A stretch of DNA of 64,000 bases from Haloarcula halophila (GTDB taxonomy: Archaea > Halobacteriota > Halobacteria > Halobacteriales > Haloarculaceae). The translations under genes were made by a program, and so were the position numbers. The notes beneath the pieces were generated by a model. It was not told the origin of the DNA, ran no database searches, and saw only the letters and a program-made list of their open reading frames with translations. Below are positions 1 through 64,000 of this stretch, in pieces. Within the stretch, counting starts at the first letter, position 1; every line of letters starts with the position of its first letter. The DNA lies in contig NZ_CP119559.1 of assembly GCF_029278565.1 (NCBI RefSeq), positions 992,001 to 1,056,000 on the forward strand, in the 5' to 3' direction.

Positions 1-3000
1 GGTCCCGCCCCCGGCGCTGTCGTCGGTGCGGGCCTTGTGGGCACTGCGCAGCACCGAGGCGGTAGTCGCCTGGTCCAGCGACGGCGCGAGCAGGTACTCG
101 GCGTCGGGACCAGACTCCTTCGCGAGGTTCTCGACGAAGCCGAAGGCGCCGACGTGGACCTCGTCGGACGCGTCGACGCCGGCGCCCCGGAGCTCCTCCA
201 GCCGACGAGTCGCGACCGAGGTCCACCACGCGTCGAGGCGGTGGCTTGCGAGGTCCATCGTCTCCCTCGTCAGCCGGCCCAGCCGCTCGGAGTCGACCGT
301 CGCGAGGTGCGACACCGAGTCGAGGAAGCCGGCGAGCGCCGGGTCGACCGGCGGGTAGCTGTTCGAGGCGGACAGGGCAGTCGTCTCGACGACGTCCCTG
401 AAGTCCGAGTTCCCGGTCAGCTTCGGGTGGTCGGCGTACGGGTCACCGACGTGTGCCGCCGATCCGGACGGGACCGTGTCGGTGAACCGGTCGAAAATCG
501 TCCCGTCACCGGGGTCGTAGGAGGTCGGCTCGGCGGGCACGTCGGGCTTGTCGTGGTAGTAGATGGCGCCGAGACGGACACGCGACGCCACGGCGGCCTG
601 GAACCCCGCGAACAGGATTGCCTGTCGCAGTAGCGACGCCGTCGGGTCGTAGTCCGCGGAGTCGGTCGTCGGGTCGAGCGCCGCGATGACGCTCCGGGGG
701 ATGGACGCCGAGGACGACGGCGACAGCGAGACGTCCTCGTCGGGGTCCGTGCCGAGGATGCGTAGCGCGACGTCCGGCCACGGCGACTCGAACACGTCGC
801 CGACGGTGTCGAGGAACGTCGTCACGTCCGCATCGGTGACGGGCAGGTCCTCGGCGGTCAGCGACGCGCCGAGGAACAGGAGCCGCGCCATGCGGGGGAG
901 AAAGCCCGACAGCCCGGCGTCGTCAAGGGCAGTGCTGGTGTCCTGTACCAGTTGCTGGCGGAGCTGCGGGGCGTCCGGGTCGTTCAAGGGGTTGTCCTCC
1001 CCGAGCAGCCACAGCCGCCGCCGGTAGGTCGCGGCCGTCGCCTCCATCGACAGCATGTCCAGCAGCCGGTCGTCGGACAGCGCGGCGTCGTCGGTCACCG
1101 CGGGAACGTCCCCGGCCCAGTCAAGCCAGTCGTCGCGCAGCCACCACAACCGGGTCAACAGCTCCGGACCGAACGTCTCGTCGGGAATGTGTTTCACCTC
1201 CGGCGGGGTGTAGCCGGCACTCGACCCGTCGGTGCCCGTCTCGGACTCCTCCCATTCGAGGGGCGAGCGGTCGTCACTCCCGACGTCGACGGGCGAAACC
1301 GGCAGCAGGCCATAGGGCTGGGCCCCCGCCCGGAGGGTCTTGTACGGCCCGCCAGCGCGCACGTACTCGACGAAGTGGTCCCGGTAGGTCTCCAGCCACC
1401 GGAGCAGCCGTGGCGGCCCCTCGACCGAGTCGCTCCGGCCGGTCCCGAGCATCGGCGGTGTGGCGTGTTCGTCCTCGTCCTCGTCGTGCTCGTCGTCGTT
1501 CTCGCCGCCCAGTGGCACCAGCAGGTTCCGGACGTAGTAGCCGATGGTGGCGGGCCAGAGCGCCCGGTTCATCGCCCGGGCGTCGGTGTCGCGGGTGTCG
1601 CCCGCGCCGCCGACGTGGTCGAACGTCGCCGGGTCGACGCCGAGCGCCTCCGCCAGCCGCCACCCGTCGGTGCCCGACCCGGCCAGTCCCGGCCCGGTCG
1701 CAGTGTCGAGGCTCGCGGCCGGGTCCCGGGTCTCCGACCGTGCCGAAGGCTCGTCGGCGTTGTTCGTCGGCGTCCCTGGATCGAGCAGTTCGAGGCCGTC
1801 GGTGTGGTTGGTGGCGGCGAGGAGGTCCGACAGCGCCTCCGTAGCCGCCTCGCCGTCCATCGACGTCTTGAGCCCGAGGACGACCAGCTTCGAGAAGCCG
1901 TCGCCGGTCGCCTCGAAGTCCTCGTCCGGCAGCGGGACCCGTAGCCCCATCCCGGCCCGCTCGGCCTCGGGGAACTCGGTCATCCACTCCATCTCCCGGG
2001 TGGCGTCGCCGTCCCGGGCCACCGTCTCGGGGCTCGGGCCGACGGCGAGTGGCTCCGTGACGGGCGGGCCCGTCACGCGCCGGACGTGCTCGGTTCCGGC
2101 CCGGCGCTCGAGATACCCGTTCCCGGAGTCGCTCCACCCTGTCTCGACCTCCTGGTCGTCGTCGGCCTCCCAGTAGGCGAGCGCGACGAACCGGTCGGGG
2201 AGCAGCTCAGCGCGTGGCGTCCTCGTCCACGATTCGGGCCGGAGGTCCACGTCGGGAAAGTCGATTGGGTCGACGGTCTTGAGGGGCGGGTCACCCTCGT
2301 CGAATCCCTCGCGGAGCGCCCGCTCGAGGTCCTCGTCGTCGCCGACCTTGTGAGGCGACAGCGCCTCGACGACGTAGGCAGCCCGCTCCTCGCCGAACCG
2401 CTCGACGCCCTGTGCCCAGACGCGCTCGCGGACCTCCTCGTACCGCTGGCCCGGGTCTTCGGAGAACTCGCCGGCTTCGAACTGCTCGACGATCGACTCC
2501 GCCGCCTCGACGGAGTGCTCGTCCGGGAGGGCACTCGGGGACTCGAAGCTCCCGTCCGCGTCCACGAGGGCCTCGGCGGGGACGATGCCGGCGACCCAGA
2601 GCTTGACCCAGTACTCCCGTCCCCACGCGTACTCGTCCTCGGTGAGCTGGTCCTCGTGGGTGTCGACGTGCAGCTGCTCGGGGTAGACCCGCACCAGTAG
2701 CTCGTCGCCGTCGAACCGCGTCTCGAGGCGGACGGGGAGCATCGCGATGGGGGCACTCCAGTCGAGCTCGACGAGGGCATCGGTCTCGCCGTCGTCGACC
2801 AGCGCGGCGTCGGCGTCCGCGAGGGCCGCGACGTGCCGACCGACCGACTGCTCTAGCTTCTGCTTCGTGCCGTCGACGTCGACGATGGCCGACAGCGGCT
2901 GGTCCTCGTCCTCCGGTCGTTCGAGCTCCCGGGTCCCGGCGACCGCGAGGTGGGCGAGGTCGACCAGCACGCCGACGACGATGAGCGCCCGGACGTGGGC

Positions 3001-3471
3001 CTGTCGATCGTCGTCGTCGAGCAGCTCGTCGTACGCCCGGACGACCCCATCGGCCTCCTCCTCGTCCGCGGTTCCGTCGACCGCCTCCTCGACGAACGAC
3101 AGGAGTTCGTCGGGCAGGCCGCCGTCCTCGAACTGGAGCTGATCGGGAGACGTCACGTCGACGTCCGGCAGTTCGAGCTGTCGGAGGCGCTCTCGCAGGA
3201 GCGCCTCGACATCGGCCCCGTCGTACGCCCGCCCGAGGTAGGCGAGGCTGCGGCGGCCCTGGGTGTGACGGCGCAGGAGCCGCGCGAGGTGGGATTCGAG
3301 CTGTTCGTCGGACCGCTCGCGCTCGGCCCCCCGGACCACACGCTCGACACGGGTCCGCAAGGTCGACTGCACCATCCGCAGGTCCACGGCAGTCCGTTCG
3401 CGACGGTCGAGTTCGTCGCGGAGCTTCTGTACTTCCGTTCGCGTCTGTGTGAGATCGGGTTCGCTGGACAT
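1..3471 (-). CDS. Giant uncharacterised protein, 3' end beyond window (at least 1157 aa)
   Basis: The frame opens with ATG at 3471 ([11 protein letters not shown]) and stays open through position 1 with no stop, so the gene continues past the left edge. The stop of the previous gene is at 3474-3476, two bases before this ATG, so the two are surely co-transcribed. The N-terminal ~80 residues are charged and probably helical. Around residues 240-290 come the phrases LPVRLETRF and [17 protein letters not shown], then [26 protein letters not shown], a GTPTNNAD motif and [15 protein letters not shown]. Near the edge there is [10 protein letters not shown] followed by [17 protein letters not shown]. 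From memory these phrases recur in very large uncharacterised bacterial proteins that sit near DUF6603 genes, but I cannot name a domain. There is no signal peptide or obvious membrane helix. The reading frame is certain; the function is unknown. Confidence 0.85.
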
Positions 3472-3473
3472 CG

Positions 3474-6400
3474 TCAGTTGCTCACCCCGTTACCGGACGT
3501 CGAGTCGTTACAGTGGACTCCCCCGGTACCGGGGAGCAGGTCGTCGGCGTGGATGGCGATTCGCACCGGGCGCTGCCACGTGATGTACGCCATGTGCGCG
3601 CTGTTCAGGCCCCAGGTGGCCTCGTCCTCCTTGTCGAGCGTTGGATCCTGGACCGCATCCGTCGCGCTGTCGGTGACCCACTGGTTGGTCTTCTTCGTCT
3701 CCCAGCCCTCCTGACCGGGCACGTCCTTGTAGACGGAGATGTTGTCCTTGCTGTCGAGGGCCGACTTGCTCTCCACGAGGTGGCCCCACGACATGCCGCT
3801 CCAGCCGTGTTCGGGGTTCTCGTTCGGCTTGTCGGTGTCCGCGACCCCGGAGCCGTCGTCCGGATCGTCGTACGAGACGCCGTTTGGCCGCTCGCCGATG
3901 TCGCCCTGGTTGACGTCCAGTCCGAACCGGACCTCGCCGGGGGCCTCCTCCATCACGAAGAACCAGCCGAGTTCGTCGACGGGGTCGCCGTTCTCGGTCC
4001 CGGTGACCCAGCTGTCGCCCGACTCGCCGAGCGACTTCGTGGGCTCTGCCCCCTTCGCCTCGTCCGGCGTGAGGTCGAACCCGAGGAAGTTCACGTCCGG
4101 GTCGAGTTCGCCGCGGAAGACGGGGAACCGGTGATAGTCGGTGTCGACCGCGTCGTCGGTCTCCTGCTGGGACGCCCACTCGGGTACCCGCTCGCTGCCG
4201 CTCCCGTTCGTCCGGTCGACGCACTTCGCCTTCGTGGCGTAGATGGTCGTCTGGGGGTACCGCCGCAGCAGTTCCCCGCGAATCACGACGACCACGTTTG
4301 TGGTCGGCTCGGAGCCCTGCCCGGGATGCTGTGAGCCACCCCCGCCGGCACCGGTCATGATGTTCGACCCCAGCTTGCTCGTGGGCTTCTCGTCCCACGT
4401 GTGTATCTCGGTGATGTCCTTGAGGTCGTCGGGGTCGTCGGGCTTGGGGATGCGCGCGCTGGGGTCCCAGAACTGGCGGAAGTACGACCCCCGGCGGTCG
4501 GTGGGGAAGCCCCGCCAGAGCAGTTCGTCGGCCATCTCGTGGTTGAGGCCGGTCATGAACGACTCGATGAACTGCGGGTTGGTCGAGAGAGCGCCGAACG
4601 TCTCCCGCGGAATCTCCTCGACTCCCGGCAGCAGGTAGTCCTCGGAGACCTCCTTCAGGTCCCGGAACATCGGGTCCGGGAACTCGGGGTAGGCCATGAC
4701 CCGGTCGAAGGGATCACGCCGGCCCGCCAAGGTGAGGCCACCGAGGCGGCTCTCGGCCCGCTCCCGCAGGGACGTGACCGGGTCGACGGCGTCGGCGACC
4801 GACCCGAGGTCCGGTCGCTGGGCGTCGCCGGTCCCGACGTCGGGATCGCAGACGAGGCCGGCACTGTAGTCGTCGTCCGACCCCGTGGCGACGTCGAGGT
4901 AGTCCCTGACGTCGGCGATGGCGACGAGCAGGTCGAGGACGTCCGTCTGGGCCTCCCGTGCGTCGTCCGGACCGTACCGGTCGTCCTCGCCGGGGTCGAT
5001 GAGGTCCCGCTCCGCGATGGCCGCGAGGCGCTCGTACAGCTGCTGAGCCAGCTGTTCCGTGAACTCGTCCGAGACACCCGGCAGGTTGTGGTCGGCTTCC
5101 GCCTCGGCTACCGCCACCATCAGGGGTTCCAGCGCGTCAAGGAAGATCCAGACGTCGTTCCACCTGTTCTCCGCCCTCGAAGCGAGTTCGGCGGCCTCGT
5201 CCCGGTCGAGTTCCCCGCCGAGTAGCTTGGCGAGCAGGTTGAGGATGTCCTCGCAGACGCCCTCCGTCTTCGAGAGCCGTTTCAGGACCTCGTCCACCTG
5301 CGGCCGGTCCTCGTCGTCCTGCTGGTCGTCGTCGTCGCGCTGGCTCTCCAGGCTGGCACAGAGTTCCGCGAGTTCGACGTCGTCCTTCTGGGCGGTGATT
5401 CCGCCGGGACCGTCGTCGGACGACACGACGGACGTCCGGCCGTTCACGACGGTTTCGAGGATGCGCCCCGCGTCGACGGTCCTGTCGAGGCGCCCGGCGA
5501 GCCGGCCGGACCCGCTGGTGAGCCGCCGGAACGGGGCCGAGGTCAGCGCGCGGGGGACCGACGAGTCCTCGAGGTAGGCGCCGACCGTCCGGCCGTCGGG
5601 GGCCAGCACGCGGTCGTGAGCCGGGCCGGTGAACTGCGCGGTCCACCCCGCCGGGGTGTTCTCGAGGCTGCGGACCTTGGTCTCCATCGCCGCCCGCGAG
5701 AGCTGGGCCGCCGCGAGCAGCCGGTTAGCCTCGCGAATCTCGCCGACCTGGTCCCAGGCGGAGGCCATCAGCTGCTCCTGGTTGTCCCGTACGATGGAGG
5801 TGCCCACGGCCGCCGCGAGCCGGTGGCCGGGGTGGAGGTTGAGCGTCGAGAGCCACTGCTCGTTGCTCGGCGGGGTGTCGGGCAGCGTCGTCGTCTCGGC
5901 GTGTCGACCGCCGTAGATCTGTGGGCCGACCACGTCGTAGTCCTCGTCCGTGAACTCCTGGAGGGCTGCGGGCGCGTTGAGGAGCTCCCGGAGCTTCGCC
6001 CGCGTCTCTTCGGTGGCGTAGCTGCCGGCGGAGCTGTCCTCCTGACGGAGCGCCCCGCCGAGCCTGACCGTCCGGTCGTCGTCGGGCAGGCCCCAGAGCC
6101 CCAGCGAGTCGGGGCCGGGGTCGGTGGCGTCGACCTTCTCGAACCCGATGTCGTACTCCTCGCCGTCGTTCAGGTTCCGGGGCTCCAGCTTGCGGGCGAG
6201 GGACTCGAAGTCGCCCGTCTGCCCCGTCGTGAACGTCCAATGGTGGTACACCGGCAGCGTGACGGTCTCGTCGCCACTGCCGCCGTTGACGCTCGTCTTC
6301 GTGGGATCCCACGAGAGCGCCATCTTCCCGTCGTCCCGTTCCGGGACCTCCTTGCCGAGGCCCGCCATCCGACCGGCCTCGAAGACGGGGACGACGGCCG

Positions 6401-7127
6401 CGACGTACTTCGTGCTCCCCTGCAGGTTCCGGGGCGAGACGAGCCGCGAGCGCGTGAGCGTCGACTCCGAGCCGAACGCCTCCTCCAGTGTCCGACCGTC
6501 GCTCTCCTCGGACTCCGCCCTGGCCTTCGCGTCCGGGCTGCCGACCGTCTGGGCGTGAGCCCACGCCCACGCCTCGTCGAGGGGCGGGAGCTCCGCCACC
6601 GGCGCCTCGATGGACGGCAGGGGCTTCTGGCCGGCGGGTTCGATGCGGGTCTCCTCGGTCCGCTCGACGACGACCAGACAGAGCCAGGGCAGGCCACGAC
6701 CCTTCGGGTCCGAACTGCTGCCGCCGCCGTTCTGGGTGGTCTGGGTGTCGTCGGCCACCGGGCTGAACACCCACGGGAGATCCGGGGCGTCGAACTCCAC
6801 CGTCGCGAGGTAGTTCGGCGGGTAGTTCGTGGTGTCCTCCTCGGGCTCGCGGCGCACGACCTGGTTCTGGTCGATGCCGTCGACGTGCTCGGGGCCGTAC
6901 ATGTCGATGGAGACGTTTCGCTCCTCGGCCGGCGTCCCCGGGGCGTCGGGGGTCTCCACGTCGAAGTTCACCGTCAGCGACCCGCCAGCCGTGATCGCCG
7001 GCTTGCCCTGTGCGTCGTCGGCCGAGTAGTTCTGGGTGGGCGGGTAGCCACGCCGGACCACCGGGAAGAACCGGTACTTTGTGTCCGAGTCCGTCGAGGC
7101 GTCCTGGGGGTCGAAGTCCTCGGGCAT
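3474..7127 (-). CDS. Large uncharacterised protein (1217 aa), second giant of the locus
   Basis: Start [11 protein letters not shown] at 7127 is chosen because its ATG overlaps the stop of the upstream gene (TGATG, 7125-7129) and because the frame further upstream reads as arginine-rich out-of-frame sequence. The N-terminal part has beta-like segments ending in [12 protein letters not shown] and [13 protein letters not shown], then [44 protein letters not shown] and [13 protein letters not shown]. The C-terminal third holds [20 protein letters not shown] followed by [20 protein letters not shown] remember near-identical phrases in long hypothetical proteins of bacteria, so this is probably a conserved family shared across domains, but no function is known to me. 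It has no signal peptide and no predicted membrane segments. It lies between a DUF6603-type gene and a second giant gene, which implies a joint role. Confidence 0.85.
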
Positions 7128-10100
7128 CAGGACCCACCTCCCCCGGTGCCGCCGACTTCCTGGACGCCGACCACCTGCAGGTCGTCGCGGGCGACGTCGT
7201 TGGTGGTGGCGGCGTACTGGCGCATGGCGTCTCTCGCCTCGACCCGCGTCTGCCCCGACTCGGGGTTGCCGTCGAAGTCGACGCGGCTCAGATCGGACCG
7301 CTTGACGACGACGAACTGCTGGTCGTCGACGCCGACCTGCTTGGACGTGTCGTCGGTCCTGTAGGCCGCCTCGCCGCTGGTGCGGGTTGGAGCCGTCGCC
7401 ACCGCGCTCTGCTCGGCGAGTTCGTTGCTGACCGCGAGATCCAGCCGGGTGTCCCAGGAGTCGTCTATCGCGTCGATGTCGGTCCAGTAGTCCTCGTTCT
7501 CCTCGTCGACCACCGACGCCTCGTACTCGAGGGTCGCCCACGACAGCAGCGAGCCGTCGTCCGACCCGGCGTAGTGGACGATGCCGTTCTCGACGGTCCG
7601 GCCCGCCGGGAGCATCTCGAAGGCTTTCGACTCCAGCTTCTCCGAATCCGACATCTTCTCGAACTTCGCCGGCGCGAACTTCTCCCTGAGTTCCGTCTGG
7701 CTCGACAGGTTCTCCCCCGAGCCCGTGACATCGAGGTCCGAGAGGGCGAACCGCTGGTGCTTGGGCTTCGCGTTGCCGTACTTCTCGATGGGCACCCCGA
7801 GCGGGACGACCTGCTGTCGAACGCCCATCTTCCCGAGGGGGTGAGCGAGCAGGGGCCCGGAGCCCTGGGGACCGCCGCCGTCGTCGCTCCCGGCGTTCGG
7901 GTCGCGCAGGGTCACGAGGTGGCGACCGCCCTCGGGTTTCTGGACGCTCCAGTTCGCCGGCTTCTCCAGTTCGTCCGCGAGTTCGGTCAGGACGTCGGCA
8001 GTCGGGAGCTCCTCCGAGCCACCCGAGGAGCCGAACTTGGCGTCGACCGTTACCGTGACCGAGATGAACAGGATGTCGATGCTGAGTTTGCCCCGGACGC
8101 GGTAGGGCTGTGGCCCTTTGAGGGTCCCGTCGAGTTCGAGTCCCAGCCCCTTGCCCTTGATCGTCACCGAGATCTTCGCGTAGAAGTCGACGACGAACTT
8201 GAAGGGGTTGAACTTGAACAGCGCGTCGAAGCTCAGCTCCCCGTGGACCGTCGCCGGCCCGAACTCGCCGTGGAGCAGTGCGCCGGCGCCGACCTGGAAG
8301 GTGTTCGGCGTCACCGCGACGTAGCCGGTGTACTCCAGCCGGGGGTTGCCGCCGGGTGGCGACAGCGACGCCTTCACGCGGTCGAGTTTCGGGAACCCCT
8401 TCGGCGGCGAGTACCGCGGGTGGAACCCGCCGACCGAGAGCATGAACCGCGAGTCGTCGCCCCACGAGGCCCGCATGGCCATGTCGCCGGACAGCGTCCA
8501 CATCACCAGCCGGGAGTCGTAGAGGGAGGCGTCGATGGCCAGTTGCTTGTTCGGGATGTCGAGAACGCCCACGACGGCGAGGTTGATGTCGATGAGCGCG
8601 ACCTCCTCGTCGGGCAGGTCGAGCATGAACTTCCCGAGCAGTGCGATCTTCCACGACGGGACGGCGACGAGGACCCCGAGTTCAGCCTTCACGATGACCG
8701 GCGTGCCCCAGCCGAGGCGGATCATCGGGCCGAAGACGTGGCGGTCGGCCTTCGGCGGGAAGATGGTCCGCAGGTCCGTGATGATCTGGTCGGAGTTCTC
8801 GACGACGTTCTCCGGGAACAGTACCGAGTCGAGATTGCCCGACCGGACCGCCTTGCCGAGTGGCTTCTTCTTGAACCCCCGGTGGACGCCGGCCAGCCCG
8901 CCGATACCCGTCATCACGAAGCCGAAGCCGAGCTGGACGGGCGGTAAGTCCGCCGTCACGAGCAACAGCAGCGAGTAACCGTCGGTCCCGGGGACCTTCG
9001 TCTTCAGCAGGCCGATGACCTTCAGCCCCCAGTTGCTGAACTGGAGTTCGAGGCCGCCGGCGTAGCGGTGCTTCTCGGGCTCGAATAGCAGGAAGCCGCC
9101 GCCCGAGACCGGCCCGGCGTCGATCGAGAGGCCGATACCGTCCGGCGGGCGGAAGCCGAGTTCGACGTCGACTGGGCCGAGGTTGCCGTCCTGGCCCTCC
9201 GGGAAGGAGAGGTCGGCCTGGACGCCCATCCGCTTGACGTTGCCCGCAAGCGGGCCCAGCGTGATCGACGGCGAGGTGGCCGCCTCGACGGCGACGTCGC
9301 TGTCCTCGCTCGTCGGGTCGACCGCGAGGTACAGCTCCGAGATGCTCGCGAACCCGAGGTCCAACTGCATCGGGATAGTCGCCTCGATGGCCCCCCCACC
9401 CTCGAAGTACAGGCTGTCCTTCGTCGAGTACCCGACCGTCGCGCCGAAGTCGAACTCGACATCGTCCGTGAGAACCTTCTCGAGGAAGCCCCCGGACGGC
9501 GAGACGACGAACCGCCCGGAGGTCGGCAGCTCCACCTTGAAGATCACGTCCTCGCCCTTGTAGTCGACGACGGCGTTCGCCCCCGCCGACAGCATGTCGA
9601 GGCGCGTCCCGTCGGGCTTGCCCAGGAGGGTCGTCGAGCCGTCGCCCGAGCCGGTGTACTCCAGCCCGGCCTCACCGTGGAGCTTCGCGGGCGGGGAGCC
9701 CGAGTCGAGGTTCACCATGCGGGTGTTCAGCGAGCCGCCGCTCGTGGGCTGGACGCCGAACCCGCGGTTGCCGATCTCGCCCGAGCCGGAGACGTTGAAC
9801 GTGAAACTCCCGAGTGGTACTTCCGTGCCGGAGCCGACGCGACCGAACGGGACGATGGCCACCCCCGGGAGCGCGTCGGTCTTCGCCGGCAGCGGCACGA
9901 GCTTGAACCCCGCGACGATGCGGGTCCCGTTCTCCGAGTATGAGATGATGGGCACCCGCAGCTGCGGGTCGAGGTCCGCCTCACTCTCGACCGACAGGTT
10001 CGCGATGTCGTTCACGCCGGTGAGCTGTTCGACCTGCCCGGACGGCGGCCCCTCGATGGACGCCGGCACGCCGAGGTCCCAGAACGCCTCCTTGAGGTAG

Positions 10101-10687
10101 TACAGCACCACGAACGCGAGGAAGTCCTCCTGGTCCGAACCCCAGTTGAAGACCTCCTTGGGTACCTTCGCGGGGTTCTTCGCCGCCATGGGGAAGATAG
10201 AGAGATCGAGGTCGCCCGCGCCGGGTCCGTCGCTCTGCTCGATGACCCCGAGGAGCGACATGTAGCTGTGGACGCTCCGGTGGTAGTTCTGGAGGTAGGT
10301 GACCAGCAGGTGGTCCAGCAGTAGCTTGCCCAGCTTGTCGACCTCGACCTCGACGTTCTGGAACTGGATGTCGTCGAGGGTCCGCAGGCCCTCGAAGACG
10401 CTCGCGACGGCCTCGATGACCGCCGGGAGGTCGTCGACGGACGGCTCGTCGGCCAGCACTGTCTTCGCGAGGACTCCCGCCGGTTCGGCGATGGCCGAAT
10501 CGAGCGCGGAAGCCAGCTTGTCGGCCTCCTCGCCCGCGACGGCCTCGTCGAACCCCGCCTCGGAGAGGAAGTCGGCGACCCCTTCGGGCCCCTCCTCGGC
10601 CGCGTTCGCGATGGGTTCGACCGTCCGTCCGAGTTCCCGCGCGAGCAGTTCGGTGGTGTCCGGCTGCTCGCCGTCGGAGCCGCTCAT
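7127..10687 (-). CDS. DUF6603-type beta-rich giant protein (1186 aa)
   Basis: Start MSGSDGEQPDTTELLAREL. The first ~200 residues look helical. From ~230 to the end the sequence alternates short hydrophobic strands with glycine turns. The diagnostic block is at ~586-665: LGFGFVMTGIGGLAGVHRG, SGNLDSVLFPENV, DLRTIFPPKADRHVFGPM and IRLGWGTPVIVKAELGVL. I know these as hallmarks of DUF6603 proteins, found in bacteria and some haloarchaea and of unknown function. The extended repeated-strand pattern could form a long beta scaffold or groove, but that is inference. The tail ends in a glycine run (GGTGGGGS). There is no signal peptide. The gene is the first of a tightly spaced unit with the two downstream giants, to which it is linked by stop/start overlap. 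Confidence 0.85.
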   Translation of the reverse strand: MSGSDGEQPDTTELLARELGRTVEPIANAAEEGPEGVADFLSEAGFDEAVAGEEADKLASALDSAIAEPAGVLAKTVLADEPSVDDLPAVIEAVASVFEGLRTLDDIQFQNVEVEVDKLGKLLLDHLLVTYLQNYHRSVHSYMSLLGVIEQSDGPGAGDLDLSIFPMAAKNPAKVPKEVFNWGSDQEDFLAFVVLYYLKEAFWDLGVPASIEGPPSGQVEQLTGVNDIANLSVESEADLDPQLRVPIISYSENGTRIVAGFKLVPLPAKTDALPGVAIVPFGRVGSGTEVPLGSFTFNVSGSGEIGNRGFGVQPTSGGSLNTRMVNLDSGSPPAKLHGEAGLEYTGSGDGSTTLLGKPDGTRLDMLSAGANAVVDYKGEDVIFKVELPTSGRFVVSPSGGFLEKVLTDDVEFDFGATVGYSTKDSLYFEGGGAIEATIPMQLDLGFASISELYLAVDPTSEDSDVAVEAATSPSITLGPLAGNVKRMGVQADLSFPEGQDGNLGPVDVELGFRPPDGIGLSIDAGPVSGGGFLLFEPEKHRYAGGLELQFSNWGLKVIGLLKTKVPGTDGYSLLLLVTADLPPVQLGFGFVMTGIGGLAGVHRGFKKKPLGKAVRSGNLDSVLFPENVVENSDQIITDLRTIFPPKADRHVFGPMIRLGWGTPVIVKAELGVLVAVPSWKIALLGKFMLDLPDEEVALIDINLAVVGVLDIPNKQLAIDASLYDSRLVMWTLSGDMAMRASWGDDSRFMLSVGGFHPRYSPPKGFPKLDRVKASLSPPGGNPRLEYTGYVAVTPNTFQVGAGALLHGEFGPATVHGELSFDALFKFNPFKFVVDFYAKISVTIKGKGLGLELDGTLKGPQPYRVRGKLSIDILFISVTVTVDAKFGSSGGSEELPTADVLTELADELEKPANWSVQKPEGGRHLVTLRDPNAGSDDGGGPQGSGPLLAHPLGKMGVRQQVVPLGVPIEKYGNAKPKHQRFALSDLDVTGSGENLSSQTELREKFAPAKFEKMSDSEKLESKAFEMLPAGRTVENGIVHYAGSDDGSLLSWATLEYEASVVDEENEDYWTDIDAIDDSWDTRLDLAVSNELAEQSAVATAPTRTSGEAAYRTDDTSKQVGVDDQQFVVVKRSDLSRVDFDGNPESGQTRVEARDAMRQYAATTNDVARDDLQVVGVQEVGGTGGGGS

Positions 10688-10690
10688 GCT

Positions 10691-10713
10691 GGCCCCCGTC
10701 GACGTCGGGGGCC
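10691..10713 (-). promoter_or_regulatory. GC-rich hairpin in front of the DUF6603-type start codon
   Basis: The arms GGCCCCCG (10691-10698) and CGGGGGCC (10706-10713) pair perfectly around a 7-nt loop. In the minus-strand transcript this places a very stable stem 4-26 nt before the ATG at 10687, over the place where a ribosome binding site would lie. No separate Shine-Dalgarno sequence is seen. The hairpin may limit translation of the giant-protein unit or terminate early transcripts; there is no poly-U run to support the second. Confidence 0.5.
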
Positions 10714-10914
10714 GTCGAACCTCCGTCCGGGACCTCGCCGGTTCCGCTCAGTAGAATCGGTCACGGGTCCCTCCTCGCTGCCCCTCGGAGGGCCGGTGGT
10801 CGGATCGAGAATCGGCCGACTGCTCGGCACCGAAGCCGAAAACGTCCGTCCTCCCTGGCGACCACCACGCCCGTTCGACGTTATCGACTGGCATACCTGT
10901 TACTCAAAGAGAAT

Positions 10915-10923
10915 GAACTTAAT
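10915..10923 (-). promoter_or_regulatory. Candidate TATA element for the DUF6603-type unit
   Basis: The minus strand reads AATTAAGTT in an AT-rich patch of an otherwise GC-rich gap. The same core TTAAGTT lies upstream of the M15 gene. A start ~27 nt downstream would give a leader of roughly 200 nt that contains the hairpin at 10691-10713. Confidence 0.35.
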
Positions 10924-11094
10924 TCTTTCCAAGGTTGATCCCGGTCCGTTGAGCAACGGCGCGTCGTTGAGTTTAGTCCGGAAGACGGTCCGATTCATCG
11001 GAATATCGTCGGAACTGGGGGGTTGTGGCGGGCCCCGGGCCACCGCTTCCCCGTCCGAACGGTGAGTCCAAGGCAGGGAGGGGCACCGCCGTCG

Positions 11095-13419
11095 TCACAC
11101 GGAGGTACCGGTGTACACGAGGTTACTGAAGGAGGTCCAGCCGATGAGCTGATCGCCCGGCGTGGCGACCTTGGCTATCTTGGACCCGTCGGGACCGTTC
11201 CGCGCCTCCTTGTACTGGACGTATATGCCCCAGCTCAGCTCCCAGTACCCGTCTACGTCGTCGTCGTCACTCTCCGCGTAATGAACGTCCACGCTGTCCT
11301 CCCAGAAGGACCGCAGCGGGTTGCTCTCGTCAGTCGCGGGCTGCAGGTCCTCATCCGGCGTGTCCGGCTTCGGCTCCCGGAGCCACGCGGCGCGGCTGTC
11401 CACGCCGTAGATGCCACCCTCGACCTCGGTCCCGGCTTCAGCCGGGGCGGTTGGACAGTTCTCGAAGTACTCGGCTGGCTGCTCGTCGTCCGGACTCAGT
11501 CCCCGGAAGTCGTTGTGGTGTTCGTTCGCGTCCGCTTTCGCGTCCTCCGGTGCGTCGCTGTACGCCCACGCGTCCCCGGCGTCTCCGATCCACGGGTACG
11601 GCTTGATGTCGACGTGGAAGTTGTTCCACTGGCCGCCCACACCGGTCCGGGGGTCGCAGGGGTTGACGCCTTCGGGGCTGATGTCGTTGTAGTTCTCGTC
11701 GACGAGGGCGTGAAGCGCCATCTTCGCCAGCTCGACCTGGTCGAACCCCGGATTCCGGTCCGGGGAGAGGTTGGCCTCGTTCGTCCACCCGAGCACGTTG
11801 CCGCTCCGGTCCTGGACCTTGACCACCGAGTCCCCGTCCGGGTTCGTGGCGCTGTCCCCTGTCTCCTCGACCTCGGTCCCCTTCGTTATCTTCCAGATGT
11901 CGGTATCAGTGTGTTGGGTGACCGATCCGGGAGGGCTGTCCCCGTACCAGTTACTGTACGCCGAAACGTTCACGATGTCCTGGGTGAACGTGTCGTACGC
12001 GGGGTCCGCGTCGGGGTCCCGGAGGTACGCCTTGTCGTTATCGATCACCTGGTACGTCGTCGACGCGAAGTCGATGTCCGCCCCGCGCCCGGAGCAGTGC
12101 TCGCTCCGCGTCAGGTCCTTGTAGACCGGGTCCGACTGGTCCGAGAGGGTCAGTTTCCACTCGTAGTCCTCTGTGTCGCCGTCGCCGTCCGTGTCGACGC
12201 TGTGTGGCCCGGGCTCCATGCTGTCGATGGTGCTCTCGTCGTCCGGCCAGTCGTACGTGTCGCCCTCCCGGTTGTACTCCCAGTGCCGGTACCCCGATCC
12301 GATCCTGAGTGAGTACTCTTCGTCGGCGGCGGCTTGTTCGTCGTTGACGTGCTCGCGTAGCTGCTCCAGGTAGCGGACGAACGCGGGGTCGATGCGGGCC
12401 CGTGTGAACTCGGTGTTGCCGCTCTGTGCGTACTCGCCGACGGTGAAGTGCTCGGACAGTTGCTTCTCGCGGTGGTCCCCACTCGTATCCAGCAGGGGGT
12501 TGCCGCTGTAATTGGGGTCCCAGTGCTGTTCGCTCAGTGGCCACTGGTTGTCGTCCCGCGCGTCGGCCCCCCCTACCACGGGCAGCGTCGCCCCGCTCGG
12601 GAACGTGACCTCCTCGGCCGTCCCGCCACCGCCGCCCGCACTCCCGCCACCCCACTCGGGGATACGCAAGCTCCCCTTCTGCCAGAAGGAGTGCTCGGGT
12701 GGCTCCCATGACGCGCCGCCCGTCGTCGATACGAACCCAAGCTGGCCCAGCAGCCACTCGTAGTGCTCGTAGCTCGTCTGCTCGACGGCGATGTTCCCGC
12801 TCGTGCCGTTGATCAGGAGGTCAACGACGAATGCTCGCCAGAGCACATCGTTCTTTTTCCACACCAGCGCCGCGTCGCTCGTCGGGTGGAGGGTGACCTC
12901 GCCGGAGAGCAGCCCCCGGCCCCCGCCCGCGTCGACGCCGATATTACCGAACGCCTTCTCCCACTGCTTGGGCGTCAGCGGCTCCTCGGTGGCGAAGTGC
13001 GCGGCGAAGAAGCACCCGGCCGTCTTCCCCGAGGTCGGCTCGTCGCCGAGTGGTTCCGGGCCGTTCTCGCCTTGCCTGGCGAAGATGTACATGTGGGGGC
13101 CGTGGGCCGGCACGCTTTCGACCTTCGTGATCCAGATCATCGAGAGGCCGATGGCGCCGCTGAGGTCCATGAACGGCGGCAGGAGGTGATTCGCCGTCGT
13201 GCTGACCTCCAGCTCGAAGCCGAAGGCGCTGATGCCAGCGTCCGCCAGCTTCCCGAACGCGTCGGCGTCGACCACGTTCTCGACTTGCTTCCGTATCGCG
13301 TTCGCGTTCTGGTATCCGGCGGGGCCGACGGCAGACTCGCCCTCGAGCCGTCCGACGGGGAACTCCCGGAAGACCCTCCCCCCTTCGGTCGGCGTCTCGG
13401 GTTTCGTGTCCTGAGCCAT
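11095..13419 (-). CDS. M15-type D,D-carboxypeptidase/endolysin-like protein with SH3b-like modules
   Basis: 774 aa, start MAQDTKPETP, preceded by a GGAGTGA ribosome-binding-like stretch and a TATA element ~40 nt upstream. Residues 1-255 form a domain shared with the neighbouring 1034-aa protein, ending in WLLGQLGFV and a PEH-FWQ-G motif. A Gly-rich linker (256-267) follows. The catalytic part starts near HFTVGEYAQSG (~324), with LRIGSGYRHWEYN (~371) and SEHCSGRGADID (439-450). This fits the M15 metal motif H-x2-G-x3-D, with H441 and D448 as zinc ligands and H602 in FHVDI as the third. Between D448 and H602 sits an SH3b-like insert (~464-552, ending LGWTNEANL), and a second copy closes the protein (~672-770). 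There is no signal peptide. M15 enzymes cleave peptidoglycan cross-peptides, which this archaeon should not possess, so the target is probably bacterial. Confidence 0.8.
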   Translation of the reverse strand: MAQDTKPETPTEGGRVFREFPVGRLEGESAVGPAGYQNANAIRKQVENVVDADAFGKLADAGISAFGFELEVSTTANHLLPPFMDLSGAIGLSMIWITKVESVPAHGPHMYIFARQGENGPEPLGDEPTSGKTAGCFFAAHFATEEPLTPKQWEKAFGNIGVDAGGGRGLLSGEVTLHPTSDAALVWKKNDVLWRAFVVDLLINGTSGNIAVEQTSYEHYEWLLGQLGFVSTTGGASWEPPEHSFWQKGSLRIPEWGGGSAGGGGGTAEEVTFPSGATLPVVGGADARDDNQWPLSEQHWDPNYSGNPLLDTSGDHREKQLSEHFTVGEYAQSGNTEFTRARIDPAFVRYLEQLREHVNDEQAAADEEYSLRIGSGYRHWEYNREGDTYDWPDDESTIDSMEPGPHSVDTDGDGDTEDYEWKLTLSDQSDPVYKDLTRSEHCSGRGADIDFASTTYQVIDNDKAYLRDPDADPAYDTFTQDIVNVSAYSNWYGDSPPGSVTQHTDTDIWKITKGTEVEETGDSATNPDGDSVVKVQDRSGNVLGWTNEANLSPDRNPGFDQVELAKMALHALVDENYNDISPEGVNPCDPRTGVGGQWNNFHVDIKPYPWIGDAGDAWAYSDAPEDAKADANEHHNDFRGLSPDDEQPAEYFENCPTAPAEAGTEVEGGIYGVDSRAAWLREPKPDTPDEDLQPATDESNPLRSFWEDSVDVHYAESDDDDVDGYWELSWGIYVQYKEARNGPDGSKIAKVATPGDQLIGWTSFSNLVYTGTSV

Positions 13420-13456
13420 GAGTGGAGGTAATCACTCCTGGTGTTGGAGCGTTGAC

Positions 13457-13464
13457 AACTTAAG
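13457..13464 (-). promoter_or_regulatory. TATA element of the M15 gene
   Basis: The minus strand reads CTTAAGTT about 40 nt before the ATG at 13419. Transcription starting ~27 nt downstream would leave a leader of ~15 nt that carries the GGAGTGA stretch. The position and sequence fit a haloarchaeal BRE/TATA promoter. Confidence 0.5.
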
Positions 13465-13549
13465 CGTTGGGCAGACGACGAGTCGGCCCTCCCCCCGCAG
13501 TCGAACACGAGGGTCGAGAGGTTCGTCGTCCAGGGGCGCTTCGCCCGGG

Positions 13550-16500
13550 TCAGTAGAGGTTCCCCATGTTGGTCCAGCCGATGCGGGTTCCGTCGCTGGC
13601 GTGCTCTATCTCGATGATAGCGACGCGGTTCCCACCAGACGTGTAGCTGTCACGATCGGTGACCGTGACCGGCGTTCCCTGGTCTACCTCCCACGTGTTG
13701 GGGCCTTGGTTGACGTACGCGAGGGTGTTCCAGTTGTTGTGCAGCGGGTTCGCCCCCGTGACGGGCGCGTACCCGTTGTTGGGGTCCCGAAGCCACGCCT
13801 GACTGCTCTGTATCACGTGAGTCGGCGTGCTCGACTGGGGCGCGTCGAAGTCGAAGGAGTCGCGGTCCTCCGAGAGGAGGTCGTCGGCGGCGCCGCTCCG
13901 ATCCGGCGTGACGCCGTCGGCGAGATCGGTCGCCGAGAACAGCCGATAGCGGCTCTCGTGGTTCGGGTCGGTCTGCCACCCGATCCAGTGGGGCCAGTAC
14001 CTGACGACGTCGATCCGGCCGATACCGTCGTTCGTCATCTCGGTCGCGATGTCGTCGACCATGTCCGCCTCGTGCTGGTCGCCGCTGTTGCCACTCCAGT
14101 CGTTGGTCGAGAGGTCCTGGTTCCACCCGTTCCACGCGTTGTCGACGGCGTCCCCGAGCGTGTTGCCGCCGGTGTCGATGACGTGGGCTGGGCTCTTGAT
14201 GTGCCACCGCAGGACGAGCGCGATGCCCCGCTCGGAGGTGACCACGTCGCCGATAGTTGCCGGATCGCCGCCGTCGTTCGGGAGGTGGGAGACCCCCGGT
14301 GGCCACAGCGTGTTCCGGATGTCGCGGATGCGGAAACGGGTCATGTCCCACATCCCCTCTCGGTACCCGTCGACGGTTCGACCGGCCATCACGAACCGGG
14401 AAAACCAGTGCCAGCCCCGGAAGTAGTCGCCGTCCCGGCGGTGGACCGGCTCCCGGCTCACGTTGCCCCCGCTCCCGCGGTAGGCCAACGTCAGCTTGTC
14501 GGTGTAGTTCCGGAGGCCGTGGTTGAACAGGTCGCTCCCGTTGTTCCCCCACGCGGTGTCGGTCTCGACGCCGAAGTGGCCGAACGCCTCGTCGAAGGCG
14601 TTCTGGTTGCTCGATTCGAGGTAGCTGATGTACGCCGGTAGCTCGCCCTCCCGCAGCTCGTCGTCGGCGTGGCCCGAGGCCGGCCCGCCCTGCCCGTAGA
14701 GCTCCTGGGTCGGTCGCTTGATCTCGTTCCGCCATCGGTTGTAGCCCCAACTACCGAACTCCTGACTGGGGTTCCGGCCGGCCGCCCTGAGTGCCAGGGT
14801 CCAGTGACACGGACCGATGGACACGATGGCCGTGTCCCAGGAGTTGACGTCGTCGAGGTACCCTTCACACTCCAGTTCGGAGGAGGCGCGGACGATCTTG
14901 AACGTCGAGAGCGTGTCGGTCCCGGAGCCGCCAGTTTCGAGTGGCGTCAGGTTGACGTTGGTGCCGACGATGTTCTCCGGCAGCACCTCCCCGGTCCGGG
15001 GCCACGTCTGGTCGTAGTCGGGGTCGGCGTAAGGCCCGCCGTACGTCTCCCTGTAACCGCTGGAGGTGTTCGCCATCGTGTCCCGCTCGTAGTGCCCGAC
15101 CACGTACGCCGCCGGGCGGGTCAGGTTCCCGGTGTCGATGGCCGGGACGTCGACCGCGGTCGCCGATGCGCCGTAGTACTCCGAGAAGTCGGTCACGAAC
15201 ACCGAGTCGTCGGTGGGGTTCGACGCGTGCTCCAGGTCGAGCCGCTGCCAGAAGTTCTGGAAGACGACCCTGCTGTTGCCGCTGGAGTCGGTGAAGGCGT
15301 TTTGGTAGTCCGTCTCGTTGCCGTTGCTCACCGCGTTGTGGGTCTCGGTCCGCACGGTGTCCTCGTCCGTTATCTTCTCCATCACCACCGGACACCGCCA
15401 GTCGTTGTCGAGCCAGTACTGGATGCGTTTGGCCGTCTCCTCGTTCAGGACCCCCGAAACGTCCCCGTCGTAGGTGGCGTCGTTCGCGACCGCTTCGAGG
15501 TTCTCGACGTAGCGGTCGTTGCCGCTGCCGGTGTGGTGGGCGACCGTCTCGCGCTGTGCGTGTATCTGGAACTCCCGAACGGCCCACTCGGTCACGGCAC
15601 GGAAGTCCCCGCTCGCGTCCCCGGTCGTGAGGGTCGACTGGCTGCCGGGCTCGAAGCTGTAGTTGCTCCGCTGGCCGGACGCGACCATCCCACGGAACCA
15701 GAACCCGAGTTCCCAGAGGTCCGACTGGAGCTGTTTCACGTGGTCCTCGCGACCGGCGTTGCCGACGGTGACCTCGTAGTAGAGCTCCGAGCCCCCGTAC
15801 TCGCCCAGGCCGGCGACGTCGCTGAGGGGGTCCCCACCGCCCCCGCCGCCCCCACTGCCACCCTCGCCACCCCACTCGGGGACGAGCGTGTCGCCGTTCT
15901 GCCAGAAGGGGTGCTCGGGCGGATTCCACGAGCTACCGGATATCCCGTCGACGAACCCGAGCTGGCCGAGCAGCCACTCGTCGTGCCGGTAGCGCGACGC
16001 CGTGATGGTCGGGGCCAGCGCGTCGCTCCCGAGGGAGAGGTCGGCCGCGAACGTGTGCCAGACGTCGCGGTCGTCCCACACGAACACCGAGCCGTCGGCA
16101 CCGTACATGGTGGTCTCGCCGGAGAGGATGCCACTTCCGCCGCCAGCGTCGACGCCGACCGTGCCCATGGCGCGGTCGAACTGCGAGCGGTCGAGCGAGA
16201 CCGAGCCGTCGCCGAAGTGCGCCACGAAGAACGACCCCTCGACGGTCTGGGCGGGGTTCGGCGCGTCGGCGATGGGCTCGGCCCCGCCGGTACCGGCCCC
16301 GTCCTCGCTGTAGTTCGCGAAGAGCGTGACGTGTGGCCCCCGGTCTGCCCCGTCGTCGGCCCCGACCAGCCAGACCAGGGAGATGCCGATAGCGCCGTTC
16401 AGTGATCCGAACGGGGCGCTGTTACCGGCCTGAGCGTCCACCTCTACCTCGAACCCGAAGCCGTCTATCTCCGCGTTCGCAAGCTGCGTGACGGCTGCGT

Positions 16501-16654
16501 CCGTGAGCGTGCTTTCGACCTGAGCGCGGATGGCCTCCGCGACCTGGTACCCGCTGGGCGTGTCGCTGGCCCGGTTCTGTAGCTCGCTGATCGAGAGGTG
16601 TTTGTACACCCGACCGCCCTCGGTCGGGTTCTCGGGTTGGACTCCCTGGGGCAT
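13550..16654 (-). CDS. Peptidoglycan-binding-like, putative cell-wall-targeting protein (1034 aa)
   Basis: Start MPQGVQPENPTEGG. Residues 1-262 are homologous to the N-terminal domain of the adjacent M15 protein: same order of motifs, including GxxGILSGE-type and GxxGLLSGE-type segments, WLLGQLGFV and the PEH-FWQ-G ending. A polyglycine linker (~263-274) follows. Residues ~300-410 resemble a PG_binding_1 fold: HVKQLQSDLWELGFW, then GDFRAVTEWAVREFQ and a final ETAKRIQYWL. A large middle domain (~590-900) contains YLDDVNSWDTAIVSIGPCHW and ELPAYISYLESSNQNAF, which may be catalytic (glycosidase- or lysozyme-like) but which I cannot assign. The C-terminal ~100 residues are SH3b-like (QAWLRDPNNG to RIGWTNMGNLY). 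There is no signal peptide. It has its own promoter and is the first gene of the locus. Confidence 0.8.
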   Translation of the reverse strand: MPQGVQPENPTEGGRVYKHLSISELQNRASDTPSGYQVAEAIRAQVESTLTDAAVTQLANAEIDGFGFEVEVDAQAGNSAPFGSLNGAIGISLVWLVGADDGADRGPHVTLFANYSEDGAGTGGAEPIADAPNPAQTVEGSFFVAHFGDGSVSLDRSQFDRAMGTVGVDAGGGSGILSGETTMYGADGSVFVWDDRDVWHTFAADLSLGSDALAPTITASRYRHDEWLLGQLGFVDGISGSSWNPPEHPFWQNGDTLVPEWGGEGGSGGGGGGGDPLSDVAGLGEYGGSELYYEVTVGNAGREDHVKQLQSDLWELGFWFRGMVASGQRSNYSFEPGSQSTLTTGDASGDFRAVTEWAVREFQIHAQRETVAHHTGSGNDRYVENLEAVANDATYDGDVSGVLNEETAKRIQYWLDNDWRCPVVMEKITDEDTVRTETHNAVSNGNETDYQNAFTDSSGNSRVVFQNFWQRLDLEHASNPTDDSVFVTDFSEYYGASATAVDVPAIDTGNLTRPAAYVVGHYERDTMANTSSGYRETYGGPYADPDYDQTWPRTGEVLPENIVGTNVNLTPLETGGSGTDTLSTFKIVRASSELECEGYLDDVNSWDTAIVSIGPCHWTLALRAAGRNPSQEFGSWGYNRWRNEIKRPTQELYGQGGPASGHADDELREGELPAYISYLESSNQNAFDEAFGHFGVETDTAWGNNGSDLFNHGLRNYTDKLTLAYRGSGGNVSREPVHRRDGDYFRGWHWFSRFVMAGRTVDGYREGMWDMTRFRIRDIRNTLWPPGVSHLPNDGGDPATIGDVVTSERGIALVLRWHIKSPAHVIDTGGNTLGDAVDNAWNGWNQDLSTNDWSGNSGDQHEADMVDDIATEMTNDGIGRIDVVRYWPHWIGWQTDPNHESRYRLFSATDLADGVTPDRSGAADDLLSEDRDSFDFDAPQSSTPTHVIQSSQAWLRDPNNGYAPVTGANPLHNNWNTLAYVNQGPNTWEVDQGTPVTVTDRDSYTSGGNRVAIIEIEHASDGTRIGWTNMGNLY

Positions 16655-16691
16655 CGGTTGTTTTAATTATTTGATTCTTTTTGGTGTTATC

Positions 16692-16699
16692 TATATAAC
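16692..16699 (-). promoter_or_regulatory. TATA element of the 1034-aa protein gene
   Basis: The minus strand reads GTTATATA in an AT-rich 60-bp stretch, ~40 nt before the ATG at 16654, leaving a leader of ~14 nt. It is one of the clearest promoters in the left third of the window. Confidence 0.55.
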
Positions 16700-16837
16700 A
16701 TTTTCCCAAGCGGTGGGAACGGTCCTCTCGTTGCTGCCGGTCTCGAAGGGGAGCCGGTACGTCACGCCCAACGAGATCCACCGACTCTAGGATGTGAGAG
16801 CGCAGTCGCGCATTGAGGCTGCGGATAGACGCTGTTC

Positions 16838-17062
16838 TCACGCTGTTGCAGGGGGTAGCTCACCCCTTTCGGGCTCTCGACCAACTCCCACGACAGCACC
16901 ACTCCCGTTCGGGTGACTGCTACGGGTATCGCCATCATGCTCGGATTGAGAGTTGCGGACTTCCCACGTATCGGTACTATGACGCGCCGCTTCCGCAACT
17001 TCCGTCCTGCTCAGATCCGCGACACCGACAGGCTCCAAATGGACGTCCCCGTGATCGCTCAC
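16838..17062 (-). CDS. Hypothetical 74-aa protein
   Basis: GTG start whose first bases overlap the stop of the winged-helix fragment just upstream (GTGA overlap), the only argument for translation. The protein is hydrophilic, with no motif that I recognise, and there is no clear ribosome binding site. It could equally be a chance frame inside degenerate DNA. Confidence 0.25.
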   Translation of the reverse strand: MSDHGDVHLEPVGVADLSRTEVAEAARHSTDTWEVRNSQSEHDGDTRSSHPNGSGAVVGVGREPERGELPPATA

Positions 17063-17379
17063 ACGGTGGCGTCCGGCACACGCCAGGTGACCCCGCGCCC
17101 CTCGTGGTGACCTCGGTTCTGGAGCGTATGAAGGTGCTCACGTACCTGCCGTTCGGTGATGGAAACACTATCGGCGATCTCGTCCGTGCGCCATGCCTCA
17201 AGATCGGCCGTGGCCTCGATGACTTCACGCGTCCCCGGCGACCACGTCGTGAGAACGCGGCCCTCACCGGCGACGGGCACCCACTCGGGGAGCGTGTCGG
17301 TACGGATATAGACGACGGTTCCGGTCCCGTCGCGGCCGAACCGCGTAGCCGCCCGAACTCGACCGCACCCGCGAACGCC
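17059..17379 (-). pseudogene. Winged-helix DNA-binding protein remnant
   Basis: From GTG at 17280 the frame gives 73 residues: EVIEATADLEAWRTDEIADS followed by ITERQVREHLHTLQNRG, a readable helix-turn-helix, and a GVTWRVP wing-like end. Coding-looking sequence in the same frame continues upstream (TGTVVYIRTDTLPEWVPVAG) as far as an in-frame TGA at 17380-17382, with no good start codon. This suggests the 3' part of a longer gene that lost its 5' end. Its position next to the tRNA 3' end fits a regulator or replication gene of an integrated element; the exact family is unknown to me. Confidence 0.45.
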
Positions 17380-17470
17380 TCAAGCGCGGGTGAGCGGTCG
17401 CCCGTGGACTCGACAGTTTTCGAACCCCCAGAAAGCGTTATACGGTGGGATTGTAGAAGAGAGGGTGTAA

Positions 17471-17543
17471 GCCGGTGGAGGGATTTGAACCCTCGGCCTA
17501 ATCCTTACGAAGGATTCGCTCTGCCAGTCTGAGCTACACCGGC
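17471..17543 (-). tRNA. tRNA-Thr (anticodon CGU)
   Basis: 73 nt without intron. The acceptor arms GCCGGTG and CACCGGC pair over 7 bp. The D arm is GCTC/GAGC, the anticodon stem AATCC/GGATT with loop TTCGTAA (anticodon CGT, reading ACG), the T arm GAGGG/CCCTC with loop TTCAAAT. The 3' CCA is not encoded. Its 3' end faces the giant-protein locus, the usual side for integration of archaeal elements. Confidence 0.95.
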
Positions 17544-17581
17544 ACACGCCGTCCGTGTACACTCTGTGTTGTGCCGATAAC

Positions 17582-17597
17582 CGCAATAAGGATTGCG
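17582..17597 (-). terminator. Hairpin between uspA-like gene and tRNA-Thr
   Basis: CGCAAT and ATTGCG pair around AAGG, 27 nt after the UspA stop. There is no long U run, so this may be an end-of-operon structure, or an upstream element of the tRNA promoter since it lies 39-54 nt before the tRNA 5' end. Confidence 0.3.
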
Positions 17598-17623
17598 AAT
17601 CGGTGCCGGCCCGCGAGGGGTTC

Positions 17624-18037
17624 TCACGCCTCGTGAGCACCGACGACCGTGACCGGAACGTCGCCCTCCAGGAGAACCTGCTGGGCGACGCTGCCGAAGA
17701 CGACCTTCCCGGTCGGGGAGCGCTTGCGCGACCCCATGACGATCTGGTCGACATCGAACTCGGCGGCCAGGTCGAGAATACCGTCGGCGGGTGGTGTCCG
17801 GGCCTCGGCGAGTTGGTAGTCGATACCGCGTTCGTCGAGGGTGTCCCGAACCAAGCGGACCGTCTCGACGCGGTCGACGGATTTGAGATCCTCGGGTGCC
17901 TCTGCCTGTTCGGGCGTCAGGGCGTGGGTGACGATCGCTTCGACCTCGTCGGTTCCGCCAGGGAGGTCCGCGACGAAGGCGGCCTGTCCGCGGGCGCGAT
18001 CCGGGTCGTCGTCGACGGGAACGAGTACACGGTACAT
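17624..18037 (-). CDS. UspA-type universal stress protein
   Basis: 137 aa. The start MYRVLVPVDDD carries the first beta strand with the nucleotide-contacting Asp. The C-terminal part DQIVMGSRKRSPTGKVVFGS followed by VAQQVLLEGDVPVTVV is the classic G-x2-G-x9-G-S/T ATP-binding motif of ATP-binding Usp proteins (MGSRKR, GKVVFGSVA). It starts two bases after the stop of livF, so it is the last gene of the ABC transporter operon. A role in sensing transporter or energy state is plausible, since Usp domains often accompany transporters, but the link here rests on position only. Confidence 0.9.
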   Translation of the reverse strand: MYRVLVPVDDDPDRARGQAAFVADLPGGTDEVEAIVTHALTPEQAEAPEDLKSVDRVETVRLVRDTLDERGIDYQLAEARTPPADGILDLAAEFDVDQIVMGSRKRSPTGKVVFGSVAQQVLLEGDVPVTVVGAHEA

Positions 18038-18038
18038 C

Positions 18039-18782
18039 TTATCCCCCCAGGTAGAGCCGGCCGACCTCCTCGTTGTTGAGGAGTTCGGTCCCGGAGCCGG
18101 TGAACTTGATCTCGCCGCTTGCCAGGACGAACCCGCGGTCGGCGACGGAGAGCCCCTTCTCGGCGTTCTGTTCGACCAGGAGGATCGTCGTCCCGAGGTC
18201 GTTGAGCTGTTCGATCCGCTCGAAGACGTCGTCGATGAACCGCGGTTCGAGTCCGATCGAGGGCTCGTCGAGCATCATCACGTCGGGATCGACCATCAGC
18301 GCACGGGCCAGTTCGAGCAGGCGCCGCTGGCCGCCCGAGAGCGTCCCGGCCTTCTGGCCCCTGATGTCACCGAGTATCGGGAACTCGTCGTACAGTTCCT
18401 CGGCGCGCTCGGCGGCGCGGTCGTCGTCGTCGAAGACGTACCCGCCCATCAGCATGTTCTCGTGGACGCTCATCCGGGGGAAGACGCTGGCGTCCTGGAG
18501 GACGTAGCTCATCCCGCCGGCGAGGTTCTCCTGGGGCGAGCGGCCGGTGATCTCCTCCCCACGGAACTGGACGGTCCCCGACTGGACGTCGGCGAAGCCG
18601 TAGATGCTCTTCATCAGTGTCGACTTCCCCGACCCGTTCGGGCCGATGAGGCAGCCGATCTCACCCTCCCGAACGCTGATGTTCACGTCGTGGAGGACGG
18701 TCGTGTTGCCGTAGCCCGACGTCACGTCGGTCATCGACAACAACGCGTCGTCAGTCGTCGTGGATGTGTCTGTCGTTGCCAT
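18039..18782 (-). CDS. livF: Branched-chain amino acid-type ABC transporter ATPase LivF
   Basis: 247 aa from ATG at 18782 (MATTDTST), which follows the LivG stop by one base. An in-frame start further upstream would lie inside livG and adds only arginine-rich sequence, so it is rejected. Walker A is GPNGSGKST, the signature is LSGGQRRLLELARAL and Walker B is VMMLDEPSIGL, with a conserved switch His after LLVEQN. It energises the LivHM permease on the cytoplasmic side together with LivG. Length and motifs are normal for the family. The substrate of the system cannot be read from the ATPase. Confidence 0.93.
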   Translation of the reverse strand: MATTDTSTTTDDALLSMTDVTSGYGNTTVLHDVNISVREGEIGCLIGPNGSGKSTLMKSIYGFADVQSGTVQFRGEEITGRSPQENLAGGMSYVLQDASVFPRMSVHENMLMGGYVFDDDDRAAERAEELYDEFPILGDIRGQKAGTLSGGQRRLLELARALMVDPDVMMLDEPSIGLEPRFIDDVFERIEQLNDLGTTILLVEQNAEKGLSVADRGFVLASGEIKFTGSGTELLNNEEVGRLYLGG

Positions 18783-18783
18783 C

Positions 18784-19569
18784 TCATTCCCTCCCAAGGT
18801 ACGCGTCGAGGACGCGCTGGTCGTTCTGGATCGCTTCTGGCGTTCCCTCGGCGATGCGCTCACCGTGGGCCAGTACGTAGATCCGGTCAGCGATCTCCAT
18901 GACGAAGTCCATATTGTGTTCGATCAGGAAGATCGTCGCCTCCTCGTCGGTGTTTGCCGTACGGATGTACTCGATGAGCTTTCCGATCATCGAGGGGTTG
19001 ATCCCGCCGGCCGGTTCGTCCATCAGCAGAATCTCGGGTTCAGCCATGAGTGCCATGCTGAATTCGATGAGCTTCTGCTGGCCGAAGCTCAGTCGGCCGG
19101 CCCGCACGTCCGCCAGTCCACCGAGGTCGACGTACTCCAGCAGTTCGTTGGCACGCCCCAGCAACGAGTCGTCGGGCCGTCGCAGCAGGTTCCCCACGTC
19201 GGCACCCCCTTCCTGTGCGGCGATCAGGAGGTTCTTCCTGACGGTCATATCCCCGAAGATGCGCGTCTCCTGAAACATCCGTCCCAACCCGGCCCGAGCG
19301 ATCTTGTACTCGGGCCAGTCCGTGACGTCCTCACCCTGGAGGTAGACGTTGCCTTCGTCGGCATCGAGAGAGCCCGTGATGCAGTTGAACAGCGTCGACT
19401 TCCCGGCACCGTTGGGACCGATGAGGCCGACGATCTCGCCCTGGTTGACCTCGATATCGACGCTGTCGACGGCAGTCAGCCCGCCGAACCGCTTGGTGAC
19501 ACCGTCGGTCCGCAGGACTGCACGATCTCCCTGGGTGTCGGTCGCCGGCGTGTCAGTGGCTCGACTCAC
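18784..19569 (-). CDS. livG: Branched-chain amino acid-type ABC transporter ATPase LivG
   Basis: 261 aa. Walker A is GPNGAGKST, the signature LSFGQQKLIEFSMAL, Walker B ILLMDEPAGG and the switch region IFLIEHNMDFV. The C-terminal extension after the switch (RIAEGTPEAIQNDQRVLDAY) is the LivG-type tail that distinguishes it from LivF. The start overlaps the LivM stop by four bases. It is the second ATPase of a Liv/Urt-type importer. Confidence 0.93.
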   Translation of the reverse strand: MSRATDTPATDTQGDRAVLRTDGVTKRFGGLTAVDSVDIEVNQGEIVGLIGPNGAGKSTLFNCITGSLDADEGNVYLQGEDVTDWPEYKIARAGLGRMFQETRIFGDMTVRKNLLIAAQEGGADVGNLLRRPDDSLLGRANELLEYVDLGGLADVRAGRLSFGQQKLIEFSMALMAEPEILLMDEPAGGINPSMIGKLIEYIRTANTDEEATIFLIEHNMDFVMEIADRIYVLAHGERIAEGTPEAIQNDQRVLDAYLGRE

Positions 19570-20645
19570 GGAGAGTCACCTCCCGAAGGCGGGTTCTCTT
19601 CGTCCGCATCTGCCTCACCGTCGGCGGCGGCCATCCCGCCGTGTTTGTAGTACTCCATCTGACTGGCATACTGCCGTAGCGAGCCGACAAGCCCCTCCGG
19701 GATAGCGATGACAGTCACGATAACCGCCAGGCCCAGCAAGACGAGCTGCCAGCCGACCGCGTAGGACTCGACGATCTCGATGACCGTATGGAGGCCGAAC
19801 GCACCGATGATCGGCCCGGCGACAGTGCCGGAACCGCCCAGCAGCGCCATCGCGATCAGTTCCACGTTCCAGGCACCGTTGTAGGCAGTCTGGGGATCGA
19901 TAAACGTGTTGAACAGGCTGTAGGCACCGCCGGCGAAGCCGGTAAACAGCGCCGCCAGCATCCACGCGGCGGTCTTGTAGTAGGTCGTGTTGAACCCCAT
20001 CGCGGTAGCCTTCCCCTCGTCGTCCCGGATGGCGTTGAGGACGAACCCGAAGCGGGTACTGGAGAGGTAGTAGACGACCGCTGCCTCGGCGACCAGCACG
20101 CCCAGGAACAGGTAGTAGAACTCCGTTCCCGAGGGCGTCTCCAGCAGGATCTTCCCGCTGGCACCGCCGGTGATGTCGAGGTTCCGCGAGACCTGCTGGG
20201 CCGCGAGCAGGACGCCCAGCGTCGCGATGGCGAAGTAGTGGCCCCGCAGGCGCAGGACGATGATCCCGATGACCAGCGCGAACACCGTCGCGACCAGTCC
20301 GGCGACGAGAAACGCCGCCGGGAACGCGACCGCGAAGTCCTTGACCAGGATCGCCGTCGTATACGCGCCGATCCCGAAGAAGGCCATGTTCCCGAAGCTC
20401 GGGTAGCCGGTCTGGCCGCCGACGATGTCCCAGGACAGTGCCAGGATGGCAAAGAGGTACATCTCGGTCAGGACCGTCATGTAGTACCCCGACTGGAGGC
20501 CCAGCACCGGCGGGAGTGCACCGACGACGGCACTGGCGATCAGAAGCTTCCAGCCGTGGTCGTCACAGGTCCGAAACACGCGATCGACCTGATCCGGCGG
20601 GAAGATCGACTTGAGCGTTCCGGAGTCGTCCGTCTCCGTGCTCAT
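19566..20645 (-). CDS. livM: Branched-chain amino acid-type ABC permease LivM
   Basis: 359 aa with about nine or ten hydrophobic segments. GYPSFGNMAFFGIGAYTTAI and the region around AGGAYSLFNTFIDPQTAYNG are typical of LivM permeases. The N-terminal ~30 residues and the acidic C-terminal tail after ~335 (ADGEADADEENPPSGG) are cytoplasmic extensions common in haloarchaea. It overlaps LivH and LivG by four bases each. It pairs with LivH to form the membrane channel. Confidence 0.92.
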   Translation of the reverse strand: MSTETDDSGTLKSIFPPDQVDRVFRTCDDHGWKLLIASAVVGALPPVLGLQSGYYMTVLTEMYLFAILALSWDIVGGQTGYPSFGNMAFFGIGAYTTAILVKDFAVAFPAAFLVAGLVATVFALVIGIIVLRLRGHYFAIATLGVLLAAQQVSRNLDITGGASGKILLETPSGTEFYYLFLGVLVAEAAVVYYLSSTRFGFVLNAIRDDEGKATAMGFNTTYYKTAAWMLAALFTGFAGGAYSLFNTFIDPQTAYNGAWNVELIAMALLGGSGTVAGPIIGAFGLHTVIEIVESYAVGWQLVLLGLAVIVTVIAIPEGLVGSLRQYASQMEYYKHGGMAAADGEADADEENPPSGGDSP

Positions 20646-21529
20646 TCTCCCACCCCCTCACCGAACAGGCCCTTTGGCTTGACGACCAGCAGGACGATCA
20701 GCAGCGAGAAACTCACCGCCAGCGTCCACTGCGAGGAGATGAATCCGGCGACCAACTCCTCGACGGAGCCGAGCAACAGGCCACCGACGAGCGCGCCGGG
20801 GATCGAGCCGACGCCGCCGAAGACGACGATGACGAAGCTCTTCAGCGTGTAGATCAGTCCCATCTGTGGCTGGATGTTGAGGATGACGGCGATGAACGAC
20901 CCCACGCCGCCCGCGATGGCCGACGAGAGCCCGAACGTCACCGCGCGGGTGTGTTCGACGTCGATACCCACGAGGGCAGCAGCCTCCGGGTTCTGTGCGA
21001 CCGCGCGGATCGCACGTCCAGTCCGGGTCCGTTTGAGGAAGACGAACAGCACCGCCGTCAGGACCAGCGCCCCGGCGAAGGCGACGAGTTTCATCTTCGG
21101 GACGACGACGCCCGCGATCGCCAGAGAGGGGTCGGCGAAGGAGACCTGGATCGACCGCGGGTTGGCCGACCAGGCCTGCAACGCCAGTTGCTGGATGGCG
21201 ATGCTCGCTCCGAAGGTCACGAGCAGCGTCAGGAAGATGTCCGTCCCGATGACCCGGGAGACGAGCGTCCGCTGGAGCGCGTAGCCGACGACGAACAGCA
21301 CGCCGATCGCGACCGGGACCGTCGCCAGGAACAGCAACGGCGAGCCCTCGGCGTTGCCGGTCACCAGCGAGAGGACCCAGTAGGAGGTGTACCCCCCCAG
21401 CATCACCATCTCGCCGTGGGCGAGGTTGATGATGTCGACGACGCCCCAGATGAGGGCGAAGCCGACGGCGACCGCCGCGAACAGCGCCCCGACGAGCAGG
21501 CCGTTGACGACAAACTGTGTCGCCGCCAT
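20642..21529 (-). CDS. livH: Branched-chain amino acid-type ABC permease LivH
   Basis: 295 aa from ATG at 21529 (MAATQFVVNGLLVG), five bases after the stop of the binding protein. A GTG five codons upstream (21544) is also possible but overlaps the preceding gene. About eight membrane helices. The motifs WGVVDIINLAHGEMVMLGGY, AVAQNPEAAALVGID and VIVVFGGVGSIPGALVGGLL are standard for LivH. It is the first permease gene of the operon. Confidence 0.92.
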   Translation of the reverse strand: MAATQFVVNGLLVGALFAAVAVGFALIWGVVDIINLAHGEMVMLGGYTSYWVLSLVTGNAEGSPLLFLATVPVAIGVLFVVGYALQRTLVSRVIGTDIFLTLLVTFGASIAIQQLALQAWSANPRSIQVSFADPSLAIAGVVVPKMKLVAFAGALVLTAVLFVFLKRTRTGRAIRAVAQNPEAAALVGIDVEHTRAVTFGLSSAIAGGVGSFIAVILNIQPQMGLIYTLKSFVIVVFGGVGSIPGALVGGLLLGSVEELVAGFISSQWTLAVSFSLLIVLLVVKPKGLFGEGVGE

Positions 21530-21533
21530 CGTC

Positions 21534-22877
21534 TTAGCGTTCACTCCAGTCCGGCATCGGGTAGACGGGGTCGGACTGCGCGACGTTCTCGGGATAGGTG
21601 ATCTGGAGGCCGGGGTCGGGCTGCCACTGGTAGACCAGCATGTTCTTGTCGATGACTCCGCTGTCGTCGAAGGCGATGCCGCCGTACACCGACGAGAAGT
21701 CGGAGTTGCGGATCTCGTCGCGGACCGGGGTCGGCGCGACCTCGTCGACGTTCTGGAACGCGTTCATGAACGTCAGGATGACGGCCTCGCCGGCGGCGCT
21801 GTGGTAGTCCGGCGTGTAGCCGTAGTTCTCCTCGATGGCGGAGACGAAGTCGCCGGTCTTGCCGTACACCGGATCGTCGAAGTTCGCGTTGACTGCCCAC
21901 GAGGACGGGCCGTACATGTAGTCCCCGTTGGCGCCGACCTCCTCCTTGAACGAGTCGTTGAGGCTGCCGACGGTGCCCATCGCGGCGTCGACGTTGACAC
22001 TCTGGGTCTCCATCTGGTTGGCCAGGATGATGTTGTGTTTCTGGTGGGCACACAACAGCAGGATATCGGCGTCGTTGTCCCGGACCCGCCCGAGGTTCGT
22101 CGAGAGGTCCGAGGTGTTCGAGGGGAACGTCTGGTCGACGACCAGTTCGAGGTCGGTCTGGTCGATCTTCTGTCTGGCGCCTTCCGCCGTGGACTGGCTG
22201 AACGTCCCGTCCTCCGCGAGGATCGCGATGGATTCGGGCGTCTCGTCCTGCGCGAGACACATGTCGATGAACGACTTGGCGTACTTGTTGGCCGTCGGCA
22301 GGAGGCCGAAGATCCACTCGTTACCCTGCGCGAAGATCTCCGGGCTCGCACCGCCGCCCTCGACCATCGGCTTCTGGTTCTGTGCGGCGACAGCACTGGC
22401 CGGAAGCGTCACCGTACTGGAGTACGGTCCGAGGAGGTAGTCGACGTTCTCACGGTCGATCAACTCCTGATAGATGGATTTCGAGGTCGACGCGTCGGTC
22501 CCGTCGTCCCGGAGGATCATCTCCAGTTCGTAGGTGTTGCCGTCACCGGCCTCGACGCCGCCGTTCTCGTTGATCCGCTGGATCGTGAGTTCGTAAGCGT
22601 CCTTGTACAACTGGCCGAGATCGGCGTTGTCCCCGGACAGACTCATCGATCCGCCCAGCGTGAGCACGTCCGAACCGCTACCGCTCCCGTCTGTCGATCC
22701 ACCGTCACCGCCGTCGCCGCCGTCACCGCTTCCGCCGTCGCCGCTACTGCCGTCGCCACTCCCGCCATCGCCGCCACTACCGCCGTCCCCGGAGCAGCCG
22801 GAGAGGCCAGTCAGTCCGATCACGCCTGTGCTACCAGCAATCTTGAGGAACTTCCGTCGGTCGTGTTCTCGGGTCAT
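21534..22877 (-). CDS. livJ: Tat-exported lipoprotein substrate-binding protein of the Liv-type ABC system
   Basis: 447 aa from ATG at 22877 (MTREHDRRKFLKIAG). The longer frame adds 20 residues without signal character. The N-terminus has the twin-arginine motif DRRKFLK, a short hydrophobic core and a lipobox ending LTGLSGC, so the protein should be exported folded and lipid-anchored. A 45-residue linker of Gly, Ser and Asp repeats follows. The mature part begins LTLGGSMSLSGDNADLGQLY, as in type I periplasmic binding proteins of the amino acid/amide/urea group (Peripla_BP_6), with LLGPYSS and an effector-domain segment around ILLLCAHQ. The ligand is uncertain: branched-chain amino acids, amides or urea. 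It is the first gene of the operon, behind a palindromic operator candidate. Confidence 0.88.
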   Translation of the reverse strand: MTREHDRRKFLKIAGSTGVIGLTGLSGCSGDGGSGGDGGSGDGSSGDGGSGDGGDGGDGGSTDGSGSGSDVLTLGGSMSLSGDNADLGQLYKDAYELTIQRINENGGVEAGDGNTYELEMILRDDGTDASTSKSIYQELIDRENVDYLLGPYSSTVTLPASAVAAQNQKPMVEGGGASPEIFAQGNEWIFGLLPTANKYAKSFIDMCLAQDETPESIAILAEDGTFSQSTAEGARQKIDQTDLELVVDQTFPSNTSDLSTNLGRVRDNDADILLLCAHQKHNIILANQMETQSVNVDAAMGTVGSLNDSFKEEVGANGDYMYGPSSWAVNANFDDPVYGKTGDFVSAIEENYGYTPDYHSAAGEAVILTFMNAFQNVDEVAPTPVRDEIRNSDFSSVYGGIAFDDSGVIDKNMLVYQWQPDPGLQITYPENVAQSDPVYPMPDWSER

Positions 22878-22890
22878 AGCTTCGGTACGT

Positions 22891-22911
22891 GCGTGTATCA
22901 GTGATACACGC
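22891..22911 (-). promoter_or_regulatory. 21-bp perfect palindrome, likely operator of the ABC operon
   Basis: The arms GCGTGTATCA and TGATACACGC are perfect 10-bp inverted repeats around a single G. It lies 14-34 nt upstream of the binding-protein ATG and just downstream of two TATA candidates (22913-22919 and 22937-22946). A dimeric HTH regulator bound here would cover the transcription start, so repression is the simplest model. Confidence 0.65.
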
Positions 22912-22936
22912 CCTATACGGGACGTTGTGATCCACA

Positions 22937-22946
22937 TTAATAAACA
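22937..22946 (-). promoter_or_regulatory. TATA element of the ABC operon
   Basis: The minus strand reads TGTTTATTAA, a strong haloarchaeal TATA-like sequence. A start ~27 nt downstream falls at about 22912, placing the palindrome in the first ~20 transcribed bases. Confidence 0.5.
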
Positions 22947-23001
22947 TTGAGGATAGTTCTGTCCTACCAGGGCACTAATACGACAGCCGGGGACGAGTGC
23001 C

Positions 23002-24549
23002 TCACCAAAGAACCGCTGGCCAGATCGTCGCGAAGAAGACGACCACCAGCGCGGTGAGCACGAGCGTCATCAAGACGTTCAACACGACTCCAGCACGGAT
23101 CATGTCCCGCTGGCGGAGGTGGCCGCTCCCGAAGACGATGGCGTTGGGTGGGGTCGCCACCGGCAGCGCGAAGGCGAAACTCGCCGCGAGCGCGCCGGTG
23201 ACAGTGAGGAAGACGGCGGCCGGGACCGGATCGACCCCGAGTGTCCCCGCCAGGACGCTCCCGAGCCCGATGAGCACTGGCGCGAGAATCGTCGTCGTCG
23301 CCGTGTTCGAGGACAACTCCGTCACGAGGACGGTGAAGACGATGACGGCCAACACCACGAGCACGAGCGGCGCGCCGACCACGGCGTCGAACACCGAGCG
23401 AGCGAGCCACTCAGTCGCGTCGGTGTCGGCCAGCGCGTCGGCGAGGGAGATGCCACCGCCGAAGAGGATGATCGTCCCCCAGTCGATGTCGACGAGGTTC
23501 TCCCACTCGTCGGCACCCGAAAGGACCAGCGCCGGGATCGCAAGCAAGCCGACGACGACGAAGTAGAGGACGCCACGGTGGCCAGTCAGTCCGAATATCG
23601 TCTGGCCCTCGCCACCGAACAGCGTCACGAACCACGGGTCGGGAAGCACGCCCTGGAAGAGGACACCCAGCCCCCCGAGAATCCACAGTCCGGCGGTCCC
23701 GGCGAAGATGTAGGCCGCCCGGCGACCGGCCGGCGAGAGCGGTCCCTCCTCCTGGAGGTACTCGCCAGCCTGGGCTCGCGCGTCGTCGACGTCGTCGATC
23801 TCTGGCGGGTACAGCCAGAACGTCAGGACGTACCAGGTCAGCGGGAGCGTGACGACGACGATCGGAACGCCGACCGCGAGCCACTGTGCGAAGGAGATCT
23901 CGACGCCGACGAGCCGGTCGAGAAAGGCCACGGCGACGACGTTGGGTGGGGTCCCGATCAGCGTCCCGACGCCGCCGACACTTGCCGCGTACGCCGTCCC
24001 CAGCAACGTCGCGACCCGCATGTTCGAGACGCCGTCCTCGGTCGCTTCCCGACCGACTACCTCCGCGAGGACGCCGAGTGCGACCGGCGTCATCATCGCC
24101 GTCGTCGCGGTGTTCGAGACCCACATCGAGAGTCCCGCCGTCGCGATCATGATCGCCAGAATGAGCAATCGAGGGGATCGGCCGAGTCGGTTGATGAGAT
24201 AGAGCGCGAGTCGCCGATCGATGTTGTGGGTCTGCAGCGTCTCGGCGAGCATGAACCCCGCGATAAACAGGAAGATCAACGGGTCCGCAAAGCCGGACAG
24301 TGCGGCCTGCATCTCGTCGTAGACGCCAAATACCGTCAGTGCGACCGGGATGAGCAGCGCAGTCACGGGGAGCGGAAGCGCCGTCGTGACCCACAGCGTC
24401 GCGGCCAACACCATCGTCGCCAGGGCGTACTGTCCGGCCAGAGCGAGCCCCGACGGCGTCGGGACGGCGGCGACGACGGCGGTCAGCGTGACCGCGACGA
24501 CGAGAGCGCCGGCGGTTCGGCGTGGTGTCTGCAGGCCGCCCCAGGTCAT
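23002..24549 (-). CDS. SLC13/DASS-family anion transporter
   Basis: 515 aa with ~12 hydrophobic segments. The two SNT signature repeats of the DASS family are present as MWVSNTATTAMM and ELSSNTATTTIL, each followed by helices, and VGGVGTLIGTPPN resembles the conserved loop of sodium:dicarboxylate or sulfate symporters. Members import di- and tricarboxylates, sulfate or arsenite-like anions, mostly with Na+. Substrate cannot be read from the sequence. It ends 125 bp before the ABC operon start and follows a small HTH gene by 33 bp. Confidence 0.88.
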   Translation of the reverse strand: MTWGGLQTPRRTAGALVVAVTLTAVVAAVPTPSGLALAGQYALATMVLAATLWVTTALPLPVTALLIPVALTVFGVYDEMQAALSGFADPLIFLFIAGFMLAETLQTHNIDRRLALYLINRLGRSPRLLILAIMIATAGLSMWVSNTATTAMMTPVALGVLAEVVGREATEDGVSNMRVATLLGTAYAASVGGVGTLIGTPPNVVAVAFLDRLVGVEISFAQWLAVGVPIVVVTLPLTWYVLTFWLYPPEIDDVDDARAQAGEYLQEEGPLSPAGRRAAYIFAGTAGLWILGGLGVLFQGVLPDPWFVTLFGGEGQTIFGLTGHRGVLYFVVVGLLAIPALVLSGADEWENLVDIDWGTIILFGGGISLADALADTDATEWLARSVFDAVVGAPLVLVVLAVIVFTVLVTELSSNTATTTILAPVLIGLGSVLAGTLGVDPVPAAVFLTVTGALAASFAFALPVATPPNAIVFGSGHLRQRDMIRAGVVLNVLMTLVLTALVVVFFATIWPAVLW

Positions 24550-24582
24550 CCCGATCGCCTCCGGAGTTGGTTCGGTGCCATG

Positions 24583-24834
24583 TTAGAAGTGCTCGACGAG
24601 CACGCAGACCTGTTCGTCGTCCAGTTCGTCCCGGTAGAGGCTGAACAGCTCTTCCAGTCGCGCCTCCGAGAGGCCCCGTGTGTCGCTTTCCAGCATCGAG
24701 ATGTGCGCTTGCATGATGTCTTCCACCTCCGACTCGACCTCCCGCTGTCCGAACCCGGCCGCGACCCGCAACAACCGCCACGCGGTCGGCGAGATGTCGC
24801 GTACGTCGATGTCGTCGGCCACGCTCACACCCAT
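24583..24834 (-). CDS. Small helix-turn-helix (XRE-like) protein
   Basis: 83 aa, start MGVSVADDIDVRDIS. The region GFGQREVESEVEDIMQAHIS reads as a helix-turn-helix of Cro/XRE type (R-E-V-E...Q-A-H-I-S-M-L-E), followed by a helical segment SEARLEELFSLYRDEL. It lies between trm5 and the DASS transporter on the same strand with short gaps, so it may regulate the transporter. It could also be a candidate for binding the palindrome at 22891-22911, but nothing in the sequence shows this. Confidence 0.7.
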   Translation of the reverse strand: MGVSVADDIDVRDISPTAWRLLRVAAGFGQREVESEVEDIMQAHISMLESDTRGLSEARLEELFSLYRDELDDEQVCVLVEHF

Positions 24835-24880
24835 CCGTCGGTGGTTTCGACCATCACGCGGGTCATCATAATTGTTGGGC

Positions 24881-25861
24881 TCACCTCGTCAGGTGAACGT
24901 CCAGAACGACGTTGTGCTCGTGCGGTGCGTACGAGCGGACCGTATGGCGCGTCTCGACGCTGACGTCGTAGGTCGGTTGTGCCGCGTCCCTGATCGCCCG
25001 CTCGCCCGGCCCGTACGGATCGTCCTCGTGTTGGATGTCGTAGTAGTGGAGCCAACAGTCCTCGCCGGCGAGTGTCACGGCCGTCTCCAGGAACTCGTCG
25101 GCGCTGTGGGGGAGGTTCATCACGATCCGATCGGCCCATCCCGCGTACTCTGTCGCGGCGTCCCGGACGTCGCCACTGATCGCGGTGACCCGTTCCTCGA
25201 CACCGTTCCGGCGGGCGTTCTCCCGGAGGTACTCGATCGCCGTCTCGTTGATGTCCGTCCCCACACAGACGGCACCCCGTCGCGCGAACGGGATCACGAA
25301 CGGACCGACACCGGCGAACATATCGAAGGCGTGTTCGCCCGACCGGACCTGTTCGACGACCCGGTGGCGCTCGGTGGCCAGCCGGGGGGAGAAATACACC
25401 TCGGCCAGATCGAGCAGGAACTCCGAGCCGTACTCCCGGTGGAGCACCTCCGTGTTCTCGCCGGCCAGGAGATCCCAGTCTCTGACCCGTTGTGTTCCCT
25501 TGATCTTCGAAGCACGGTTGAGGACTGTCGTCACGGGGAGATCGGATTCGATGATGGCGTCGGCGATCTCCTCTGCTCGGTCGGGGTCGTCCTCGTCGAC
25601 GATGACGGTCTCCCCGATCCGTTCGTAGCTGGGGTCGAACGACAGCAGGTCGGCCGGCATCGTCTGTCCCTCGCGGGCCGGCGTGTCGAACTCGACGACA
25701 GTGAACGCGTCGGGGACCGCTTCCGGATCGGTCACCGGGATGTACAGTGAGCCGTCCTGAACGGTGATGTCGTAGCCGTCGTCGACGAGTCCGGCCTCGG
25801 CCAGCCGGCCGCGGGTGGCCTCACCGTCCTCGCGTGCCACGCGAACGCAGGGAACGCCCAT
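24881..25861 (-). CDS. trm5: tRNA (guanine-N1)-methyltransferase Trm5-type
   Basis: 326 aa from ATG at 25861 (MGVPCVRVAREDG); sequence upstream in the same frame is antisense to dphB and not part of the gene. The middle has FDMFAGVGPFVIPFARRGAV, the SAM-binding motif I, then VGTDINE and the catalytic-type RIVMNLPHSADEF (NLP motif). The N-terminal IKGTQRVRDWDLLAGENTEV region is also typical. It methylates G37 of tRNA next to the anticodon, on the path to wyosine derivatives in archaea. Divergent from dphB with a 75-bp gap. Confidence 0.9.
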   Translation of the reverse strand: MGVPCVRVAREDGEATRGRLAEAGLVDDGYDITVQDGSLYIPVTDPEAVPDAFTVVEFDTPAREGQTMPADLLSFDPSYERIGETVIVDEDDPDRAEEIADAIIESDLPVTTVLNRASKIKGTQRVRDWDLLAGENTEVLHREYGSEFLLDLAEVYFSPRLATERHRVVEQVRSGEHAFDMFAGVGPFVIPFARRGAVCVGTDINETAIEYLRENARRNGVEERVTAISGDVRDAATEYAGWADRIVMNLPHSADEFLETAVTLAGEDCWLHYYDIQHEDDPYGPGERAIRDAAQPTYDVSVETRHTVRSYAPHEHNVVLDVHLTR

Positions 25862-25936
25862 ACAACCGTTCGCCGGCCGTCTGCGGTAAGCCTGACGCTT
25901 CGCGCCCTTTATCCACTCCCGCGACCGAGTGGCGAT

Positions 25937-26719
25937 ATGCTCACCTTCGTCGGCCTCGGACTCTACGACGAGCGCTCTGTCACACTGGCCGGTCGGGACG
26001 CGATCGAGGCGGCCGACCGCGTGTTCGCGGAGTTCTACACCAGTCGGCTCGTCGGAACCGACCTCGAATCCCTGGAAGCCACCCACGGTACCGACATCGA
26101 AGTCCGTGACCGCGCTGGCGTCGAACGGGACCCCGAACCGGTTCTGGCCGCCGCCGAGACCGAAGCCGTCGCCTTCCTGACCGCGGGCGATACGATGGTC
26201 TCGACGACACACACCGATCTGCGCCTCCGGGCCGAGAACCGTGGGATCGAGACGCGCGTGATCCACGGGACGACGGCACAGACCGCCGCCGGGTCGCTGA
26301 CCGGACTCCAGAACTACCGCTTCGGGAAGGCCACGACTCTCCCGTTCGAGGACGCCCACGGTGGTGACGGCGTCCCCGACAGCGTCGTCTCGACGATCGA
26401 AGCCAACCAGGCCCGCGACCTGCATACGCTGGTCTACCTCGATATCAAGGTCGACGATCCCCACTGGGACGACAGCGACGACACCTACATGACCGCGGAC
26501 CACGCCGCCGAGCAGCTCGCCGATCGCTTCCCCGAGCAACTCGGTGTCGTCGTCGCCCGCGCCGGAAGCCCGGACCCGACCGTCGTCGCCGACACGCTCA
26601 CAGCGCTCTCAGAACGGGAGTTCGGGGCACCGCTGCATCTGCTCGTCGTTCCAGCCGACCTCCACCCGATCGAAGAAGACGCGCTAACCGAACTCGCCGG
26701 ACTCCCCGAGAAGCGTTAG
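25937..26719 (+). CDS. dphB: Diphthine synthase
   Basis: 260 aa, MLTFVGLGLYDERSVTLAG. This is a tetrapyrrole-methylase fold with VAFLTAGDTMVSTTHTDL as the SAM-binding GD-(P/T)-M-x-A/S-TTH segment and VYLDIKVD near residue 170. It trimethylates the modified histidine of elongation factor 2 during diphthamide synthesis in the cytoplasm. Length is normal. Its stop overlaps the end of artA by four bases on the opposite strand (convergent). Confidence 0.94.
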   Translation: MLTFVGLGLYDERSVTLAGRDAIEAADRVFAEFYTSRLVGTDLESLEATHGTDIEVRDRAGVERDPEPVLAAAETEAVAFLTAGDTMVSTTHTDLRLRAENRGIETRVIHGTTAQTAAGSLTGLQNYRFGKATTLPFEDAHGGDGVPDSVVSTIEANQARDLHTLVYLDIKVDDPHWDDSDDTYMTADHAAEQLADRFPEQLGVVVARAGSPDPTVVADTLTALSEREFGAPLHLLVVPADLHPIEEDALTELAGLPEKR

Positions 26720-27714
26720 TCGTCACCGGGTGTCGCGCTCGTCTCGGCGTCGGGCGTGTGAAACGCCGCTTCGAGATCGTACTCGTTGCCGGTCAGCATG
26801 AACAGCAGGTCCTCGACCAGTACCGTCATCTCCGGAAGCTCCCGGACCAGTATCCACGTGAGTCCGACGAGGACGACGACCGAGCCGACCTGTGCGAGAA
26901 TCCGATCCGCGAGATAGTACGACACCATCCGTGGGTCCGAGATCCCGAACAGCGACATGATTGGCCCCTCGAAGACCTGCATCCGCTGGCGGCCAAACGA
27001 GATGGCGATGAAGACGTTCCGGAACAGGTTCAGGACGTAGATCACCGCCGCCGTCGCCGCCAGCGCCCTGAGCTTGCGCCGCCACGGGGCCGACACCGCC
27101 AGGATGGCACCGGCGAAGATCGAGATACTCCCGATCCCGGTACAGGCAAGCAGGATGTTGTAGGTGACCGGCCCCTCCTCGTGGTCGAACCAGAACGTGC
27201 TCTCGTAGGGGTACTGCTTGGTGACGATCTCGATCCCGTTGTGTGAGAAGCCGTCGACGACGACGGGATCGACGCCCAAAAGCGCCATCAGAAAGCCGGT
27301 CTGGTCGGTGACAACCTCGACCAGGAACTGCCGGAGCGGCTCGATCGTGAGGAAGGGGACGTAGACGATTCCCATCGTCCCGACCGCTCGGGTCAAGACG
27401 AACAGCGAGTCCCGCCCGTTCCACAACAGGTAGCCGGCATACAGCGACAGCGGGACCGCGGCCACGCTGCCGATCCCCTCGACGAAACTCTTCTGTGTCA
27501 GGACGAAATGGGGGATCAGCACGAACCAGAACGCGCCGAACAGTCCCCACCCCGTGACTGCCGTGATTCTGGCCCACTGCTCGTCTCTGTGGTGGAGGAG
27601 CGCACTTCCGAGAAAGCTCGCGAGGACGAGCCACATCAGCGGCTCCGAGAGAACGAGCGGGTCAAACGACAGTCCAGCGAACGTGACACGGGACTGCAGG
27701 ACTGTCGCCATCAT
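26716..27714 (-). CDS. artA: Archaeosortase A
   Basis: 332 aa, MMATVLQSRVTF. About eight hydrophobic segments. The active-site set of exosortases/archaeosortases is visible: Cys in LLACTGIGSISIF, Arg in LNLFRNVFIAISFGRQ, and a further conserved Arg/His region near MVSYYLADRILAQVG. It cleaves the PGF-CTERM tail of surface glycoproteins and joins them to a lipid in the membrane. The PGF-CTERM protein encoded directly upstream (27855-30986) is an obvious substrate. A near-leaderless promoter precedes it. Confidence 0.93.
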   Translation of the reverse strand: MMATVLQSRVTFAGLSFDPLVLSEPLMWLVLASFLGSALLHHRDEQWARITAVTGWGLFGAFWFVLIPHFVLTQKSFVEGIGSVAAVPLSLYAGYLLWNGRDSLFVLTRAVGTMGIVYVPFLTIEPLRQFLVEVVTDQTGFLMALLGVDPVVVDGFSHNGIEIVTKQYPYESTFWFDHEEGPVTYNILLACTGIGSISIFAGAILAVSAPWRRKLRALAATAAVIYVLNLFRNVFIAISFGRQRMQVFEGPIMSLFGISDPRMVSYYLADRILAQVGSVVVLVGLTWILVRELPEMTVLVEDLLFMLTGNEYDLEAAFHTPDAETSATPGDD

Positions 27715-27736
27715 TGGTCGTATATTGGCAAATCCG

Positions 27737-27746
27737 GCGTATATGC
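27737..27746 (-). promoter_or_regulatory. TATA element of artA
   Basis: The minus strand reads GCATATACGC about 23-32 nt upstream of the ATG at 27714, giving a leaderless or nearly leaderless transcript. It supports independent expression of artA from the surface-protein genes. Confidence 0.4.
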
Positions 27747-27818
27747 TTTGCCGTTACGCCCGCGTGCAGCGGTCGAGCGAGACCGACGGCGACAGCTGTC
27801 GCTACCGGGCTAGCGCAT

Positions 27819-27855
27819 AAAAAAGGCGAGTTTCAGGGACCGGAGTTACTCCGGT
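27819..27855 (-). terminator. Terminator of the surface glycoprotein operon
   Basis: The stem ACCGGAG/CTCCGGT with a 3-nt loop (27839-27855) begins at the stop codon of the PGF-CTERM gene. It is followed 15 nt later by six U residues (27819-27824 on the minus strand). This separates the highly expressed surface genes from artA. Confidence 0.55.
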
Positions 27856-30800
27856 TAGTTGTTACGGCGGACTGCGAGCAGCGCCGCGGCGACCAGCGCG
27901 ACCAGAGCGATCACAGCGGTGAAGCCGGGACCGTCTCCGGACGTGGTGGTCGGTGCGTCAGTCGGCGTGCTCATCTCGGTCGGCTCCTCGGTCGGCGTCG
28001 GCGTCGGCGTTGCCGTCGGCTCGTCCGTCGGCGTCGGCGTCGGCGTCGGCGTCGAGGTGACGACCGTCACGTTCGCGCTGTCGGTCACTGCCGAGCCGTC
28101 CTCGGTGTAGGGACCGTCAGCGTCCGGGAAGTCGTACTCCTCGTTTCCGTTAGTGTCGAGGTGCGGCATCGCGATCGCCGTGAAGTCCTCTTCCTGGGCG
28201 TCCACGGAGACCTCGATGTCCTCGTGGCTACCGGAGTCGAGGTAGTCGGAGTTCCCGATGACACTGCCCGCGACTTCGCCGTCGAGGAGCGTGCCATCGT
28301 GGATGACGACGAAGCCACCGTCGGACAGCGACGCGCTGTCAACAGTGACAGTCTCGCCGTCGGATTCCTGGTCGCTGATATTGACGGATGCAACCGGTGC
28401 GGCTGCGACGCGACCGTCAATCTCTTCGCCCAGTTCGTCACCGCTCAGGCGAACCTGACCAGTGAAGTTGGCACCGGGCTGCTCGTCGCTGAAGTCAGCC
28501 GTGGCCGTGAAGGTCCCGTCCGGCTGGACGATCGCGGTCGGCTGCTTCAGGAACGGAGCGCTGGAGTCGGAACTCCGGAGGAACACCGTGAGTTCCGTAC
28601 CAGGTGCGACGACACTCTCGCCAGAGATGTTCTGGCCTTCGGCAGCGCGAACAACGACATCGTCATCGTTGTTCAGGCTGGTACCGTCGTCGCGGTCCAG
28701 GACATCGAAGGTACCGTTGACGTCCTGCGCGTCTTCGTCAGTACCCAGTTCAGTGGCATCGTCGCCGGCAACACTGAAGTTGGTCGTGTACGCGTCACCG
28801 TCTTCGGCACCCTCGTCGAGGAGTGCCTGACTGTCGACGGCAACGAACTGCGTGTTGTTGTCCTCGTCGACGAGGACGTGGACGTTGCTGGTGCCGAGGT
28901 CGTCGATGGAGATGTCGGATTCCTCGACGTTAGCGCCGGGGTCCTCGTCCTCGAAGAGGAACGAGATGTGGCCCGTGTCCGCGTCCTGGAAGTTCTCCGT
29001 GTGCGTCTGCAGCGCTTCGGCCTCGGAGAGATCGTTCACTTCCGAGTGGTACGTGTACAGACCTTCGAGGCCGGAGGCCTCGACCTGAGCGACGAGCGTG
29101 TCCTGCGTCGCGAGCTCTTCGGACTGCGTCAGCTCGCCGTCCTGGATCAGCTGGTAGACATCGCCGACCTCGTCGTTGTCGAGGTCCTCGATGTCACTGA
29201 AGCTGTCTTCCGGAGCGACCCAGTTCTGCAGGTTCTCGGTCGACCGGTCCTGCAGGGAGATCGTTCCGACGTCCTGCTCGTTGTCGCCGGTGACATCGTT
29301 GTCGTTCTCACCGGTGATGTTCATCGTGTAGTCCGTGGAGTCGAGGAGATCCTCTCCGACTTCACGGTCGGTGTCGACGAAGCCACCGTTCCGCTCGATG
29401 ACTTCCAGCTCGTCGTCGTCGTCAGCGACGGTGACGACGCCGGGGTTGACCTCGTCCATCGGGACCGCGCCCGCGGAGTAGCTGTTGAACTGAACAGTGA
29501 CCTGCCCGTCGTCACTGTCGTCCGTCAGGTTCAGCAGCAGGTTGTAGTTGTCGTCGGACTCGTCACCGATGTTCAGCATCGCAGTGTCGGTGTTTTCGAG
29601 GTTGACCGTGACGTTCACAACGTCACCGCGTTCCTCGATGAAGACACCGTCGGCTTCGAAGCCGGCTTCAGCGTCGCCAGCTTCGACGACTTCGAACTCG
29701 TCGCTGTTTGCGCTGACCTGCGTGTTGACGTCGGAGATTTCGACGGTGTAGTTGCCGGTGTCGACTTCACCGAAGTCGACCTCGGCCTCACCGTCGTTGT
29801 CGATCGTGACCGTTCGCTCGACTTCCTCGTCACCGTTGGAGTCGAGGAGATCGGCGTCGACCTCGCGGTCGATGTCGTTGGACTCGACAGTCGCAGTCAC
29901 GTTCTCGTCGTCCTCGAACGTGTCCTCGTCAGCCTCGACCGAGAGGCCGAGGTCTTCGAGCTGCAGCGAGCTGTTGGTGCCCGCGTTGTCGTTCTCGATG
30001 TTGTAGTCGCCAACGTCGCGGTTGTCGGTGTCGAAGACGTAGACCTGGCTGTTCGCGCCAGTACCACGCGTGGCGGAGAACGTCAGGTCATCGTCGCCGT
30101 CCGTGTTGATCTGGAACTGGTCACCGACGTTGCCCTCGAACGTGACGTTGGAGCCCTGGTAGGCTTCAACGTCGTCGTTCGTGAGCGTGTTGACCGTAGC
30201 CGGTGCGAACTTCGCTTCTTCCGTGACTTCGTCGAGGCTGTTACCGTCCGTATCTTCGTAGCCGGAGACGGTGACCTCGTCGATGCGGTTGTAGGTCTGG
30301 TCAGTGTCCACCACGACGCGCCCGTTGTCGGGCGACTGGATCTGCGAGTCGTCGACGGAGATGTCGTCGTCGTTGCTGAGGTGGATCGTGACTTCAGGGT
30401 TGTCCTCGAAGACGTCCTCGTTGAACGCCAGTTCGAGGATGGTACCCTCTTCGGAGTCGACGTAGTGCGTTGCTTTGCGCAGCTCAGGTGCTCCGGGCTC
30501 GGAGTCACCTTCGTTCGGCGGTTCGGTTCCAGCTTCCTCGATCGTGACCGAGGAGGTCACGGTCGACGAGCTTTCCGATCCGACGAAGCCAGAGACCTCG
30601 ATCGGTCCACTGTCACCAGTCGATGCGTCGTCCGCGACCTCGTAGGTGATAGTGGTCTCGAAGGAGTCACCAGCAGCGAGCTGGCTGGTGTAGAAGACAG
30701 CATCCCCGCCGAAGTTGCCGGTTTGGCCGTCTCCTGAAGCCGAGACTGCGGTAACGCCGTCAGGCAGGTCACCGAGTTCAAGACCGCCGGCGGATGCAGT

Positions 30801-30986
30801 CTCGTCTCCATCGTTCGTCAGTGTATACGTCACGTCGAATGTCGATCCCTGCGTCGCCGTCCCCGGATCGGAGGCCGACAGATCGGCCTGCGGGGCTGCA
30901 GCAACAGGCATCGACAGGGCAACGACGGACAGCACCATAAGCGCTGCCAGGCCCAGTGCCTTTACTGAATTGTGGTTACGTGTCAT
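27855..30986 (-). CDS. PGF-CTERM surface glycoprotein (BGTF-type, S-layer-like)
   Basis: 1043 aa. The Sec signal peptide is in residues 1-31 (ALGLAALMVLSVVALSMPVA then AAP). Residues ~32-160 look like a CARDB/DUF11-type beta domain, then a long acidic region with many N-x-S/T sequons and Ig-like repeats that I associate with BGTF-domain haloarchaeal S-layer proteins. The stalk is a Thr/Pro repeat (TPTPTPTPTDEPTATPTPTP onward, ~975-1015), followed by GDGPGF, a hydrophobic helix and RRNN, the archaeosortase A recognition tail. It should be N- and O-glycosylated and lipid-anchored. It lies 27 bp behind the other surface gene, so the two are probably co-transcribed. Confidence 0.92.
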   Translation of the reverse strand: MTRNHNSVKALGLAALMVLSVVALSMPVAAAPQADLSASDPGTATQGSTFDVTYTLTNDGDETASAGGLELGDLPDGVTAVSASGDGQTGNFGGDAVFYTSQLAAGDSFETTITYEVADDASTGDSGPIEVSGFVGSESSSTVTSSVTIEEAGTEPPNEGDSEPGAPELRKATHYVDSEEGTILELAFNEDVFEDNPEVTIHLSNDDDISVDDSQIQSPDNGRVVVDTDQTYNRIDEVTVSGYEDTDGNSLDEVTEEAKFAPATVNTLTNDDVEAYQGSNVTFEGNVGDQFQINTDGDDDLTFSATRGTGANSQVYVFDTDNRDVGDYNIENDNAGTNSSLQLEDLGLSVEADEDTFEDDENVTATVESNDIDREVDADLLDSNGDEEVERTVTIDNDGEAEVDFGEVDTGNYTVEISDVNTQVSANSDEFEVVEAGDAEAGFEADGVFIEERGDVVNVTVNLENTDTAMLNIGDESDDNYNLLLNLTDDSDDGQVTVQFNSYSAGAVPMDEVNPGVVTVADDDDELEVIERNGGFVDTDREVGEDLLDSTDYTMNITGENDNDVTGDNEQDVGTISLQDRSTENLQNWVAPEDSFSDIEDLDNDEVGDVYQLIQDGELTQSEELATQDTLVAQVEASGLEGLYTYHSEVNDLSEAEALQTHTENFQDADTGHISFLFEDEDPGANVEESDISIDDLGTSNVHVLVDEDNNTQFVAVDSQALLDEGAEDGDAYTTNFSVAGDDATELGTDEDAQDVNGTFDVLDRDDGTSLNNDDDVVVRAAEGQNISGESVVAPGTELTVFLRSSDSSAPFLKQPTAIVQPDGTFTATADFSDEQPGANFTGQVRLSGDELGEEIDGRVAAAPVASVNISDQESDGETVTVDSASLSDGGFVVIHDGTLLDGEVAGSVIGNSDYLDSGSHEDIEVSVDAQEEDFTAIAMPHLDTNGNEEYDFPDADGPYTEDGSAVTDSANVTVVTSTPTPTPTPTDEPTATPTPTPTEEPTEMSTPTDAPTTTSGDGPGFTAVIALVALVAAALLAVRRNN

Positions 30987-31013
30987 GTGTTGTTAGCTTG
31001 TTTTGTGATTCGA

Positions 31014-34000
31014 TCAGTTAGCTTGGTTGTACGCTTCGATGACGGCGAGGACATCCTGGAAGCCAACAGGCTGACCGCCGATCTGCGAGTCGTCGTTACT
31101 CGCCTGAATCGCAGCGATGACTTCCGGGAAGTCGATCTCGCCGTTGTTGTTGGTGTCGAACCGCTCAACGCCACCACTGCTGGTGTCGTTGGTGACAGTG
31201 ATCTCAGCCGTTTGGCTGCCGTCGTCCGTGAAGACACCGTGCGTGTAGTTGCCGGTGTTAGCGAGGCTGAGGCCGTCGAATTCCACAGTCTGCGATTCGC
31301 CAGCTTCCAGCGTGACTTCCTGGCTGGCGACCGTCGTGTTCTCGGTGAGAAGACCGGTTCCAACGCGGAACTCGACAGTCTTCGTGTCCGAGACCGGAGC
31401 GGTGTTCTCGATCGTGGCGCTAGCGGTGAATTCCTCTTCGGCACCGACAGTCGTCGGTGCGGACAGGCCGCTCACCTCGAAGTTGCCGTCGGTCGGCTCC
31501 GCGCCGACGATGACAACGTTCGCTTCCTGGGTGAAGTCGATCTTGACCGGGCTGTCGGTGTCACCGACACCCTCGGTTCCGGAGTCGAGCTCGATACCGG
31601 CGACACGCGTGTAGTCGACGCCGTCAGGGTCTTGGGCCGGCACACGCGGGAGCGTGTACTGAGCCTGACCCTGCTGCTCGGACGGGAAGGTCAGCAGCGT
31701 CACCGACGTCGCGTTCTGGAGCGTGACGGTGTCGAAGCCGTTCCCGGTTCCGTTAGCGATCTCGTACGCTTGGAGCGTCTCACCAGTGACAGTGACGTTT
31801 TCGCCGCTGTCAGTGTTGGTGACAGTGAACTCCGCGTCGAGGACCTCAGATCGGGTCCGGTCGGTCAGATCGTCTTCCGCTTCGATAGTGAAGACCGTCC
31901 CGTTCTGCGAGACGAACTCTTCAGTGTAGACAACGGAGCCGATGATCGGCTCGTTGTCCTCGTTGGTCACGATACCGGAGACCGAGCCAGTTTCGAACAC
32001 GGTCGTTCCAACGAAGGTGACGTTCGACTCGTCGGTGATCGACGAGTCGGCTTCGAGCGTCGCCGTCTTGTTGGTCCGAAGCGTCGTGTCGTTCTGGACG
32101 GTTTCCAGCAGGACAGTCGCCTCGCTGTCGCCGTCCGTGGAGACGGTGACAGTCGGCGAGGACGACGAGTTGTCAACGTTGACGACAGTCCCACCGATCG
32201 CAGTCGGGAGGAACTGTCCGTCGAAGTCGTCGTTGAGGCCGACCGTGACGTTGGTGTCAAGGTCGTCAACGACTTCGCCCTGGAAGTTAGTCGCGGTCGC
32301 GTTAACTTCGATCACGTCGATGGTTCCGTCACGTGCGACCGGCTGGTAGGTGTCGTCGCTCTGATCGTCGAACGCAGTGATATCGTCAGTGCTGACATCA
32401 CTGAGGTCGTCGATCGCCGGGTGGACACCGACCTGCGTGATGTTCACCGAGTCAGGTTCGACTTCCTTCTCTTCGAGCAGGAAGGTCCGCTCGACCACGT
32501 CACGATCCGTATCGTAGGACGTGATAGTGGCATCCTGGTACTGTCGTGCGTAGTCAGCACGCTCGGCCATCACGGTGTAGTCGACACCGTTTTTGCCGTC
32601 AGCACGCAGGTTGGTCAGGGTTGCCTGCCCGTTTTCGTTGGTGGTCGCAACCGGGTTAGCATCCGTATTGCTCGCGCGGTCTTCGACACCGGCAGCGGTC
32701 AGGTTCTCAGTGACTTCGACATCCACGGCGCCGCTAACGTTCGTGAAGTTAGCGTTGCCGGGGTTGTCGATGTCACCGGTTTCCGTCGACTGGACGGTGT
32801 AGTTGCCAGGTTCGATCGGGACGATGTTGAACTGGAAGCTGGGGCCCAGTGCCGTGTTGCCACCGTCACCGGCGGTAGCAAGGAATCCAGATCCGACACT
32901 GTCGTCGGACTGGTTCAGCGTGTCGTTGCGGACGAAGTCCGAACTGTCGTCGTACGTGATGTCGTAGTCATCATTGTCGACGACAGCACCGGTGTCTTCG
33001 TTGATGACACGGAATAGTGCCTGATCGCCGGTATCCACGTTGGTTTCGTTGTTCGCGTCGATCTGGTTGTTGAGGAACCGATCCGTTTCCACTGCGTAAA
33101 CAGTGGCACCCTCAAGCTCAGCGGCGGTGTCCTTGTCCTTGACCTGTGCGACGAAGACGCCTTCACCGTCTTCGGGGATGAAGGAGGCCGTCGCCTGGGT
33201 CGTGAGGCCGTTCGAGGTCTCGAATTCGAGCAGGACGTCCTGCACTGTGTCCGAGGTAGCCGTGAACGTGACCTCACCATCTGCGTTGGTCGAGGTAGTG
33301 ACACTGGTCTGGGTACCAGCCGTATCCGGATCCAGGTCAACAGTGCCATCGACATCACTGGGGTTAGCGAAGCTCACTGTCACGTCCTCACCCTCAAGGG
33401 GCTGGTCAGGACTAGCAAGATCGTTAGTCGTGACCTGAGCCGTGAAGCTAGCTTCGTCAGTCGAATCGGCGATTGCGGTACCGTCACTAGCGACAATCTC
33501 GATGTCGTCCGCGTTCACGACACGCTGGAGACGGACGTCGAAGCGTTCAGTAGAGCCTGCTTCGACCAAGGCCGTACGGGCGAACGACTCATACTGGGTG
33601 CCAGTTGCGTTTTCGACCTGACTCGTATCGATCCGAACCCGGTAGTCGATGCCGTCGGGGAAAGTACCAGGATCAGGGACCGGGACTTCAACGGTGTATT
33701 CGTCGTTCGAACCGCTGACGAATGCCGGCGAGGCTTCGACCTCACGAACGTCACCACTGATAGTGCCGTCTGCATCGCCGTCGGTTTCGACGATCAGCTC
33801 GACATCACTGGCGTTGTCAATCCGGTTACCGTTCTGGTCACGGAGGTCACCAGTAATGAACGCCGTATCGTCTTCGGCTGTGACATCAGTGTCGACAGTG
33901 GCAGTGTCCTCGGTGTTGCCGTTGGCGTCCGTGGTAGTGAGCTCAGACTCAACCGTGTCCGGAGCTACACCGTTAGGGATGGAGACCGAGAACGAGACGT

Positions 34001-34730
34001 TCCGACTCTCACCCGCTGGCACAGTCACGCTCTTCGTACTGGTGGCTGCGGTCGCTCCAACGGAGCCGGTATCACTGTACGACACGTCACGCGTGATCTC
34101 ACTCGCACCGTTGTTCGTGAGTTCACCGGTAACGGTGATACTCGTTCCCTCGGTGGCAAGCCCCGGAGCACGGGCTTCAAGGTCCGCGTCCGCAGCAGTG
34201 ATGGTGACGGTAGTATCGAGTTGGGTCGTACTACCCGGGTTAACTATGAAGCTAACCGGGTATTCACCCGCACTAGTCGGGTTTCCGACATCCTCGATTT
34301 CCAGTGTGAGAGTATCTTGACCACCATCGACCGTGGCGGAGCTTTCGGTACTGAACTCCACTACACCGTTGTTGTTGTCAACGGTGAAAGTCGATGAGTC
34401 GATACCCTGTGCGTTTGACCCAGAGTCGAGGAAGTTCTCCGAGCCCGTACCAAGTGTGGCTATGGAGCTCTCGTCGACGTTGCTGAGGTCAAACTCACTT
34501 CCGAATTCTATTCGATAATCCTGTGCGTCCTCATCGGACGTTGGTGAAACCTGGAACGTATATGTCCCAGTATTACCAGCTGCAGCTGAACTGGTGGATA
34601 CGCCACCCGAGTCCAGGTTCTGGTTTGCCGCAGCCGCGTTCCCTGAGAGCGCGACGGTCCCTCCGAATACGGAGAATACCATCAGCGCCGCGAGGAACAG
34701 ACTACGGAGTTTTTCGTTTGTGTCTGTCAT
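31014..34730 (-). CDS. Secreted surface protein with dockerin-like C-terminus
   Basis: 1238 aa. The signal peptide SLFLAALMVFSVFGGTVAL ends near SGNAAAANQN. The body is a series of acidic beta domains; a CARDB-like domain is near the end (SGLSAPTTVGAEEEFTASA to GNYTHGVFTDDG). The last ~55 residues start VERFDTNNNGEIDFPEVIAA, a calcium-binding loop of dockerin/EF-hand type, followed by a second helix pair whose loop lacks Asp residues (GGQPVGFQDVLAVIEAYNQ). There is no PGF-CTERM tail, unlike the downstream gene, so it is probably secreted or held by another protein through its dockerin-like end. It has its own promoter with a long leader. Confidence 0.88.
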   Translation of the reverse strand: MTDTNEKLRSLFLAALMVFSVFGGTVALSGNAAAANQNLDSGGVSTSSAAAGNTGTYTFQVSPTSDEDAQDYRIEFGSEFDLSNVDESSIATLGTGSENFLDSGSNAQGIDSSTFTVDNNNGVVEFSTESSATVDGGQDTLTLEIEDVGNPTSAGEYPVSFIVNPGSTTQLDTTVTITAADADLEARAPGLATEGTSITVTGELTNNGASEITRDVSYSDTGSVGATAATSTKSVTVPAGESRNVSFSVSIPNGVAPDTVESELTTTDANGNTEDTATVDTDVTAEDDTAFITGDLRDQNGNRIDNASDVELIVETDGDADGTISGDVREVEASPAFVSGSNDEYTVEVPVPDPGTFPDGIDYRVRIDTSQVENATGTQYESFARTALVEAGSTERFDVRLQRVVNADDIEIVASDGTAIADSTDEASFTAQVTTNDLASPDQPLEGEDVTVSFANPSDVDGTVDLDPDTAGTQTSVTTSTNADGEVTFTATSDTVQDVLLEFETSNGLTTQATASFIPEDGEGVFVAQVKDKDTAAELEGATVYAVETDRFLNNQIDANNETNVDTGDQALFRVINEDTGAVVDNDDYDITYDDSSDFVRNDTLNQSDDSVGSGFLATAGDGGNTALGPSFQFNIVPIEPGNYTVQSTETGDIDNPGNANFTNVSGAVDVEVTENLTAAGVEDRASNTDANPVATTNENGQATLTNLRADGKNGVDYTVMAERADYARQYQDATITSYDTDRDVVERTFLLEEKEVEPDSVNITQVGVHPAIDDLSDVSTDDITAFDDQSDDTYQPVARDGTIDVIEVNATATNFQGEVVDDLDTNVTVGLNDDFDGQFLPTAIGGTVVNVDNSSSSPTVTVSTDGDSEATVLLETVQNDTTLRTNKTATLEADSSITDESNVTFVGTTVFETGSVSGIVTNEDNEPIIGSVVYTEEFVSQNGTVFTIEAEDDLTDRTRSEVLDAEFTVTNTDSGENVTVTGETLQAYEIANGTGNGFDTVTLQNATSVTLLTFPSEQQGQAQYTLPRVPAQDPDGVDYTRVAGIELDSGTEGVGDTDSPVKIDFTQEANVVIVGAEPTDGNFEVSGLSAPTTVGAEEEFTASATIENTAPVSDTKTVEFRVGTGLLTENTTVASQEVTLEAGESQTVEFDGLSLANTGNYTHGVFTDDGSQTAEITVTNDTSSGGVERFDTNNNGEIDFPEVIAAIQASNDDSQIGGQPVGFQDVLAVIEAYNQAN

Positions 34731-35057
34731 GTTTGGTTGTATGTTATTTCAGTCGGCGACGGGAGCTTTCCTCGATCGCAGACGCGACCCGCGTACCGGT
34801 CTGAACGATCGTACTCACTGCCATCACCATGGGTAGGGGTACGGTCTAAACCAACGTTGGATGTTATAAATGCTTTGTGGTCAGTGAACAGGGATGAGAG
34901 AGTGTAACACACCAGAAAACGGGCAGTAGAGACGATACGGCCGCGTTCAACGCCGGTTCGATTTTGTATCAGCCGCGTGTCATCGCTTCGTCAGACACCT
35001 GTAGAAAAAGTGTAAATTTCGGCCTGCTCGTGGTACTTTGCCCGAGCTAGTCGGGAC
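34731..35057. other. 327-bp regulatory gap upstream of the surface operon
   Basis: No coding frame is convincing. It holds the TATA element and long leader of the surface protein operon. A small hairpin, CCCGA/TCGGG, sits at 35041-35055 right after the glyoxalase stop and may end that transcript. Base composition is lower in GC than the flanking genes. Confidence 0.6.
34864..34870 (-). promoter_or_regulatory. TATA element of the surface protein operon
   Basis: The minus strand reads TTTATAA in an AT-rich patch ~135 nt upstream of the ATG at 34730. The predicted start near 34840 leaves a leader of ~110 nt, similar in length to leaders known for haloarchaeal S-layer genes. A CCAACGTTGG palindrome (34851-34860) lies just downstream of the TATA. 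Confidence 0.45.
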
Positions 35058-35810
35058 TCAGTTGGTCACGACCTCGATCTCGTGGCCGTCGAGGTCTTTG
35101 GTGAACGCGTACCGGTCGTCGCAACTCGCCGGGTCGCGGTACTCCTCGGCGTGGCGATCCATGAGTGTCCCCCACGTCTCGTGGAGGTCGTCGGTCCGGA
35201 CCGCGAGGTGTCCCCAGGCGTCGCCCAACTCGTAGGACCGCCCGTCGTAGTTGTAGGTCAACTCGACCGACATCGCCTCCGGCGGTGCGTCGCCGGGCTC
35301 GACGAAGTACAGCGCGAAGTCGTCGAACTCCTCCCGCCGGGTGAGGTCGTAGTCCAGTTTGCGGACGTACCAGCCGATCGCCTCGTCGGCGTCCTCGACA
35401 CGGAGCATCGTGTGATCCAGCGACCACTTCGCGCCGTGGTCGCGCTCGACGATCTCGACCTCGTGGCCGTCGGGATCTTTGACGAAGGCGTAGGAGCCAC
35501 CACAGGAGTCCGGATCGCGGTAGTCCTCCACGCCGGCGTCCATCAGTTCCTCGTAGGCCTCGTAGACGTCCTCACAGCGGACGGCGATGTGCCCCCAGGC
35601 GTCCCCCATCGTGTACGTGCGCCCGTCGTGATTGTACGTCAGCTCCAGAAGCGCCCCCTGATCGTGGACGTCCTCGGGGCCGAGGAAGACGTTCGTGAAC
35701 GTCTCCGCCTCCCAGCGTCCCTTCTCCTCGTAGTCGAGGAAGGTCTGGTACCAGTCGAGCGCGGCGTCCAGATCCTCGACGCGCATCATCGTATGATCCA
35801 GTGTCAGCAT
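35058..35810 (-). CDS. Tandem VOC/glyoxalase-domain protein
   Basis: 250 aa from ATG at 35810 (MLTLDHTMMRVEDLD); an upstream ATG would add a proline-rich stretch that overlaps the neighbouring gene and is less likely. Two copies of a ~120-aa glyoxalase I-like unit are fused: DHTMMRVEDLDAALDWY at ~5 and DHTMLRVEDADEAIGWY at ~128. Each has the expected metal ligands: His in DHTM, Glu in LELTYN/VELTYN, His in WGHIAV/WGHLAV, Glu in GHEVEIVE/GHEIEVV. It may detoxify methylglyoxal, but the natural thiol cofactor in haloarchaea is gamma-glutamylcysteine-type rather than glutathione, and the substrate is not proven. Confidence 0.85.
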   Translation of the reverse strand: MLTLDHTMMRVEDLDAALDWYQTFLDYEEKGRWEAETFTNVFLGPEDVHDQGALLELTYNHDGRTYTMGDAWGHIAVRCEDVYEAYEELMDAGVEDYRDPDSCGGSYAFVKDPDGHEVEIVERDHGAKWSLDHTMLRVEDADEAIGWYVRKLDYDLTRREEFDDFALYFVEPGDAPPEAMSVELTYNYDGRSYELGDAWGHLAVRTDDLHETWGTLMDRHAEEYRDPASCDDRYAFTKDLDGHEIEVVTN

Positions 35811-35841
35811 ATCCGGATCGAAGGCCGGCGGGGCGAAAAGA

Positions 35842-36288
35842 CTACCGGGAGCGGCCACCGCTGGCAGGGGCGACGAGCGGCCAGTAGTACCACCACGCGA
35901 CGGCCAACAACAGAACGGTCCCGACCGGGAGCGCGACGTAGCCGATCCGGCGGTTGAATCCCAGGAACACGCTCACCTGTGTGAGTCCGGCACCGACGAG
36001 TGCGAGCGCAGTGATCCGCTCGTCCTCGCGCCAGACGACACCCGACACCGCGCTCGCGAGCGCGAGGAGATAGAGGACGACGCCGCTCCGCCAGGCTTCG
36101 ATGAACGCAGGGAGTCCCTGAGTGAACCGATAGAAGTAGTCGTAGATCGAGACCACGGCCGGCGGGTTCGTGTTGAACAGCCCGAAGGTGAACAGCACCG
36201 TCAACTCACCGCCGATAACCAGAACCGTCCACGGGAGAACCCCGACGGCGAGGACGGCGATCAGGCGTCGGCGCGGACCCTGTCCCAT
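35842..36288 (-). CDS. Small haloarchaeal membrane protein (TIGR04206-like)
   Basis: 148 aa with four hydrophobic segments, start MGQGPRRRLIAVLAVG. The segment FNTNPPAVVSIYDYFYRFTQ in the first loop is distinctive. I associate it with a haloarchaeal family of unknown function (TIGR04206, from memory). It stops 32 bp before the glyoxalase start on the same strand. No catalytic residues are evident. Confidence 0.65.
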   Translation of the reverse strand: MGQGPRRRLIAVLAVGVLPWTVLVIGGELTVLFTFGLFNTNPPAVVSIYDYFYRFTQGLPAFIEAWRSGVVLYLLALASAVSGVVWREDERITALALVGAGLTQVSVFLGFNRRIGYVALPVGTVLLLAVAWWYYWPLVAPASGGRSR

Positions 36289-36401
36289 ACCGGTAGCCAG
36301 TGGTGGAGCGGTATATCACTCACGGACGCGCGCTCGCGGGTGCACGCGAGACCGCAAGAGAAGACACAGATAGCTCGGACGAAGTGAGGGTAATCGGCCG
36401 C

Positions 36402-37514
36402 TCACTTCCTGGCGATGATCCGGAGCACGTCCTCGTCGGCGAGTTCGTGGTCGCGGCCGACCTGTTGTTCGTCGTGTTTCGCACTGGGACCGGAGACACG
36501 GGCGAAGCGGAACCGGTCGTCGAAACTCCCGCCCAGCTTCTCGCAGGCCGCACCGACGGTATCGCCCTCGCGGAGGATCAGTGGCTCCTCGTAGTCGACG
36601 CCGCGGCCGGGTTTGTCCATGTAGATCCGGATCAGGCCGAGTTCGTCCCAGATCCGTTCGGTGAGTCCGTCGAGTCCCCGCTCCTCCTCGGCGCTGATGA
36701 AGATCGCATCGTCGGGGTCGATGTCGCGGTCCTCTAGTTCGCTCTCGACCGTCGGGAGGTAGTCGGGCTCGATGAGGTCGGCCTTGTTCACGACGGTGAT
36801 CGAGGGCAGATAGACGCGGTTGTCCATCACGCCGTCGATCAGCCGGTCGAGATCGACCTGCTCACCGATCGTCACGTCGGCGTTGACGTAGCCGTGTTCG
36901 CGCAACACGGACTTGATCGTCTCCTCGTCGAGGTCCAGATCGACCGAGCTGTTGACTCTGAGCCCGTCTTTGGCTTTCTTGCGGATGTTGACCCGCGGGG
37001 GCTCTTGGTCGAGACGGATCTTGTTCTTGTAGAGTTCCTCGGAGAGTCGGTCGTACTGGTCGATCTCGAAGACGGAGACCAGGAAGACGATGAGATCCGC
37101 AGTCCGAACCACCGAGAGGACTTCCTGCCCGTCCCCGCGGCCGCCGGCGGCCCCCTCGATGAGTCCCGGAACGTCGAGAATCTGGATGTTGGCACCCTTG
37201 TGTTTGAGCATTCCCGGGTACACGTCGAGAGTCGTGAACTCGTAGGCGCCCGTCTCTGAGTCGGCGTTGGTCAACGCGTTCAACAGCGTCGATTTCCCGA
37301 CGCTGGGAAAGCCCACGAGCGCGACGGTCGCGTCCCCGTGTTTCTCGACACCGTAGCCACCACCGCCACCGGAGGAGGACTGCTGTTGTTCGAGTTTCTC
37401 CTTTTTTTCGGCGAGTTTCGACTTCAACCGGCCGATGTGTGCCTCCGTGGACTTGTTGTAGGGCGTACTGGCGATTTCGTCCTCCAGTTCCTGGATCTCC
37501 TCTTCGAGCCCCAT
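36402..37514 (-). CDS. drg: DRG-type OBG-family GTPase
   Basis: 370 aa. A charged coiled-coil N-terminus (MGLEEEIQELEDEIASTPYN) carries the DRG signature. G1 is GFPSVGKST (~67), followed by the switch I region TTLDVYPGM, G3 DVPGLIEGAAGGRGDG and G4 NKAD (~245). A TGS domain fills the C-terminal ~75 residues (LIRIYMDKPG to DVLRIIARK). Developmentally regulated GTP-binding proteins act with ribosomes in the cytoplasm. Length and domain order are standard for archaea. Confidence 0.94.
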   Translation of the reverse strand: MGLEEEIQELEDEIASTPYNKSTEAHIGRLKSKLAEKKEKLEQQQSSSGGGGGYGVEKHGDATVALVGFPSVGKSTLLNALTNADSETGAYEFTTLDVYPGMLKHKGANIQILDVPGLIEGAAGGRGDGQEVLSVVRTADLIVFLVSVFEIDQYDRLSEELYKNKIRLDQEPPRVNIRKKAKDGLRVNSSVDLDLDEETIKSVLREHGYVNADVTIGEQVDLDRLIDGVMDNRVYLPSITVVNKADLIEPDYLPTVESELEDRDIDPDDAIFISAEEERGLDGLTERIWDELGLIRIYMDKPGRGVDYEEPLILREGDTVGAACEKLGGSFDDRFRFARVSGPSAKHDEQQVGRDHELADEDVLRIIARK

Positions 37515-37649
37515 CGTGTGTACGTCGGCCCCTCACACCGAATAAGACTTTCTTCCCTGGGTCGCGACGCGTGGCGACGGCGGACTATCCCGAACAATCA
37601 CACATGTAATTCGATACACCTATACGGCGCCCACCATCAAAAACCGACA

Positions 37650-37850
37650 ATGGCAGACGCGAACCGGTTCCGCGACAGTACGCAGATCCTGTTGCCAGCG
37701 GGTGCACTCGACGGCGTCCGCGAGGAACTCGAACAACAGTTCACCCTCACGGTCCGGGAGGAGGGGAACCAGGTCCGGATCATCGGTTCGCCAGTCGAGA
37801 TCAAGGACGCCGGCGACTTCCTCGCGATGAACGGCGTGGCCTTCGCGTGA
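37650..37850 (+). CDS. Small conserved haloarchaeal protein (VNG_1110C-like)
   Basis: 66 aa, start MADANRFRDSTQILLPAG; sequence in the same frame upstream is antisense to drg and excluded. It contains QFTLTVREEGNQVRIIGSPV and ends DFLAMNGVAFA. It resembles a short haloarchaeal family I know as VNG_1110C, without known function. It lies between drg and the L11 gene and is divergent from drg. Confidence 0.75.
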   Translation: MADANRFRDSTQILLPAGALDGVREELEQQFTLTVREEGNQVRIIGSPVEIKDAGDFLAMNGVAFA

Positions 37851-37948
37851 TCGCGACGCCGTGCCGGATCGAGCGGTTTGCTGGAAGCCGGCGGTACCGA
37901 CGAAAACAGCCATGTGTGGCGGTCACGCGGGTGCCGGTGAAGCGCAAT

Positions 37949-37957
37949 CCTTTAAGC
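37949..37957 (+). promoter_or_regulatory. TATA element of the L11 gene
   Basis: CCTTTAAGC centred ~27 nt upstream of the L11 ATG at 37980, so the transcript should be leaderless. This agrees with L11 being transcribed apart from L1-L10-L12 in haloarchaea. Confidence 0.5.
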
Positions 37958-37979
37958 CGCCGGGAGAAATGACCCATAC

Positions 37980-38468
37980 ATGGCTGGAACTATCGAAGTA
38001 CTCGTTCCCGGTGGAGAGGCCAATCCCGGCCCGCCGCTCGGTCCGGAACTCGGCCCGACACCGGTGGACGTACAGGCAGTCGTCCAGGAGATCAACGACC
38101 AGACGGAAGCGTTCGACGGGACCGAGGTCCCGGTCACGATCGAATACGAGGACGACGGCTCGTTCACCATCGAAGTCGGTGTCCCGCCGACGGCCGAACT
38201 CATCAAAGACGAGGCCGGCTTCGACACCGGAAGCGGCGAACCCCACGAGGAGTTCGTCGCCGACCTCTCCGTCGATCAGATCAAGCAGATCGCGGAGCAG
38301 AAACACCCCGACCTGCTCTCCTACGACCTGAAGAACGCAGCGAAGGAGGTCGTCGGGACCTGTACTTCGCTGGGCGTCACCATCGAGGGCGAGAACCCTC
38401 GCGAGTTCAAAGCGAAGATCGACGCCGGCGAGTACGACGACGTGTTCGCGGCGGAAGCGTCGGCATAA
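37980..38468 (+). CDS. rpl11: 50S ribosomal protein L11
   Basis: 162 aa, MAGTIEVLVPGGEANPGPPL, with the invariant GPPLGPELGPTPVDVQ segment that binds the GTPase-associated centre of 23S rRNA. Acidic C-terminal extension as in haloarchaea. In the usual order L11, L1, L10, L12, but here a histidine kinase gene on the opposite strand is inserted between L11 and L1. Confidence 0.96.
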   Translation: MAGTIEVLVPGGEANPGPPLGPELGPTPVDVQAVVQEINDQTEAFDGTEVPVTIEYEDDGSFTIEVGVPPTAELIKDEAGFDTGSGEPHEEFVADLSVDQIKQIAEQKHPDLLSYDLKNAAKEVVGTCTSLGVTIEGENPREFKAKIDAGEYDDVFAAEASA

Positions 38469-38488
38469 CCCGTCTGTACTGCGGTTCT

Positions 38489-40132
38489 TTAGGCGCGCTC
38501 CTCGGTAGCCTCGGCCCCGGGCAGCGTGATCGTGATCGCCGTTCCGCGCTGTGTCCCGGTAGCGACTGATATCTCGCCGCCGAGTGAGTCGACCAACCAC
38601 TTCACGAGCCACAGCCCCAGTCCGTTCCCGTGTGAGGTCGGTGTCTCGTCGCGGGTTCCGGCGAGCAGTTCCGTTTCGAGGTCCGGAATGCCCGGGCCGT
38701 TGTCGGCGACGGTGATGGCCGCAGTGTCGGCCTGGCAGGACACGCGAAACGTCACGCTGCGGTCCGAAGCGGGCAGGTCGTTGTGTTCGAGCGCGTTCCG
38801 TCCGAGTTCCGTGACGAGTGGGAAGAGGACCCGGGCCGCGTAGACCGGGACCGCCTCGCCGAGGTCGGTTTCGATCGCCGCCTCGGGGTACTCTTCACGG
38901 AGCGTCTCGGCGATCTCGTCGATCGCACGTGTCGCGTCGATACGGTCGATCCCGGTCGGGTTGCCGCTCCACAGTTCGTTTTGGATCGTGCGTGCGTGCT
39001 CGCTCATCTCCATGAACGACTCGGCCCTGGCCTGGATGCGTTCCGCCGAGCGCTCGACCGGCTCGGGGACGCCGTCGGTGTCGAGGATCCGCTCGGCGGA
39101 CAACAGGATCACGGACATATCGTTCCGGAGGTTGTGGCGGAACACGCGATTGAACACGAGCATCTGGGATGTCCGGCGGTCCAGTGTCGCGGCCAGTTCG
39201 CTGAACCGGTGTGAGATCCGTTGCCACTCCGTCGTCGTCCCCAGATCGACGGTCGTCCCGTAGTTCCCCGACTCGAGCGCGTCGAAACCAGCGACGAGTT
39301 CGTCGATCTGTCGGATCGTCAACCGCGACGCCCAGATTCCAAGGACGGCAACGGCAAACAGTGTCAGAGCGAGCGCACCGAACTGGTAGGTGCTCGCCCG
39401 CCGGATCGGTTGTGCGACGGCCGCCCTGTCGACGGCGACGGTGACCGTCCAGCCAGTCCGATCGACGGGGGCGGTCGCAGTGAACCGCTCACCGCTCGGG
39501 GGCGGGTCCGAGTAGAGTCGCGTGTCGTCGACCGAGCGGACGGTCAACGCCTGTTCCGGGGGCAGTAGCGTCGTCGAGGACTCGAAGAAGTTCGTCGCCG
39601 TGAGGTGGAACGCGCCGTTGAGCGTCCCGACGACGGTCCCCTGTTGTCTGATCGGTGCCGAGATCGTGACGATGAAATGTCCGCTTTCGGCTTCGAACGG
39701 GGCGCTAATGTACTGCTTCCCGTCGAGCGCTTCCTGGACGTACGGTCTGGTACTGAAGTCGGTCCCGGTTAGTTCGTCCCGTCGCTCGGCGGAGAGCCCC
39801 GCCGAGTCGATCGCGACCATCGTCCCGTTTGCGGCGACGACCGACACCCCCTCGAACGCCGTCTGGGCTCGAAAGGTGGCGAGAGCTCCTCGCTGTGCGG
39901 GTGCTCCGTGGGCCGCGATGTCGTCGTTGGTGGCCCAGAGTGCGACCGTCGACTGTTTCTCCCCCAGTCTCGTGTCGATATCGTGGGCGACTGTCTCTGC
40001 GGACGTGTTGAGCCTCGTTCGCTCCTGTTGTGTGACCTCCTGTTTGTGGAGGGAAAACCCGGCGAAGACGACCCCGGAGAGGACAAGCGCGACTGCGGCG
40101 AGCGTCAGGAGAAACGTCGTCCGCAGGTGCAT
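38489..40132 (-). CDS. Membrane histidine kinase with extracellular sensor domain
   Basis: 547 aa from ATG at 40132 (MHLRTTFLLTLAAVALVLSG); a start nine codons upstream (40159) is possible. TM helix 1 at ~6-25, then an extracellular Cache-like sensor (GTDFSTRPYVQEALDGKQYI, TISAPIRQQGTVVGTLNGAF), TM helix 2 near 260-280, a HAMP-like linker, and the kinase core: H-box VFRHNLRNDMSV, N-box ELGRNALEHND, G1 VADNGPGIP and G2 HGNGLGLWLV. It should autophosphorylate on the His of RHNLRND. No response regulator is encoded nearby, so it is an orphan. The sensed ligand is unknown. Confidence 0.88.
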   Translation of the reverse strand: MHLRTTFLLTLAAVALVLSGVVFAGFSLHKQEVTQQERTRLNTSAETVAHDIDTRLGEKQSTVALWATNDDIAAHGAPAQRGALATFRAQTAFEGVSVVAANGTMVAIDSAGLSAERRDELTGTDFSTRPYVQEALDGKQYISAPFEAESGHFIVTISAPIRQQGTVVGTLNGAFHLTATNFFESSTTLLPPEQALTVRSVDDTRLYSDPPPSGERFTATAPVDRTGWTVTVAVDRAAVAQPIRRASTYQFGALALTLFAVAVLGIWASRLTIRQIDELVAGFDALESGNYGTTVDLGTTTEWQRISHRFSELAATLDRRTSQMLVFNRVFRHNLRNDMSVILLSAERILDTDGVPEPVERSAERIQARAESFMEMSEHARTIQNELWSGNPTGIDRIDATRAIDEIAETLREEYPEAAIETDLGEAVPVYAARVLFPLVTELGRNALEHNDLPASDRSVTFRVSCQADTAAITVADNGPGIPDLETELLAGTRDETPTSHGNGLGLWLVKWLVDSLGGEISVATGTQRGTAITITLPGAEATEERA

Positions 40133-40186
40133 TGTCGTGTAGTGAAGCCATCGAAGCATAAATCGATCGGGAAGGTGGGTTCGACG

Positions 40187-40194
40187 CTTTTAAG
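40187..40194 (+). promoter_or_regulatory. TATA element of the L1-L10-L12 operon
   Basis: CTTTTAAG, ~96 nt before the L1 start codon. The predicted transcription start near 40217 produces a 66-nt leader that contains a hairpin and a strong ribosome binding site. Confidence 0.5.
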
Positions 40195-40221
40195 TGTCGC
40201 ATTGGCATCTACTCGGACGAG

Positions 40222-40279
40222 ACAGGCATCCGCCTGTTTCACTGACCCGTAGAAGCCACTTGGCGTACTACGGAGGTGA
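40222..40279 (+). promoter_or_regulatory. L1 operon leader: hairpin and Shine-Dalgarno
   Basis: ACAGGC and GCCTGT pair around ATCC (40222-40237), followed by GGAGGTGA at 40272-40279, four bases before the ATG. Archaeal L1 is known to repress its own operon by binding an mRNA copy of its rRNA site, and this leader structure is the natural place. Whether it mimics the 23S L1 site was not checked by alignment. Confidence 0.45.
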
Positions 40280-40282
40280 ACA

Positions 40283-40921
40283 ATGGCAGATCAAGAAATA
40301 GAGCAAGCAGTCTCTCGCGCACTCGAGGACGCACCCCAGCGGAATTTCCGTGAAACGGTGGACCTCGCGATCAACCTGCGCGACCTAGATCTTAACGACC
40401 CGTCGAACCGCGTCGACGAGTCCGTCGTTCTGCCTTCCGGCACCGGTCAGGAGACCACGATTGTGGTCTTCGCCGAGGGTGAGACAGCCCTCCGTGCCGA
40501 GGAGGCAGCCGACGACGTACTCGACCACGACGATCTCGAAGAGCTTGGCGACGACGACGACGCCGCCAAGGACCTCGCCGATGACACCGACTTCTTCATC
40601 GCGGAGAAGGGACTCATGCAGGACATCGGCCGATACCTCGGGACCGTCCTGGGCCCACGCGGGAAGATGCCGGAACCACTCGATCCCGACGACGACGTCG
40701 TCGAGGTCATCAACCGCATGAAAAACACCGTCCAGCTGCGCAGCGGGGAGCGGCGAACGTTCCACACGCGCGTCGGTGCACAGGACATGTCCGCCGAGGA
40801 CATCGCCGACAACATCGACGTCATCCTGCGCCGTCTGCACGCGGACCTCGAAAAGGGGCCGATGAACATCGACACGGTCTTCGTCAAGACCACGATGGGC
40901 CCCGCCGTGGAGGTGGCCTGA
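40283..40921 (+). CDS. rpl1: 50S ribosomal protein L1
   Basis: 212 aa, [20 protein letters not shown], with the conserved [15 protein letters not shown] and [17 protein letters not shown] segments of L1. It forms the L1 stalk and in archaea also acts as translational repressor of its operon. The stop precedes the L10 ATG by one base. Haloarchaeal acidic insert near residues 80-100. Confidence 0.96.
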
Positions 40922-40922
40922 G

Positions 40923-41969
40923 ATGAGCGCCGAAGGAGAGCGAAAGACCGAGACGATCCCGCAGTGGAAACAGGACGAGGTCGACGACATCGTCGGGATG
41001 ATCGAATCCTACGAGAGCGTCGGCGTCGTCAACATCGCGGGGATTCCGTCCCGCCAGCTCCAGGACATGCGTCGTGACCTGCACGGCACCGCGGAGCTTC
41101 GGGTCGCCCGGAACACGCTCCTCTCGCGTGCGGTCGAGGAGGTCGACGACGGTCTCGAACAGCTCACCGACTACGTGGCCGGACAGGTCGGTCTCATCGG
41201 GACGAACGACAACCCGTTCTCGCTGTTCCAGTCTCTCGAAGCGTCGAAGACGCCCGCACCGATCGGTGCCGGCGAGATCGCGCCCAACGACATCGTGATC
41301 CCCGAAGGGGACACGGGCGTCGATCCGGGTCCGTTCGTCGGTGAACTCCAGAGTGTCGGTGCCGACGCACGCATCCAGGAAGGATCGATCCAGGTCCTCT
41401 CGGACTCGACCGTGCTCGACGCCGGCGAGGAGGTCTCCCAGGAGCTCGCGAACGTACTGAACGAGCTCGGGATCGAGCCCAAGGAAGTCGGGCTCGATCT
41501 CCGTGCGGTGTTCGCCGACGGCGTCCTGTTCGAACCCGACGAACTCGAACTGGACGTCGAGGCCTACGAGAGCGACATCAAGGCGGCCGCCGGGCGGGCG
41601 TTCAACCTCTCGGTCAACGCCGAGTACCCGACCGCGACGACGGCCCCGACGCTGCTGCAGTCGGCCCGCGCCGACGCCAAGAGCCTCGCGCTCCAGGCAG
41701 CCATCGAGGACCCCGAGGTCGTCCCCGACCTCGTGAGCAAGGCCGACGCACAGGTCCGCTCGCTCGCCGCGCAGATCGACGATCCGGAGGCGCTGCCCGA
41801 GGAACTCCAGGACGTGGAGGCCGAGGCAGCCACAGAGGAACCGGCTGACGACCAAGACGACACCGCATCCGACGAGCCCGCCGACGAGGACGCCGCGGCC
41901 GAGGAGGCCGAGGACGACGATGATGACGACGACGAAGACGCCGGCGACGCGCTCGGAGCGATGTTCTAA
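40923..41969 (+). CDS. rpl10: 50S ribosomal protein L10 (P0)
   Basis: 348 aa. The N-terminal rRNA-binding domain has [14 protein letters not shown] and [14 protein letters not shown], and the P0-specific insertion domain follows (~110-190). The C-terminal ~50 residues are extremely acidic and end DALGAMF, the shared stalk-protein tail that recruits translation factors. It anchors the L12 dimers. Sixteen bases separate it from L12. Confidence 0.96.
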
Positions 41970-41984
41970 CTCACAACGACAACA

Positions 41985-42335
41985 ATGGAATACGTTTACG
42001 CTGCACTCATCCTGAACGAATCGGGCGAAGAGATCAACCAGAGCAACCTCACCGACGTGCTCGAAGCCGCCGGTGTCGACGTCGAGGAATCCCGCGTCAA
42101 GGCACTCATCGCCGCGCTGGAAGACGTCGATATCGAGGAGGCCGTCGAGCAGGCGTCGGCCGCACCGGTCCCGGCAAGCGGTGGCGCCGCGGCACCCGCT
42201 GCTGACGACACCGACGACGACGCCGACGACGGTGACGACGAGGCCGAAGAAGCTGCCGACGAGGGCGGCGACGACGGCGACGACGACGAGGACGACGAGG
42301 CCAGCGGTGAAGGTCTCGGCGAACTCTTCGGCTAA
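41985..42335 (+). CDS. rpl12: 50S ribosomal protein L12 (P1)
   Basis: 116 aa, [20 protein letters not shown]. It has a helical N-terminal dimerisation domain to ~60, an alanine-rich hinge ([17 protein letters not shown]), a long Asp/Glu run and the final EGLGELFG tail. It is the flexible stalk protein of the archaeal large subunit. Last gene of the L1-L10-L12 operon; a T-rich stretch follows. Confidence 0.95.
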
Positions 42336-42444
42336 GTCGACGACGACACACACCTTTCTTTGCGCGACGCGACCGGGTAGCGACTGCGTTCCCGACACCG
42401 GGCCGCCCTGACGTTCAAGTACCGGCACGGGGCCAGGCCCGGGC

Positions 42445-43671
42445 GTGTTCGGGCTTCCCGCCGTCGGGCTGTCGACGCCGACCCTGCCGTTGCTCGTCGC
42501 CATCGTGGCCGGTGTCGGCCTCGGGACCGTCAGCGGCCTCGTCCCGGGGCTGCACGCCAACACGTTCGCGCTGCTGCTGGCAGCGGTCGCGGGAGCGGTC
42601 CCTGGTTCGGCGGTCGCCGTCGGCGCGGCGATGCTGGCCGCCGGCGTGACACACACCTTCCTCGATATCGTCCCGGCGCTGGCACTGGGCGTCCCCGATC
42701 CGGCGATGGCGGCCAACGCCCTTCCCGGACACCGGCTGGTGATCCAGGGTCGCGGCCGGGAGGCGTTGCGGCTCTCGGCGCTGGGCAGTGGACTGGCCGT
42801 GGCGTTTGCAGTGCCCCTCGCCGTCCCAGTGACGCTCGTGATGCAGCGAGCGTACCCGCTCGTCGCGGAACGGCTCCCGCTGGTGCTGGGCGCTATCGCG
42901 GCACTGCTGGTCGTGACCGAACAGGACCGGCGAGCAGCGGTCGGCGCCTGCTGTTCGCTCGCCGCGAGCGGCGCGCTGGGCGGCTGGCTGCTCGATGCGT
43001 CCGTCTCGGCGGTGCTCCCGGTGGCAGACGTGCTCGTCCCGCTGTTCTCGGGGCTGTTCGGTGCGCCGGTGTTGCTCTCGGCCATCGACGGGGACGGCGT
43101 CCCGCCACAGTCGGGGACCACGGTGACCGTCCCGCGGAACACGGTAGCACGACTGGCGGCCGTCGGGACGCTCTGTGGCGCCGTCGTCGGCTATCTCCCG
43201 GGAGTCTCCAGCGCCGTCGCGGCGACCCTGGCGCTCGGACTGACGAGCGGGCGCGGCCCGCGGGCGTTCACCGTGACGACCAGCGGCGTCAACACGGCGA
43301 CGGCCGTCTTCGCCCTGTTCGCCCTCGTCGCGCTCGGGACTCCCAGAACCGGCGTGCTGGTCGCGCTCGACCAGGTCGGTCCGCCGCTGGCGCTGCCCTG
43401 GCTGCTCACGGCCGTCGCCGTCGCCGCGCTCTCCGGTGCCGTCCTCGTCCCCCTCCTCGGGGACCGCTACCTGCGGACGGTCGGCCGGCTCGATCCGGCC
43501 GCCCTCTCGGTGTCGGTACTCGTCGGCCTGCTCGTGCTGTCGTACGTCTTCGCCGGTGGGGTCGGCGTCGGCGCGTTCGGGCTGGCCACGGCTGTCGGTC
43601 ACCTCCCGCCGTATTTCGGCGCTCGGCGCGCGACGCTCATGGGGGTGTTGCTCGTCCCGTTGGCGTTATAA
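42445..43671 (+). CDS. TctA-like (DUF112) membrane permease
   Basis: 408 aa from GTG at 42445. About ten or eleven hydrophobic segments. GTVSGLVPGLHANTFALLLA near the N-terminus and GYLPGVSSAVAATLALGL near 250 are the paired G-x-PG signatures of tripartite tricarboxylate transporter large permeases. No TctB or TctC partner is seen nearby, so this is a stand-alone archaeal variant of uncertain substrate. It is convergent with corA, with the stops nearly touching. Confidence 0.8.
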   Translation: MFGLPAVGLSTPTLPLLVAIVAGVGLGTVSGLVPGLHANTFALLLAAVAGAVPGSAVAVGAAMLAAGVTHTFLDIVPALALGVPDPAMAANALPGHRLVIQGRGREALRLSALGSGLAVAFAVPLAVPVTLVMQRAYPLVAERLPLVLGAIAALLVVTEQDRRAAVGACCSLAASGALGGWLLDASVSAVLPVADVLVPLFSGLFGAPVLLSAIDGDGVPPQSGTTVTVPRNTVARLAAVGTLCGAVVGYLPGVSSAVAATLALGLTSGRGPRAFTVTTSGVNTATAVFALFALVALGTPRTGVLVALDQVGPPLALPWLLTAVAVAALSGAVLVPLLGDRYLRTVGRLDPAALSVSVLVGLLVLSYVFAGGVGVGAFGLATAVGHLPPYFGARRATLMGVLLVPLAL

Positions 43672-44642
43672 GTAGCCCCGCTGGCGGAAGTGGACGAGCA
43701 TGACGACGACGATGAACACCATGCCGACCATCGTCGCCGGGTAGCCGAACGTCCAGCTCAGTTCGGGCATGTTGTACGGGCTATCGGCGAAGTTCATACC
43801 GTAGACCCCGACGACGAACGTCAGCGGGATGAAGATCGTCGCGACCACCGTCAACACCTTCATCACCTCGTTGGTCGACTGCGAGAGCGTGTTGAGGTAG
43901 ATGTCCCGAGCGCCGCGACCAGGTCGCGGTAGGTCTCGGTGAGATCGACCACCTGGACGAGGTGGTCGTAGACGTCACGGAAGTACTTCTCCGTCTCCTG
44001 CTGGATCTGGTCCGGATCACCGCGGGCCAGGACTCCCACGGCCTCCCGTGTCGGCCAGGCGACCTTCCGGAACGAGAGGAGGTCCCGGCGGACGTCGTTG
44101 ATCTTCTCTAAGGTCTCGATCTCCGTCGAGACGGTCACCTCCTCCTCGATCTCCTCGATGTCGGTCTCGATGCCGTCGAGCAGATCGAAGTAGCCGTCGA
44201 CGATGAGGTCGATGACCCGGTAGGCGGTGAAATCCGGCCCGCGGTGGAGGAGGCGTTCGTCGCCGCGGGCGACGGCGTCGAGGACTCGCTGGACTGGCTG
44301 GGCCGGTCCTGTCGCGACGGTGACGACCCAATCGTTCCCGATGAACACCCCGACGGGACTGGTCGCGACCTCCTTCTCGAAGGTCGTCTCCCCAGGCGTG
44401 AGCGTCGCGGTCTTCAGCAACACGAAGGTGTAGGTCGGGAACTCCTCGGTCTTGGCCCGGACCTGGCTCTGGATGTCCTCGATGGTGAGCGGGTGCAGAT
44501 CGAACGCCGACCGGACGCTGTCGAGTTCCTCGACCGTCGCCTCGGCGGCGTGAACCCAGGTCGTCCCGGTCGCTTGTCGCGCCGCCGTGAGGTCGTCGTA
44601 CTCGACGGGCTGGCCGTCGGCGTAGACGACCGCGGAGATCAC
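43666..44642 (-). pseudogene. corA: corA magnesium/cobalt transporter, broken by a single-base frameshift
   Basis: GTG start at 44642 (reads ISAVVYADGQPVEY after the start), overlapping the upstream stop as GTGA. Cytoplasmic domain motifs: LHPLTIEDIQSQVRAKTEEF and a long helix QQETEKYFRDVYDHLVQVVD. The frame runs to TYRDLV and then leaves the family sequence. The expected continuation RDIYLNTLSQSTNEVMKVLT is intact one frame over, followed by TM1, the GMN motif in VVGVYGMNFAD and TM2 ending FRQRGYL at 43666. Restoring one base near 43907-43918 (GCGGCG to CTCGG) gives a normal 325-aa CorA. This is either a recent inactivating mutation or a sequencing error. As read, the protein would lack the channel helices. 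Confidence 0.85.
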
Positions 44643-44806
44643 GCTTCCTCCTCGCCCGGGACTCGCCCGATCGAGAGGACCGTGAGTCCGACCATGACGG
44701 CAGTTATCGAGAACGCACGGCCGGGGTAGGGGACGACCACGCCCGCGACGTATCCGGCGACGCCCACGAGCGTCAGCACGGCCCCGGCGATGGCGGCGGG
44801 ATGCAT
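44639..44806 (-). CDS. Small two-helix membrane protein upstream of corA
   Basis: 55 aa from ATG at 44806 (MHPAAIAGAVLTLVGVAGYV), with two hydrophobic segments separated by VVPYPGRAF and an acidic end PGEEEA. The stop overlaps the corA GTG start, so the two genes are translationally coupled. A T-rich TATA-like stretch lies at 44830-44838. I do not recognise the family; a role with CorA is suggested by context only. Confidence 0.65.
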   Translation of the reverse strand: MHPAAIAGAVLTLVGVAGYVAGVVVPYPGRAFSITAVMVGLTVLSIGRVPGEEEA

Positions 44807-44922
44807 GGGCCACACCTCGCGCCGCCCGTAAAAAAAACGTACCCCCGGCGCGGAGATCCGGTGGTCTGTAACAGGCGTCCATCGGTCCCGGACACGACGA
44901 GAGACCACCGACCACAGGCCGC

Positions 44923-46401
44923 TTACAGCCGGTAGGTCGGTCCGTCGTCGGTGTCCTGAACTTCCACACCGATTGCTTCGAGTTCGTCACGGAGTTCGTC
45001 GGCGCGCTCGTAGTTGCCGGCCGCCCGCTCCTGTTCGCGGACGTTCAAGACGAGTTCCACGAGGTCGCCGGCGACAGTGACGTCGCTGTCCTGCTCGGTC
45101 CCGAACCCGAGTCCAAGCACCTCGCCGCCGAACGTCTCAAAGGCCGCGATAGCTTGCCGGAGTCCCCGGTAGTCGTATGCCTCGTGGTCGTCGACGTGAG
45201 TGTTGACCGCCGCCGTCAGGTCCAGCAGGGCAGTCGTCGCCTCCCGGGTGTTGAAGTCGTCGTTCATCGCCGCGGCGAACGCGTCGGTAGCCGTCTCGAC
45301 CGCCGACCGCAGCGTCTCGTCGGTGACCGTCGCGTAGGCGTCGACGCTGTCACAGGCCTCGACGGCCCGCTCGTAGCCCCGTTCCAGTCGGTCCCAGCGT
45401 TCCTGGGCCTCCGTGATAGTCTCGTCGCTGTAGGTGGCCCGCGAGGTGTACGCCGTCGACAGCAGGAAGGTCCGGAGTACGTCGGGACCGAACTCCGCGA
45501 CGGCCTCGCTGACGGTGAAATAGTTCCCCAGCGAGGAGGACATCTTCTCGTCGTCGGTCTCCAGCAGGCGGACGTGGAGCCAGTAGTTGGCGAACTGCTG
45601 GCCGGTCGCGGCCTCGCTCTGGGCGATCTCGTTCTCGTGGTGGGGGAAGACGAGGTCCTGGCCCCCGACGTGGACGTCGATGGTCTCGTCGAGGTGGGTC
45701 ATCGACATCGCCGAACACTCGATGTGCCAGCCTGGACGCCCTTCGCCCCAGGGGGAATCCCACGTCTGGGCGGTCTCGCAGGCCTCCTCGGCGGGGTCGG
45801 CTTCGGGGTGTCGGTGCTCGGCGATATCCTCGGGGCCGACGCCGCCGGCCTTCCAGAGGGCGAAATCCGCCGGGTGGCGCTTCTCGGACTCGGCGTCGGT
45901 CCCCTGTGCCTCGATGTCCTCGACAGTCTGGTTCGAGAGTTCGCCGTACGCCTCGAAACTCGTCACGTCGAAGTACACCGACCCGTTGGCCTCGTAGGCG
46001 TGGCCGCCCTCGACGAGGCGTTCGACCAGGTCGACGATCTCGGGGACGTGTTCGGAGACGCGCGGGTAGACCTCGGCCCGGTCGAGGTTCAGCGAGCGCA
46101 TGTCCTCGATGACCTGCCGGACGTAGTGGCGTGCCACGTCGGCCTCGCTGTCGCCGTCCTCGCCGACTCGGGCGACGATCTTCTCGTTGACGTCGGTGAA
46201 GTTCTCGACGTGGCGGACGTCGTAGCCGACCTGCTCCAGCCAGCGACACATCACGTCGACGTGGACCCAGCCGCGGGCGTGGCCCAGGTGAGGTGGGTCC
46301 GAAGTCGTCAGTCCGCAGTAGTAGAGCAAGACAGAGTCGGGGTCCGACGGTTCGAAGCGTTCTTTCTCGCCGGTCAGCGTGTTCGTCACGCGAAGCGTCA
46401 T
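44923..46401 (-). CDS. cysS: Cysteinyl-tRNA synthetase
   Basis: 492 aa, MTLRVTNTLTGEKERF. The zinc/HIGH region is YYCGLTTSDPPHLGHARGWV, a variant of the usual CGPTVYDxxHIGH; the zinc ligands are completed by ECSAMSM and the H-x2-E of FPHHENEIAQSE. The KMSKS loop reads KMSSSLGN. It charges tRNA-Cys with cysteine in the cytoplasm. Length is typical. It starts 62 bp from the divergent pilin-like gene. Confidence 0.95.
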   Translation of the reverse strand: MTLRVTNTLTGEKERFEPSDPDSVLLYYCGLTTSDPPHLGHARGWVHVDVMCRWLEQVGYDVRHVENFTDVNEKIVARVGEDGDSEADVARHYVRQVIEDMRSLNLDRAEVYPRVSEHVPEIVDLVERLVEGGHAYEANGSVYFDVTSFEAYGELSNQTVEDIEAQGTDAESEKRHPADFALWKAGGVGPEDIAEHRHPEADPAEEACETAQTWDSPWGEGRPGWHIECSAMSMTHLDETIDVHVGGQDLVFPHHENEIAQSEAATGQQFANYWLHVRLLETDDEKMSSSLGNYFTVSEAVAEFGPDVLRTFLLSTAYTSRATYSDETITEAQERWDRLERGYERAVEACDSVDAYATVTDETLRSAVETATDAFAAAMNDDFNTREATTALLDLTAAVNTHVDDHEAYDYRGLRQAIAAFETFGGEVLGLGFGTEQDSDVTVAGDLVELVLNVREQERAAGNYERADELRDELEAIGVEVQDTDDGPTYRL

Positions 46402-46463
46402 TACCCGTGTCCACTCCGCCCGTTCGTTTCAAGCCGTCGGAACGGCTCGATTGCCCAACCGAT

Positions 46464-46934
46464 ATGTACGACATCGACAAACAGACTGCCGTGAACCGTG
46501 GGAGAACCGGGAGAGCGTCCGCGCCAGTACTGGGAAACCTGCTGCTCGTCGTGGTCGTGATCGTCTTCGCCGCCGGGCTTTCGATGTTCGCCTTCGACAT
46601 CGGGGAGTCGCTCGACGGCAGCGAGCCGACCGCGTCGGTGACGATCACCACGGCGACAGAGCCCAGTCGGAGTGCGGACTGTCACCCGACGATGGAGACG
46701 ACGTTGTTGCGGATCAGCCACGAGGCCGGGAGCACCGTCCCGACCGACGAACTCCGCCTGACCGGCGCGACGCCAACCGGTGGGGGCCTCGCGTTGACCG
46801 ACCGTTGTACGGGACTGGGGAGCCAGTTGAGCGCGGGGGACTCGTTCACCGTCGCCGCGCTGGCCGACGACAGCGTCGAACTCCGGTGGCAAAAGGCGGG
46901 GACGAACGTCACACTGGCCGAGTGGTCGGGTTAG
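46464..46934 (+). CDS. Type IV pilin-like protein
   Basis: 156 aa from ATG at 46464 (MYDIDKQTAVNRGRTGRASA). The positively charged stretch followed by RASAPVLGNLLLVVVVIVFA is a class III (prepilin peptidase) signal with the hydrophobic spine typical of haloarchaeal type IV pilins. A beta-rich globular part with a Cys pair (~72 and ~118) follows. The upstream frame is antisense to cysS and excluded. No pilus assembly genes are nearby, so it probably uses machinery encoded elsewhere. Confidence 0.75.
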   Translation: MYDIDKQTAVNRGRTGRASAPVLGNLLLVVVVIVFAAGLSMFAFDIGESLDGSEPTASVTITTATEPSRSADCHPTMETTLLRISHEAGSTVPTDELRLTGATPTGGGLALTDRCTGLGSQLSAGDSFTVAALADDSVELRWQKAGTNVTLAEWSG

Positions 46935-47398
46935 CTCACGACCGCTTCGACCACTCTGAGTGCGTCCGGGCCGTCCCGCCGCCCGACGGCGACGATCAAG
47001 GAGTCCCTGTCGGCAGCCGCCACCTCGACCTCGATATCGGTCGCCCGGAGACGGCCGAGTACGTCGCCCAACAGCCGGGGGGAGACATCGCCCGTGGCGA
47101 CGATGCCGGTGAGCGAGCCACCGCCAGCAGCCAGCGACCGGTCGCCGACCGTCACGAGCGGGTCGCCGTCGGCCGGGCCGAGTCCGCTCCGCATGGAGAC
47201 ACGGGCGTCCCCGGACGGAGGGTCGTAGTCGTCCAACTCCTCGGCGAAGCGGCGAAGCGCCGTCGCGACGGCCTCCGTGTCGCCGTCGACGTCGAGGGTT
47301 CGCGCGGCGGCGGTGTAGTTGACCACACCCGCCCGGAGCGCGTCGTAGAGGAACGGCCGCGCCCTGGCTGCGTCACGTGTCTGAGCTGCGAGTGACAT
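46931..47398 (-). CDS. Haloarchaeal DUF7523-like protein
   Basis: 155 aa from ATG at 47398 (MSLAAQTRDAARARPFLYDA). The N-terminal half is helical with a winged-helix look (ALRAGVVNYTAAARTLDVDG), the C-terminal half a small ACT-like alpha/beta domain (GSLTGIVATGDVSPRLLGDV). I recall this as a haloarchaeal family of unknown function. It is convergent with the pilin gene, overlapping by four bases. Confidence 0.7.
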   Translation of the reverse strand: MSLAAQTRDAARARPFLYDALRAGVVNYTAAARTLDVDGDTEAVATALRRFAEELDDYDPPSGDARVSMRSGLGPADGDPLVTVGDRSLAAGGGSLTGIVATGDVSPRLLGDVLGRLRATDIEVEVAAADRDSLIVAVGRRDGPDALRVVEAVVS

Positions 47399-47483
47399 AC
47401 CTACGTCGCCGTTCCGGACAGTCAAAAGCGTGTCTCGCCGTCGTGGCGAAGCTCCTAAGACCGGTTCGACCTAACGCCGAACT

Positions 47484-48365
47484 ATGAAGCCAGCGCTCGT
47501 CATCGCGGCCCACGGGTCGCATCTCAACGCCGAGTCGAGCACCCCGACGTTCAGCCACGCCGATACGATCCGCGCGACCGGCGCGTTCAGCGAGGTCCGC
47601 GAGTCCTTCTGGAAGGAGGAACCGGCCTTCCGGGAGGGGCTGCGGACCGTCGACGCCGAGGAAGTGTATCTGGTTCCCCTGTTCGTCTCGGAGGGGTATT
47701 TCACCGAGCAGGTCATCCCCCGGGAGTTCCGCCTGGAGGGGTGGGACCCCGACCTCTGGGAGTCGGACGGCACCAGCGCGAGCGACGCGAGCCTGACCGC
47801 CGGCGACACCGGGCAGACGGTCCACTACTGTGGTCCGGTCGGGACCCACGACTCGATGAGCGATGTCATCGTCCAGCGCGCCAAGTCCGTCACCGGCGAC
47901 CCGGACGTGGGCGAGGGGTTCGGCCTCGCGGTGGTCGGCCACGGCACCGAACGCAACGAGAACTCCGCGAAGGCGATCGAATACCACGCCGACCGCATCC
48001 GGGAGATGGACCGTTTCGACGAGGTGCAGGCGCTGTTCATGGACGAGGACCCCGAGGTCGACGACGTGACCGACTTCTTCGAATCGGAGGATATCGTCGT
48101 GGTCCCGCTGTTCATCGCCGACGGCTACCACACCCAAGAGGACATCCCCGAGGACATGGGGCTCTGTGAGGACTACCGCGAGGGGTACGACGTGCCGACC
48201 GAGGTCGACGGCCACGATATCTGGTACGCCGGTGCCGTCGGCACCGAACCGCTGATGGCGGACGTAGTGTTGGAGCGGGCCGCCGACGCCGGCGCGGACG
48301 TCTCGGGCGCGATCGATCAGGTCCGGGACCGGACCCGCGGTGCCGACCCCGCGACCGGGGACTGA
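47484..48365 (+). CDS. cbiX: CbiX-type sirohydrochlorin cobaltochelatase, two-domain
   Basis: 293 aa, MKPALVIAAHGSHLNAES. Two chelatase half-domains: AAHGSH near 8-13 and VVGHGTERNENSAKAIEYHA near 152, each with the metal-binding His, plus YLVPLFVSEGYFT and VVPLFIADGYHTQEDIP that carry further His/Glu ligands. It inserts cobalt into sirohydrochlorin in early (anaerobic) cobalamin synthesis. Followed 70 bp later by a DR2241-type gene that often accompanies CbiX. Confidence 0.88.
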   Translation: MKPALVIAAHGSHLNAESSTPTFSHADTIRATGAFSEVRESFWKEEPAFREGLRTVDAEEVYLVPLFVSEGYFTEQVIPREFRLEGWDPDLWESDGTSASDASLTAGDTGQTVHYCGPVGTHDSMSDVIVQRAKSVTGDPDVGEGFGLAVVGHGTERNENSAKAIEYHADRIREMDRFDEVQALFMDEDPEVDDVTDFFESEDIVVVPLFIADGYHTQEDIPEDMGLCEDYREGYDVPTEVDGHDIWYAGAVGTEPLMADVVLERAADAGADVSGAIDQVRDRTRGADPATGD

Positions 48366-48435
48366 AAGAGCGCGTCGGGCACCGGTATCGCAGTGGAACG
48401 GGCGGCTTTTTGCGATCGGCCTCCAACCCGGAGGC

Positions 48436-49518
48436 ATGGACGACACCCGCGTCGAGGCGTTCGCCGACGCCGCCGCCGACGGCGTCGACTTCGACGGCAT
48501 CGAGGCGCAGGTCGAGGGCGACAGCTACACGCTCTCGACGGCCGACGGGACCACTGCCGAGGGGTCGGTCGCGGCCCTCGCCGACGTGGACCCCGCCGTC
48601 GAGCGCTACGTGACGAACTGGTACTTCTGGCACGCGACGGCCCCACAAGCCGAACCGCGGTGGGCGTTTCTCCGGTGGCTCGAAGGCGCCGACGAGCACG
48701 CGGTCCCCGAGCGGTACGACCGCCTCGACGGCGGGGTGACGACCACCTGGGGGGAACTGGCCGTCACCGTCGAACTCGATGCGGACGGCGACCGCGTCTA
48801 CGACCTGCGCCACGAGGCCGACCGCGGTGTCGACGCCGACGACCTGGACCGCTACGACGACCCTGTCGCCGCCCGCGAACTCGCGAAACACGACGAGCGG
48901 GACCGGTATCGGCCGCTCAAGACGGCCCCGACCCTACAGACGGGATGGGTGTTCCCCGAACTGGACCCCGCCGCGCTGGTCGAGACCGTCCACGCGTTCT
49001 ACCCGGCGACCGTCCAGAACTGGTACCGGGAACGGCAGGGTGACCTCGACGTGACCCACTGGCACGAGACCACCCAGCGCCAGACCGGGATCTACGGCGT
49101 CGTCAAGACCTGGGACCGCGGCGAGGGGTACGAACACGTCAACTGGGTCGCCGAGGCCTGCTGTGACGACTCCCAGTGTCTCAAGCGCCGCGAGTGGGAG
49201 TACGACGGGGAGACCGACCTCGACGTCGACGGGGGCGACGGCGAGTTCCCCTGCCGGGAACCGTGCTCGGTCGTCATCACGGCCGCCCGCCAGTGGACGA
49301 AGATCGAGTCCGAACAGCCCCGGACCTACGAGTTCGAGTTGACGCCCAGCGAGAAAGAGCAGGTCGAGGAGATCGTCGACGCCGTCGCCGACGGCCGGGT
49401 CGACGACATCCGCGAGGCCGACATCTACGACGGGGCGAACCGGTACCGAGCCAGGTTCCTTCGTGCGAAGCTGTTCGACGACGAAGGTAACTTCGACGGC
49501 GTCCCGACCGAGGACTAA
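48436..49518 (+). CDS. DR2241-family protein, probable partner of CbiX
   Basis: 360 aa from ATG at 48436 (MDDTRVEAFADAAADG). A cysteine cluster near the C-terminal third, EACCDDSQCLKRREW then GEFPCREPCSVVITAARQW, looks like a 4Fe-4S site (C-x4-C and C-x3-C). From memory the DR2241 family combines a chelatase-associated domain with such a cluster and sits beside cbiX. A role in cobalt insertion or corrin electron transfer is inferred from that context. Confidence 0.75.
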   Translation: MDDTRVEAFADAAADGVDFDGIEAQVEGDSYTLSTADGTTAEGSVAALADVDPAVERYVTNWYFWHATAPQAEPRWAFLRWLEGADEHAVPERYDRLDGGVTTTWGELAVTVELDADGDRVYDLRHEADRGVDADDLDRYDDPVAARELAKHDERDRYRPLKTAPTLQTGWVFPELDPAALVETVHAFYPATVQNWYRERQGDLDVTHWHETTQRQTGIYGVVKTWDRGEGYEHVNWVAEACCDDSQCLKRREWEYDGETDLDVDGGDGEFPCREPCSVVITAARQWTKIESEQPRTYEFELTPSEKEQVEEIVDAVADGRVDDIREADIYDGANRYRARFLRAKLFDDEGNFDGVPTED

Positions 49519-50069
49519 GCCAGCAGGCTGTACAGCGCGACCAACACGCCGACGACGACGACCGCGGCGCCGACGAAGACGGCGGTGTTCTGGAACACGG
49601 CGACGGCACCCAGCGCAGTGAGCAACGCGACCGTCGCCAGCACCATCACCGGGAGCGTCCCGATCGAGCCCGGGAGCTCCGGGGAGTCCGGCTCGGGTTT
49701 CGGTGCCGGTGTCGAGAGGTCGTCCCCCACCTCGACGGTCTCCTCCGTCTCGTCGGGCTCGACGAGCGCGACATCGACCAGACGGGTCTGTGCGCCGTAG
49801 CCACTGACGACCTTGAGGTTCCCCCGAACCGACCCGTCGCCGGTCACCTCGACGCGAACGAGCCGGTCCCCCTCGCGGTCGACGTAGTGGTTCGTCGCGG
49901 CCAGCGACGCAACCGACGAGAGGTCACTGTCGAGGTGGAGATGGACGTGGGTTGGCTCGCCGTGGTTGATCAGCCGGATGTCGAACCCACCCGTCGACTC
50001 GTAGTCCGCCGGGACCTCCAGCCCGTGGATCTCCTCGCGGTTGATGTGGATCGGCAACGGATCGGGCAC
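49515..50069 (-). CDS. Haloarchaeal membrane-anchored protein (DUF7524-like)
   Basis: 184 aa from GTG at 50069 (reads PDPLPIHINREEIHGLEVP); a further start eight codons upstream is possible. The first ~125 residues form a beta domain (FDIRLINHGEPTHVHLHLDS), followed by a Pro/Glu linker and two C-terminal hydrophobic helices. It may present the beta domain at the membrane. Function is not known to me. The stop overlaps the DR2241-type gene end by four bases (convergent). Confidence 0.7.
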   Translation of the reverse strand: MPDPLPIHINREEIHGLEVPADYESTGGFDIRLINHGEPTHVHLHLDSDLSSVASLAATNHYVDREGDRLVRVEVTGDGSVRGNLKVVSGYGAQTRLVDVALVEPDETEETVEVGDDLSTPAPKPEPDSPELPGSIGTLPVMVLATVALLTALGAVAVFQNTAVFVGAAVVVVGVLVALYSLLA

Positions 50070-50102
50070 AGTTACGACTGCGCGCGGACGCAAGAAAAAG
50101 GT

Positions 50103-50297
50103 TCAGGCCGGTGCTTCGTCGCGCATATCCGGCGGCAGCAGGTTCGGGATACCGTCCTCGATCGGGAACCGCTCGCCACACTCGGTACAGACCAGCGTCC
50201 CGGCCAGGATCTCCTCGCCGTCCCGCTCGTCGACATCGAGTTCGAGGTCGTGCTTGTCGAGCGGACAGCAGATGATCTCCATCAGATCCTCTTTCAT
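50103..50297 (-). CDS. Trm112-like zinc-binding methyltransferase partner
   Basis: 64 aa from ATG at 50297 (MKEDLMEIICCPLDKHDLEL). The pattern IICCPLDK at the start and LVCTECGERFPIEDGIPNLL later is the zinc-knuckle Trm112/YcaR fold. In archaea Trm112 activates several tRNA, rRNA and protein methyltransferases by binding them. Length is normal for the archaeal family. Confidence 0.85.
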   Translation of the reverse strand: MKEDLMEIICCPLDKHDLELDVDERDGEEILAGTLVCTECGERFPIEDGIPNLLPPDMRDEAPA

Positions 50298-50384
50298 GGT
50301 ATCGGGTCGGTCCGGCGGCCCCAAAAGCGTGCCGCTACCCCGACGACCGCGGGCTTTTTGTCGCCGGGCCAGCCCTCACAACGT

Positions 50385-50744
50385 ATGAGCGAGACGCTCT
50401 ACGACCGACTCGGCGGTGCCGATGGGATCGAAGCCGTCGTCGAGGACTTCTACGACCGGGTGCTCGACGACGACTCGCTCGTCGAGTACTTCGCGGACAC
50501 CGACATGGCCGAACTCCGCGAGCACCAGCGGGAGTTCATCACGATGGTAACCGGCGGCCCGACCGAGTACGACGGCGCGGACATGCGAACCGCACACGCG
50601 CACCTCGACCTCGACGGAGCCGACTTCGCGGCCGTCGCCGGCCACCTCGACGACGCGCTGGCGGCAGCGGGCGTCGCGGACGAGGACAGAGAGGCGGTGC
50701 TATCGGCGGTCGCCGACCTCGAAGACGACGTGTTGAACCGCTGA
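50385..50744 (+). CDS. Truncated haemoglobin (group I type)
   Basis: 119 aa from ATG at 50385 (MSETLYDRLGGADGIEAVVE). YDRLGG, VEDFYDRVLDD, the conserved FITMVTGGPTEYDG and the proximal-His region RTAHAHLDL fit 2-on-2 globins. It binds heme and O2 or NO in the cytoplasm. It is convergent with purA with only three bases between stops. Confidence 0.9.
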   Translation: MSETLYDRLGGADGIEAVVEDFYDRVLDDDSLVEYFADTDMAELREHQREFITMVTGGPTEYDGADMRTAHAHLDLDGADFAAVAGHLDDALAAAGVADEDREAVLSAVADLEDDVLNR

Positions 50745-50747
50745 GAA

Positions 50748-52124
50748 TCAGAAGGGGTGTTCGCGGACGATGGTCTCGCCACGACCGGGGCCGACACCGA
50801 TCGCGTACACCGGCGTGTCGAGTTCGGCCTCGATGTATTCGACGTAGCCCTTCGCGTTCTCGGGAAGCGCTTCGTACCCCTCGGCGGCGACCCCGGCCCA
50901 GTCGACCTCGGGCCACCCCTCGAAGGTCCGGAAGTTCGCCTCACAGCGACTCCATTGCTCGGTAGTGGCGGGCATCGCGGCGAGTTCCTCGCCGTCGAGC
51001 GTGTACGTGTGCCCGACCTTCACCTCGTCCAGTCCGGCGAGTACGTCCAGGTGGTTGAGTGCGAGCCCGGTGAACCCGGAGACTCTCGCGGCGTGGCGCA
51101 ACATCGGCATGTCGAGCCAGCCGACACGGCGCGGTCGGCCGGTGACGGTGCCGTACTCGCCGCCCTCCTCGCGGATGTAGGTCGCCAGCTCCTCGTTCTC
51201 GCCCTCGCCCTGTTCGTCGTAGCCGGGCGTGTCGCCGGCGACACCGCCCAGTTCAGTCGGAAGCGGGCCGCTCCCGACGCGGGTGAGGTAGGCCTTGACG
51301 ATACCGACGACTTCCCCGCCACCGACGACGCCGGGGCTCAGGCCCGTCCCGGTCGCCGCGCCGCCCGCGGTCGGGTTCGAGGAGGTGACGTAGGGGTAGT
51401 TGCCGTGGTCGATGTCGATGATGGTCCCCTGTGCGCCTTCGATCATGACGTTCTGACCCTCCTCTCTGGCCGCAGCGAGGAAGGCCCCGGCGTTGACAGT
51501 CATCTCCTCCGCCTCGAAGCGACGGCCGAACTCGCGGAACTCCTCGAACAGCGCGTCGACGTCGAACGCGTCGGGGTCCTCTAACTCCTCGATGTCGAGC
51601 CCGTAGACGTCCTCGACGACCGCGCGTTTCTGCGGGACGACGTACTCCAGTCGTTCACGGAGCACGTCGGGATCGAGCAGGTCGCCCACCCGGACCCCGC
51701 GCCGGCCGGCCTTGTCCTCGTAGGTCGGGCCGATCCCGCGGCCGGTCGTCCCGATCTCGTCGTCGTCTTCGCTCTTGATCTCCTCCTCGATACCGTCGAG
51801 GATACGGTGGTAGGGGAGGATGACGTGAGCACGTTCGGCGACGCGCACGTCGGGGTCGAGGCCGCGGTCCTGTAGCGTGTCGATCTCGTCGAACAGCGTC
51901 CGCGGGTTGACGACGCACCCGTTGCCGAGTACGCCGACCTTGCCGCGGATGGCTCCACTCGGCACGAGCGAGAGCTTGTACTCCTCGCCCTCGTGGACGA
52001 CGGTGTGGCCGGCGTTGTCGCCGCCCTGGTAGCGCGCGACGACGTCCGCGTCGTCACCGTACAGGTCGACGATGCCGCCTTTCCCCTCGTCGCCGAGTTG
52101 CGAGCCGACGATGGTTACGGTCAT
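50748..52124 (-). CDS. purA: Adenylosuccinate synthetase
   Basis: 458 aa, MTVTIVGSQLGDEGKGGIVD. The phosphate loop reads GDEGKGG (usual GDEGKGK with Gly in the last place), followed by GTTGRGIGPTYEDKAGRRGV, IEGAQGTIIDIDHGNYPYVT and STNP-like TSSNPTAGGA. It condenses IMP with aspartate using GTP in AMP synthesis. Length is slightly longer than the bacterial enzyme, as in other haloarchaea. An inverted repeat lies just upstream of the start. Confidence 0.94.
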   Translation of the reverse strand: MTVTIVGSQLGDEGKGGIVDLYGDDADVVARYQGGDNAGHTVVHEGEEYKLSLVPSGAIRGKVGVLGNGCVVNPRTLFDEIDTLQDRGLDPDVRVAERAHVILPYHRILDGIEEEIKSEDDDEIGTTGRGIGPTYEDKAGRRGVRVGDLLDPDVLRERLEYVVPQKRAVVEDVYGLDIEELEDPDAFDVDALFEEFREFGRRFEAEEMTVNAGAFLAAAREEGQNVMIEGAQGTIIDIDHGNYPYVTSSNPTAGGAATGTGLSPGVVGGGEVVGIVKAYLTRVGSGPLPTELGGVAGDTPGYDEQGEGENEELATYIREEGGEYGTVTGRPRRVGWLDMPMLRHAARVSGFTGLALNHLDVLAGLDEVKVGHTYTLDGEELAAMPATTEQWSRCEANFRTFEGWPEVDWAGVAAEGYEALPENAKGYVEYIEAELDTPVYAIGVGPGRGETIVREHPF

Positions 52125-52135
52125 CGCTCGGACGT

Positions 52136-52153
52136 TTTATCCTCCGTGATAAA
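52136..52153 (-). promoter_or_regulatory. Inverted repeat at the purA promoter
   Basis: TTTATC and GATAAA flank a 6-bp spacer, 12-29 nt upstream of the purA ATG. The distal arm reads as a TATA box (GGTTTATC) on the minus strand, so the dyad overlaps the promoter and could be an operator. It could also be a coincidence of a TATA box and an A/T-rich start site. Confidence 0.35.
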
Positions 52154-52285
52154 CCGATTACGGTCCCTCCCGATCCGTGTGGCCCGTCCCCGAAATGGTG
52201 GCGTCTCCCATGTGAACCGTTACGACGGGTTTAAGACAGGGGCGTGTGAAGCGGAAAACCCGGCAAAGCAGGCCGTCCGAGGGTA

Positions 52286-52295
52286 ACTTTTAAAT
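52286..52295 (+). promoter_or_regulatory. TATA element of the 101-aa wHTH gene
   Basis: ACTTTTAAAT, ~27-36 nt upstream of the ATG at 52322, which predicts a leaderless transcript. It is one of the best TATA matches in the window. Confidence 0.5.
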
Positions 52296-52321
52296 CCCGC
52301 TACCACAAGTTAACAATTGCC

Positions 52322-52627
52322 ATGATAGACAGGCTTGAGAAGGAAGTCGACATGCTGGAGCGCCACTTACAGGTGCTCCGGATGGTCATCGAGAACGAGC
52401 CTATCGGGATCGTGAAGATGTCCAACGAGACCGGCTACCCCCACCACAAGGTTCGCTACTCGCTGCGGGTTCTCGAAGAGGAGAACCTCATCGAGCCCTC
52501 CAGTCAGGGAGCGATCACGACCGAGCAGACCGGTGAGTTCGTCGACGACTTAGACGAGAAGATCGACGAGATCATCGAGAAGCTCGAAGGGATGAAGATC
52601 GAAGACGCGGCCGAGATCGAAGGATAG
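52322..52627 (+). CDS. Winged-helix predicted transcriptional regulator
   Basis: 101 aa, MIDRLEKEVDMLERHLQVLR. The N-terminal helix may dimerise. The middle VKMSNETGYPHHKVRYSLRV followed by LEEENLIEPSSQGAI is a clean winged helix. A second charged helix (DDLDEKIDEIIEKLEGMKIE) closes the protein. This is a common haloarchaeal family with a DNA-binding prediction but no known target. Divergent from purA. Confidence 0.85.
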   Translation: MIDRLEKEVDMLERHLQVLRMVIENEPIGIVKMSNETGYPHHKVRYSLRVLEEENLIEPSSQGAITTEQTGEFVDDLDEKIDEIIEKLEGMKIEDAAEIEG

Positions 52628-52667
52628 CTTCGATACACGCCGAAACGCGTTCTGTCCGGTTCTCGAA

Positions 52668-55238
52668 CTACAGTTCCGGGACGGCCATATTGAACTCTCC
52701 TTCCCGCGCTTCGAGCAGACAGAGGTGGTAGCCGTCGGACCGGGAGAGGCTGACGAAACTCGCCCGCTTGCTCCTGCTGAACAGTCCGCTCGCCGTCGCC
52801 TCTTCGGCCGTTTCGAGCGCCTCGGGAGCGAAGAAGCTCTCGGTCACCAGGAACGCGGCCGCCAGCGACGAACTGGTGTTGCCGAGCCGTTCGGTGGTCG
52901 TGAGCAGATCGCTCATCTGCTCCTCGGTGGCTGGCTCCTTGCGGTCGTTGATGTTGGCGACGATGAGCGGATTACCCATCCGGTCGCGCACGACCACGTC
53001 GTATCGCTCCTGCTCGCGGTGTTCGTCACCGTTTTCGACGTAGGTGATCGACACCTGTCCGTTGAGTTCGACCCGGTCGATCTCCGGGAGCGCGTCGTAC
53101 AGGACCTCCATCTCGGTCGCGTGACCCGTGTCGCGGATCTCGTAGAGCAGTTTCGTGACGAGCCAACTGACGAACCGATACGGCAGACAGTCCGTCAGGA
53201 ACTCGTGGAAGGGACGACCGTCGACGGTGACCGACTCGGCCTCGAACTGGGTGTGATACTGGATGCGGAGGTTCGCGTCGACGTCCTCGGGAGCGGCACT
53301 GCCGTCCCGTGCGTCGGCCAACGTCGGGTCGCTCTTGGAGTTGTATCTGACGAAGAGGTTCGTCCCGTCCAGTGCCTCCTCCGGAGCGAGCCGTTGGCTT
53401 GGGTCGGTGCCAGTCACGTGCTCGGGAAGCTGGTTTCGCAGCGACGACACCCGGTCTTCCAGCTGTGCGACCTGCTGGTTCGCTTCGCGGAGTTGTGCTT
53501 CCAGCCGCTCGCGCTCGGCCCTGAGATCCTCGTTTTCTCCTCTGAGATCAGTGTTTTCTGCCTCCAGGTCTGCGATCTCCGTCTCTAGTTGATCGACTGT
53601 CGCCGTCCGTTCGTCGAGTTCGGCACGCAGTTCCCTGACGCGCTCGTCGGCACGTCCTGACTGTGAAGCGTCCGGTGTCGACTGCGTCGGCTCTGTGGAC
53701 GAGGCAGACGGTTCGCCGTGGGTTCCCCCAGCCCGCGTGGATGCTGACTCGGACTGTCGTGGCTGCGACTCCTGGTCGTGTCGCTGTGGGGTCTGTGTCG
53801 ACTCCCGGCGCTGTGTTCCTCGGGTACCCGTCGTGTCCGATGGATCCGCGTCCCGATGCGGCGTCGAACGGGCTGTCGTCTCTGCCTGCTCGTCGCCGGC
53901 TCCGGGGCCGTCCTCGTCGGGCGTCGAATCGCTTAGTTGGGTGGACCGCTCCGGGTCGAGCGACGGGATCGATCGCGTCTCGAAGTCCGGGATCGCCGTG
54001 TCGCTCTCGGAGCGGGTCGCCGACGGCTCCGACCGTTCCTGGCTTGGTTCCGGAGCGGCTGACCCGGTGGACTGCTGTCGTGACGAGTCGCCCGGTTCGG
54101 GATCGCTGGCCTGGGACTCAGCGGTCGTCGGAGACTGTGGCTCGTCGGACCGTGTCGACCGATCTTCATCCGTGTCCTCGGAAGTCCTACGGGCGGTCGG
54201 GGTGTCGTCGAGATCCGACGACGAGTCCTCGGCGGACGGTGTCCGCTCGGTATCCTCTCGCTCGTCGGCTGTCTCCGGGGAGTCCCCTCGGCCGGCGTCG
54301 GACTGCCGCGGCTCGGGTTCGTTGGAGACTGGCTCCCGACCGCCGACGCTCTTCGATCCTGGCGGGCCGCCTGTAGAACGGGAGCCACGCTGTCCTGCAT
54401 CCGAGGGCTCGTCGCTGGCGGCTGTTCCGGCCTCGTCTGAGGGCGCTTCAGTCCGCTCGCCCGCCGACCGTGCCCACTCGTCCGGGGACTGTTCGACCGT
54501 CGTCCGCGACTGGTCGCGTGACTCCGCGCCGGCGGTCGTCGACGGGTCCCCGCGCGTCTCTCTTCCCTGGCCCGCGGACCGATCGGTCCTGGCACCGCTC
54601 GTGGCGTCGTCGGCCCCCTCGGAGGCGGCGTCGCTCGTCGGCTGCGGGTCCCCACCACCGTGGGAGGTGTCGCCACCCGGCGCCCCCTGCGTCGTCGGCG
54701 ATCCGGGTATCTCGATCGGCTCGATGTCGGCGGGGAACACCTCGTAGATGCCGACCTCGTCGTCGGCCTGCTGGAAGGCCTCGTCACCGGTGACCAACTG
54801 TTCGGATGTCCCGACCCAGGCGACGCTCATCGATCGCCCCTGGTGATAGACGACGTAGTAGTCCCCCGAGAGGACGTTCTCGGAGAGTTCGACGTAGCCG
54901 GTGAAGTTGCCGTCGGAGAGCGTCGCATCGACATCCGAGATCGAGGTGTCTTCGGTGTAGTACTGCCCCTGTGACTCCTGGCCCTGTGCCTGCATCACTG
55001 CCAGCAACGGGAGGGATTCGTGGGGTGCCTCGCGGGCGGTTCCCTCGGCGTCCTCGTAGTCCTCGATGTCGCCGTCGACGATCCCGATGACAGTCCCGTT
55101 GAGCATGAACAGACGGGCCGGCCCAGCGACGACGGCGCCGGAGAACTCCCGGTCGGCGAGCGTTCGGAGCCCCTCGTACCCACCGCGAACGGAGACCGGC
55201 TCCCACTCGTCGACCTGGTCGACAGTACGGCTACTCAT
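52668..55238 (-). CDS. Large disordered and coiled-coil protein with conserved end domains (DUF7527-like)
   Basis: 856 aa from ATG at 55238 (MSSRTVDQVDEWEPVSVRGG). Residues 1-175 form a conserved domain (FSGAVVAGPARLFMLNGTVI, GYVELSENVLSGDYYVVYHQ). Residues ~180-530 are low-complexity, rich in Ser, Glu, Gln, Thr and Asp. A coiled coil follows at ~535-605 (leucine-spaced LETEIADLEAENTDLRGEN). The C-terminal ~230 residues are folded: RIQYHTQFEAESVTVDG, YDVVVRDRMGNPLIVANIND and TTERLGNTSSSLAAAFLVTE. The segment RYDVVVRDRMGNPLIVANIN resembles the core strands of a restriction-endonuclease fold, but without a clear D-E-K triad. Function is unknown; a link to cell organisation or DNA is speculative. 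Confidence 0.8.
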   Translation of the reverse strand: MSSRTVDQVDEWEPVSVRGGYEGLRTLADREFSGAVVAGPARLFMLNGTVIGIVDGDIEDYEDAEGTAREAPHESLPLLAVMQAQGQESQGQYYTEDTSISDVDATLSDGNFTGYVELSENVLSGDYYVVYHQGRSMSVAWVGTSEQLVTGDEAFQQADDEVGIYEVFPADIEPIEIPGSPTTQGAPGGDTSHGGGDPQPTSDAASEGADDATSGARTDRSAGQGRETRGDPSTTAGAESRDQSRTTVEQSPDEWARSAGERTEAPSDEAGTAASDEPSDAGQRGSRSTGGPPGSKSVGGREPVSNEPEPRQSDAGRGDSPETADEREDTERTPSAEDSSSDLDDTPTARRTSEDTDEDRSTRSDEPQSPTTAESQASDPEPGDSSRQQSTGSAAPEPSQERSEPSATRSESDTAIPDFETRSIPSLDPERSTQLSDSTPDEDGPGAGDEQAETTARSTPHRDADPSDTTGTRGTQRRESTQTPQRHDQESQPRQSESASTRAGGTHGEPSASSTEPTQSTPDASQSGRADERVRELRAELDERTATVDQLETEIADLEAENTDLRGENEDLRAERERLEAQLREANQQVAQLEDRVSSLRNQLPEHVTGTDPSQRLAPEEALDGTNLFVRYNSKSDPTLADARDGSAAPEDVDANLRIQYHTQFEAESVTVDGRPFHEFLTDCLPYRFVSWLVTKLLYEIRDTGHATEMEVLYDALPEIDRVELNGQVSITYVENGDEHREQERYDVVVRDRMGNPLIVANINDRKEPATEEQMSDLLTTTERLGNTSSSLAAAFLVTESFFAPEALETAEEATASGLFSRSKRASFVSLSRSDGYHLCLLEAREGEFNMAVPEL

Positions 55239-55367
55239 TACCCTACCAAGCCACATTACCGACAAATAGTTTGTGCCCCCGTTCCCGGACGGCCGTGGCG
55301 GGATGGCTCGCGCTCCCACGCACGCGAGGTCCGATGCACATATGTCCTGTGAGCCGTAACTCCGGGT

Positions 55368-55763
55368 ATGGACGAGGAACCAGGGTTGAGCGACCAGTAT
55401 CCGACCGCGAGTCCGTGGCCACTGTTCGTCGCACTCGGGCTGGCGCTCTCGGAGGTCGGGGTGTTCGTCGGCCTGTTCCCGGTCGCCGTCTTCGGCCTCA
55501 TCCTCTTTGGCGGGAGTGTCGCCGGTATCCTCACCGAATCAGGCTACGTCGAGCGGCCGTGGCCGACGCTGGTCGGCGTCGGCGTGACCCTCGCAGCTAT
55601 CGCGGCCGCTATCGCCGTCCTCCAGCTCCCGGCCGCAGAACTGGTCGTCTCGAACATCGGCGAGGGACCGTTGTTCACCCGACTCGTCGCCGTCGTCATC
55701 GCGGGTGGCGTGATGGCCGCGATGGGCGGCGTCGGCTCGATCATGGAACAGAGCACCGTTTGA
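55368..55763 (+). CDS. Small membrane protein upstream of cytochrome oxidase (DUF7541-like)
   Basis: 131 aa, MDEEPGLSDQYPTASPWPLF, with four hydrophobic helices and a short cytoplasmic N-terminus. The SDQYPTASPWP start is a recurrent haloarchaeal motif. Its position just before another small membrane gene and oxidase subunit I suggests an accessory role in terminal oxidase assembly, not proven. Confidence 0.7.
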   Translation: MDEEPGLSDQYPTASPWPLFVALGLALSEVGVFVGLFPVAVFGLILFGGSVAGILTESGYVERPWPTLVGVGVTLAAIAAAIAVLQLPAAELVVSNIGEGPLFTRLVAVVIAGGVMAAMGGVGSIMEQSTV

Positions 55764-55811
55764 GCGAAACCAACAGTCTATTTACCGGCCTTCGCTAATC
55801 TCCATCCAGAT

Positions 55812-56063
55812 ATGGCATTGTTCGGGTTCGAAAAGGACACCCTACTCGATCTCACGGTCAACGTCATCCCGCTGGGCATCCTCGGGTTCTTCATCGTCGC
55901 GTTCGCCGTCGTGCCGGCCTTCGGCACCGACCCGGTGTTCTCGGGACTCCAGTTCGCGCTGATGATCACGATGTTCCTCCTCCTGGCGGTACTGACCTAC
56001 TACGCCGGCAAAGCCGTCGAGGACGCCGAGAAGGCCGAACAGGCCGGCGAGGAAGAGGCGTAG
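55812..56063 (+). CDS. Small membrane protein (DUF6684-like)
   Basis: 83 aa, MALFGFEKDTLLDLTVNVIP, two membrane helices and an acidic C-terminal tail (EDAEKAEQAGEEEA). A haloarchaeal family found next to heme-copper oxidase genes, which fits the location 180 bp before subunit I. Possibly a small oxidase subunit. Confidence 0.75.
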   Translation: MALFGFEKDTLLDLTVNVIPLGILGFFIVAFAVVPAFGTDPVFSGLQFALMITMFLLLAVLTYYAGKAVEDAEKAEQAGEEEA

Positions 56064-56242
56064 CTCTCGGTCTCACTTCTCACACGTCCCGGTCGTCGGT
56101 CGCTGCCCAGCGACGGCAGGCCGTTTCTCCCGTCCTCGTCCGGAGAGATATCGGTCCCCGTTGCCGCCCTGTCCCCGACATATTCGGGTAGACTTTGAAA
56201 GGAATCGTCCCTTTCATTAGCACCCAGTCCTGAGGGGCCAGT

Positions 56243-58036
56243 ATGGCAGCAGGAGATCTAGTGCTGACGGGGATGATGGCCGTCCTCCTCGTCGGCATCG
56301 CCGCGCTCTTGACGCGCATCGAAAACTGGCGCTCGTACACGCCACTGGCCGGGGGGACAGCCACCGGCGAGGATATCAGTGTCGTTCGCCGAGAGAAACC
56401 GGCCGGCATCATCCGCTGGCTGACGACAGTCGACCACAAGGATATCGGCATCCTCTACGGGCTGTTCGCGATCATCGCCTTCGCGGTCGGTGGCATCATG
56501 GCGATGCTCATCCGGCTCCAGCTCGTGACGCCGTCGGGCGCTTTGCTGGGGGCGAGCGCCTACAACTCCATCCTGACGAGTCACGGTATCACGATGCTGT
56601 TCCTGTTCGGGACGCCGATCATCGCGGCCTTCGCGAACTACTTCATCCCGCTGTTGATCGGCGCCGACGACATGGCGTTCCCGCGGATCAACGCGATCGC
56701 GTTCTGGCTGCTTCCTCCCGCTGCCTTGCTCATCTGGGCGGGCTTCTTCCTCGCGCCGGTCACCGAGAACATGATCGAACCGGCACAGACGGCCTGGACG
56801 ATGTACGCGCCGCTGTCAGTCGAGCAGACCAACCCCGGCGTGGACCTGATGTTGCTCGGTCTGCACCTTTCCGGGGTCGCGACGACGATGGGGGCGATCA
56901 ACTTCATCGCGACCATCTTCACCGAGCGTGACGAGGACGTCTCCTGGGCGAACCTCGACATCTTCTCGTGGACGATCCTCACTCAGTCGGCGCTCATCCT
57001 GTTCGCGTTCCCGCTGCTGGGGAGCGCACTCATCATGCTCCTGCTCGATCGGAACCTCGCGACGACGTTCTTCGCCGTCGAGGGCGGTGGCCCGCTGCTG
57101 TGGCAACACCTCTTCTGGTTCTTCGGTCACCCCGAAGTGTACATCCTCGTCCTCCCGCCGATGGGGCTGGTGAGTCTGATCTTGCCGAAGTTCTCGGGTC
57201 GGAAACTGTTCGGGTTCAAGTTCGTCGTCTACTCCACGCTCGCCATCGGGGTCCTCTCCTTTGGCGTCTGGGCCCACCACATGTTCTCGACGGGCATGGA
57301 CCCACGACTGCGGGCCTCCTTCATGGCCGTCTCGCTGGCTATCGCGATCCCCAGTGCGGTCAAGACGTTCAACTGGATCACGACGATGTGGAACGGCCGT
57401 CTGCGGCTGACGGCCCCGATGCTGTTCTGTATCGGCTTCGTCTCGAACTTCATCATCGGCGGTGTCACCGGCGTCTTCCTCGCCGCAGTGCCGGTCGACC
57501 TGATCCTCCACGACACCTACTACGTCGTCGGGCACTTCCACTACGTCGTGATGGGTGCGATCGGCTTTGCGGTCTTCGCCGGGATCTACTACTGGTTCCC
57601 GATCTTCACCGGCCGGATGTACCAGCGGACCCTCGGGAAGGCACACTTCTGGCTCTCGATGGTCGGGACCAACCTGACGTTCTTCGCGATGCTGGCGCTG
57701 GGCTATCTCGGCATGCCCCGCCGGTACGCGACCTACGAGTTCAACGGTGCCATCGCGCCGCTCGCGCAGGTCGAGACGTTCCACCTGCTGGCGACGGTCG
57801 GCGCCGTGATCCTGATGGTCGGACAGCTCATCTTCGTCTGGAACCTCGTCCAGTCCTGGCTCGAAGGGCCGCGGGTCACCGACGGCGACCCCTGGAACCT
57901 CGAACGTGACGGCATGCTCGACCGCGAGTTCCAGTGGTTCGACGACCAGCTCGACACGGCGATCATGGACGGCGGCCAGGAACAGGGCGACGTGCGGACC
58001 GACGGCGGCGAACCCGTCGACGACGCCGAAGAGTAA
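56243..58036 (+). CDS. coxA: Heme-copper (cytochrome c-type) oxidase subunit I
   Basis: 597 aa with an N-terminal helix followed by the standard twelve helices. WLTTVDHKDIGILYG (~59) opens the core. Other landmarks: TSHGITMLFLFGTP with a heme ligand His, the Cu(B)/active-site FFGHPEVYILVLPP with the Tyr-linked His and the Glu of the D-channel type (A1-family), HHMFSTGMDP with two further Cu(B) His, and HDTYYVVGHFHYV carrying the two heme ligands. It reduces O2 to water and pumps protons. No subunit II gene is seen in the window, so partners are elsewhere. Confidence 0.94.
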   Translation: MAAGDLVLTGMMAVLLVGIAALLTRIENWRSYTPLAGGTATGEDISVVRREKPAGIIRWLTTVDHKDIGILYGLFAIIAFAVGGIMAMLIRLQLVTPSGALLGASAYNSILTSHGITMLFLFGTPIIAAFANYFIPLLIGADDMAFPRINAIAFWLLPPAALLIWAGFFLAPVTENMIEPAQTAWTMYAPLSVEQTNPGVDLMLLGLHLSGVATTMGAINFIATIFTERDEDVSWANLDIFSWTILTQSALILFAFPLLGSALIMLLLDRNLATTFFAVEGGGPLLWQHLFWFFGHPEVYILVLPPMGLVSLILPKFSGRKLFGFKFVVYSTLAIGVLSFGVWAHHMFSTGMDPRLRASFMAVSLAIAIPSAVKTFNWITTMWNGRLRLTAPMLFCIGFVSNFIIGGVTGVFLAAVPVDLILHDTYYVVGHFHYVVMGAIGFAVFAGIYYWFPIFTGRMYQRTLGKAHFWLSMVGTNLTFFAMLALGYLGMPRRYATYEFNGAIAPLAQVETFHLLATVGAVILMVGQLIFVWNLVQSWLEGPRVTDGDPWNLERDGMLDREFQWFDDQLDTAIMDGGQEQGDVRTDGGEPVDDAEE

Positions 58037-58084
58037 GCTCGGTACTGTTTTCGCGGCGATCCGGTTCGTGTTCGCGGCGCTCCG

Positions 58085-58177
58085 TTATCCGGCCCCGGCG
58101 ACCAGGACGATCGCAGTCAGAAACATCATCACCGCGATGCCCGAGAGTACGACGAACAACAGTTCCTTCTGGGACAT
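58085..58177 (-). CDS. 30-aa single-helix membrane peptide, possible small oxidase subunit
   Basis: On the strand opposite to its neighbours, an ATG at 58177 opens MSQKELLFVVLSGIAVMMFL and the frame ends with TAA at 58085 after one transmembrane segment. It is similar in length and topology to small subunits such as CbaD of ba3-type oxidases. The gap between coxA and the next plus-strand gene is just large enough for it. A short ORF like this needs conservation evidence; the clean helix and tidy fit make it plausible. Confidence 0.5.
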   Translation of the reverse strand: MSQKELLFVVLSGIAVMMFLTAIVLVAGAG

Positions 58178-58236
58178 ACCACGCCTACGGGACGGAAGTG
58201 AAAAAGGCTAATCGTCCTGGTTTCCTACACACGAGC

Positions 58237-58521
58237 ATGACAGAGGAGCCGGCCGGCCGGTCCGGGGAACGGGTCGTCGTGTGGTTGTACGTCGCCATCG
58301 TCGCTCTGGCCGGCCTCATGGGCTTCGTCCTGGGGTCGATCCGTCCGGAGGACCTCGAACCCGAGCTGTTCGGTGTGATCGCGCTCCCGCCGACGCCGCT
58401 GGGTGTCGCCATCTACGGCGTCGTGACCATCGGGGTAGGACTGGGTGTCCTGCTGGGACTGGTCGTGTTCGTCTCCCGGCGGACGGAGACCGAGGTCCGT
58501 GACACCGGTCCGCGTCAGTAG
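58237..58521 (+). CDS. Small membrane protein downstream of coxA (DUF7520-like)
   Basis: 94 aa from ATG at 58237 (MTEEPAGRSGERVVVWLYVA), with two hydrophobic helices linked by IRPEDLEPELFGVIALPPTP. It is a haloarchaeal family of oxidase neighbourhoods, from memory. The longer frame upstream is arginine-rich noise overlapping coxA. Role unknown. Confidence 0.7.
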   Translation: MTEEPAGRSGERVVVWLYVAIVALAGLMGFVLGSIRPEDLEPELFGVIALPPTPLGVAIYGVVTIGVGLGVLLGLVVFVSRRTETEVRDTGPRQ

Positions 58522-58566
58522 CTTTAATTCGGCGGACAGGATAGTTGTGAGTAACGCCCTGTCGGT

Positions 58567-59481
58567 ATGACCCTCCTACAGCTCCACGACCTGACCAAAC
58601 AGTTCGACGACGTGACCGCCGTCGACGGCCTCACCCTCTCGGTCGACGACGGCGAAGTGTACGGCTTCCTCGGCCCCAACGGCGCGGGGAAATCGACGAC
58701 GATCAACATGCTCCTGGGGTTCATGCGGCCAACCAGCGGGACCGTCTCCGTGTTCGATCTAGACGCACAGGAACACAGCGTCGCGATCCGTCAGGAGACC
58801 GGGACGCTGCTGGAAGGCTACGGCGTCTACGAACAGCTCACCCCCTACGAGCACCTGAACCAGGCGATACGGACCAAGGAAGCGACCGACGATCCGGAGC
58901 GGTTGCTCGACAGAGTCGAACTGGAGGTCGAGGCCCGCGACCGCGCGGCGGGCGACCTCTCGAAGGGACTCCGTCAGCGCCTGGCGCTGGCGATGGCACT
59001 CGTCGGCGACCCACGGCTGCTCGTGCTGGACGAACCGACGACCGGGCTGGACCCCAACGGCGCCCGGATGTTGCGCCGGGTCGTCCGCGAGGAGGCCGAC
59101 CGCGGCGCGACGGTGCTGTTCTCCAGTCACATCATGGCACAGGTCGAGGCCGTCGCCGACCGCGTCGGGATCCTCCAGCACGGTCGGCTCGTCCAGGAAG
59201 GTCCCGTCTCGCAGCTCCGGCAGGAACTCGACGCCGACACGACGCTGAGCATCTACGTCGAGGCGACTCCCGAGGAGTTGGTCGGCGATCTCCGGACGAT
59301 CGACGGCGTCTCGGCGGTGACTGCCGGCGAGGGTGAACTGACCGTCACCTGCAGCGGCGGCCAGACGAAGGTCTCGGTGCTCGACCGCGTGGCCCGTGGC
59401 GGCGTCGGGTTCGACGACTTCGCCGTCAGGGAGCCCTCCCTGGGAGACGTCTTCTCGGCGGCCACGGAGGGGTCGGCGTGA
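58567..59481 (+). CDS. ABC transporter ATPase (exporter type, NosF/CcmA-like)
   Basis: 304 aa, MTLLQLHDLTKQFDDVTAVD. Walker A is GPNGAGKST, signature LSKGLRQRLALAMAL, Walker B LLVLDEPTTGLDPNGA, and the switch His is in FSSHIMAQVE. The C-terminal ~90 residues form the regulatory domain common to ABC-2 exporters. It is coupled by overlap to a permease gene. The location near oxidase subunit I resembles loci for copper or heme handling (NosFY-like), which is inference. Confidence 0.9.
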   Translation: MTLLQLHDLTKQFDDVTAVDGLTLSVDDGEVYGFLGPNGAGKSTTINMLLGFMRPTSGTVSVFDLDAQEHSVAIRQETGTLLEGYGVYEQLTPYEHLNQAIRTKEATDDPERLLDRVELEVEARDRAAGDLSKGLRQRLALAMALVGDPRLLVLDEPTTGLDPNGARMLRRVVREEADRGATVLFSSHIMAQVEAVADRVGILQHGRLVQEGPVSQLRQELDADTTLSIYVEATPEELVGDLRTIDGVSAVTAGEGELTVTCSGGQTKVSVLDRVARGGVGFDDFAVREPSLGDVFSAATEGSA

Positions 59482-60326
59482 CCTGGCGCGACGTGGCCCG
59501 CGGGGACCTGTTGCACCTGCGGCGCTCGAAGATGGGCTGGACCGTCGCCGGACTCATGCTACTCTCGACCGTCGGCGTCGCCGTGACGGCGTTTCTCATG
59601 ACGCTGGGTGGGGGCTCGATCCCCGAGGTGCGGGTCGTCCTGCTGTTCATCGCGGCGATCCAGGTCGTCTTGCTCCCGCTGGTGGCGCTGGTCGGGAGCT
59701 ACGGTGCCATCGTCACCGAGCGCAAGACCGGGAGCGTCCGGTTCCTGTTGGGACTGCCCAACTCCCGGTTCGACGCCTACCTCGGGAAACTGGTCAGTCG
59801 GACGCTACTGGTCGCAGCGCCCTTCACGATCTGTCTGGCCGCCGCGTGGCTGTTCTCGGTCGCCGTCTTCGACGGCCTCGAACTCGTCGGGTTTCTCGCC
59901 GTGTTGGGCTGGTCGCTGGTCTACACCGTCATCGCCGTCGGGATCGGGCTGACGATCTCGGCGAGTGTCAAGACCGAGACCCGGGCCGTCGCCGGTATCG
60001 CCGCGAGCATGCTGCTGTTCGGAATCCTCTGGCCGCTGGCACAGCACTTCGCGCTGATCGTCCACCCGACCGAGTTCCTGGAGTACCCCCGGCCGCCCAA
60101 ACCCTCGTGGTACTACGCGATCGGGCAGTTGAACCCCGGGGTGGCCTACACACGGCTCGTGTTCGGGACGTTCGGGGAAGGGACGGTCATCCCGCTCGCG
60201 GCTCCGAACGAGCCGCTCGGGTACGCGACGACGACAGCGCTGTTCGCGGTGCTGGCTCTGGTGGGATGGTTTGTCGTCGCCCCCTGGCTGGGCTACTCGC
60301 TGTTCCGATCGGTCGACCTGCCCTGA
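59478..60326 (+). CDS. ABC-2 type transporter permease (NosY-like)
   Basis: 282 aa from GTG at 59478, which overlaps the ATPase stop as GTGA. Six hydrophobic helices, with YGAIVTERKTGSVRFLLGLP after the second, a typical ABC-2 permease motif (E-R-x-x-G-S). It forms the membrane part of the exporter with the preceding ATPase. The substrate is unknown. Confidence 0.88.
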   Translation: MTWRDVARGDLLHLRRSKMGWTVAGLMLLSTVGVAVTAFLMTLGGGSIPEVRVVLLFIAAIQVVLLPLVALVGSYGAIVTERKTGSVRFLLGLPNSRFDAYLGKLVSRTLLVAAPFTICLAAAWLFSVAVFDGLELVGFLAVLGWSLVYTVIAVGIGLTISASVKTETRAVAGIAASMLLFGILWPLAQHFALIVHPTEFLEYPRPPKPSWYYAIGQLNPGVAYTRLVFGTFGEGTVIPLAAPNEPLGYATTTALFAVLALVGWFVVAPWLGYSLFRSVDLP

Positions 60327-61121
60327 TCACTCCTCTTGGAGCCGGTGGGTCGTCTCGACGAGCGGGTGATGGGCGTAGTCGACCACGTCGATGTCGTCGA
60401 TCCGCTCCAGTCCGGACTCGGCGGCCGTCTCCGCCATCCCCAGCGAGACTGGCTCATCGAGGACGATGACGTAGGCGTCCATCTCCTCGATACCGGCCCG
60501 CTGGGCGGCCTTCACACGGTGGTGTCCGTCCGCCAGCAGGAGTTGGCCGTGGTTGTCGATGACGACCAGTGGTTCCGCCAGCCCGCGTTCCAGTTCGTAC
60601 TTCCTACCTTCGAGTTCGTCGGCGTACACCGTCGTCTGTGTGGGAGTCAGATCGGCGAGGGAAACCTCGCGGCGTTCCTCGTGGGCGTCGACGCCGTGGA
60701 TTCGTTCGAGGGTCTGTGTGAGGTTGTCGACCTTGTCGGGAGTCGCCCGCTCGATCTGTGAGCGGACCACGTCGGCGTTCGAGATGATCCCGACCAGGTG
60801 GCCGGCGTCGTCGACGACGGGGAGTTTCTGGAGTCCCGACCGGAGGATCACGCGCGCCGCGTCCTGGATCGCCATGTCCGGGTGTGCGACGACGATGTCC
60901 TCGCTCATCACGCGGAACATCGGCTCGTACTCCTCGGCGAGCAGGAGGTCCCTGGCGCTGACGAACCCCTCGACGTGGCGACCGTCGGTGACCGGGAACC
61001 CGCTGAACCCGTCGCTCTCGGCGATCCGGCGGGAGACAGTCTCGACGGTATCGTCTAACTCGACCGTCGAGACGTCACGTGTCATGTACTCCCGGACGGT
61101 GGGCTTACCGGAGTTTCCCAT
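60327..61121 (-). CDS. CBS-pair and ParB/Srx-domain fusion protein
   Basis: 264 aa, MGNSGKPTVREYMTRDVSTV. Two CBS motifs at ~1-130 (FPVTDGRHVEGFVSARDLL, LPVVDDAGHLVGIISNADVV) precede a ParB-like nucleotide-binding domain: LTPTQTTVYADELEGRKYEL and LLLADGHHRVKAAQRAGIEE, the GxxR-type box. The CBS pair probably binds an adenine nucleotide and controls the ParB-type half. The architecture is known in haloarchaea; the target is not known. The stop abuts the end of the ABC permease gene on the opposite strand. Confidence 0.85.
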   Translation of the reverse strand: MGNSGKPTVREYMTRDVSTVELDDTVETVSRRIAESDGFSGFPVTDGRHVEGFVSARDLLLAEEYEPMFRVMSEDIVVAHPDMAIQDAARVILRSGLQKLPVVDDAGHLVGIISNADVVRSQIERATPDKVDNLTQTLERIHGVDAHEERREVSLADLTPTQTTVYADELEGRKYELERGLAEPLVVIDNHGQLLLADGHHRVKAAQRAGIEEMDAYVIVLDEPVSLGMAETAAESGLERIDDIDVVDYAHHPLVETTHRLQEE

Positions 61122-61159
61122 TCACCGGACGCTAGCCACGCGTGGACTAAAACTCTCGC

Positions 61160-62707
61160 CTACGTGGAGTCGGTCCCGGACGTCGCGTCCACGTCGTCAC
61201 CGGTCGGGTCATCACCCTCCGACGATTCGACGAGCGGGCCGACGAGCGCCTCCGGGCCGTACGCCGAATCGCCGTAGACCGTCCCGAGCAACCGATGCGA
61301 GCGGGACTCGATGGCATCGAGGAAACGATCGGTGACGACCGAGGTGACGATGTCGTGGAGCGATTCCTCGCGGTCGTCGATCGAATCCAACACGCCCAAC
61401 GCGATCTGTGCGCCGGCCATGTCCGCGTGGCCGCCGGCCGAGCCGATCTGGCCGAACGCGTCCCGGAGCACTTCCCCGAGATCGATGTCGGTTCCCCGAG
61501 CGCGTGCGGAGGCGTAGATGGTGCCATCGAGGACGCCGTAAACGAGTGTCGCGTGGACGTCCTCCATATCCAGTAGCCGATCGGCAGCCTGGGCCAACGC
61601 GTCCCGGTCGGAGAGTTTACCCACACAGCTTAACAGGACCGACCCCTCCATCGTCCGGTTGCTGATCGCGCGGGCGATCACCGAGAACGTCTCGGCGCTG
61701 ATGCTGGGGTCCTCGATCCGCTGCAGGAGATCCATGTCGGTTCGCGAAACGAGATGTGCCGCCGCCTCGAAATCCGCAGCAGAGACTTCCCGCTGGAAAT
61801 CCTTGGTATCGACCCGGATTCCGAACAGAAGCCCCGTCGCGACTGCTTCCGGAATGTCGACGCCGAACTGCCGGAGATAGTCCACGAGGAGGGTACTGGT
61901 CGCGCCGACTCCACTCCGGAGGTCGACGAACCGGGCTTCCACGGGGGCTCGCGGTGGATGGTGGTCGATCACGATGTCGATATCTAGGTCCGACGGAAGC
62001 TGATCGTTGACGCCGGGTCGGGAGTGATCGACCAGTGCGAAGCCCTCGAAGGCGTCGAGGGCGGCCGGCTCGTCGGGATCGAGTTCGACGAGATCGTAGT
62101 CGAGTAAGTTGACGAACGCGCGGTTCTCTTGGTGGGAGATCGATCCGTAGTAGCACAACGTGGTCTCACAGCCCGCCCGCTCGGCGAGCAGCCCCAGCGC
62201 GACGGCGCTGGCGATCGCGTCCGGGTCCGGATTGTCGTGGGTGACGATCGCCATCGTCTCCAGGTCACGCAGGACACGCTGGAGCTGTCGGACCCGCGAA
62301 CTCTCGCCGCCGACGACCTGTGTGAGCCGATCGGTGATCGCGGCGGCCGGATCGACGACCCGATCTGCGACCGACGAGAGTTCGCGTAGCTGTGCCGCTG
62401 TGGGATCGGCTCCCGCGTACGCCAGTACGAACGCGGCCGGGAACCGCTCGACTGCTGCGATCGTCGCCGCGAGGTTCCGAGCCGGATCGTCGCTGGTAAC
62501 TGCGACGGTATCGGGATCGATGTCCAGTCCGTCCAGCATCGACCGATCGGTCGGGTCCTGGATCTCGACTGCGATCCCGTCCTCCCGGAGTGCCGACGCC
62601 TGGTGGTCGTTGTCGGTAACGACAACTAACTCGTCACTGTCGGATCGAATCTCCGCGAGAAGCGGGAGACCGATCGACCCGGAGCCCAACACCAGCCGAG
62701 AACGCAT
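61160..62707 (-). CDS. RCK/TrkA-N plus DHH-family phosphoesterase
   Basis: 515 aa, MRSRLVLGSGSIGLPLLAEI. The N-terminal GxGxxG Rossmann domain (~1-135) is RCK/TrkA-N-like. DHH motifs follow: THDNPDPDAIASAVALGL, ALVDHSRPG, IVIDHHPP and GVGATSTLL, with DHHA1 at the end (QIGSAGGHADMAGAQIALG). The DHH half should hydrolyse nucleotides or cyclic dinucleotide-type substrates with Mn2+. Fusion to a ligand-sensing RCK domain suggests regulation of activity. The acidic tail is haloarchaeal. Confidence 0.88.
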   Translation of the reverse strand: MRSRLVLGSGSIGLPLLAEIRSDSDELVVVTDNDHQASALREDGIAVEIQDPTDRSMLDGLDIDPDTVAVTSDDPARNLAATIAAVERFPAAFVLAYAGADPTAAQLRELSSVADRVVDPAAAITDRLTQVVGGESSRVRQLQRVLRDLETMAIVTHDNPDPDAIASAVALGLLAERAGCETTLCYYGSISHQENRAFVNLLDYDLVELDPDEPAALDAFEGFALVDHSRPGVNDQLPSDLDIDIVIDHHPPRAPVEARFVDLRSGVGATSTLLVDYLRQFGVDIPEAVATGLLFGIRVDTKDFQREVSAADFEAAAHLVSRTDMDLLQRIEDPSISAETFSVIARAISNRTMEGSVLLSCVGKLSDRDALAQAADRLLDMEDVHATLVYGVLDGTIYASARARGTDIDLGEVLRDAFGQIGSAGGHADMAGAQIALGVLDSIDDREESLHDIVTSVVTDRFLDAIESRSHRLLGTVYGDSAYGPEALVGPLVESSEGDDPTGDDVDATSGTDST

Positions 62708-62751
62708 AGCAGTCTGTCGGCACCGGAGCGTCTAAAAACCCGCTATGTCGA

Positions 62752-63180
62752 TCACTTCAACCGTTCCTGGAGGAACGAGGGGTGTGCGGCCGTGACACCG
62801 TCGATACTGAGAATCTCGTCCTCGATAGCGGCAGCCAGCGAGTCCCCGTCGCTCGCGCGGAGTTCCGCCATCAGCATGTGGTCCCCGCTTGAGGTGTAGA
62901 GCTCCTCCAAGCCGGGGATCTCTTTGAGTTGCCGAGTCGCCTCGACGTAGCAGTCGCTGGCGACGTCGATCCCGACCATCGCGATCGACTGCCCGGCGAG
63001 TTTCTTCGGGTCGATGTCCGCCGAATAGCCGACGATGACACCCTCTTCTTCGAGTTTCTTGATATACTTTCGCACAGTGGGCTTCGAGACGTCTGCCCGT
63101 TGTGCGATCTCGGCGTAGGAGGCCTGTGCGTCGTCCTCCAGAACCGAGAGGATTCGACGCTCCGTAGACTCAGCGCTCAT
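62752..63180 (-). CDS. Lrp/AsnC-family transcriptional regulator
   Basis: 142 aa from ATG at 63180 (MSAESTERRILSVLEDDAQA). The winged helix SYAEIAQRADVSKPTVRKYI is followed by the RAM ligand-binding domain (SIAMVGIDVASDCYVEATRQ, SGDHMLMAELRASDGDSL). Start chosen because a strong TATA lies ~25 nt upstream, predicting a leaderless message; an ATG seven codons upstream overlaps that TATA. It senses amino acids or similar small molecules. The neighbour is a 2-oxoacid oxidoreductase gene, a possible target. Confidence 0.9.
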   Translation of the reverse strand: MSAESTERRILSVLEDDAQASYAEIAQRADVSKPTVRKYIKKLEEEGVIVGYSADIDPKKLAGQSIAMVGIDVASDCYVEATRQLKEIPGLEELYTSSGDHMLMAELRASDGDSLAAAIEDEILSIDGVTAAHPSFLQERLK

Positions 63181-63200
63181 AGATGATTGTTTCGGGTGCA

Positions 63201-63210
63201 TAAAAAAATA
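63201..63210 (-). promoter_or_regulatory. TATA element of the Lrp-type gene
   Basis: The minus strand reads TATTTTTTTA, 21-30 nt before the ATG at 63180, consistent with leaderless transcription. Confidence 0.5.
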
Positions 63211-63259
63211 TCTTCCGAACCACAAACCCGAGTTAGGCCCTGTCGGCGTTGTCGGGAGC

Positions 63260-64000
63260 TTACTTGTGATGCTGGAGCAGCTTGTCGTAGGTCCGCTCCC
63301 ACTCGGCGTCTTCGTCGAAGTACCGCTCGGCCAGCGGTTCGTCGGGCATCTCGCCGATCTGGCGCTTCTCCTCGCCGTAGGAGGGACGGGCGTCCTCGAC
63401 GTACATACGACCGGTGAGCACCTCACCCTCGTAGAGCTTCTCCTCGGTCTGTCGCATCATCTCGGCCGCCTCTTTGCGGTCCGAGACGTCGAAGTCGTAG
63501 TCGTCGGACTGCTGGACGTCCGTGTACGGGACGTAGTGTTTCGCGTCCTTGTTCCAGGTCGGACACTGGGTCAGGAAGTCGATGTGCGCGAAGCCGTCGT
63601 GCTCGATCGCTTCGGCGATGATCTCCTTCGCCTGGTTGGGGTTGACCGCCGCGGTCCGGGCGACGTAGGTCGCGCCCGCGTTGAGCGACTGGCTCAGCGG
63701 ACGGATCGGCGACTTCGCCGAGCCGTGAGGTTGCGTCTTGGACTTGTGGCCCTTCGGCGAGGTCGGCGACGTCTGGCCCTTGGTGAGCCCGAAGATCTCG
63801 TTGTTGAACACGATGTAGGTCATGTCGTGGTTCTCACGAGCCGTGTGGATCAGATGGTTCCCACCGATCCCGTAGCCGTCGCCGTCGCCGCCGGCGGCGA
63901 TGACTTCCAGTTCGGGGTTGGCCAGCTTCGCGGCCCGGGCGACGGGCAGCGAGCGGCCGTGGATGGTGTGGAAGCCGTAGCTGTTGAAGTAGCTGTTGAG
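63260..64000 (-). CDS. 2-oxoacid:ferredoxin oxidoreductase beta subunit, 5' end beyond window
   Basis: At least 246 aa; the frame is open to the right edge, so the N-terminus is missing. The visible part begins FNSYGFHTIHGRSLPVARAA, then the thiamine diphosphate/Mg motif AAGGDGDGYGIGGNHLIHTA and YIVFNNEIFGLTKGQTSPTS, with PHGSAKSPIRPLSQ and a conserved Cys in FLTQCPTWN. It decarboxylates 2-oxoacids (pyruvate or 2-oxoglutarate) to acyl-CoA, passing electrons to ferredoxin. The alpha subunit is expected immediately upstream, outside the window. KorB and PorB cannot be told apart from this fragment. Confidence 0.9.
   Translation of the reverse strand, partial: LNSYFNSYGFHTIHGRSLPVARAAKLANPELEVIAAGGDGDGYGIGGNHLIHTARENHDMTYIVFNNEIFGLTKGQTSPTSPKGHKSKTQPHGSAKSPIRPLSQSLNAGATYVARTAAVNPNQAKEIIAEAIEHDGFAHIDFLTQCPTWNKDAKHYVPYTDVQQSDDYDFDVSDRKEAAEMMRQTEEKLYEGEVLTGRMYVEDARPSYGEEKRQIGEMPDEPLAERYFDEDAEWERTYDKLLQHHK

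Follow-up and report, generated by a model that had tools for sequence, protein, structure and literature searches.

Archaea are known to direct single enzymes at bacterial walls. The haloarchaeal proteins Woldo and Danwoldo, which carry the PG_binding_1 domain, are modular secreted peptidoglycan (PG) hydrolases with Tat signals, and just 32% of PG hydrolases from archaea are reported to carry signals (PMC12352652); a term search of the main text of that study returned no mention of operons or of domains of unknown function. Multi-gene antagonism machines with toxic cargo are represented in haloarchaea by a T6SS-like contractile injection system (PMC11566945), and polymorphic toxin systems combine a conserved chassis with toxic or enzymatic modules that can be exchanged (PMC3482391). 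The locus described here resembles each of these in part. Its putative cargo proteins, gA and gB, may have the same target as Woldo and Danwoldo, but they lack a signal and lie inside an operon of giant proteins. In contrast to the T6SS-like system, there is no sheath gene in the genome, and sequence searches gave no phage-tail homologue among the core proteins; and unlike in polymorphic toxins, the enzyme usually has its own gene upstream, paired with the N-terminus of a cognate protein C, and Pfam revealed no chassis domain in common with known polymorphic toxins. Effector-specific adaptors of T6SSs, such as DUF4123 proteins, couple one effector to a common apparatus. The locus follows a similar adaptor logic, but DUF4123 proteins are not homologous to it by Pfam, and here the adaptor and a structural core would be one giant protein, C. 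The system looks new, with no known system fitting it by sequence or fold.

The window, the 64,000-nucleotide stretch of DNA that we analyzed (C1:992001-1056000), belongs to a complete 4.04-Mb genome. An earlier note on this DNA had described five consecutive minus-strand genes as the system, the fifth of at least 1157 aa. Their places and lengths agree with the ORF list, but the set was incomplete: gE continues in frame beyond the window to C1:986235, giving a full length of 3078 aa, and is followed outside the window by a sixth operon gene, gF (Table 1; genes are named A to F in transcription order). The genes gC and gD overlap by 1 nt, and the gaps between gD and gE and between gE and gF are 2 nt and 1 nt. 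We conclude that the locus consists of six genes, a core of C-D-E-F and an exchangeable enzyme slot that is occupied here by gA and gB.

Table 1. Features of the locus. Positions are those of the window unless given on contig C1.
Feature	Position	Strand	Basis
gA, slot enzyme 1, 1034 aa	13550..16654	-	ORF list, Pfam, homologue comparison
gA putative wall-hydrolase module, aa 538-897	13964..15043	-	conserved E..E/HWT motif block
gB, slot enzyme 2, 774 aa	11095..13419	-	N-terminal domain common with gA; M15-peptidase-like motifs (by eye)
gC, DUF6603 protein, 1186 aa, proposed adaptor plus predicted beta core	7127..10687	-	Pfam, structure model
gC predicted N-terminal helical domain, aa 1-205, part of cargo-specific region	10073..10687	-	model, N-terminal comparisons
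gC predicted amphipathic antiparallel beta-meander, aa 242-885, mostly conserved core	8033..9964	-	model
gD, core protein, 1217 aa, without known family	3474..7127	-	ORF, synteny, model
gE, core giant, first 1157 of 3078 aa in window	1..3471	-	ORF, synteny
gF, ~730 aa, sixth operon gene, outside window	C1:984041-986233	same as core	

The assignment of gC to DUF6603 that the earlier note had made is secure (PF20248; E 6.5e-125, 418 bits, model positions 2-501 of 502, above the curated cut-off). The Pfam entry gives this family no assigned function, neither DUF6603 nor PF20248 is named in the literature that we searched, and further searches of that collection found no description. Structure prediction, which had been suggested as a check, was run singly on gC and gD. 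The AlphaFold2 model of gC (pLDDT 77, pTM 0.59) consists of a helical N-terminal domain and about 40 antiparallel strands (ranges in Table 1), with pLDDT of about 90-97 across most of aa 477-885. The strands are strongly two-faced in hydrophobicity (3.05 vs 1.22 in shuffled strands), and the closest structural matches, beta-barrels and the ApoB100 belt, superpose at about 10 Å rmsd. Neither an outer-membrane barrel nor an ApoB-like fold was accepted on these matches (best Foldseek E 1.1e-3; VIA Z 17, rmsd 10 Å over 291 residues), and an outer-membrane barrel is further disfavored by hosts such as haloarchaea and Streptomyces, which have no outer membrane. We read the predicted beta region only as an amphipathic antiparallel meander and claim no fold identity for it. 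A viral origin of C was also rejected, as no relative was present among 2.9 million viral contigs.

The remaining core proteins D, E, and F could not be matched to any Pfam or PHROG family or to a PDB sequence; those PDB matches that were returned for C, D, and E were coiled-coil noise, and an alignment of E to phage Gp18 (E 0.012) covered a low-complexity helix. Fold searches with the gD model (pLDDT 84, pTM 0.75) gave no match; the best Foldseek E was 0.09 against the PDB, with VIA Z below 5, and a viral library gave E 0.18. No homology was found in the pairs C-D, D-E, D-F, and E-F. Haloarchaeal E and F carry surface-type domains, namely BGTF surface and lamin tail; the lamin-tail domain (model positions ~560-668), and not F itself, accounts for matches of the F profile in about 120 archaeal genomes.

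Profiles derived from the window located all four core genes, colinear and on one strand, on plasmids of haloarchaea, Streptomyces, Nocardia, Rhizobium (where D and E are split), Paraburkholderia, and Gemmatirosa, and the four also occur in further archaeal genomes. A scan of genome contigs with the single window protein as query gave no match; with an alignment as query, 84,980 species genomes yielded 292 DUF6603 relatives, from which 75 loci were kept. D followed C in 73 of the 75, and E was seen in 65 and F in 38, numbers that for E and F are limited by contig or flank ends. The hosts include Actinomycetota, Bacteroidota, Nitrospirota, Pseudomonadota, Acidobacteriota, Planctomycetota, Cyanobacteriota, Myxococcota, and one Chloroflexi MAG. 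Among 393 Halobacteriota genomes, C (above the cut-off), D, and the F core were confined to the identical five genomes; the chance probability that two such five-genome sets coincide is about 1e-11 if phylogeny is ignored. We conclude that C-D-E-F form a syntenic core, encoded on one strand, that is present in haloarchaea, one further archaeon, and eight or more bacterial phyla. The statement that the set is shared between haloarchaea and bacteria is therefore supported, with families that co-occur in fixed order and no homologue of housekeeping function encountered, and the three genes expected to travel together do so, although they correspond to C, D, and a portion of E within a core that has four genes. 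DUF6603 was absent from all 31 congeneric genomes searched, which makes horizontal acquisition of the window locus probable.

Directly upstream of C lies a gene that usually ends within a few tens of bases of the C domain, and at most loci the gap between the two leaves no room for another gene. The families in this slot differ by locus and include PhoD phosphatase, subtilase, trypsin-like protease, M64 peptidase, phospholipase D (PLD), and tyrosinase. Among 53 slot proteins scanned we counted 12 PhoD, 5 S8, 5 M64, 3 PLD, 3 NAL1 C-terminal, 3 PG_binding, and 2 tyrosinase proteins, the cargo classes being assigned with profiles seeded in this analysis. Catalytic motifs were found in PLD (two HKD), S8 (GTSMAxP), M64 (HExxH), and NAL1 (GDSGG-type) proteins. 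Computationally, the slot gene thus encodes an exchangeable predicted enzyme, with catalytic motifs intact where tested; varying hydrolase cargo beside the core, named beforehand as support for a system, was indeed observed as several unrelated enzyme families. S8 and NAL1 cargo have a common 110-aa C-terminal domain (hhalign probability 98.5%), and no universal tag was found across all slot enzymes. The Rhizobium and Streptomyces sp. 01724 loci have no adjacent recognizable enzyme.

The N-terminal part of C differs by cargo type. The tandem Nitrospira loci (enzyme1-C1-enzyme2-C2-D-x-E-F) contain paralogues that serve as a clean control against phylogeny. Within one genome, Nitrospira C proteins with different cargo were 19-25% (22%) identical in the N-terminal region and 82-89% (86%) identical in the core (n = 7 pairs), compared with means of 68% and 85% for C proteins with the same cargo in other genomes (n = 37 pairs). 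These copies cluster by the accompanying enzyme and not by genome, the four cargo types requiring a minimum of 3 changes, and the sister loci L064 and L052 have a similar D and different enzyme-C cassettes. In cross-phylum comparisons, the nearest N-terminal neighbor had the same cargo in 44 of 59 cases vs 20 of 59 for the core (maximum 37% in 1000 label shuffles), with the proviso that nearest-neighbor statistics remove phylogeny incompletely and that cargo class outside Nitrospira is partly confounded with it. Agreement was complete for PhoD (21 of 21); every NAL1 mismatch pointed to S8, and merging S8 with NAL1 raised the total to 49 of 59. The N-terminus also predicted the enzyme correctly at four loci outside this set (Salinigranum, S. 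longwoodensis, Gemmatirosa, and Paraburkholderia), and two loci (G412 and S. europaeiscabiei) have PhoD-type C N-termini, yet no recognizable slot enzyme was found there. The N-terminus of the window gC groups with other haloarchaeal C N-termini; in this group, the two slot proteins scanned (Natrinema and Halalkalicoccus) had no Pfam match. We conclude from these computational comparisons that the N-terminal region of C, comprising the predicted helical domain and the start of the beta region, is enzyme-type-specific and that the core is common to all, and that the enzyme and its cognate C are swapped as a two-gene cassette while D-E-F stays.

These results are probably best explained by a modular enzyme-carrying system, in which exchangeable enzymes are linked to one shared giant apparatus through an enzyme-specific adaptor, the N-terminus of C. 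A tag on each enzyme would dock onto the N-terminal domain of the cognate C (for the S8 and NAL1 proteases, the tag is probably their common 110-aa C-terminal domain), and the C core would plug into an apparatus made of D, E, and F. We infer that delivery occurs outside the cell and against other microbes.

The cargo of the window bears on this last point. Sub-threshold matches connect gA to PG_binding_1 (Pfam E 0.0014 for the whole protein and 4.5e-4 for a sub-region), and its module at aa 345-890 has homologues among actinobacterial proteins in which PG_binding_1 is clear (E 1e-6 to 3e-9). In several actinobacteria the slot protein is a fusion of PhoD, PG_binding_1, and the catalytic-like module that also forms gA aa 345-890, so gA appears to be a rearranged member of the slot repertoire; judged from sequence, its PhoD part is swapped for a 280-aa N-terminal domain common to gA and gB. 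In gB, an M15-like motif pattern is discernible by eye (LSEHFTVGEY..., SEHCSGRGADIDF, NNFHVDIK); Pfam and PDB searches gave no match, and no homologues were found on plasmids. The earlier description of both proteins as peptidoglycan-directed thus finds support for gA in its homologues, its own match being below threshold, and for gB in these motifs as seen by eye. On the basis of the PG-binding domain in homologues and the motifs, we consider gA and gB putative PG hydrolases. Haloarchaea have no peptidoglycan, and therefore wall-directed cargo would point outward, to bacteria.

How the cargo would leave the cell is a separate matter. As the earlier note had stated, signal peptides are missing: by a simple hydrophobicity window, neither gA nor gB nor any bona fide core member showed a hydrophobic stretch at its N-terminus (the single flagged E was a separate upstream ORF in G344), and the same kind of test found no Sec/Tat-like signal in 75 of 77 slot proteins. 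Because such signals are absent, exit would occur by lysis or some other route. Their absence is unusual for exoenzymes, and this, together with a sparse and scattered occurrence (5 of the 393 Halobacteriota genomes), makes it unlikely that the locus is an extracellular display or exoenzyme complex that obtains phosphate, lipid, protein, or wall material from dead biomass, with the logic of a cellulosome and not of a weapon, although the broadly degradative slot enzymes (PhoD, proteases, PLD, lipase, tyrosinase, and wall enzymes) and the surface-type domains on haloarchaeal E and F would suit such a role.

Missing export signals would also suit intracellular conflict or programmed death in response to phage, with polymorphic effector enzymes unleashed in the producer and D-E-F acting as sensor and scaffold. 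PLD, trypsin-like, and subtilase effectors are known from defense systems as well, PADLOC models for subtilase and DrmC-like PLD recognize the cargo, and patchy distribution and plasmid carriage are in keeping with this explanation. We nevertheless find it rather improbable, since peptidoglycan-directed cargo would have no intracellular substrate in a haloarchaeon, C, D, E, and F have no PADLOC match, and no nucleotide-binding sensor domain was detected in the core by Pfam. Least credible, and by a wide measure improbable, is a set of effector genes serving a contractile injection system (eCIS or T6SS-like) whose own genes lie elsewhere in the genome: the lack of signal peptides, a slight enrichment of signal-less archaeal PG hydrolases in genomes with phage-sheath domains (P = 0.059; PMC12352652), and a sheath gene in 2 of 6 host genomes (G053 and G200) speak for it, but it is already weakened by sheath-free hosts, with no sheath (PF04984) match in this genome (G000, 100% complete), G260, G344, or G412, and by the absence of phage-tail homology for D (sequence and fold) and for C, E, and F (sequence). 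Baseplate, tube, or spike homologues gave no Pfam or PHROG match above noise in the locus, nor did the fold search run for D; as for Tc or Rhs toxins, no Pfam RHS match occurred in the large proteins, and the fold-search list for gC comprised beta-barrels and ApoB100.

Returning to the modular enzyme-carrying system, the loaded assembly would act outside the cell, and in this haloarchaeon the putative wall-degrading cargo gA and gB would act on bacteria. In its fullest form, which we offer tentatively as a possibility, the locus would encode a new class of effector-loading machine without phage-tail ancestry, common to archaea and numerous phyla of bacteria; D-E-F would deliver each enzyme with its own adaptor-scaffold C, and archaea would use the machine to attack bacterial walls. 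If correct, this would represent an undescribed and widespread way to load and deploy enzymes, with a natural plug-and-play interface between cargo tag and adaptor N-terminus, and would be relevant to the way in which archaea compete with bacteria. Natural swaps at the Nitrospira loci make the loading model testable with two proteins. In Polyangium, an alpha/beta hydrolase (lipase) and DUF6603 form a single 2841-aa ORF, the sole fusion that we observed.

A single cyanobacterium, Leptolyngbya sp. PCC 7375, carries two loci (L076 and L102), whose exchangeable cargo gene directly upstream of C, the DUF6603 gene, encodes PhoD in one and a protein of unknown family in the other, and the C N-termini differ in step with the cargo. 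In Polyangium sp. y55x31, enzyme and C are joined, an alpha/beta hydrolase and DUF6603 being fused in one 2841-aa ORF.

Within the core, nine Nitrospira loci share an extra, Nitrospira-specific gene (∼280–330 aa) between D and E, core genes without a known family. Both D and E are split in Rhizobium lusitanum, each into a pair of adjacent genes, and the splits mark domain borders. The Halobellus C consists of two ORFs and is a frameshifted or decayed copy.

The window's gE contains an inserted module (profile positions ∼1373–1790) that recurs in secreted-looking upstream haloarchaeal genes. The window locus itself is flanked upstream by ordinary branched-chain amino-acid ABC transporter genes, as read from translations.

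At L029, a PLD gene adjoins a 2318-aa ORF with gE-like repeats and a below-threshold DUF6603 match; the core is absent beside this ORF. On a Paenibacillus polymyxa plasmid, a divergent DUF6603 gene, close to phage-baseplate-V and DUF4280 genes, is followed by three large genes, and no D, E or F (the third core gene without a known family) was recognized there by profile.

Coordinates of variant, related and flanking features
Feature	Location	Genome
Upstream gene with gE module	L006:12314-16237	G053
Upstream gene with gE module	L024	G260
Upstream gene with gE module	L026	G344
Hydrolase-DUF6603 fusion	L042:3812-12334	
2318-aa ORF locus	L029 (G032:C1:2680000-2699999)	G032
P. polymyxa DUF6603 region	L033:16744-26860	
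Nitrospira D-E gene (example)	L064:14779-15609	
Nitrospira D-E gene (example)	L070:14953-15786	
Nitrospira D-E gene (example)	L106:4682-5515	
R. lusitanum split D and E	L016:20160-28048	
Halobellus two-ORF C	L018:17995-21614	
ABC transporter genes	window:18039-22937

Follow-up and report, generated by a model that had tools for sequence, protein, structure and literature searches.

A divergent M15-type metallopeptidase gene on a mobile island of Haloarcula halophila, in the exchangeable slot of a conserved DUF6603 cassette

Why would a haloarchaeon carry a gene for an enzyme of a kind that cuts peptidoglycan? The question is raised by a minus-strand gene, here called B, in the 64,000 nucleotides of Haloarcula halophila contig NZ_CP119559.1 that we analyzed (positions 992,001 to 1,056,000; hereafter the window). 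The first-pass annotation placed the three zinc ligands of M15 peptidases in its product and judged turnover of the organism's own cell wall not to be a plausible role. The latter judgment is supported. A search that detected the penicillin-binding protein (PBP) transpeptidase domain (PF00905) in 10 of 14 control genomes found none in the H. halophila genome, and PF08291 (Peptidase_M15_3) occurs in 0 of the 292 haloarchaeal genomes sampled; a self cell-wall role of B is therefore unlikely. PF08245 was dropped as a murein marker, being also present in Haloferax volcanii. Elsewhere in the window, positions 27855-30986 (minus strand) encode a surface-anchored, S-layer-like protein of 1043 aa with DUF7827, DUF7282, and PGF-CTERM, adjoined by an exosortase-like gene (26716-27714).

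The M15-type assignment of B has also held. The GC content by codon position (0.64/0.46/0.89) is coding-like and typical for genes of this genome. H441 and D448 lie in SEHCSGRGAD and H602 in NNFHVDI, and the motif pair [ST]xHxxGx[AG]xD ... H[VILF][DH] has a single occurrence in a six-frame stop-to-stop translation of the window, namely, B; it is found in 0 of 96 related cassette loci. Weak tblastn matches to the core of B are headed, among annotated phage genes, by those for a peptidase or endolysin. Three phage matches to this core, two of them annotated as peptidase or endolysin, seeded a set of 45 M15 endolysins gathered from viral contigs. The profile of this set matches intact B in two ordered segments (E=3.6e-7) and, once the inserts are removed, the core more strongly (E=7e-10); of about 11,500 decoys, made up of shuffles and unrelated open reading frames, the best reached E=1.8. 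PHROG_894 (endolysin) matches residues 318-385 (E=1e-4). Intact B has no match in Pfam or NCBIfam, because about 50 extra residues separate SGYR from SEHC and about 100 separate D448 from H602. The spliced core has PF08291 as its top Pfam match (E=0.1), with VanY at 0.13, both below cut-off, and its 13.2 bits fall short of the PF08291 gathering score of 23.2; we therefore describe a divergent M15-type domain, not a Pfam member.

H441 and D448 fall on columns invariant in 45 of 45 viral enzymes, and the E, S, and R columns that are likewise invariant are also kept in B. The column of H602 is kept in 44 of 45, but its motif, scanned alone, finds its best place in the rest of B at p=0.26 against shuffles, which is not significant. 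The third ligand, placed by order and alignment, is therefore well placed, not proven. An AlphaFold (AF2) model of B as a single sequence without an alignment (pLDDT 34.5) is too low in confidence to judge whether the ligands converge. Overall, homology supports the description of B as a divergent, interrupted metallopeptidase of the M15_3 type. Its closest comparison is with PF08291 and phage M15 endolysins such as that of Faecalibacterium phage FP_Toutatis (AUV56799.1), with which it has in common the LSxHFxvxEf start, SGYR, SxHCxGxAAD, and the terminal HVD. It differs from them in two large insertions, one of them SH3-like and located between ligands 2 and 3, in its fusion to a slot-type N-terminal domain, and in scoring below the Pfam cut-off. 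Neither tblastn nor pattern scans of 145 relatives' genomes besides its own, genome contigs, plasmids, phages, and viral contigs found a relative of the whole of B.

One reading of these peculiarities is that B keeps the M15 fold with no murein peptidase activity, as a degenerate domain for binding or structure in a large particle made by the neighboring genes. The large insertion between ligands 2 and 3, the divergence below Pfam thresholds, and the weak independent support for H602 all fit such a loss, whereas the retention of all zinc-ligand and SGYR positions invariant in the 45 viral enzymes would be unexpected without catalysis. We consider this reading unlikely.

The architecture of B is best understood together with that of the gene before it, A (Table 1). 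Both proteins begin with a common domain of about 260 residues (44% identity), which Gly-rich linkers follow in each. They also have in common a module with the pattern AxLRxP ... GWTxxxNL, present three times (inside the M15 domain of B and at the C termini of B and A) with scores of 69 to 93 that 0 of 1000 shuffles equaled; we call it SH3-like from its pattern, and the insert of B has no Pfam match. The PG_binding_1-like stretch of A is sub-threshold (E=0.0014). Beyond it lies a domain with conserved E and CHWT motifs, and residues 375-834 of A recur fused to PhoD at the corresponding position of actinobacterial loci L074, L078, and L120; in the relative from L120, PG_binding_1 is above the cut-off. 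The A core found no match in viral contigs and no relative in a PDB profile search. A hydropathy scan of A and B revealed no evident signal peptide or membrane segment. A TATA-like TTATAT is located about 45 nt 5' of the ATG of A.

Table 1. Coordinates of the genes and domains discussed, in window positions unless given as G000:C1
Feature	Position	Strand	Description
tRNA-Thr(cgt)	17470..17543	-	3' end is the island insertion point
Gene A	13550..16654	-	1034 aa; slot-type N-terminal domain, PG_binding_1-like stretch (306-363), unknown conserved domain (~375-835), SH3-like C-terminus
Gene B	11095..13419	-	774 aa, ATG start; slot-type N-terminal domain, Gly linker, interrupted M15_3-like domain, SH3-like C-terminal domain
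B residues 1-257	12649..13419	-	Slot-type N-terminal domain, 44% identical to A residues 1-262
B residues 317-455	12055..12471	-	First M15 part, with SGYR, H441 (12097-12099), and D448 (12076-12078)
B residues 456-555	11755..12054	-	SH3-like module between ligands D448 and H602; scores 93 (B C-terminus) and 86 (A C-terminus)
B residues 556-612	11584..11754	-	Second M15 part, with H602 (11614-11616, FHVDI)
B residues 668-774	11098..11418	-	Second copy of SH3-like module
Gene C	7127..10687	-	1186 aa; DUF6603 (PF20248, E=6.5e-125); helical N-terminus and large amphipathic antiparallel beta-meander
Gene D	3474..7127	-	1217 aa; conserved cassette protein without known family
Gene E	1..3471	-	N-terminal 1157 of 3078 aa in window; runs left to G000:C1:986235
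Gene F	G000:C1:984041-986233 (outside window)		730 aa

A to F form a six-gene minus-strand operon in which B is the second gene and of which E and F extend past the window. The operon occupies 24.6 kb of a 25.7-kb island (G000:C1:983791-1009469, or about -8209 to 17469 in window positions). In a sibling genome (G020), whose flanks have 86-89% DNA identity, the island is absent and the flanking genes are about 2 kb apart; the similarity extends exactly as far as the tRNA-Thr(cgt) 3' end and picks up again 25.7 kb to its left, beyond the cassette. No att repeat (a copy of at least 15 nt of the tRNA 3' end) was found at the left island end. DUF6603 is above the cut-off in 19 of 391 genomes of the class and is absent from the other members of the same genus among those listed. 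Given the empty site and this patchy distribution, we conclude that the island is mobile and a recent, patchy acquisition. A winged-helix-like remnant is one possible reading of the stretch between the tRNA and A (ITERQVREHLHTLQNRG).

A location of this kind raises the alternative that B is an endolysin from a phage or provirus, stranded in the chromosome and unconnected to its neighbors. The closest relatives of its catalytic domain are indeed phage endolysins, and the 3' end of a tRNA is a typical site of integration for viruses or other elements. However, no other PHROG match was found in the proteins scanned (A, C, and part of D), nearly the whole island is taken up by A to F, and phage or viral collections match A and B through weak M15 core hits only. 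Moreover, the first ~260 residues of B recur not only in A but also in proteins encoded at the same place in other cassettes, as described below. We regard a stranded endolysin as quite improbable.

Genes C to F have a distribution well beyond this island. A scan with an alignment of C returned 349 relatives in bacterial and archaeal genomes, from which 80 loci were kept; these and 16 haloarchaeal loci form the cassette comparison set. C (DUF6603), D, E, and F are kept in order in bacteria and haloarchaea: C-D-E in 87 of the 87 loci with all three detected and C-D-E-F in 43 of 43, counts that are unweighted by phylogeny and include duplicates, with at least four loci counted twice (those fetched twice and still in the counts are L031/L044, L026/L047, L027/L049, and L034/L050). 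No relatives of C to F turned up in PDB profile searches, PADLOC, or Pfam beyond DUF6603, and no component of a known secretion apparatus matches them. None of the papers in the collection searched mentions DUF6603, and a search for combinations of the associated families found nothing. Two DUF6603 cassettes about 150 kb apart (L043 and L048), preceded by genes of different families, are present on plasmid unnamed1 of Natrinema gelatinilyticum.

The structure of C was modeled from a 57-sequence alignment (AF2; pLDDT 80) as a helical N terminus and a core of long antiparallel strands. Hydrophobicity alternates along these strands (mean odd-even contrast of 3.1, versus 1.4 in shuffles, with 0 of 500 as high), and the model suggests for C an amphipathic surface that could contact a membrane or lipid; D to F may build a large particle around it. 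The best PDB matches to the helices of C are designed coiled coils. Porin and usher barrels, LptD, and apolipoprotein B were rejected as relatives of C (Foldseek, VIA; rmsd of ~11 A over ~265 residues); judged from the model, the resemblance to barrels and lipid-carrying sheets is the common arrangement of a beta-meander, not a relationship. The middle region of E (residues ~1440-1870) recurs in tblastn near haloarchaeal cassettes L028, L033, L031, L032, L037, and L038. Its readable copies (L028 5815-9741 and, on the reverse complement, L033 5370-8480) are PKD-like, that of L028 with an N-terminal hydrophobic segment, and these copies hint that the E region may act at the cell surface.

What changes from cassette to cassette is the gene immediately 5' of C, whose product is in most cases a hydrolase or resembles a toxin; we call this position the slot. 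Over the 93 loci in which the upstream gene is readable, the distance from the stop of the slot gene to the start of C has a median of 1 bp (interquartile range, -18 to 25) and is at most 40 bp in 70, with C starts estimated by alignment and the statistics covering the best-scoring relatives only. The gene preceding the slot gene is on the same strand in 56 of 83 loci and, of these, lies within 40 bp in 10; the slot gene thus belongs to the operon, unlike, as a rule, the gene before it. When A and B are counted in, the slot proteins form 10 groups of at least two members and 11 singletons. At least 10 unrelated families are found in the slot. The representatives scanned, named from profile matches, comprise a PhoD-like phosphatase, peptidase M64, a subtilase, an NAL1-type protein, phospholipase D, HET-C, an M14 carboxypeptidase, a tyrosinase, and DUF2515. 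The slot protein of L112 matches M23 just under the cut-off (E=1e-5), that of L120 combines PhoD, PG_binding_1, and the A-type core, and those of L074 and L078 also contain this core. The largest haloarchaeal slot group resembles the C-terminal portion of BTH_I2691 (NF041559), a T6SS effector family, with E values of 1.9e-11, 8e-6, and 1e-4 for the three members scanned, below the curated cut-off. Another haloarchaeal family of ~415-430 aa, which has no Pfam match, occupies the slots of L026, L027, L047, L048, L049, and L077; by eye, its QGxxxYC-type motif resembles the start of a cysteine protease.

In H. halophila the slot holds two genes, A and B. They are tied to it by sequence, because stand-alone homologues of their N-terminal domain occupy three haloarchaeal slots (L042, 4e-6; L033, 7e-9; L041, 7e-18 after iteration), and these homologues are also the strongest reason to view the domain as a putative docking module. 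On the other hand, 407 bp (10688-11094) separate B from C, versus almost none in other cassettes, so the coupling of B to the cassette is weaker than is usual. The gap contains a possible 48-aa frame on the minus strand (MPVDNVERAWW...). In a hydropathy scan, slot proteins had no N-terminal hydrophobic segment, with two or three exceptions, and many of them come from families that are usually exported; signal peptides or transmembrane segments are likewise not evident in A to D and F.

We lean, with modest confidence, toward the reading that B and the putatively wall-binding A are exchangeable cargo of an undescribed C-F cassette, probably directed against bacterial murein. Its basis in the sequence consists of M15 homology, the operon, the island, cassette conservation, slot diversity, and the shared N-terminal domain; docking, export, murein as the substrate, and an antibacterial role of A and B are what we infer. 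In the mechanism that we propose, the N-terminal domain would dock A and B onto the products of C to F. These products may assemble into a particle or translocator, by which A and B would leave the cell with no need of a signal peptide. A would then bind murein and B would cleave the stem or cross-bridge peptides of the murein, with damage to bacteria that are competitors or prey. No immunity gene was identified, and the archaeon would need none, its own cells having no murein. Docking of cargo through the N-terminal domain appears better supported than export without a signal or the cutting of murein by B with A.

That the product of B is aimed at bacterial murein is plausible in view of the PG_binding_1-like stretch in A, the PG_binding_1 domain in L120, and the published archaeal peptidoglycan hydrolases that kill bacteria (PMC12352652). 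The cargo reading on murein draws on the first two of these (A below threshold, L120 above the cut-off) and on the sub-threshold M23 in the slot of L112, and is weakened by the missing Pfam match of B, the low-confidence structure model, the lack of independent support for H602, the 407-bp gap between B and C, the failure of C to F to match any secretion apparatus, and the absence of the M15 motif pair from the other 96 loci. Tyrosinase and PhoD in other slots are not obvious weapons. Indeed, many cassette hydrolases (M64, S8, M14, and PhoD) would fit a secreted digestive function, and tyrosinase is not an obvious toxin either, as might be expected if B were an active M15 peptidase serving nutrition by scavenging murein fragments or other D-amino-acid peptides. 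HET-C, phospholipase D, and the slot proteins resembling a T6SS effector are better explained by conflict, however, and the patchy, mobile distribution also speaks against a nutritional role, which we judge somewhat unlikely.

The cargo reading can be compared with systems already described. As the first-pass annotation had noted, peptidoglycan hydrolases acting on bacteria are described for archaea; these are M23 and glucosaminidase enzymes that carry PG_binding_1 together with Tat signals (PMC12352652). Two from Halogranum salarium, Woldo and Danwoldo, resemble the A/B pair in being haloarchaeal, in uniting a wall-directed enzyme with PG_binding_1, and in their patchy distribution and likely bacterial origin. 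They differ in being M23 or glucosaminidase proteins whose own chain includes PG_binding_1 and a Tat signal (PMC12352652), whereas B is of the M15 type, has no evident signal, and belongs to a multigene cassette. The published definition of a modular archaeal peptidoglycan hydrolase combines a Pfam catalytic and a Pfam wall-binding domain in one protein (PMC12352652); B lies outside it, as neither domain reaches Pfam thresholds and the PG_binding_1-like stretch is in the neighbor, A.

The cassette also resembles polymorphic toxin and effector systems, including T6SS and contractile injection system (CIS) effectors (PMC3482391), in its conserved genes, which are accompanied at a constant position by an enzyme or toxin gene that is exchanged between loci, and in a shared N-terminal domain of the trafficking type, and it has the arrangement by which polymorphic effectors are recognized. 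In contrast to those systems, it lacks a sheath and known trafficking or immunity domains, and C to F match nothing beyond DUF6603. Contractile systems of haloarchaea have been published (PMC11566945). A contractile injection system or T6SS was rejected here, as the phage-type sheath PF04984 has 0 matches in the H. halophila genome in a search that works on controls. The slot group related to BTH_I2691 differs from the T6SS effectors accordingly: it adjoins DUF6603, and the sheath gene family is missing from the H. halophila genome.

A broader proposal, which we put forward tentatively as possible, is that C-D-E-F is an undescribed, noncontractile delivery apparatus of many bacterial phyla and haloarchaea that exports or injects the signal-less effector encoded immediately upstream; the payload in H. 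halophila would be the murein-targeting pair A and B, an archaeal weapon against bacteria.

Archaeal peptidoglycan hydrolases were already known; the new elements are an M15-type enzyme in a haloarchaeon, its placement in a slot with exchangeable contents, and the cassette. The genomic setting of B is of greater weight than the enzyme: B occupies the slot of a conserved cassette, marked by DUF6603, that lies on a mobile island. Only one gene of C to F is in Pfam, as a domain of unknown function, and a hydrolase or toxin-like gene abuts the set. Even without a role in delivery, these four genes, which encode about 6,000 residues and keep their order across domains of life, deserve to be understood. 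If they do encode a delivery system, it would be of a kind distinct from contractile and known secretion systems and spread over bacteria and haloarchaea, and it would give archaea a route for attack on bacteria.
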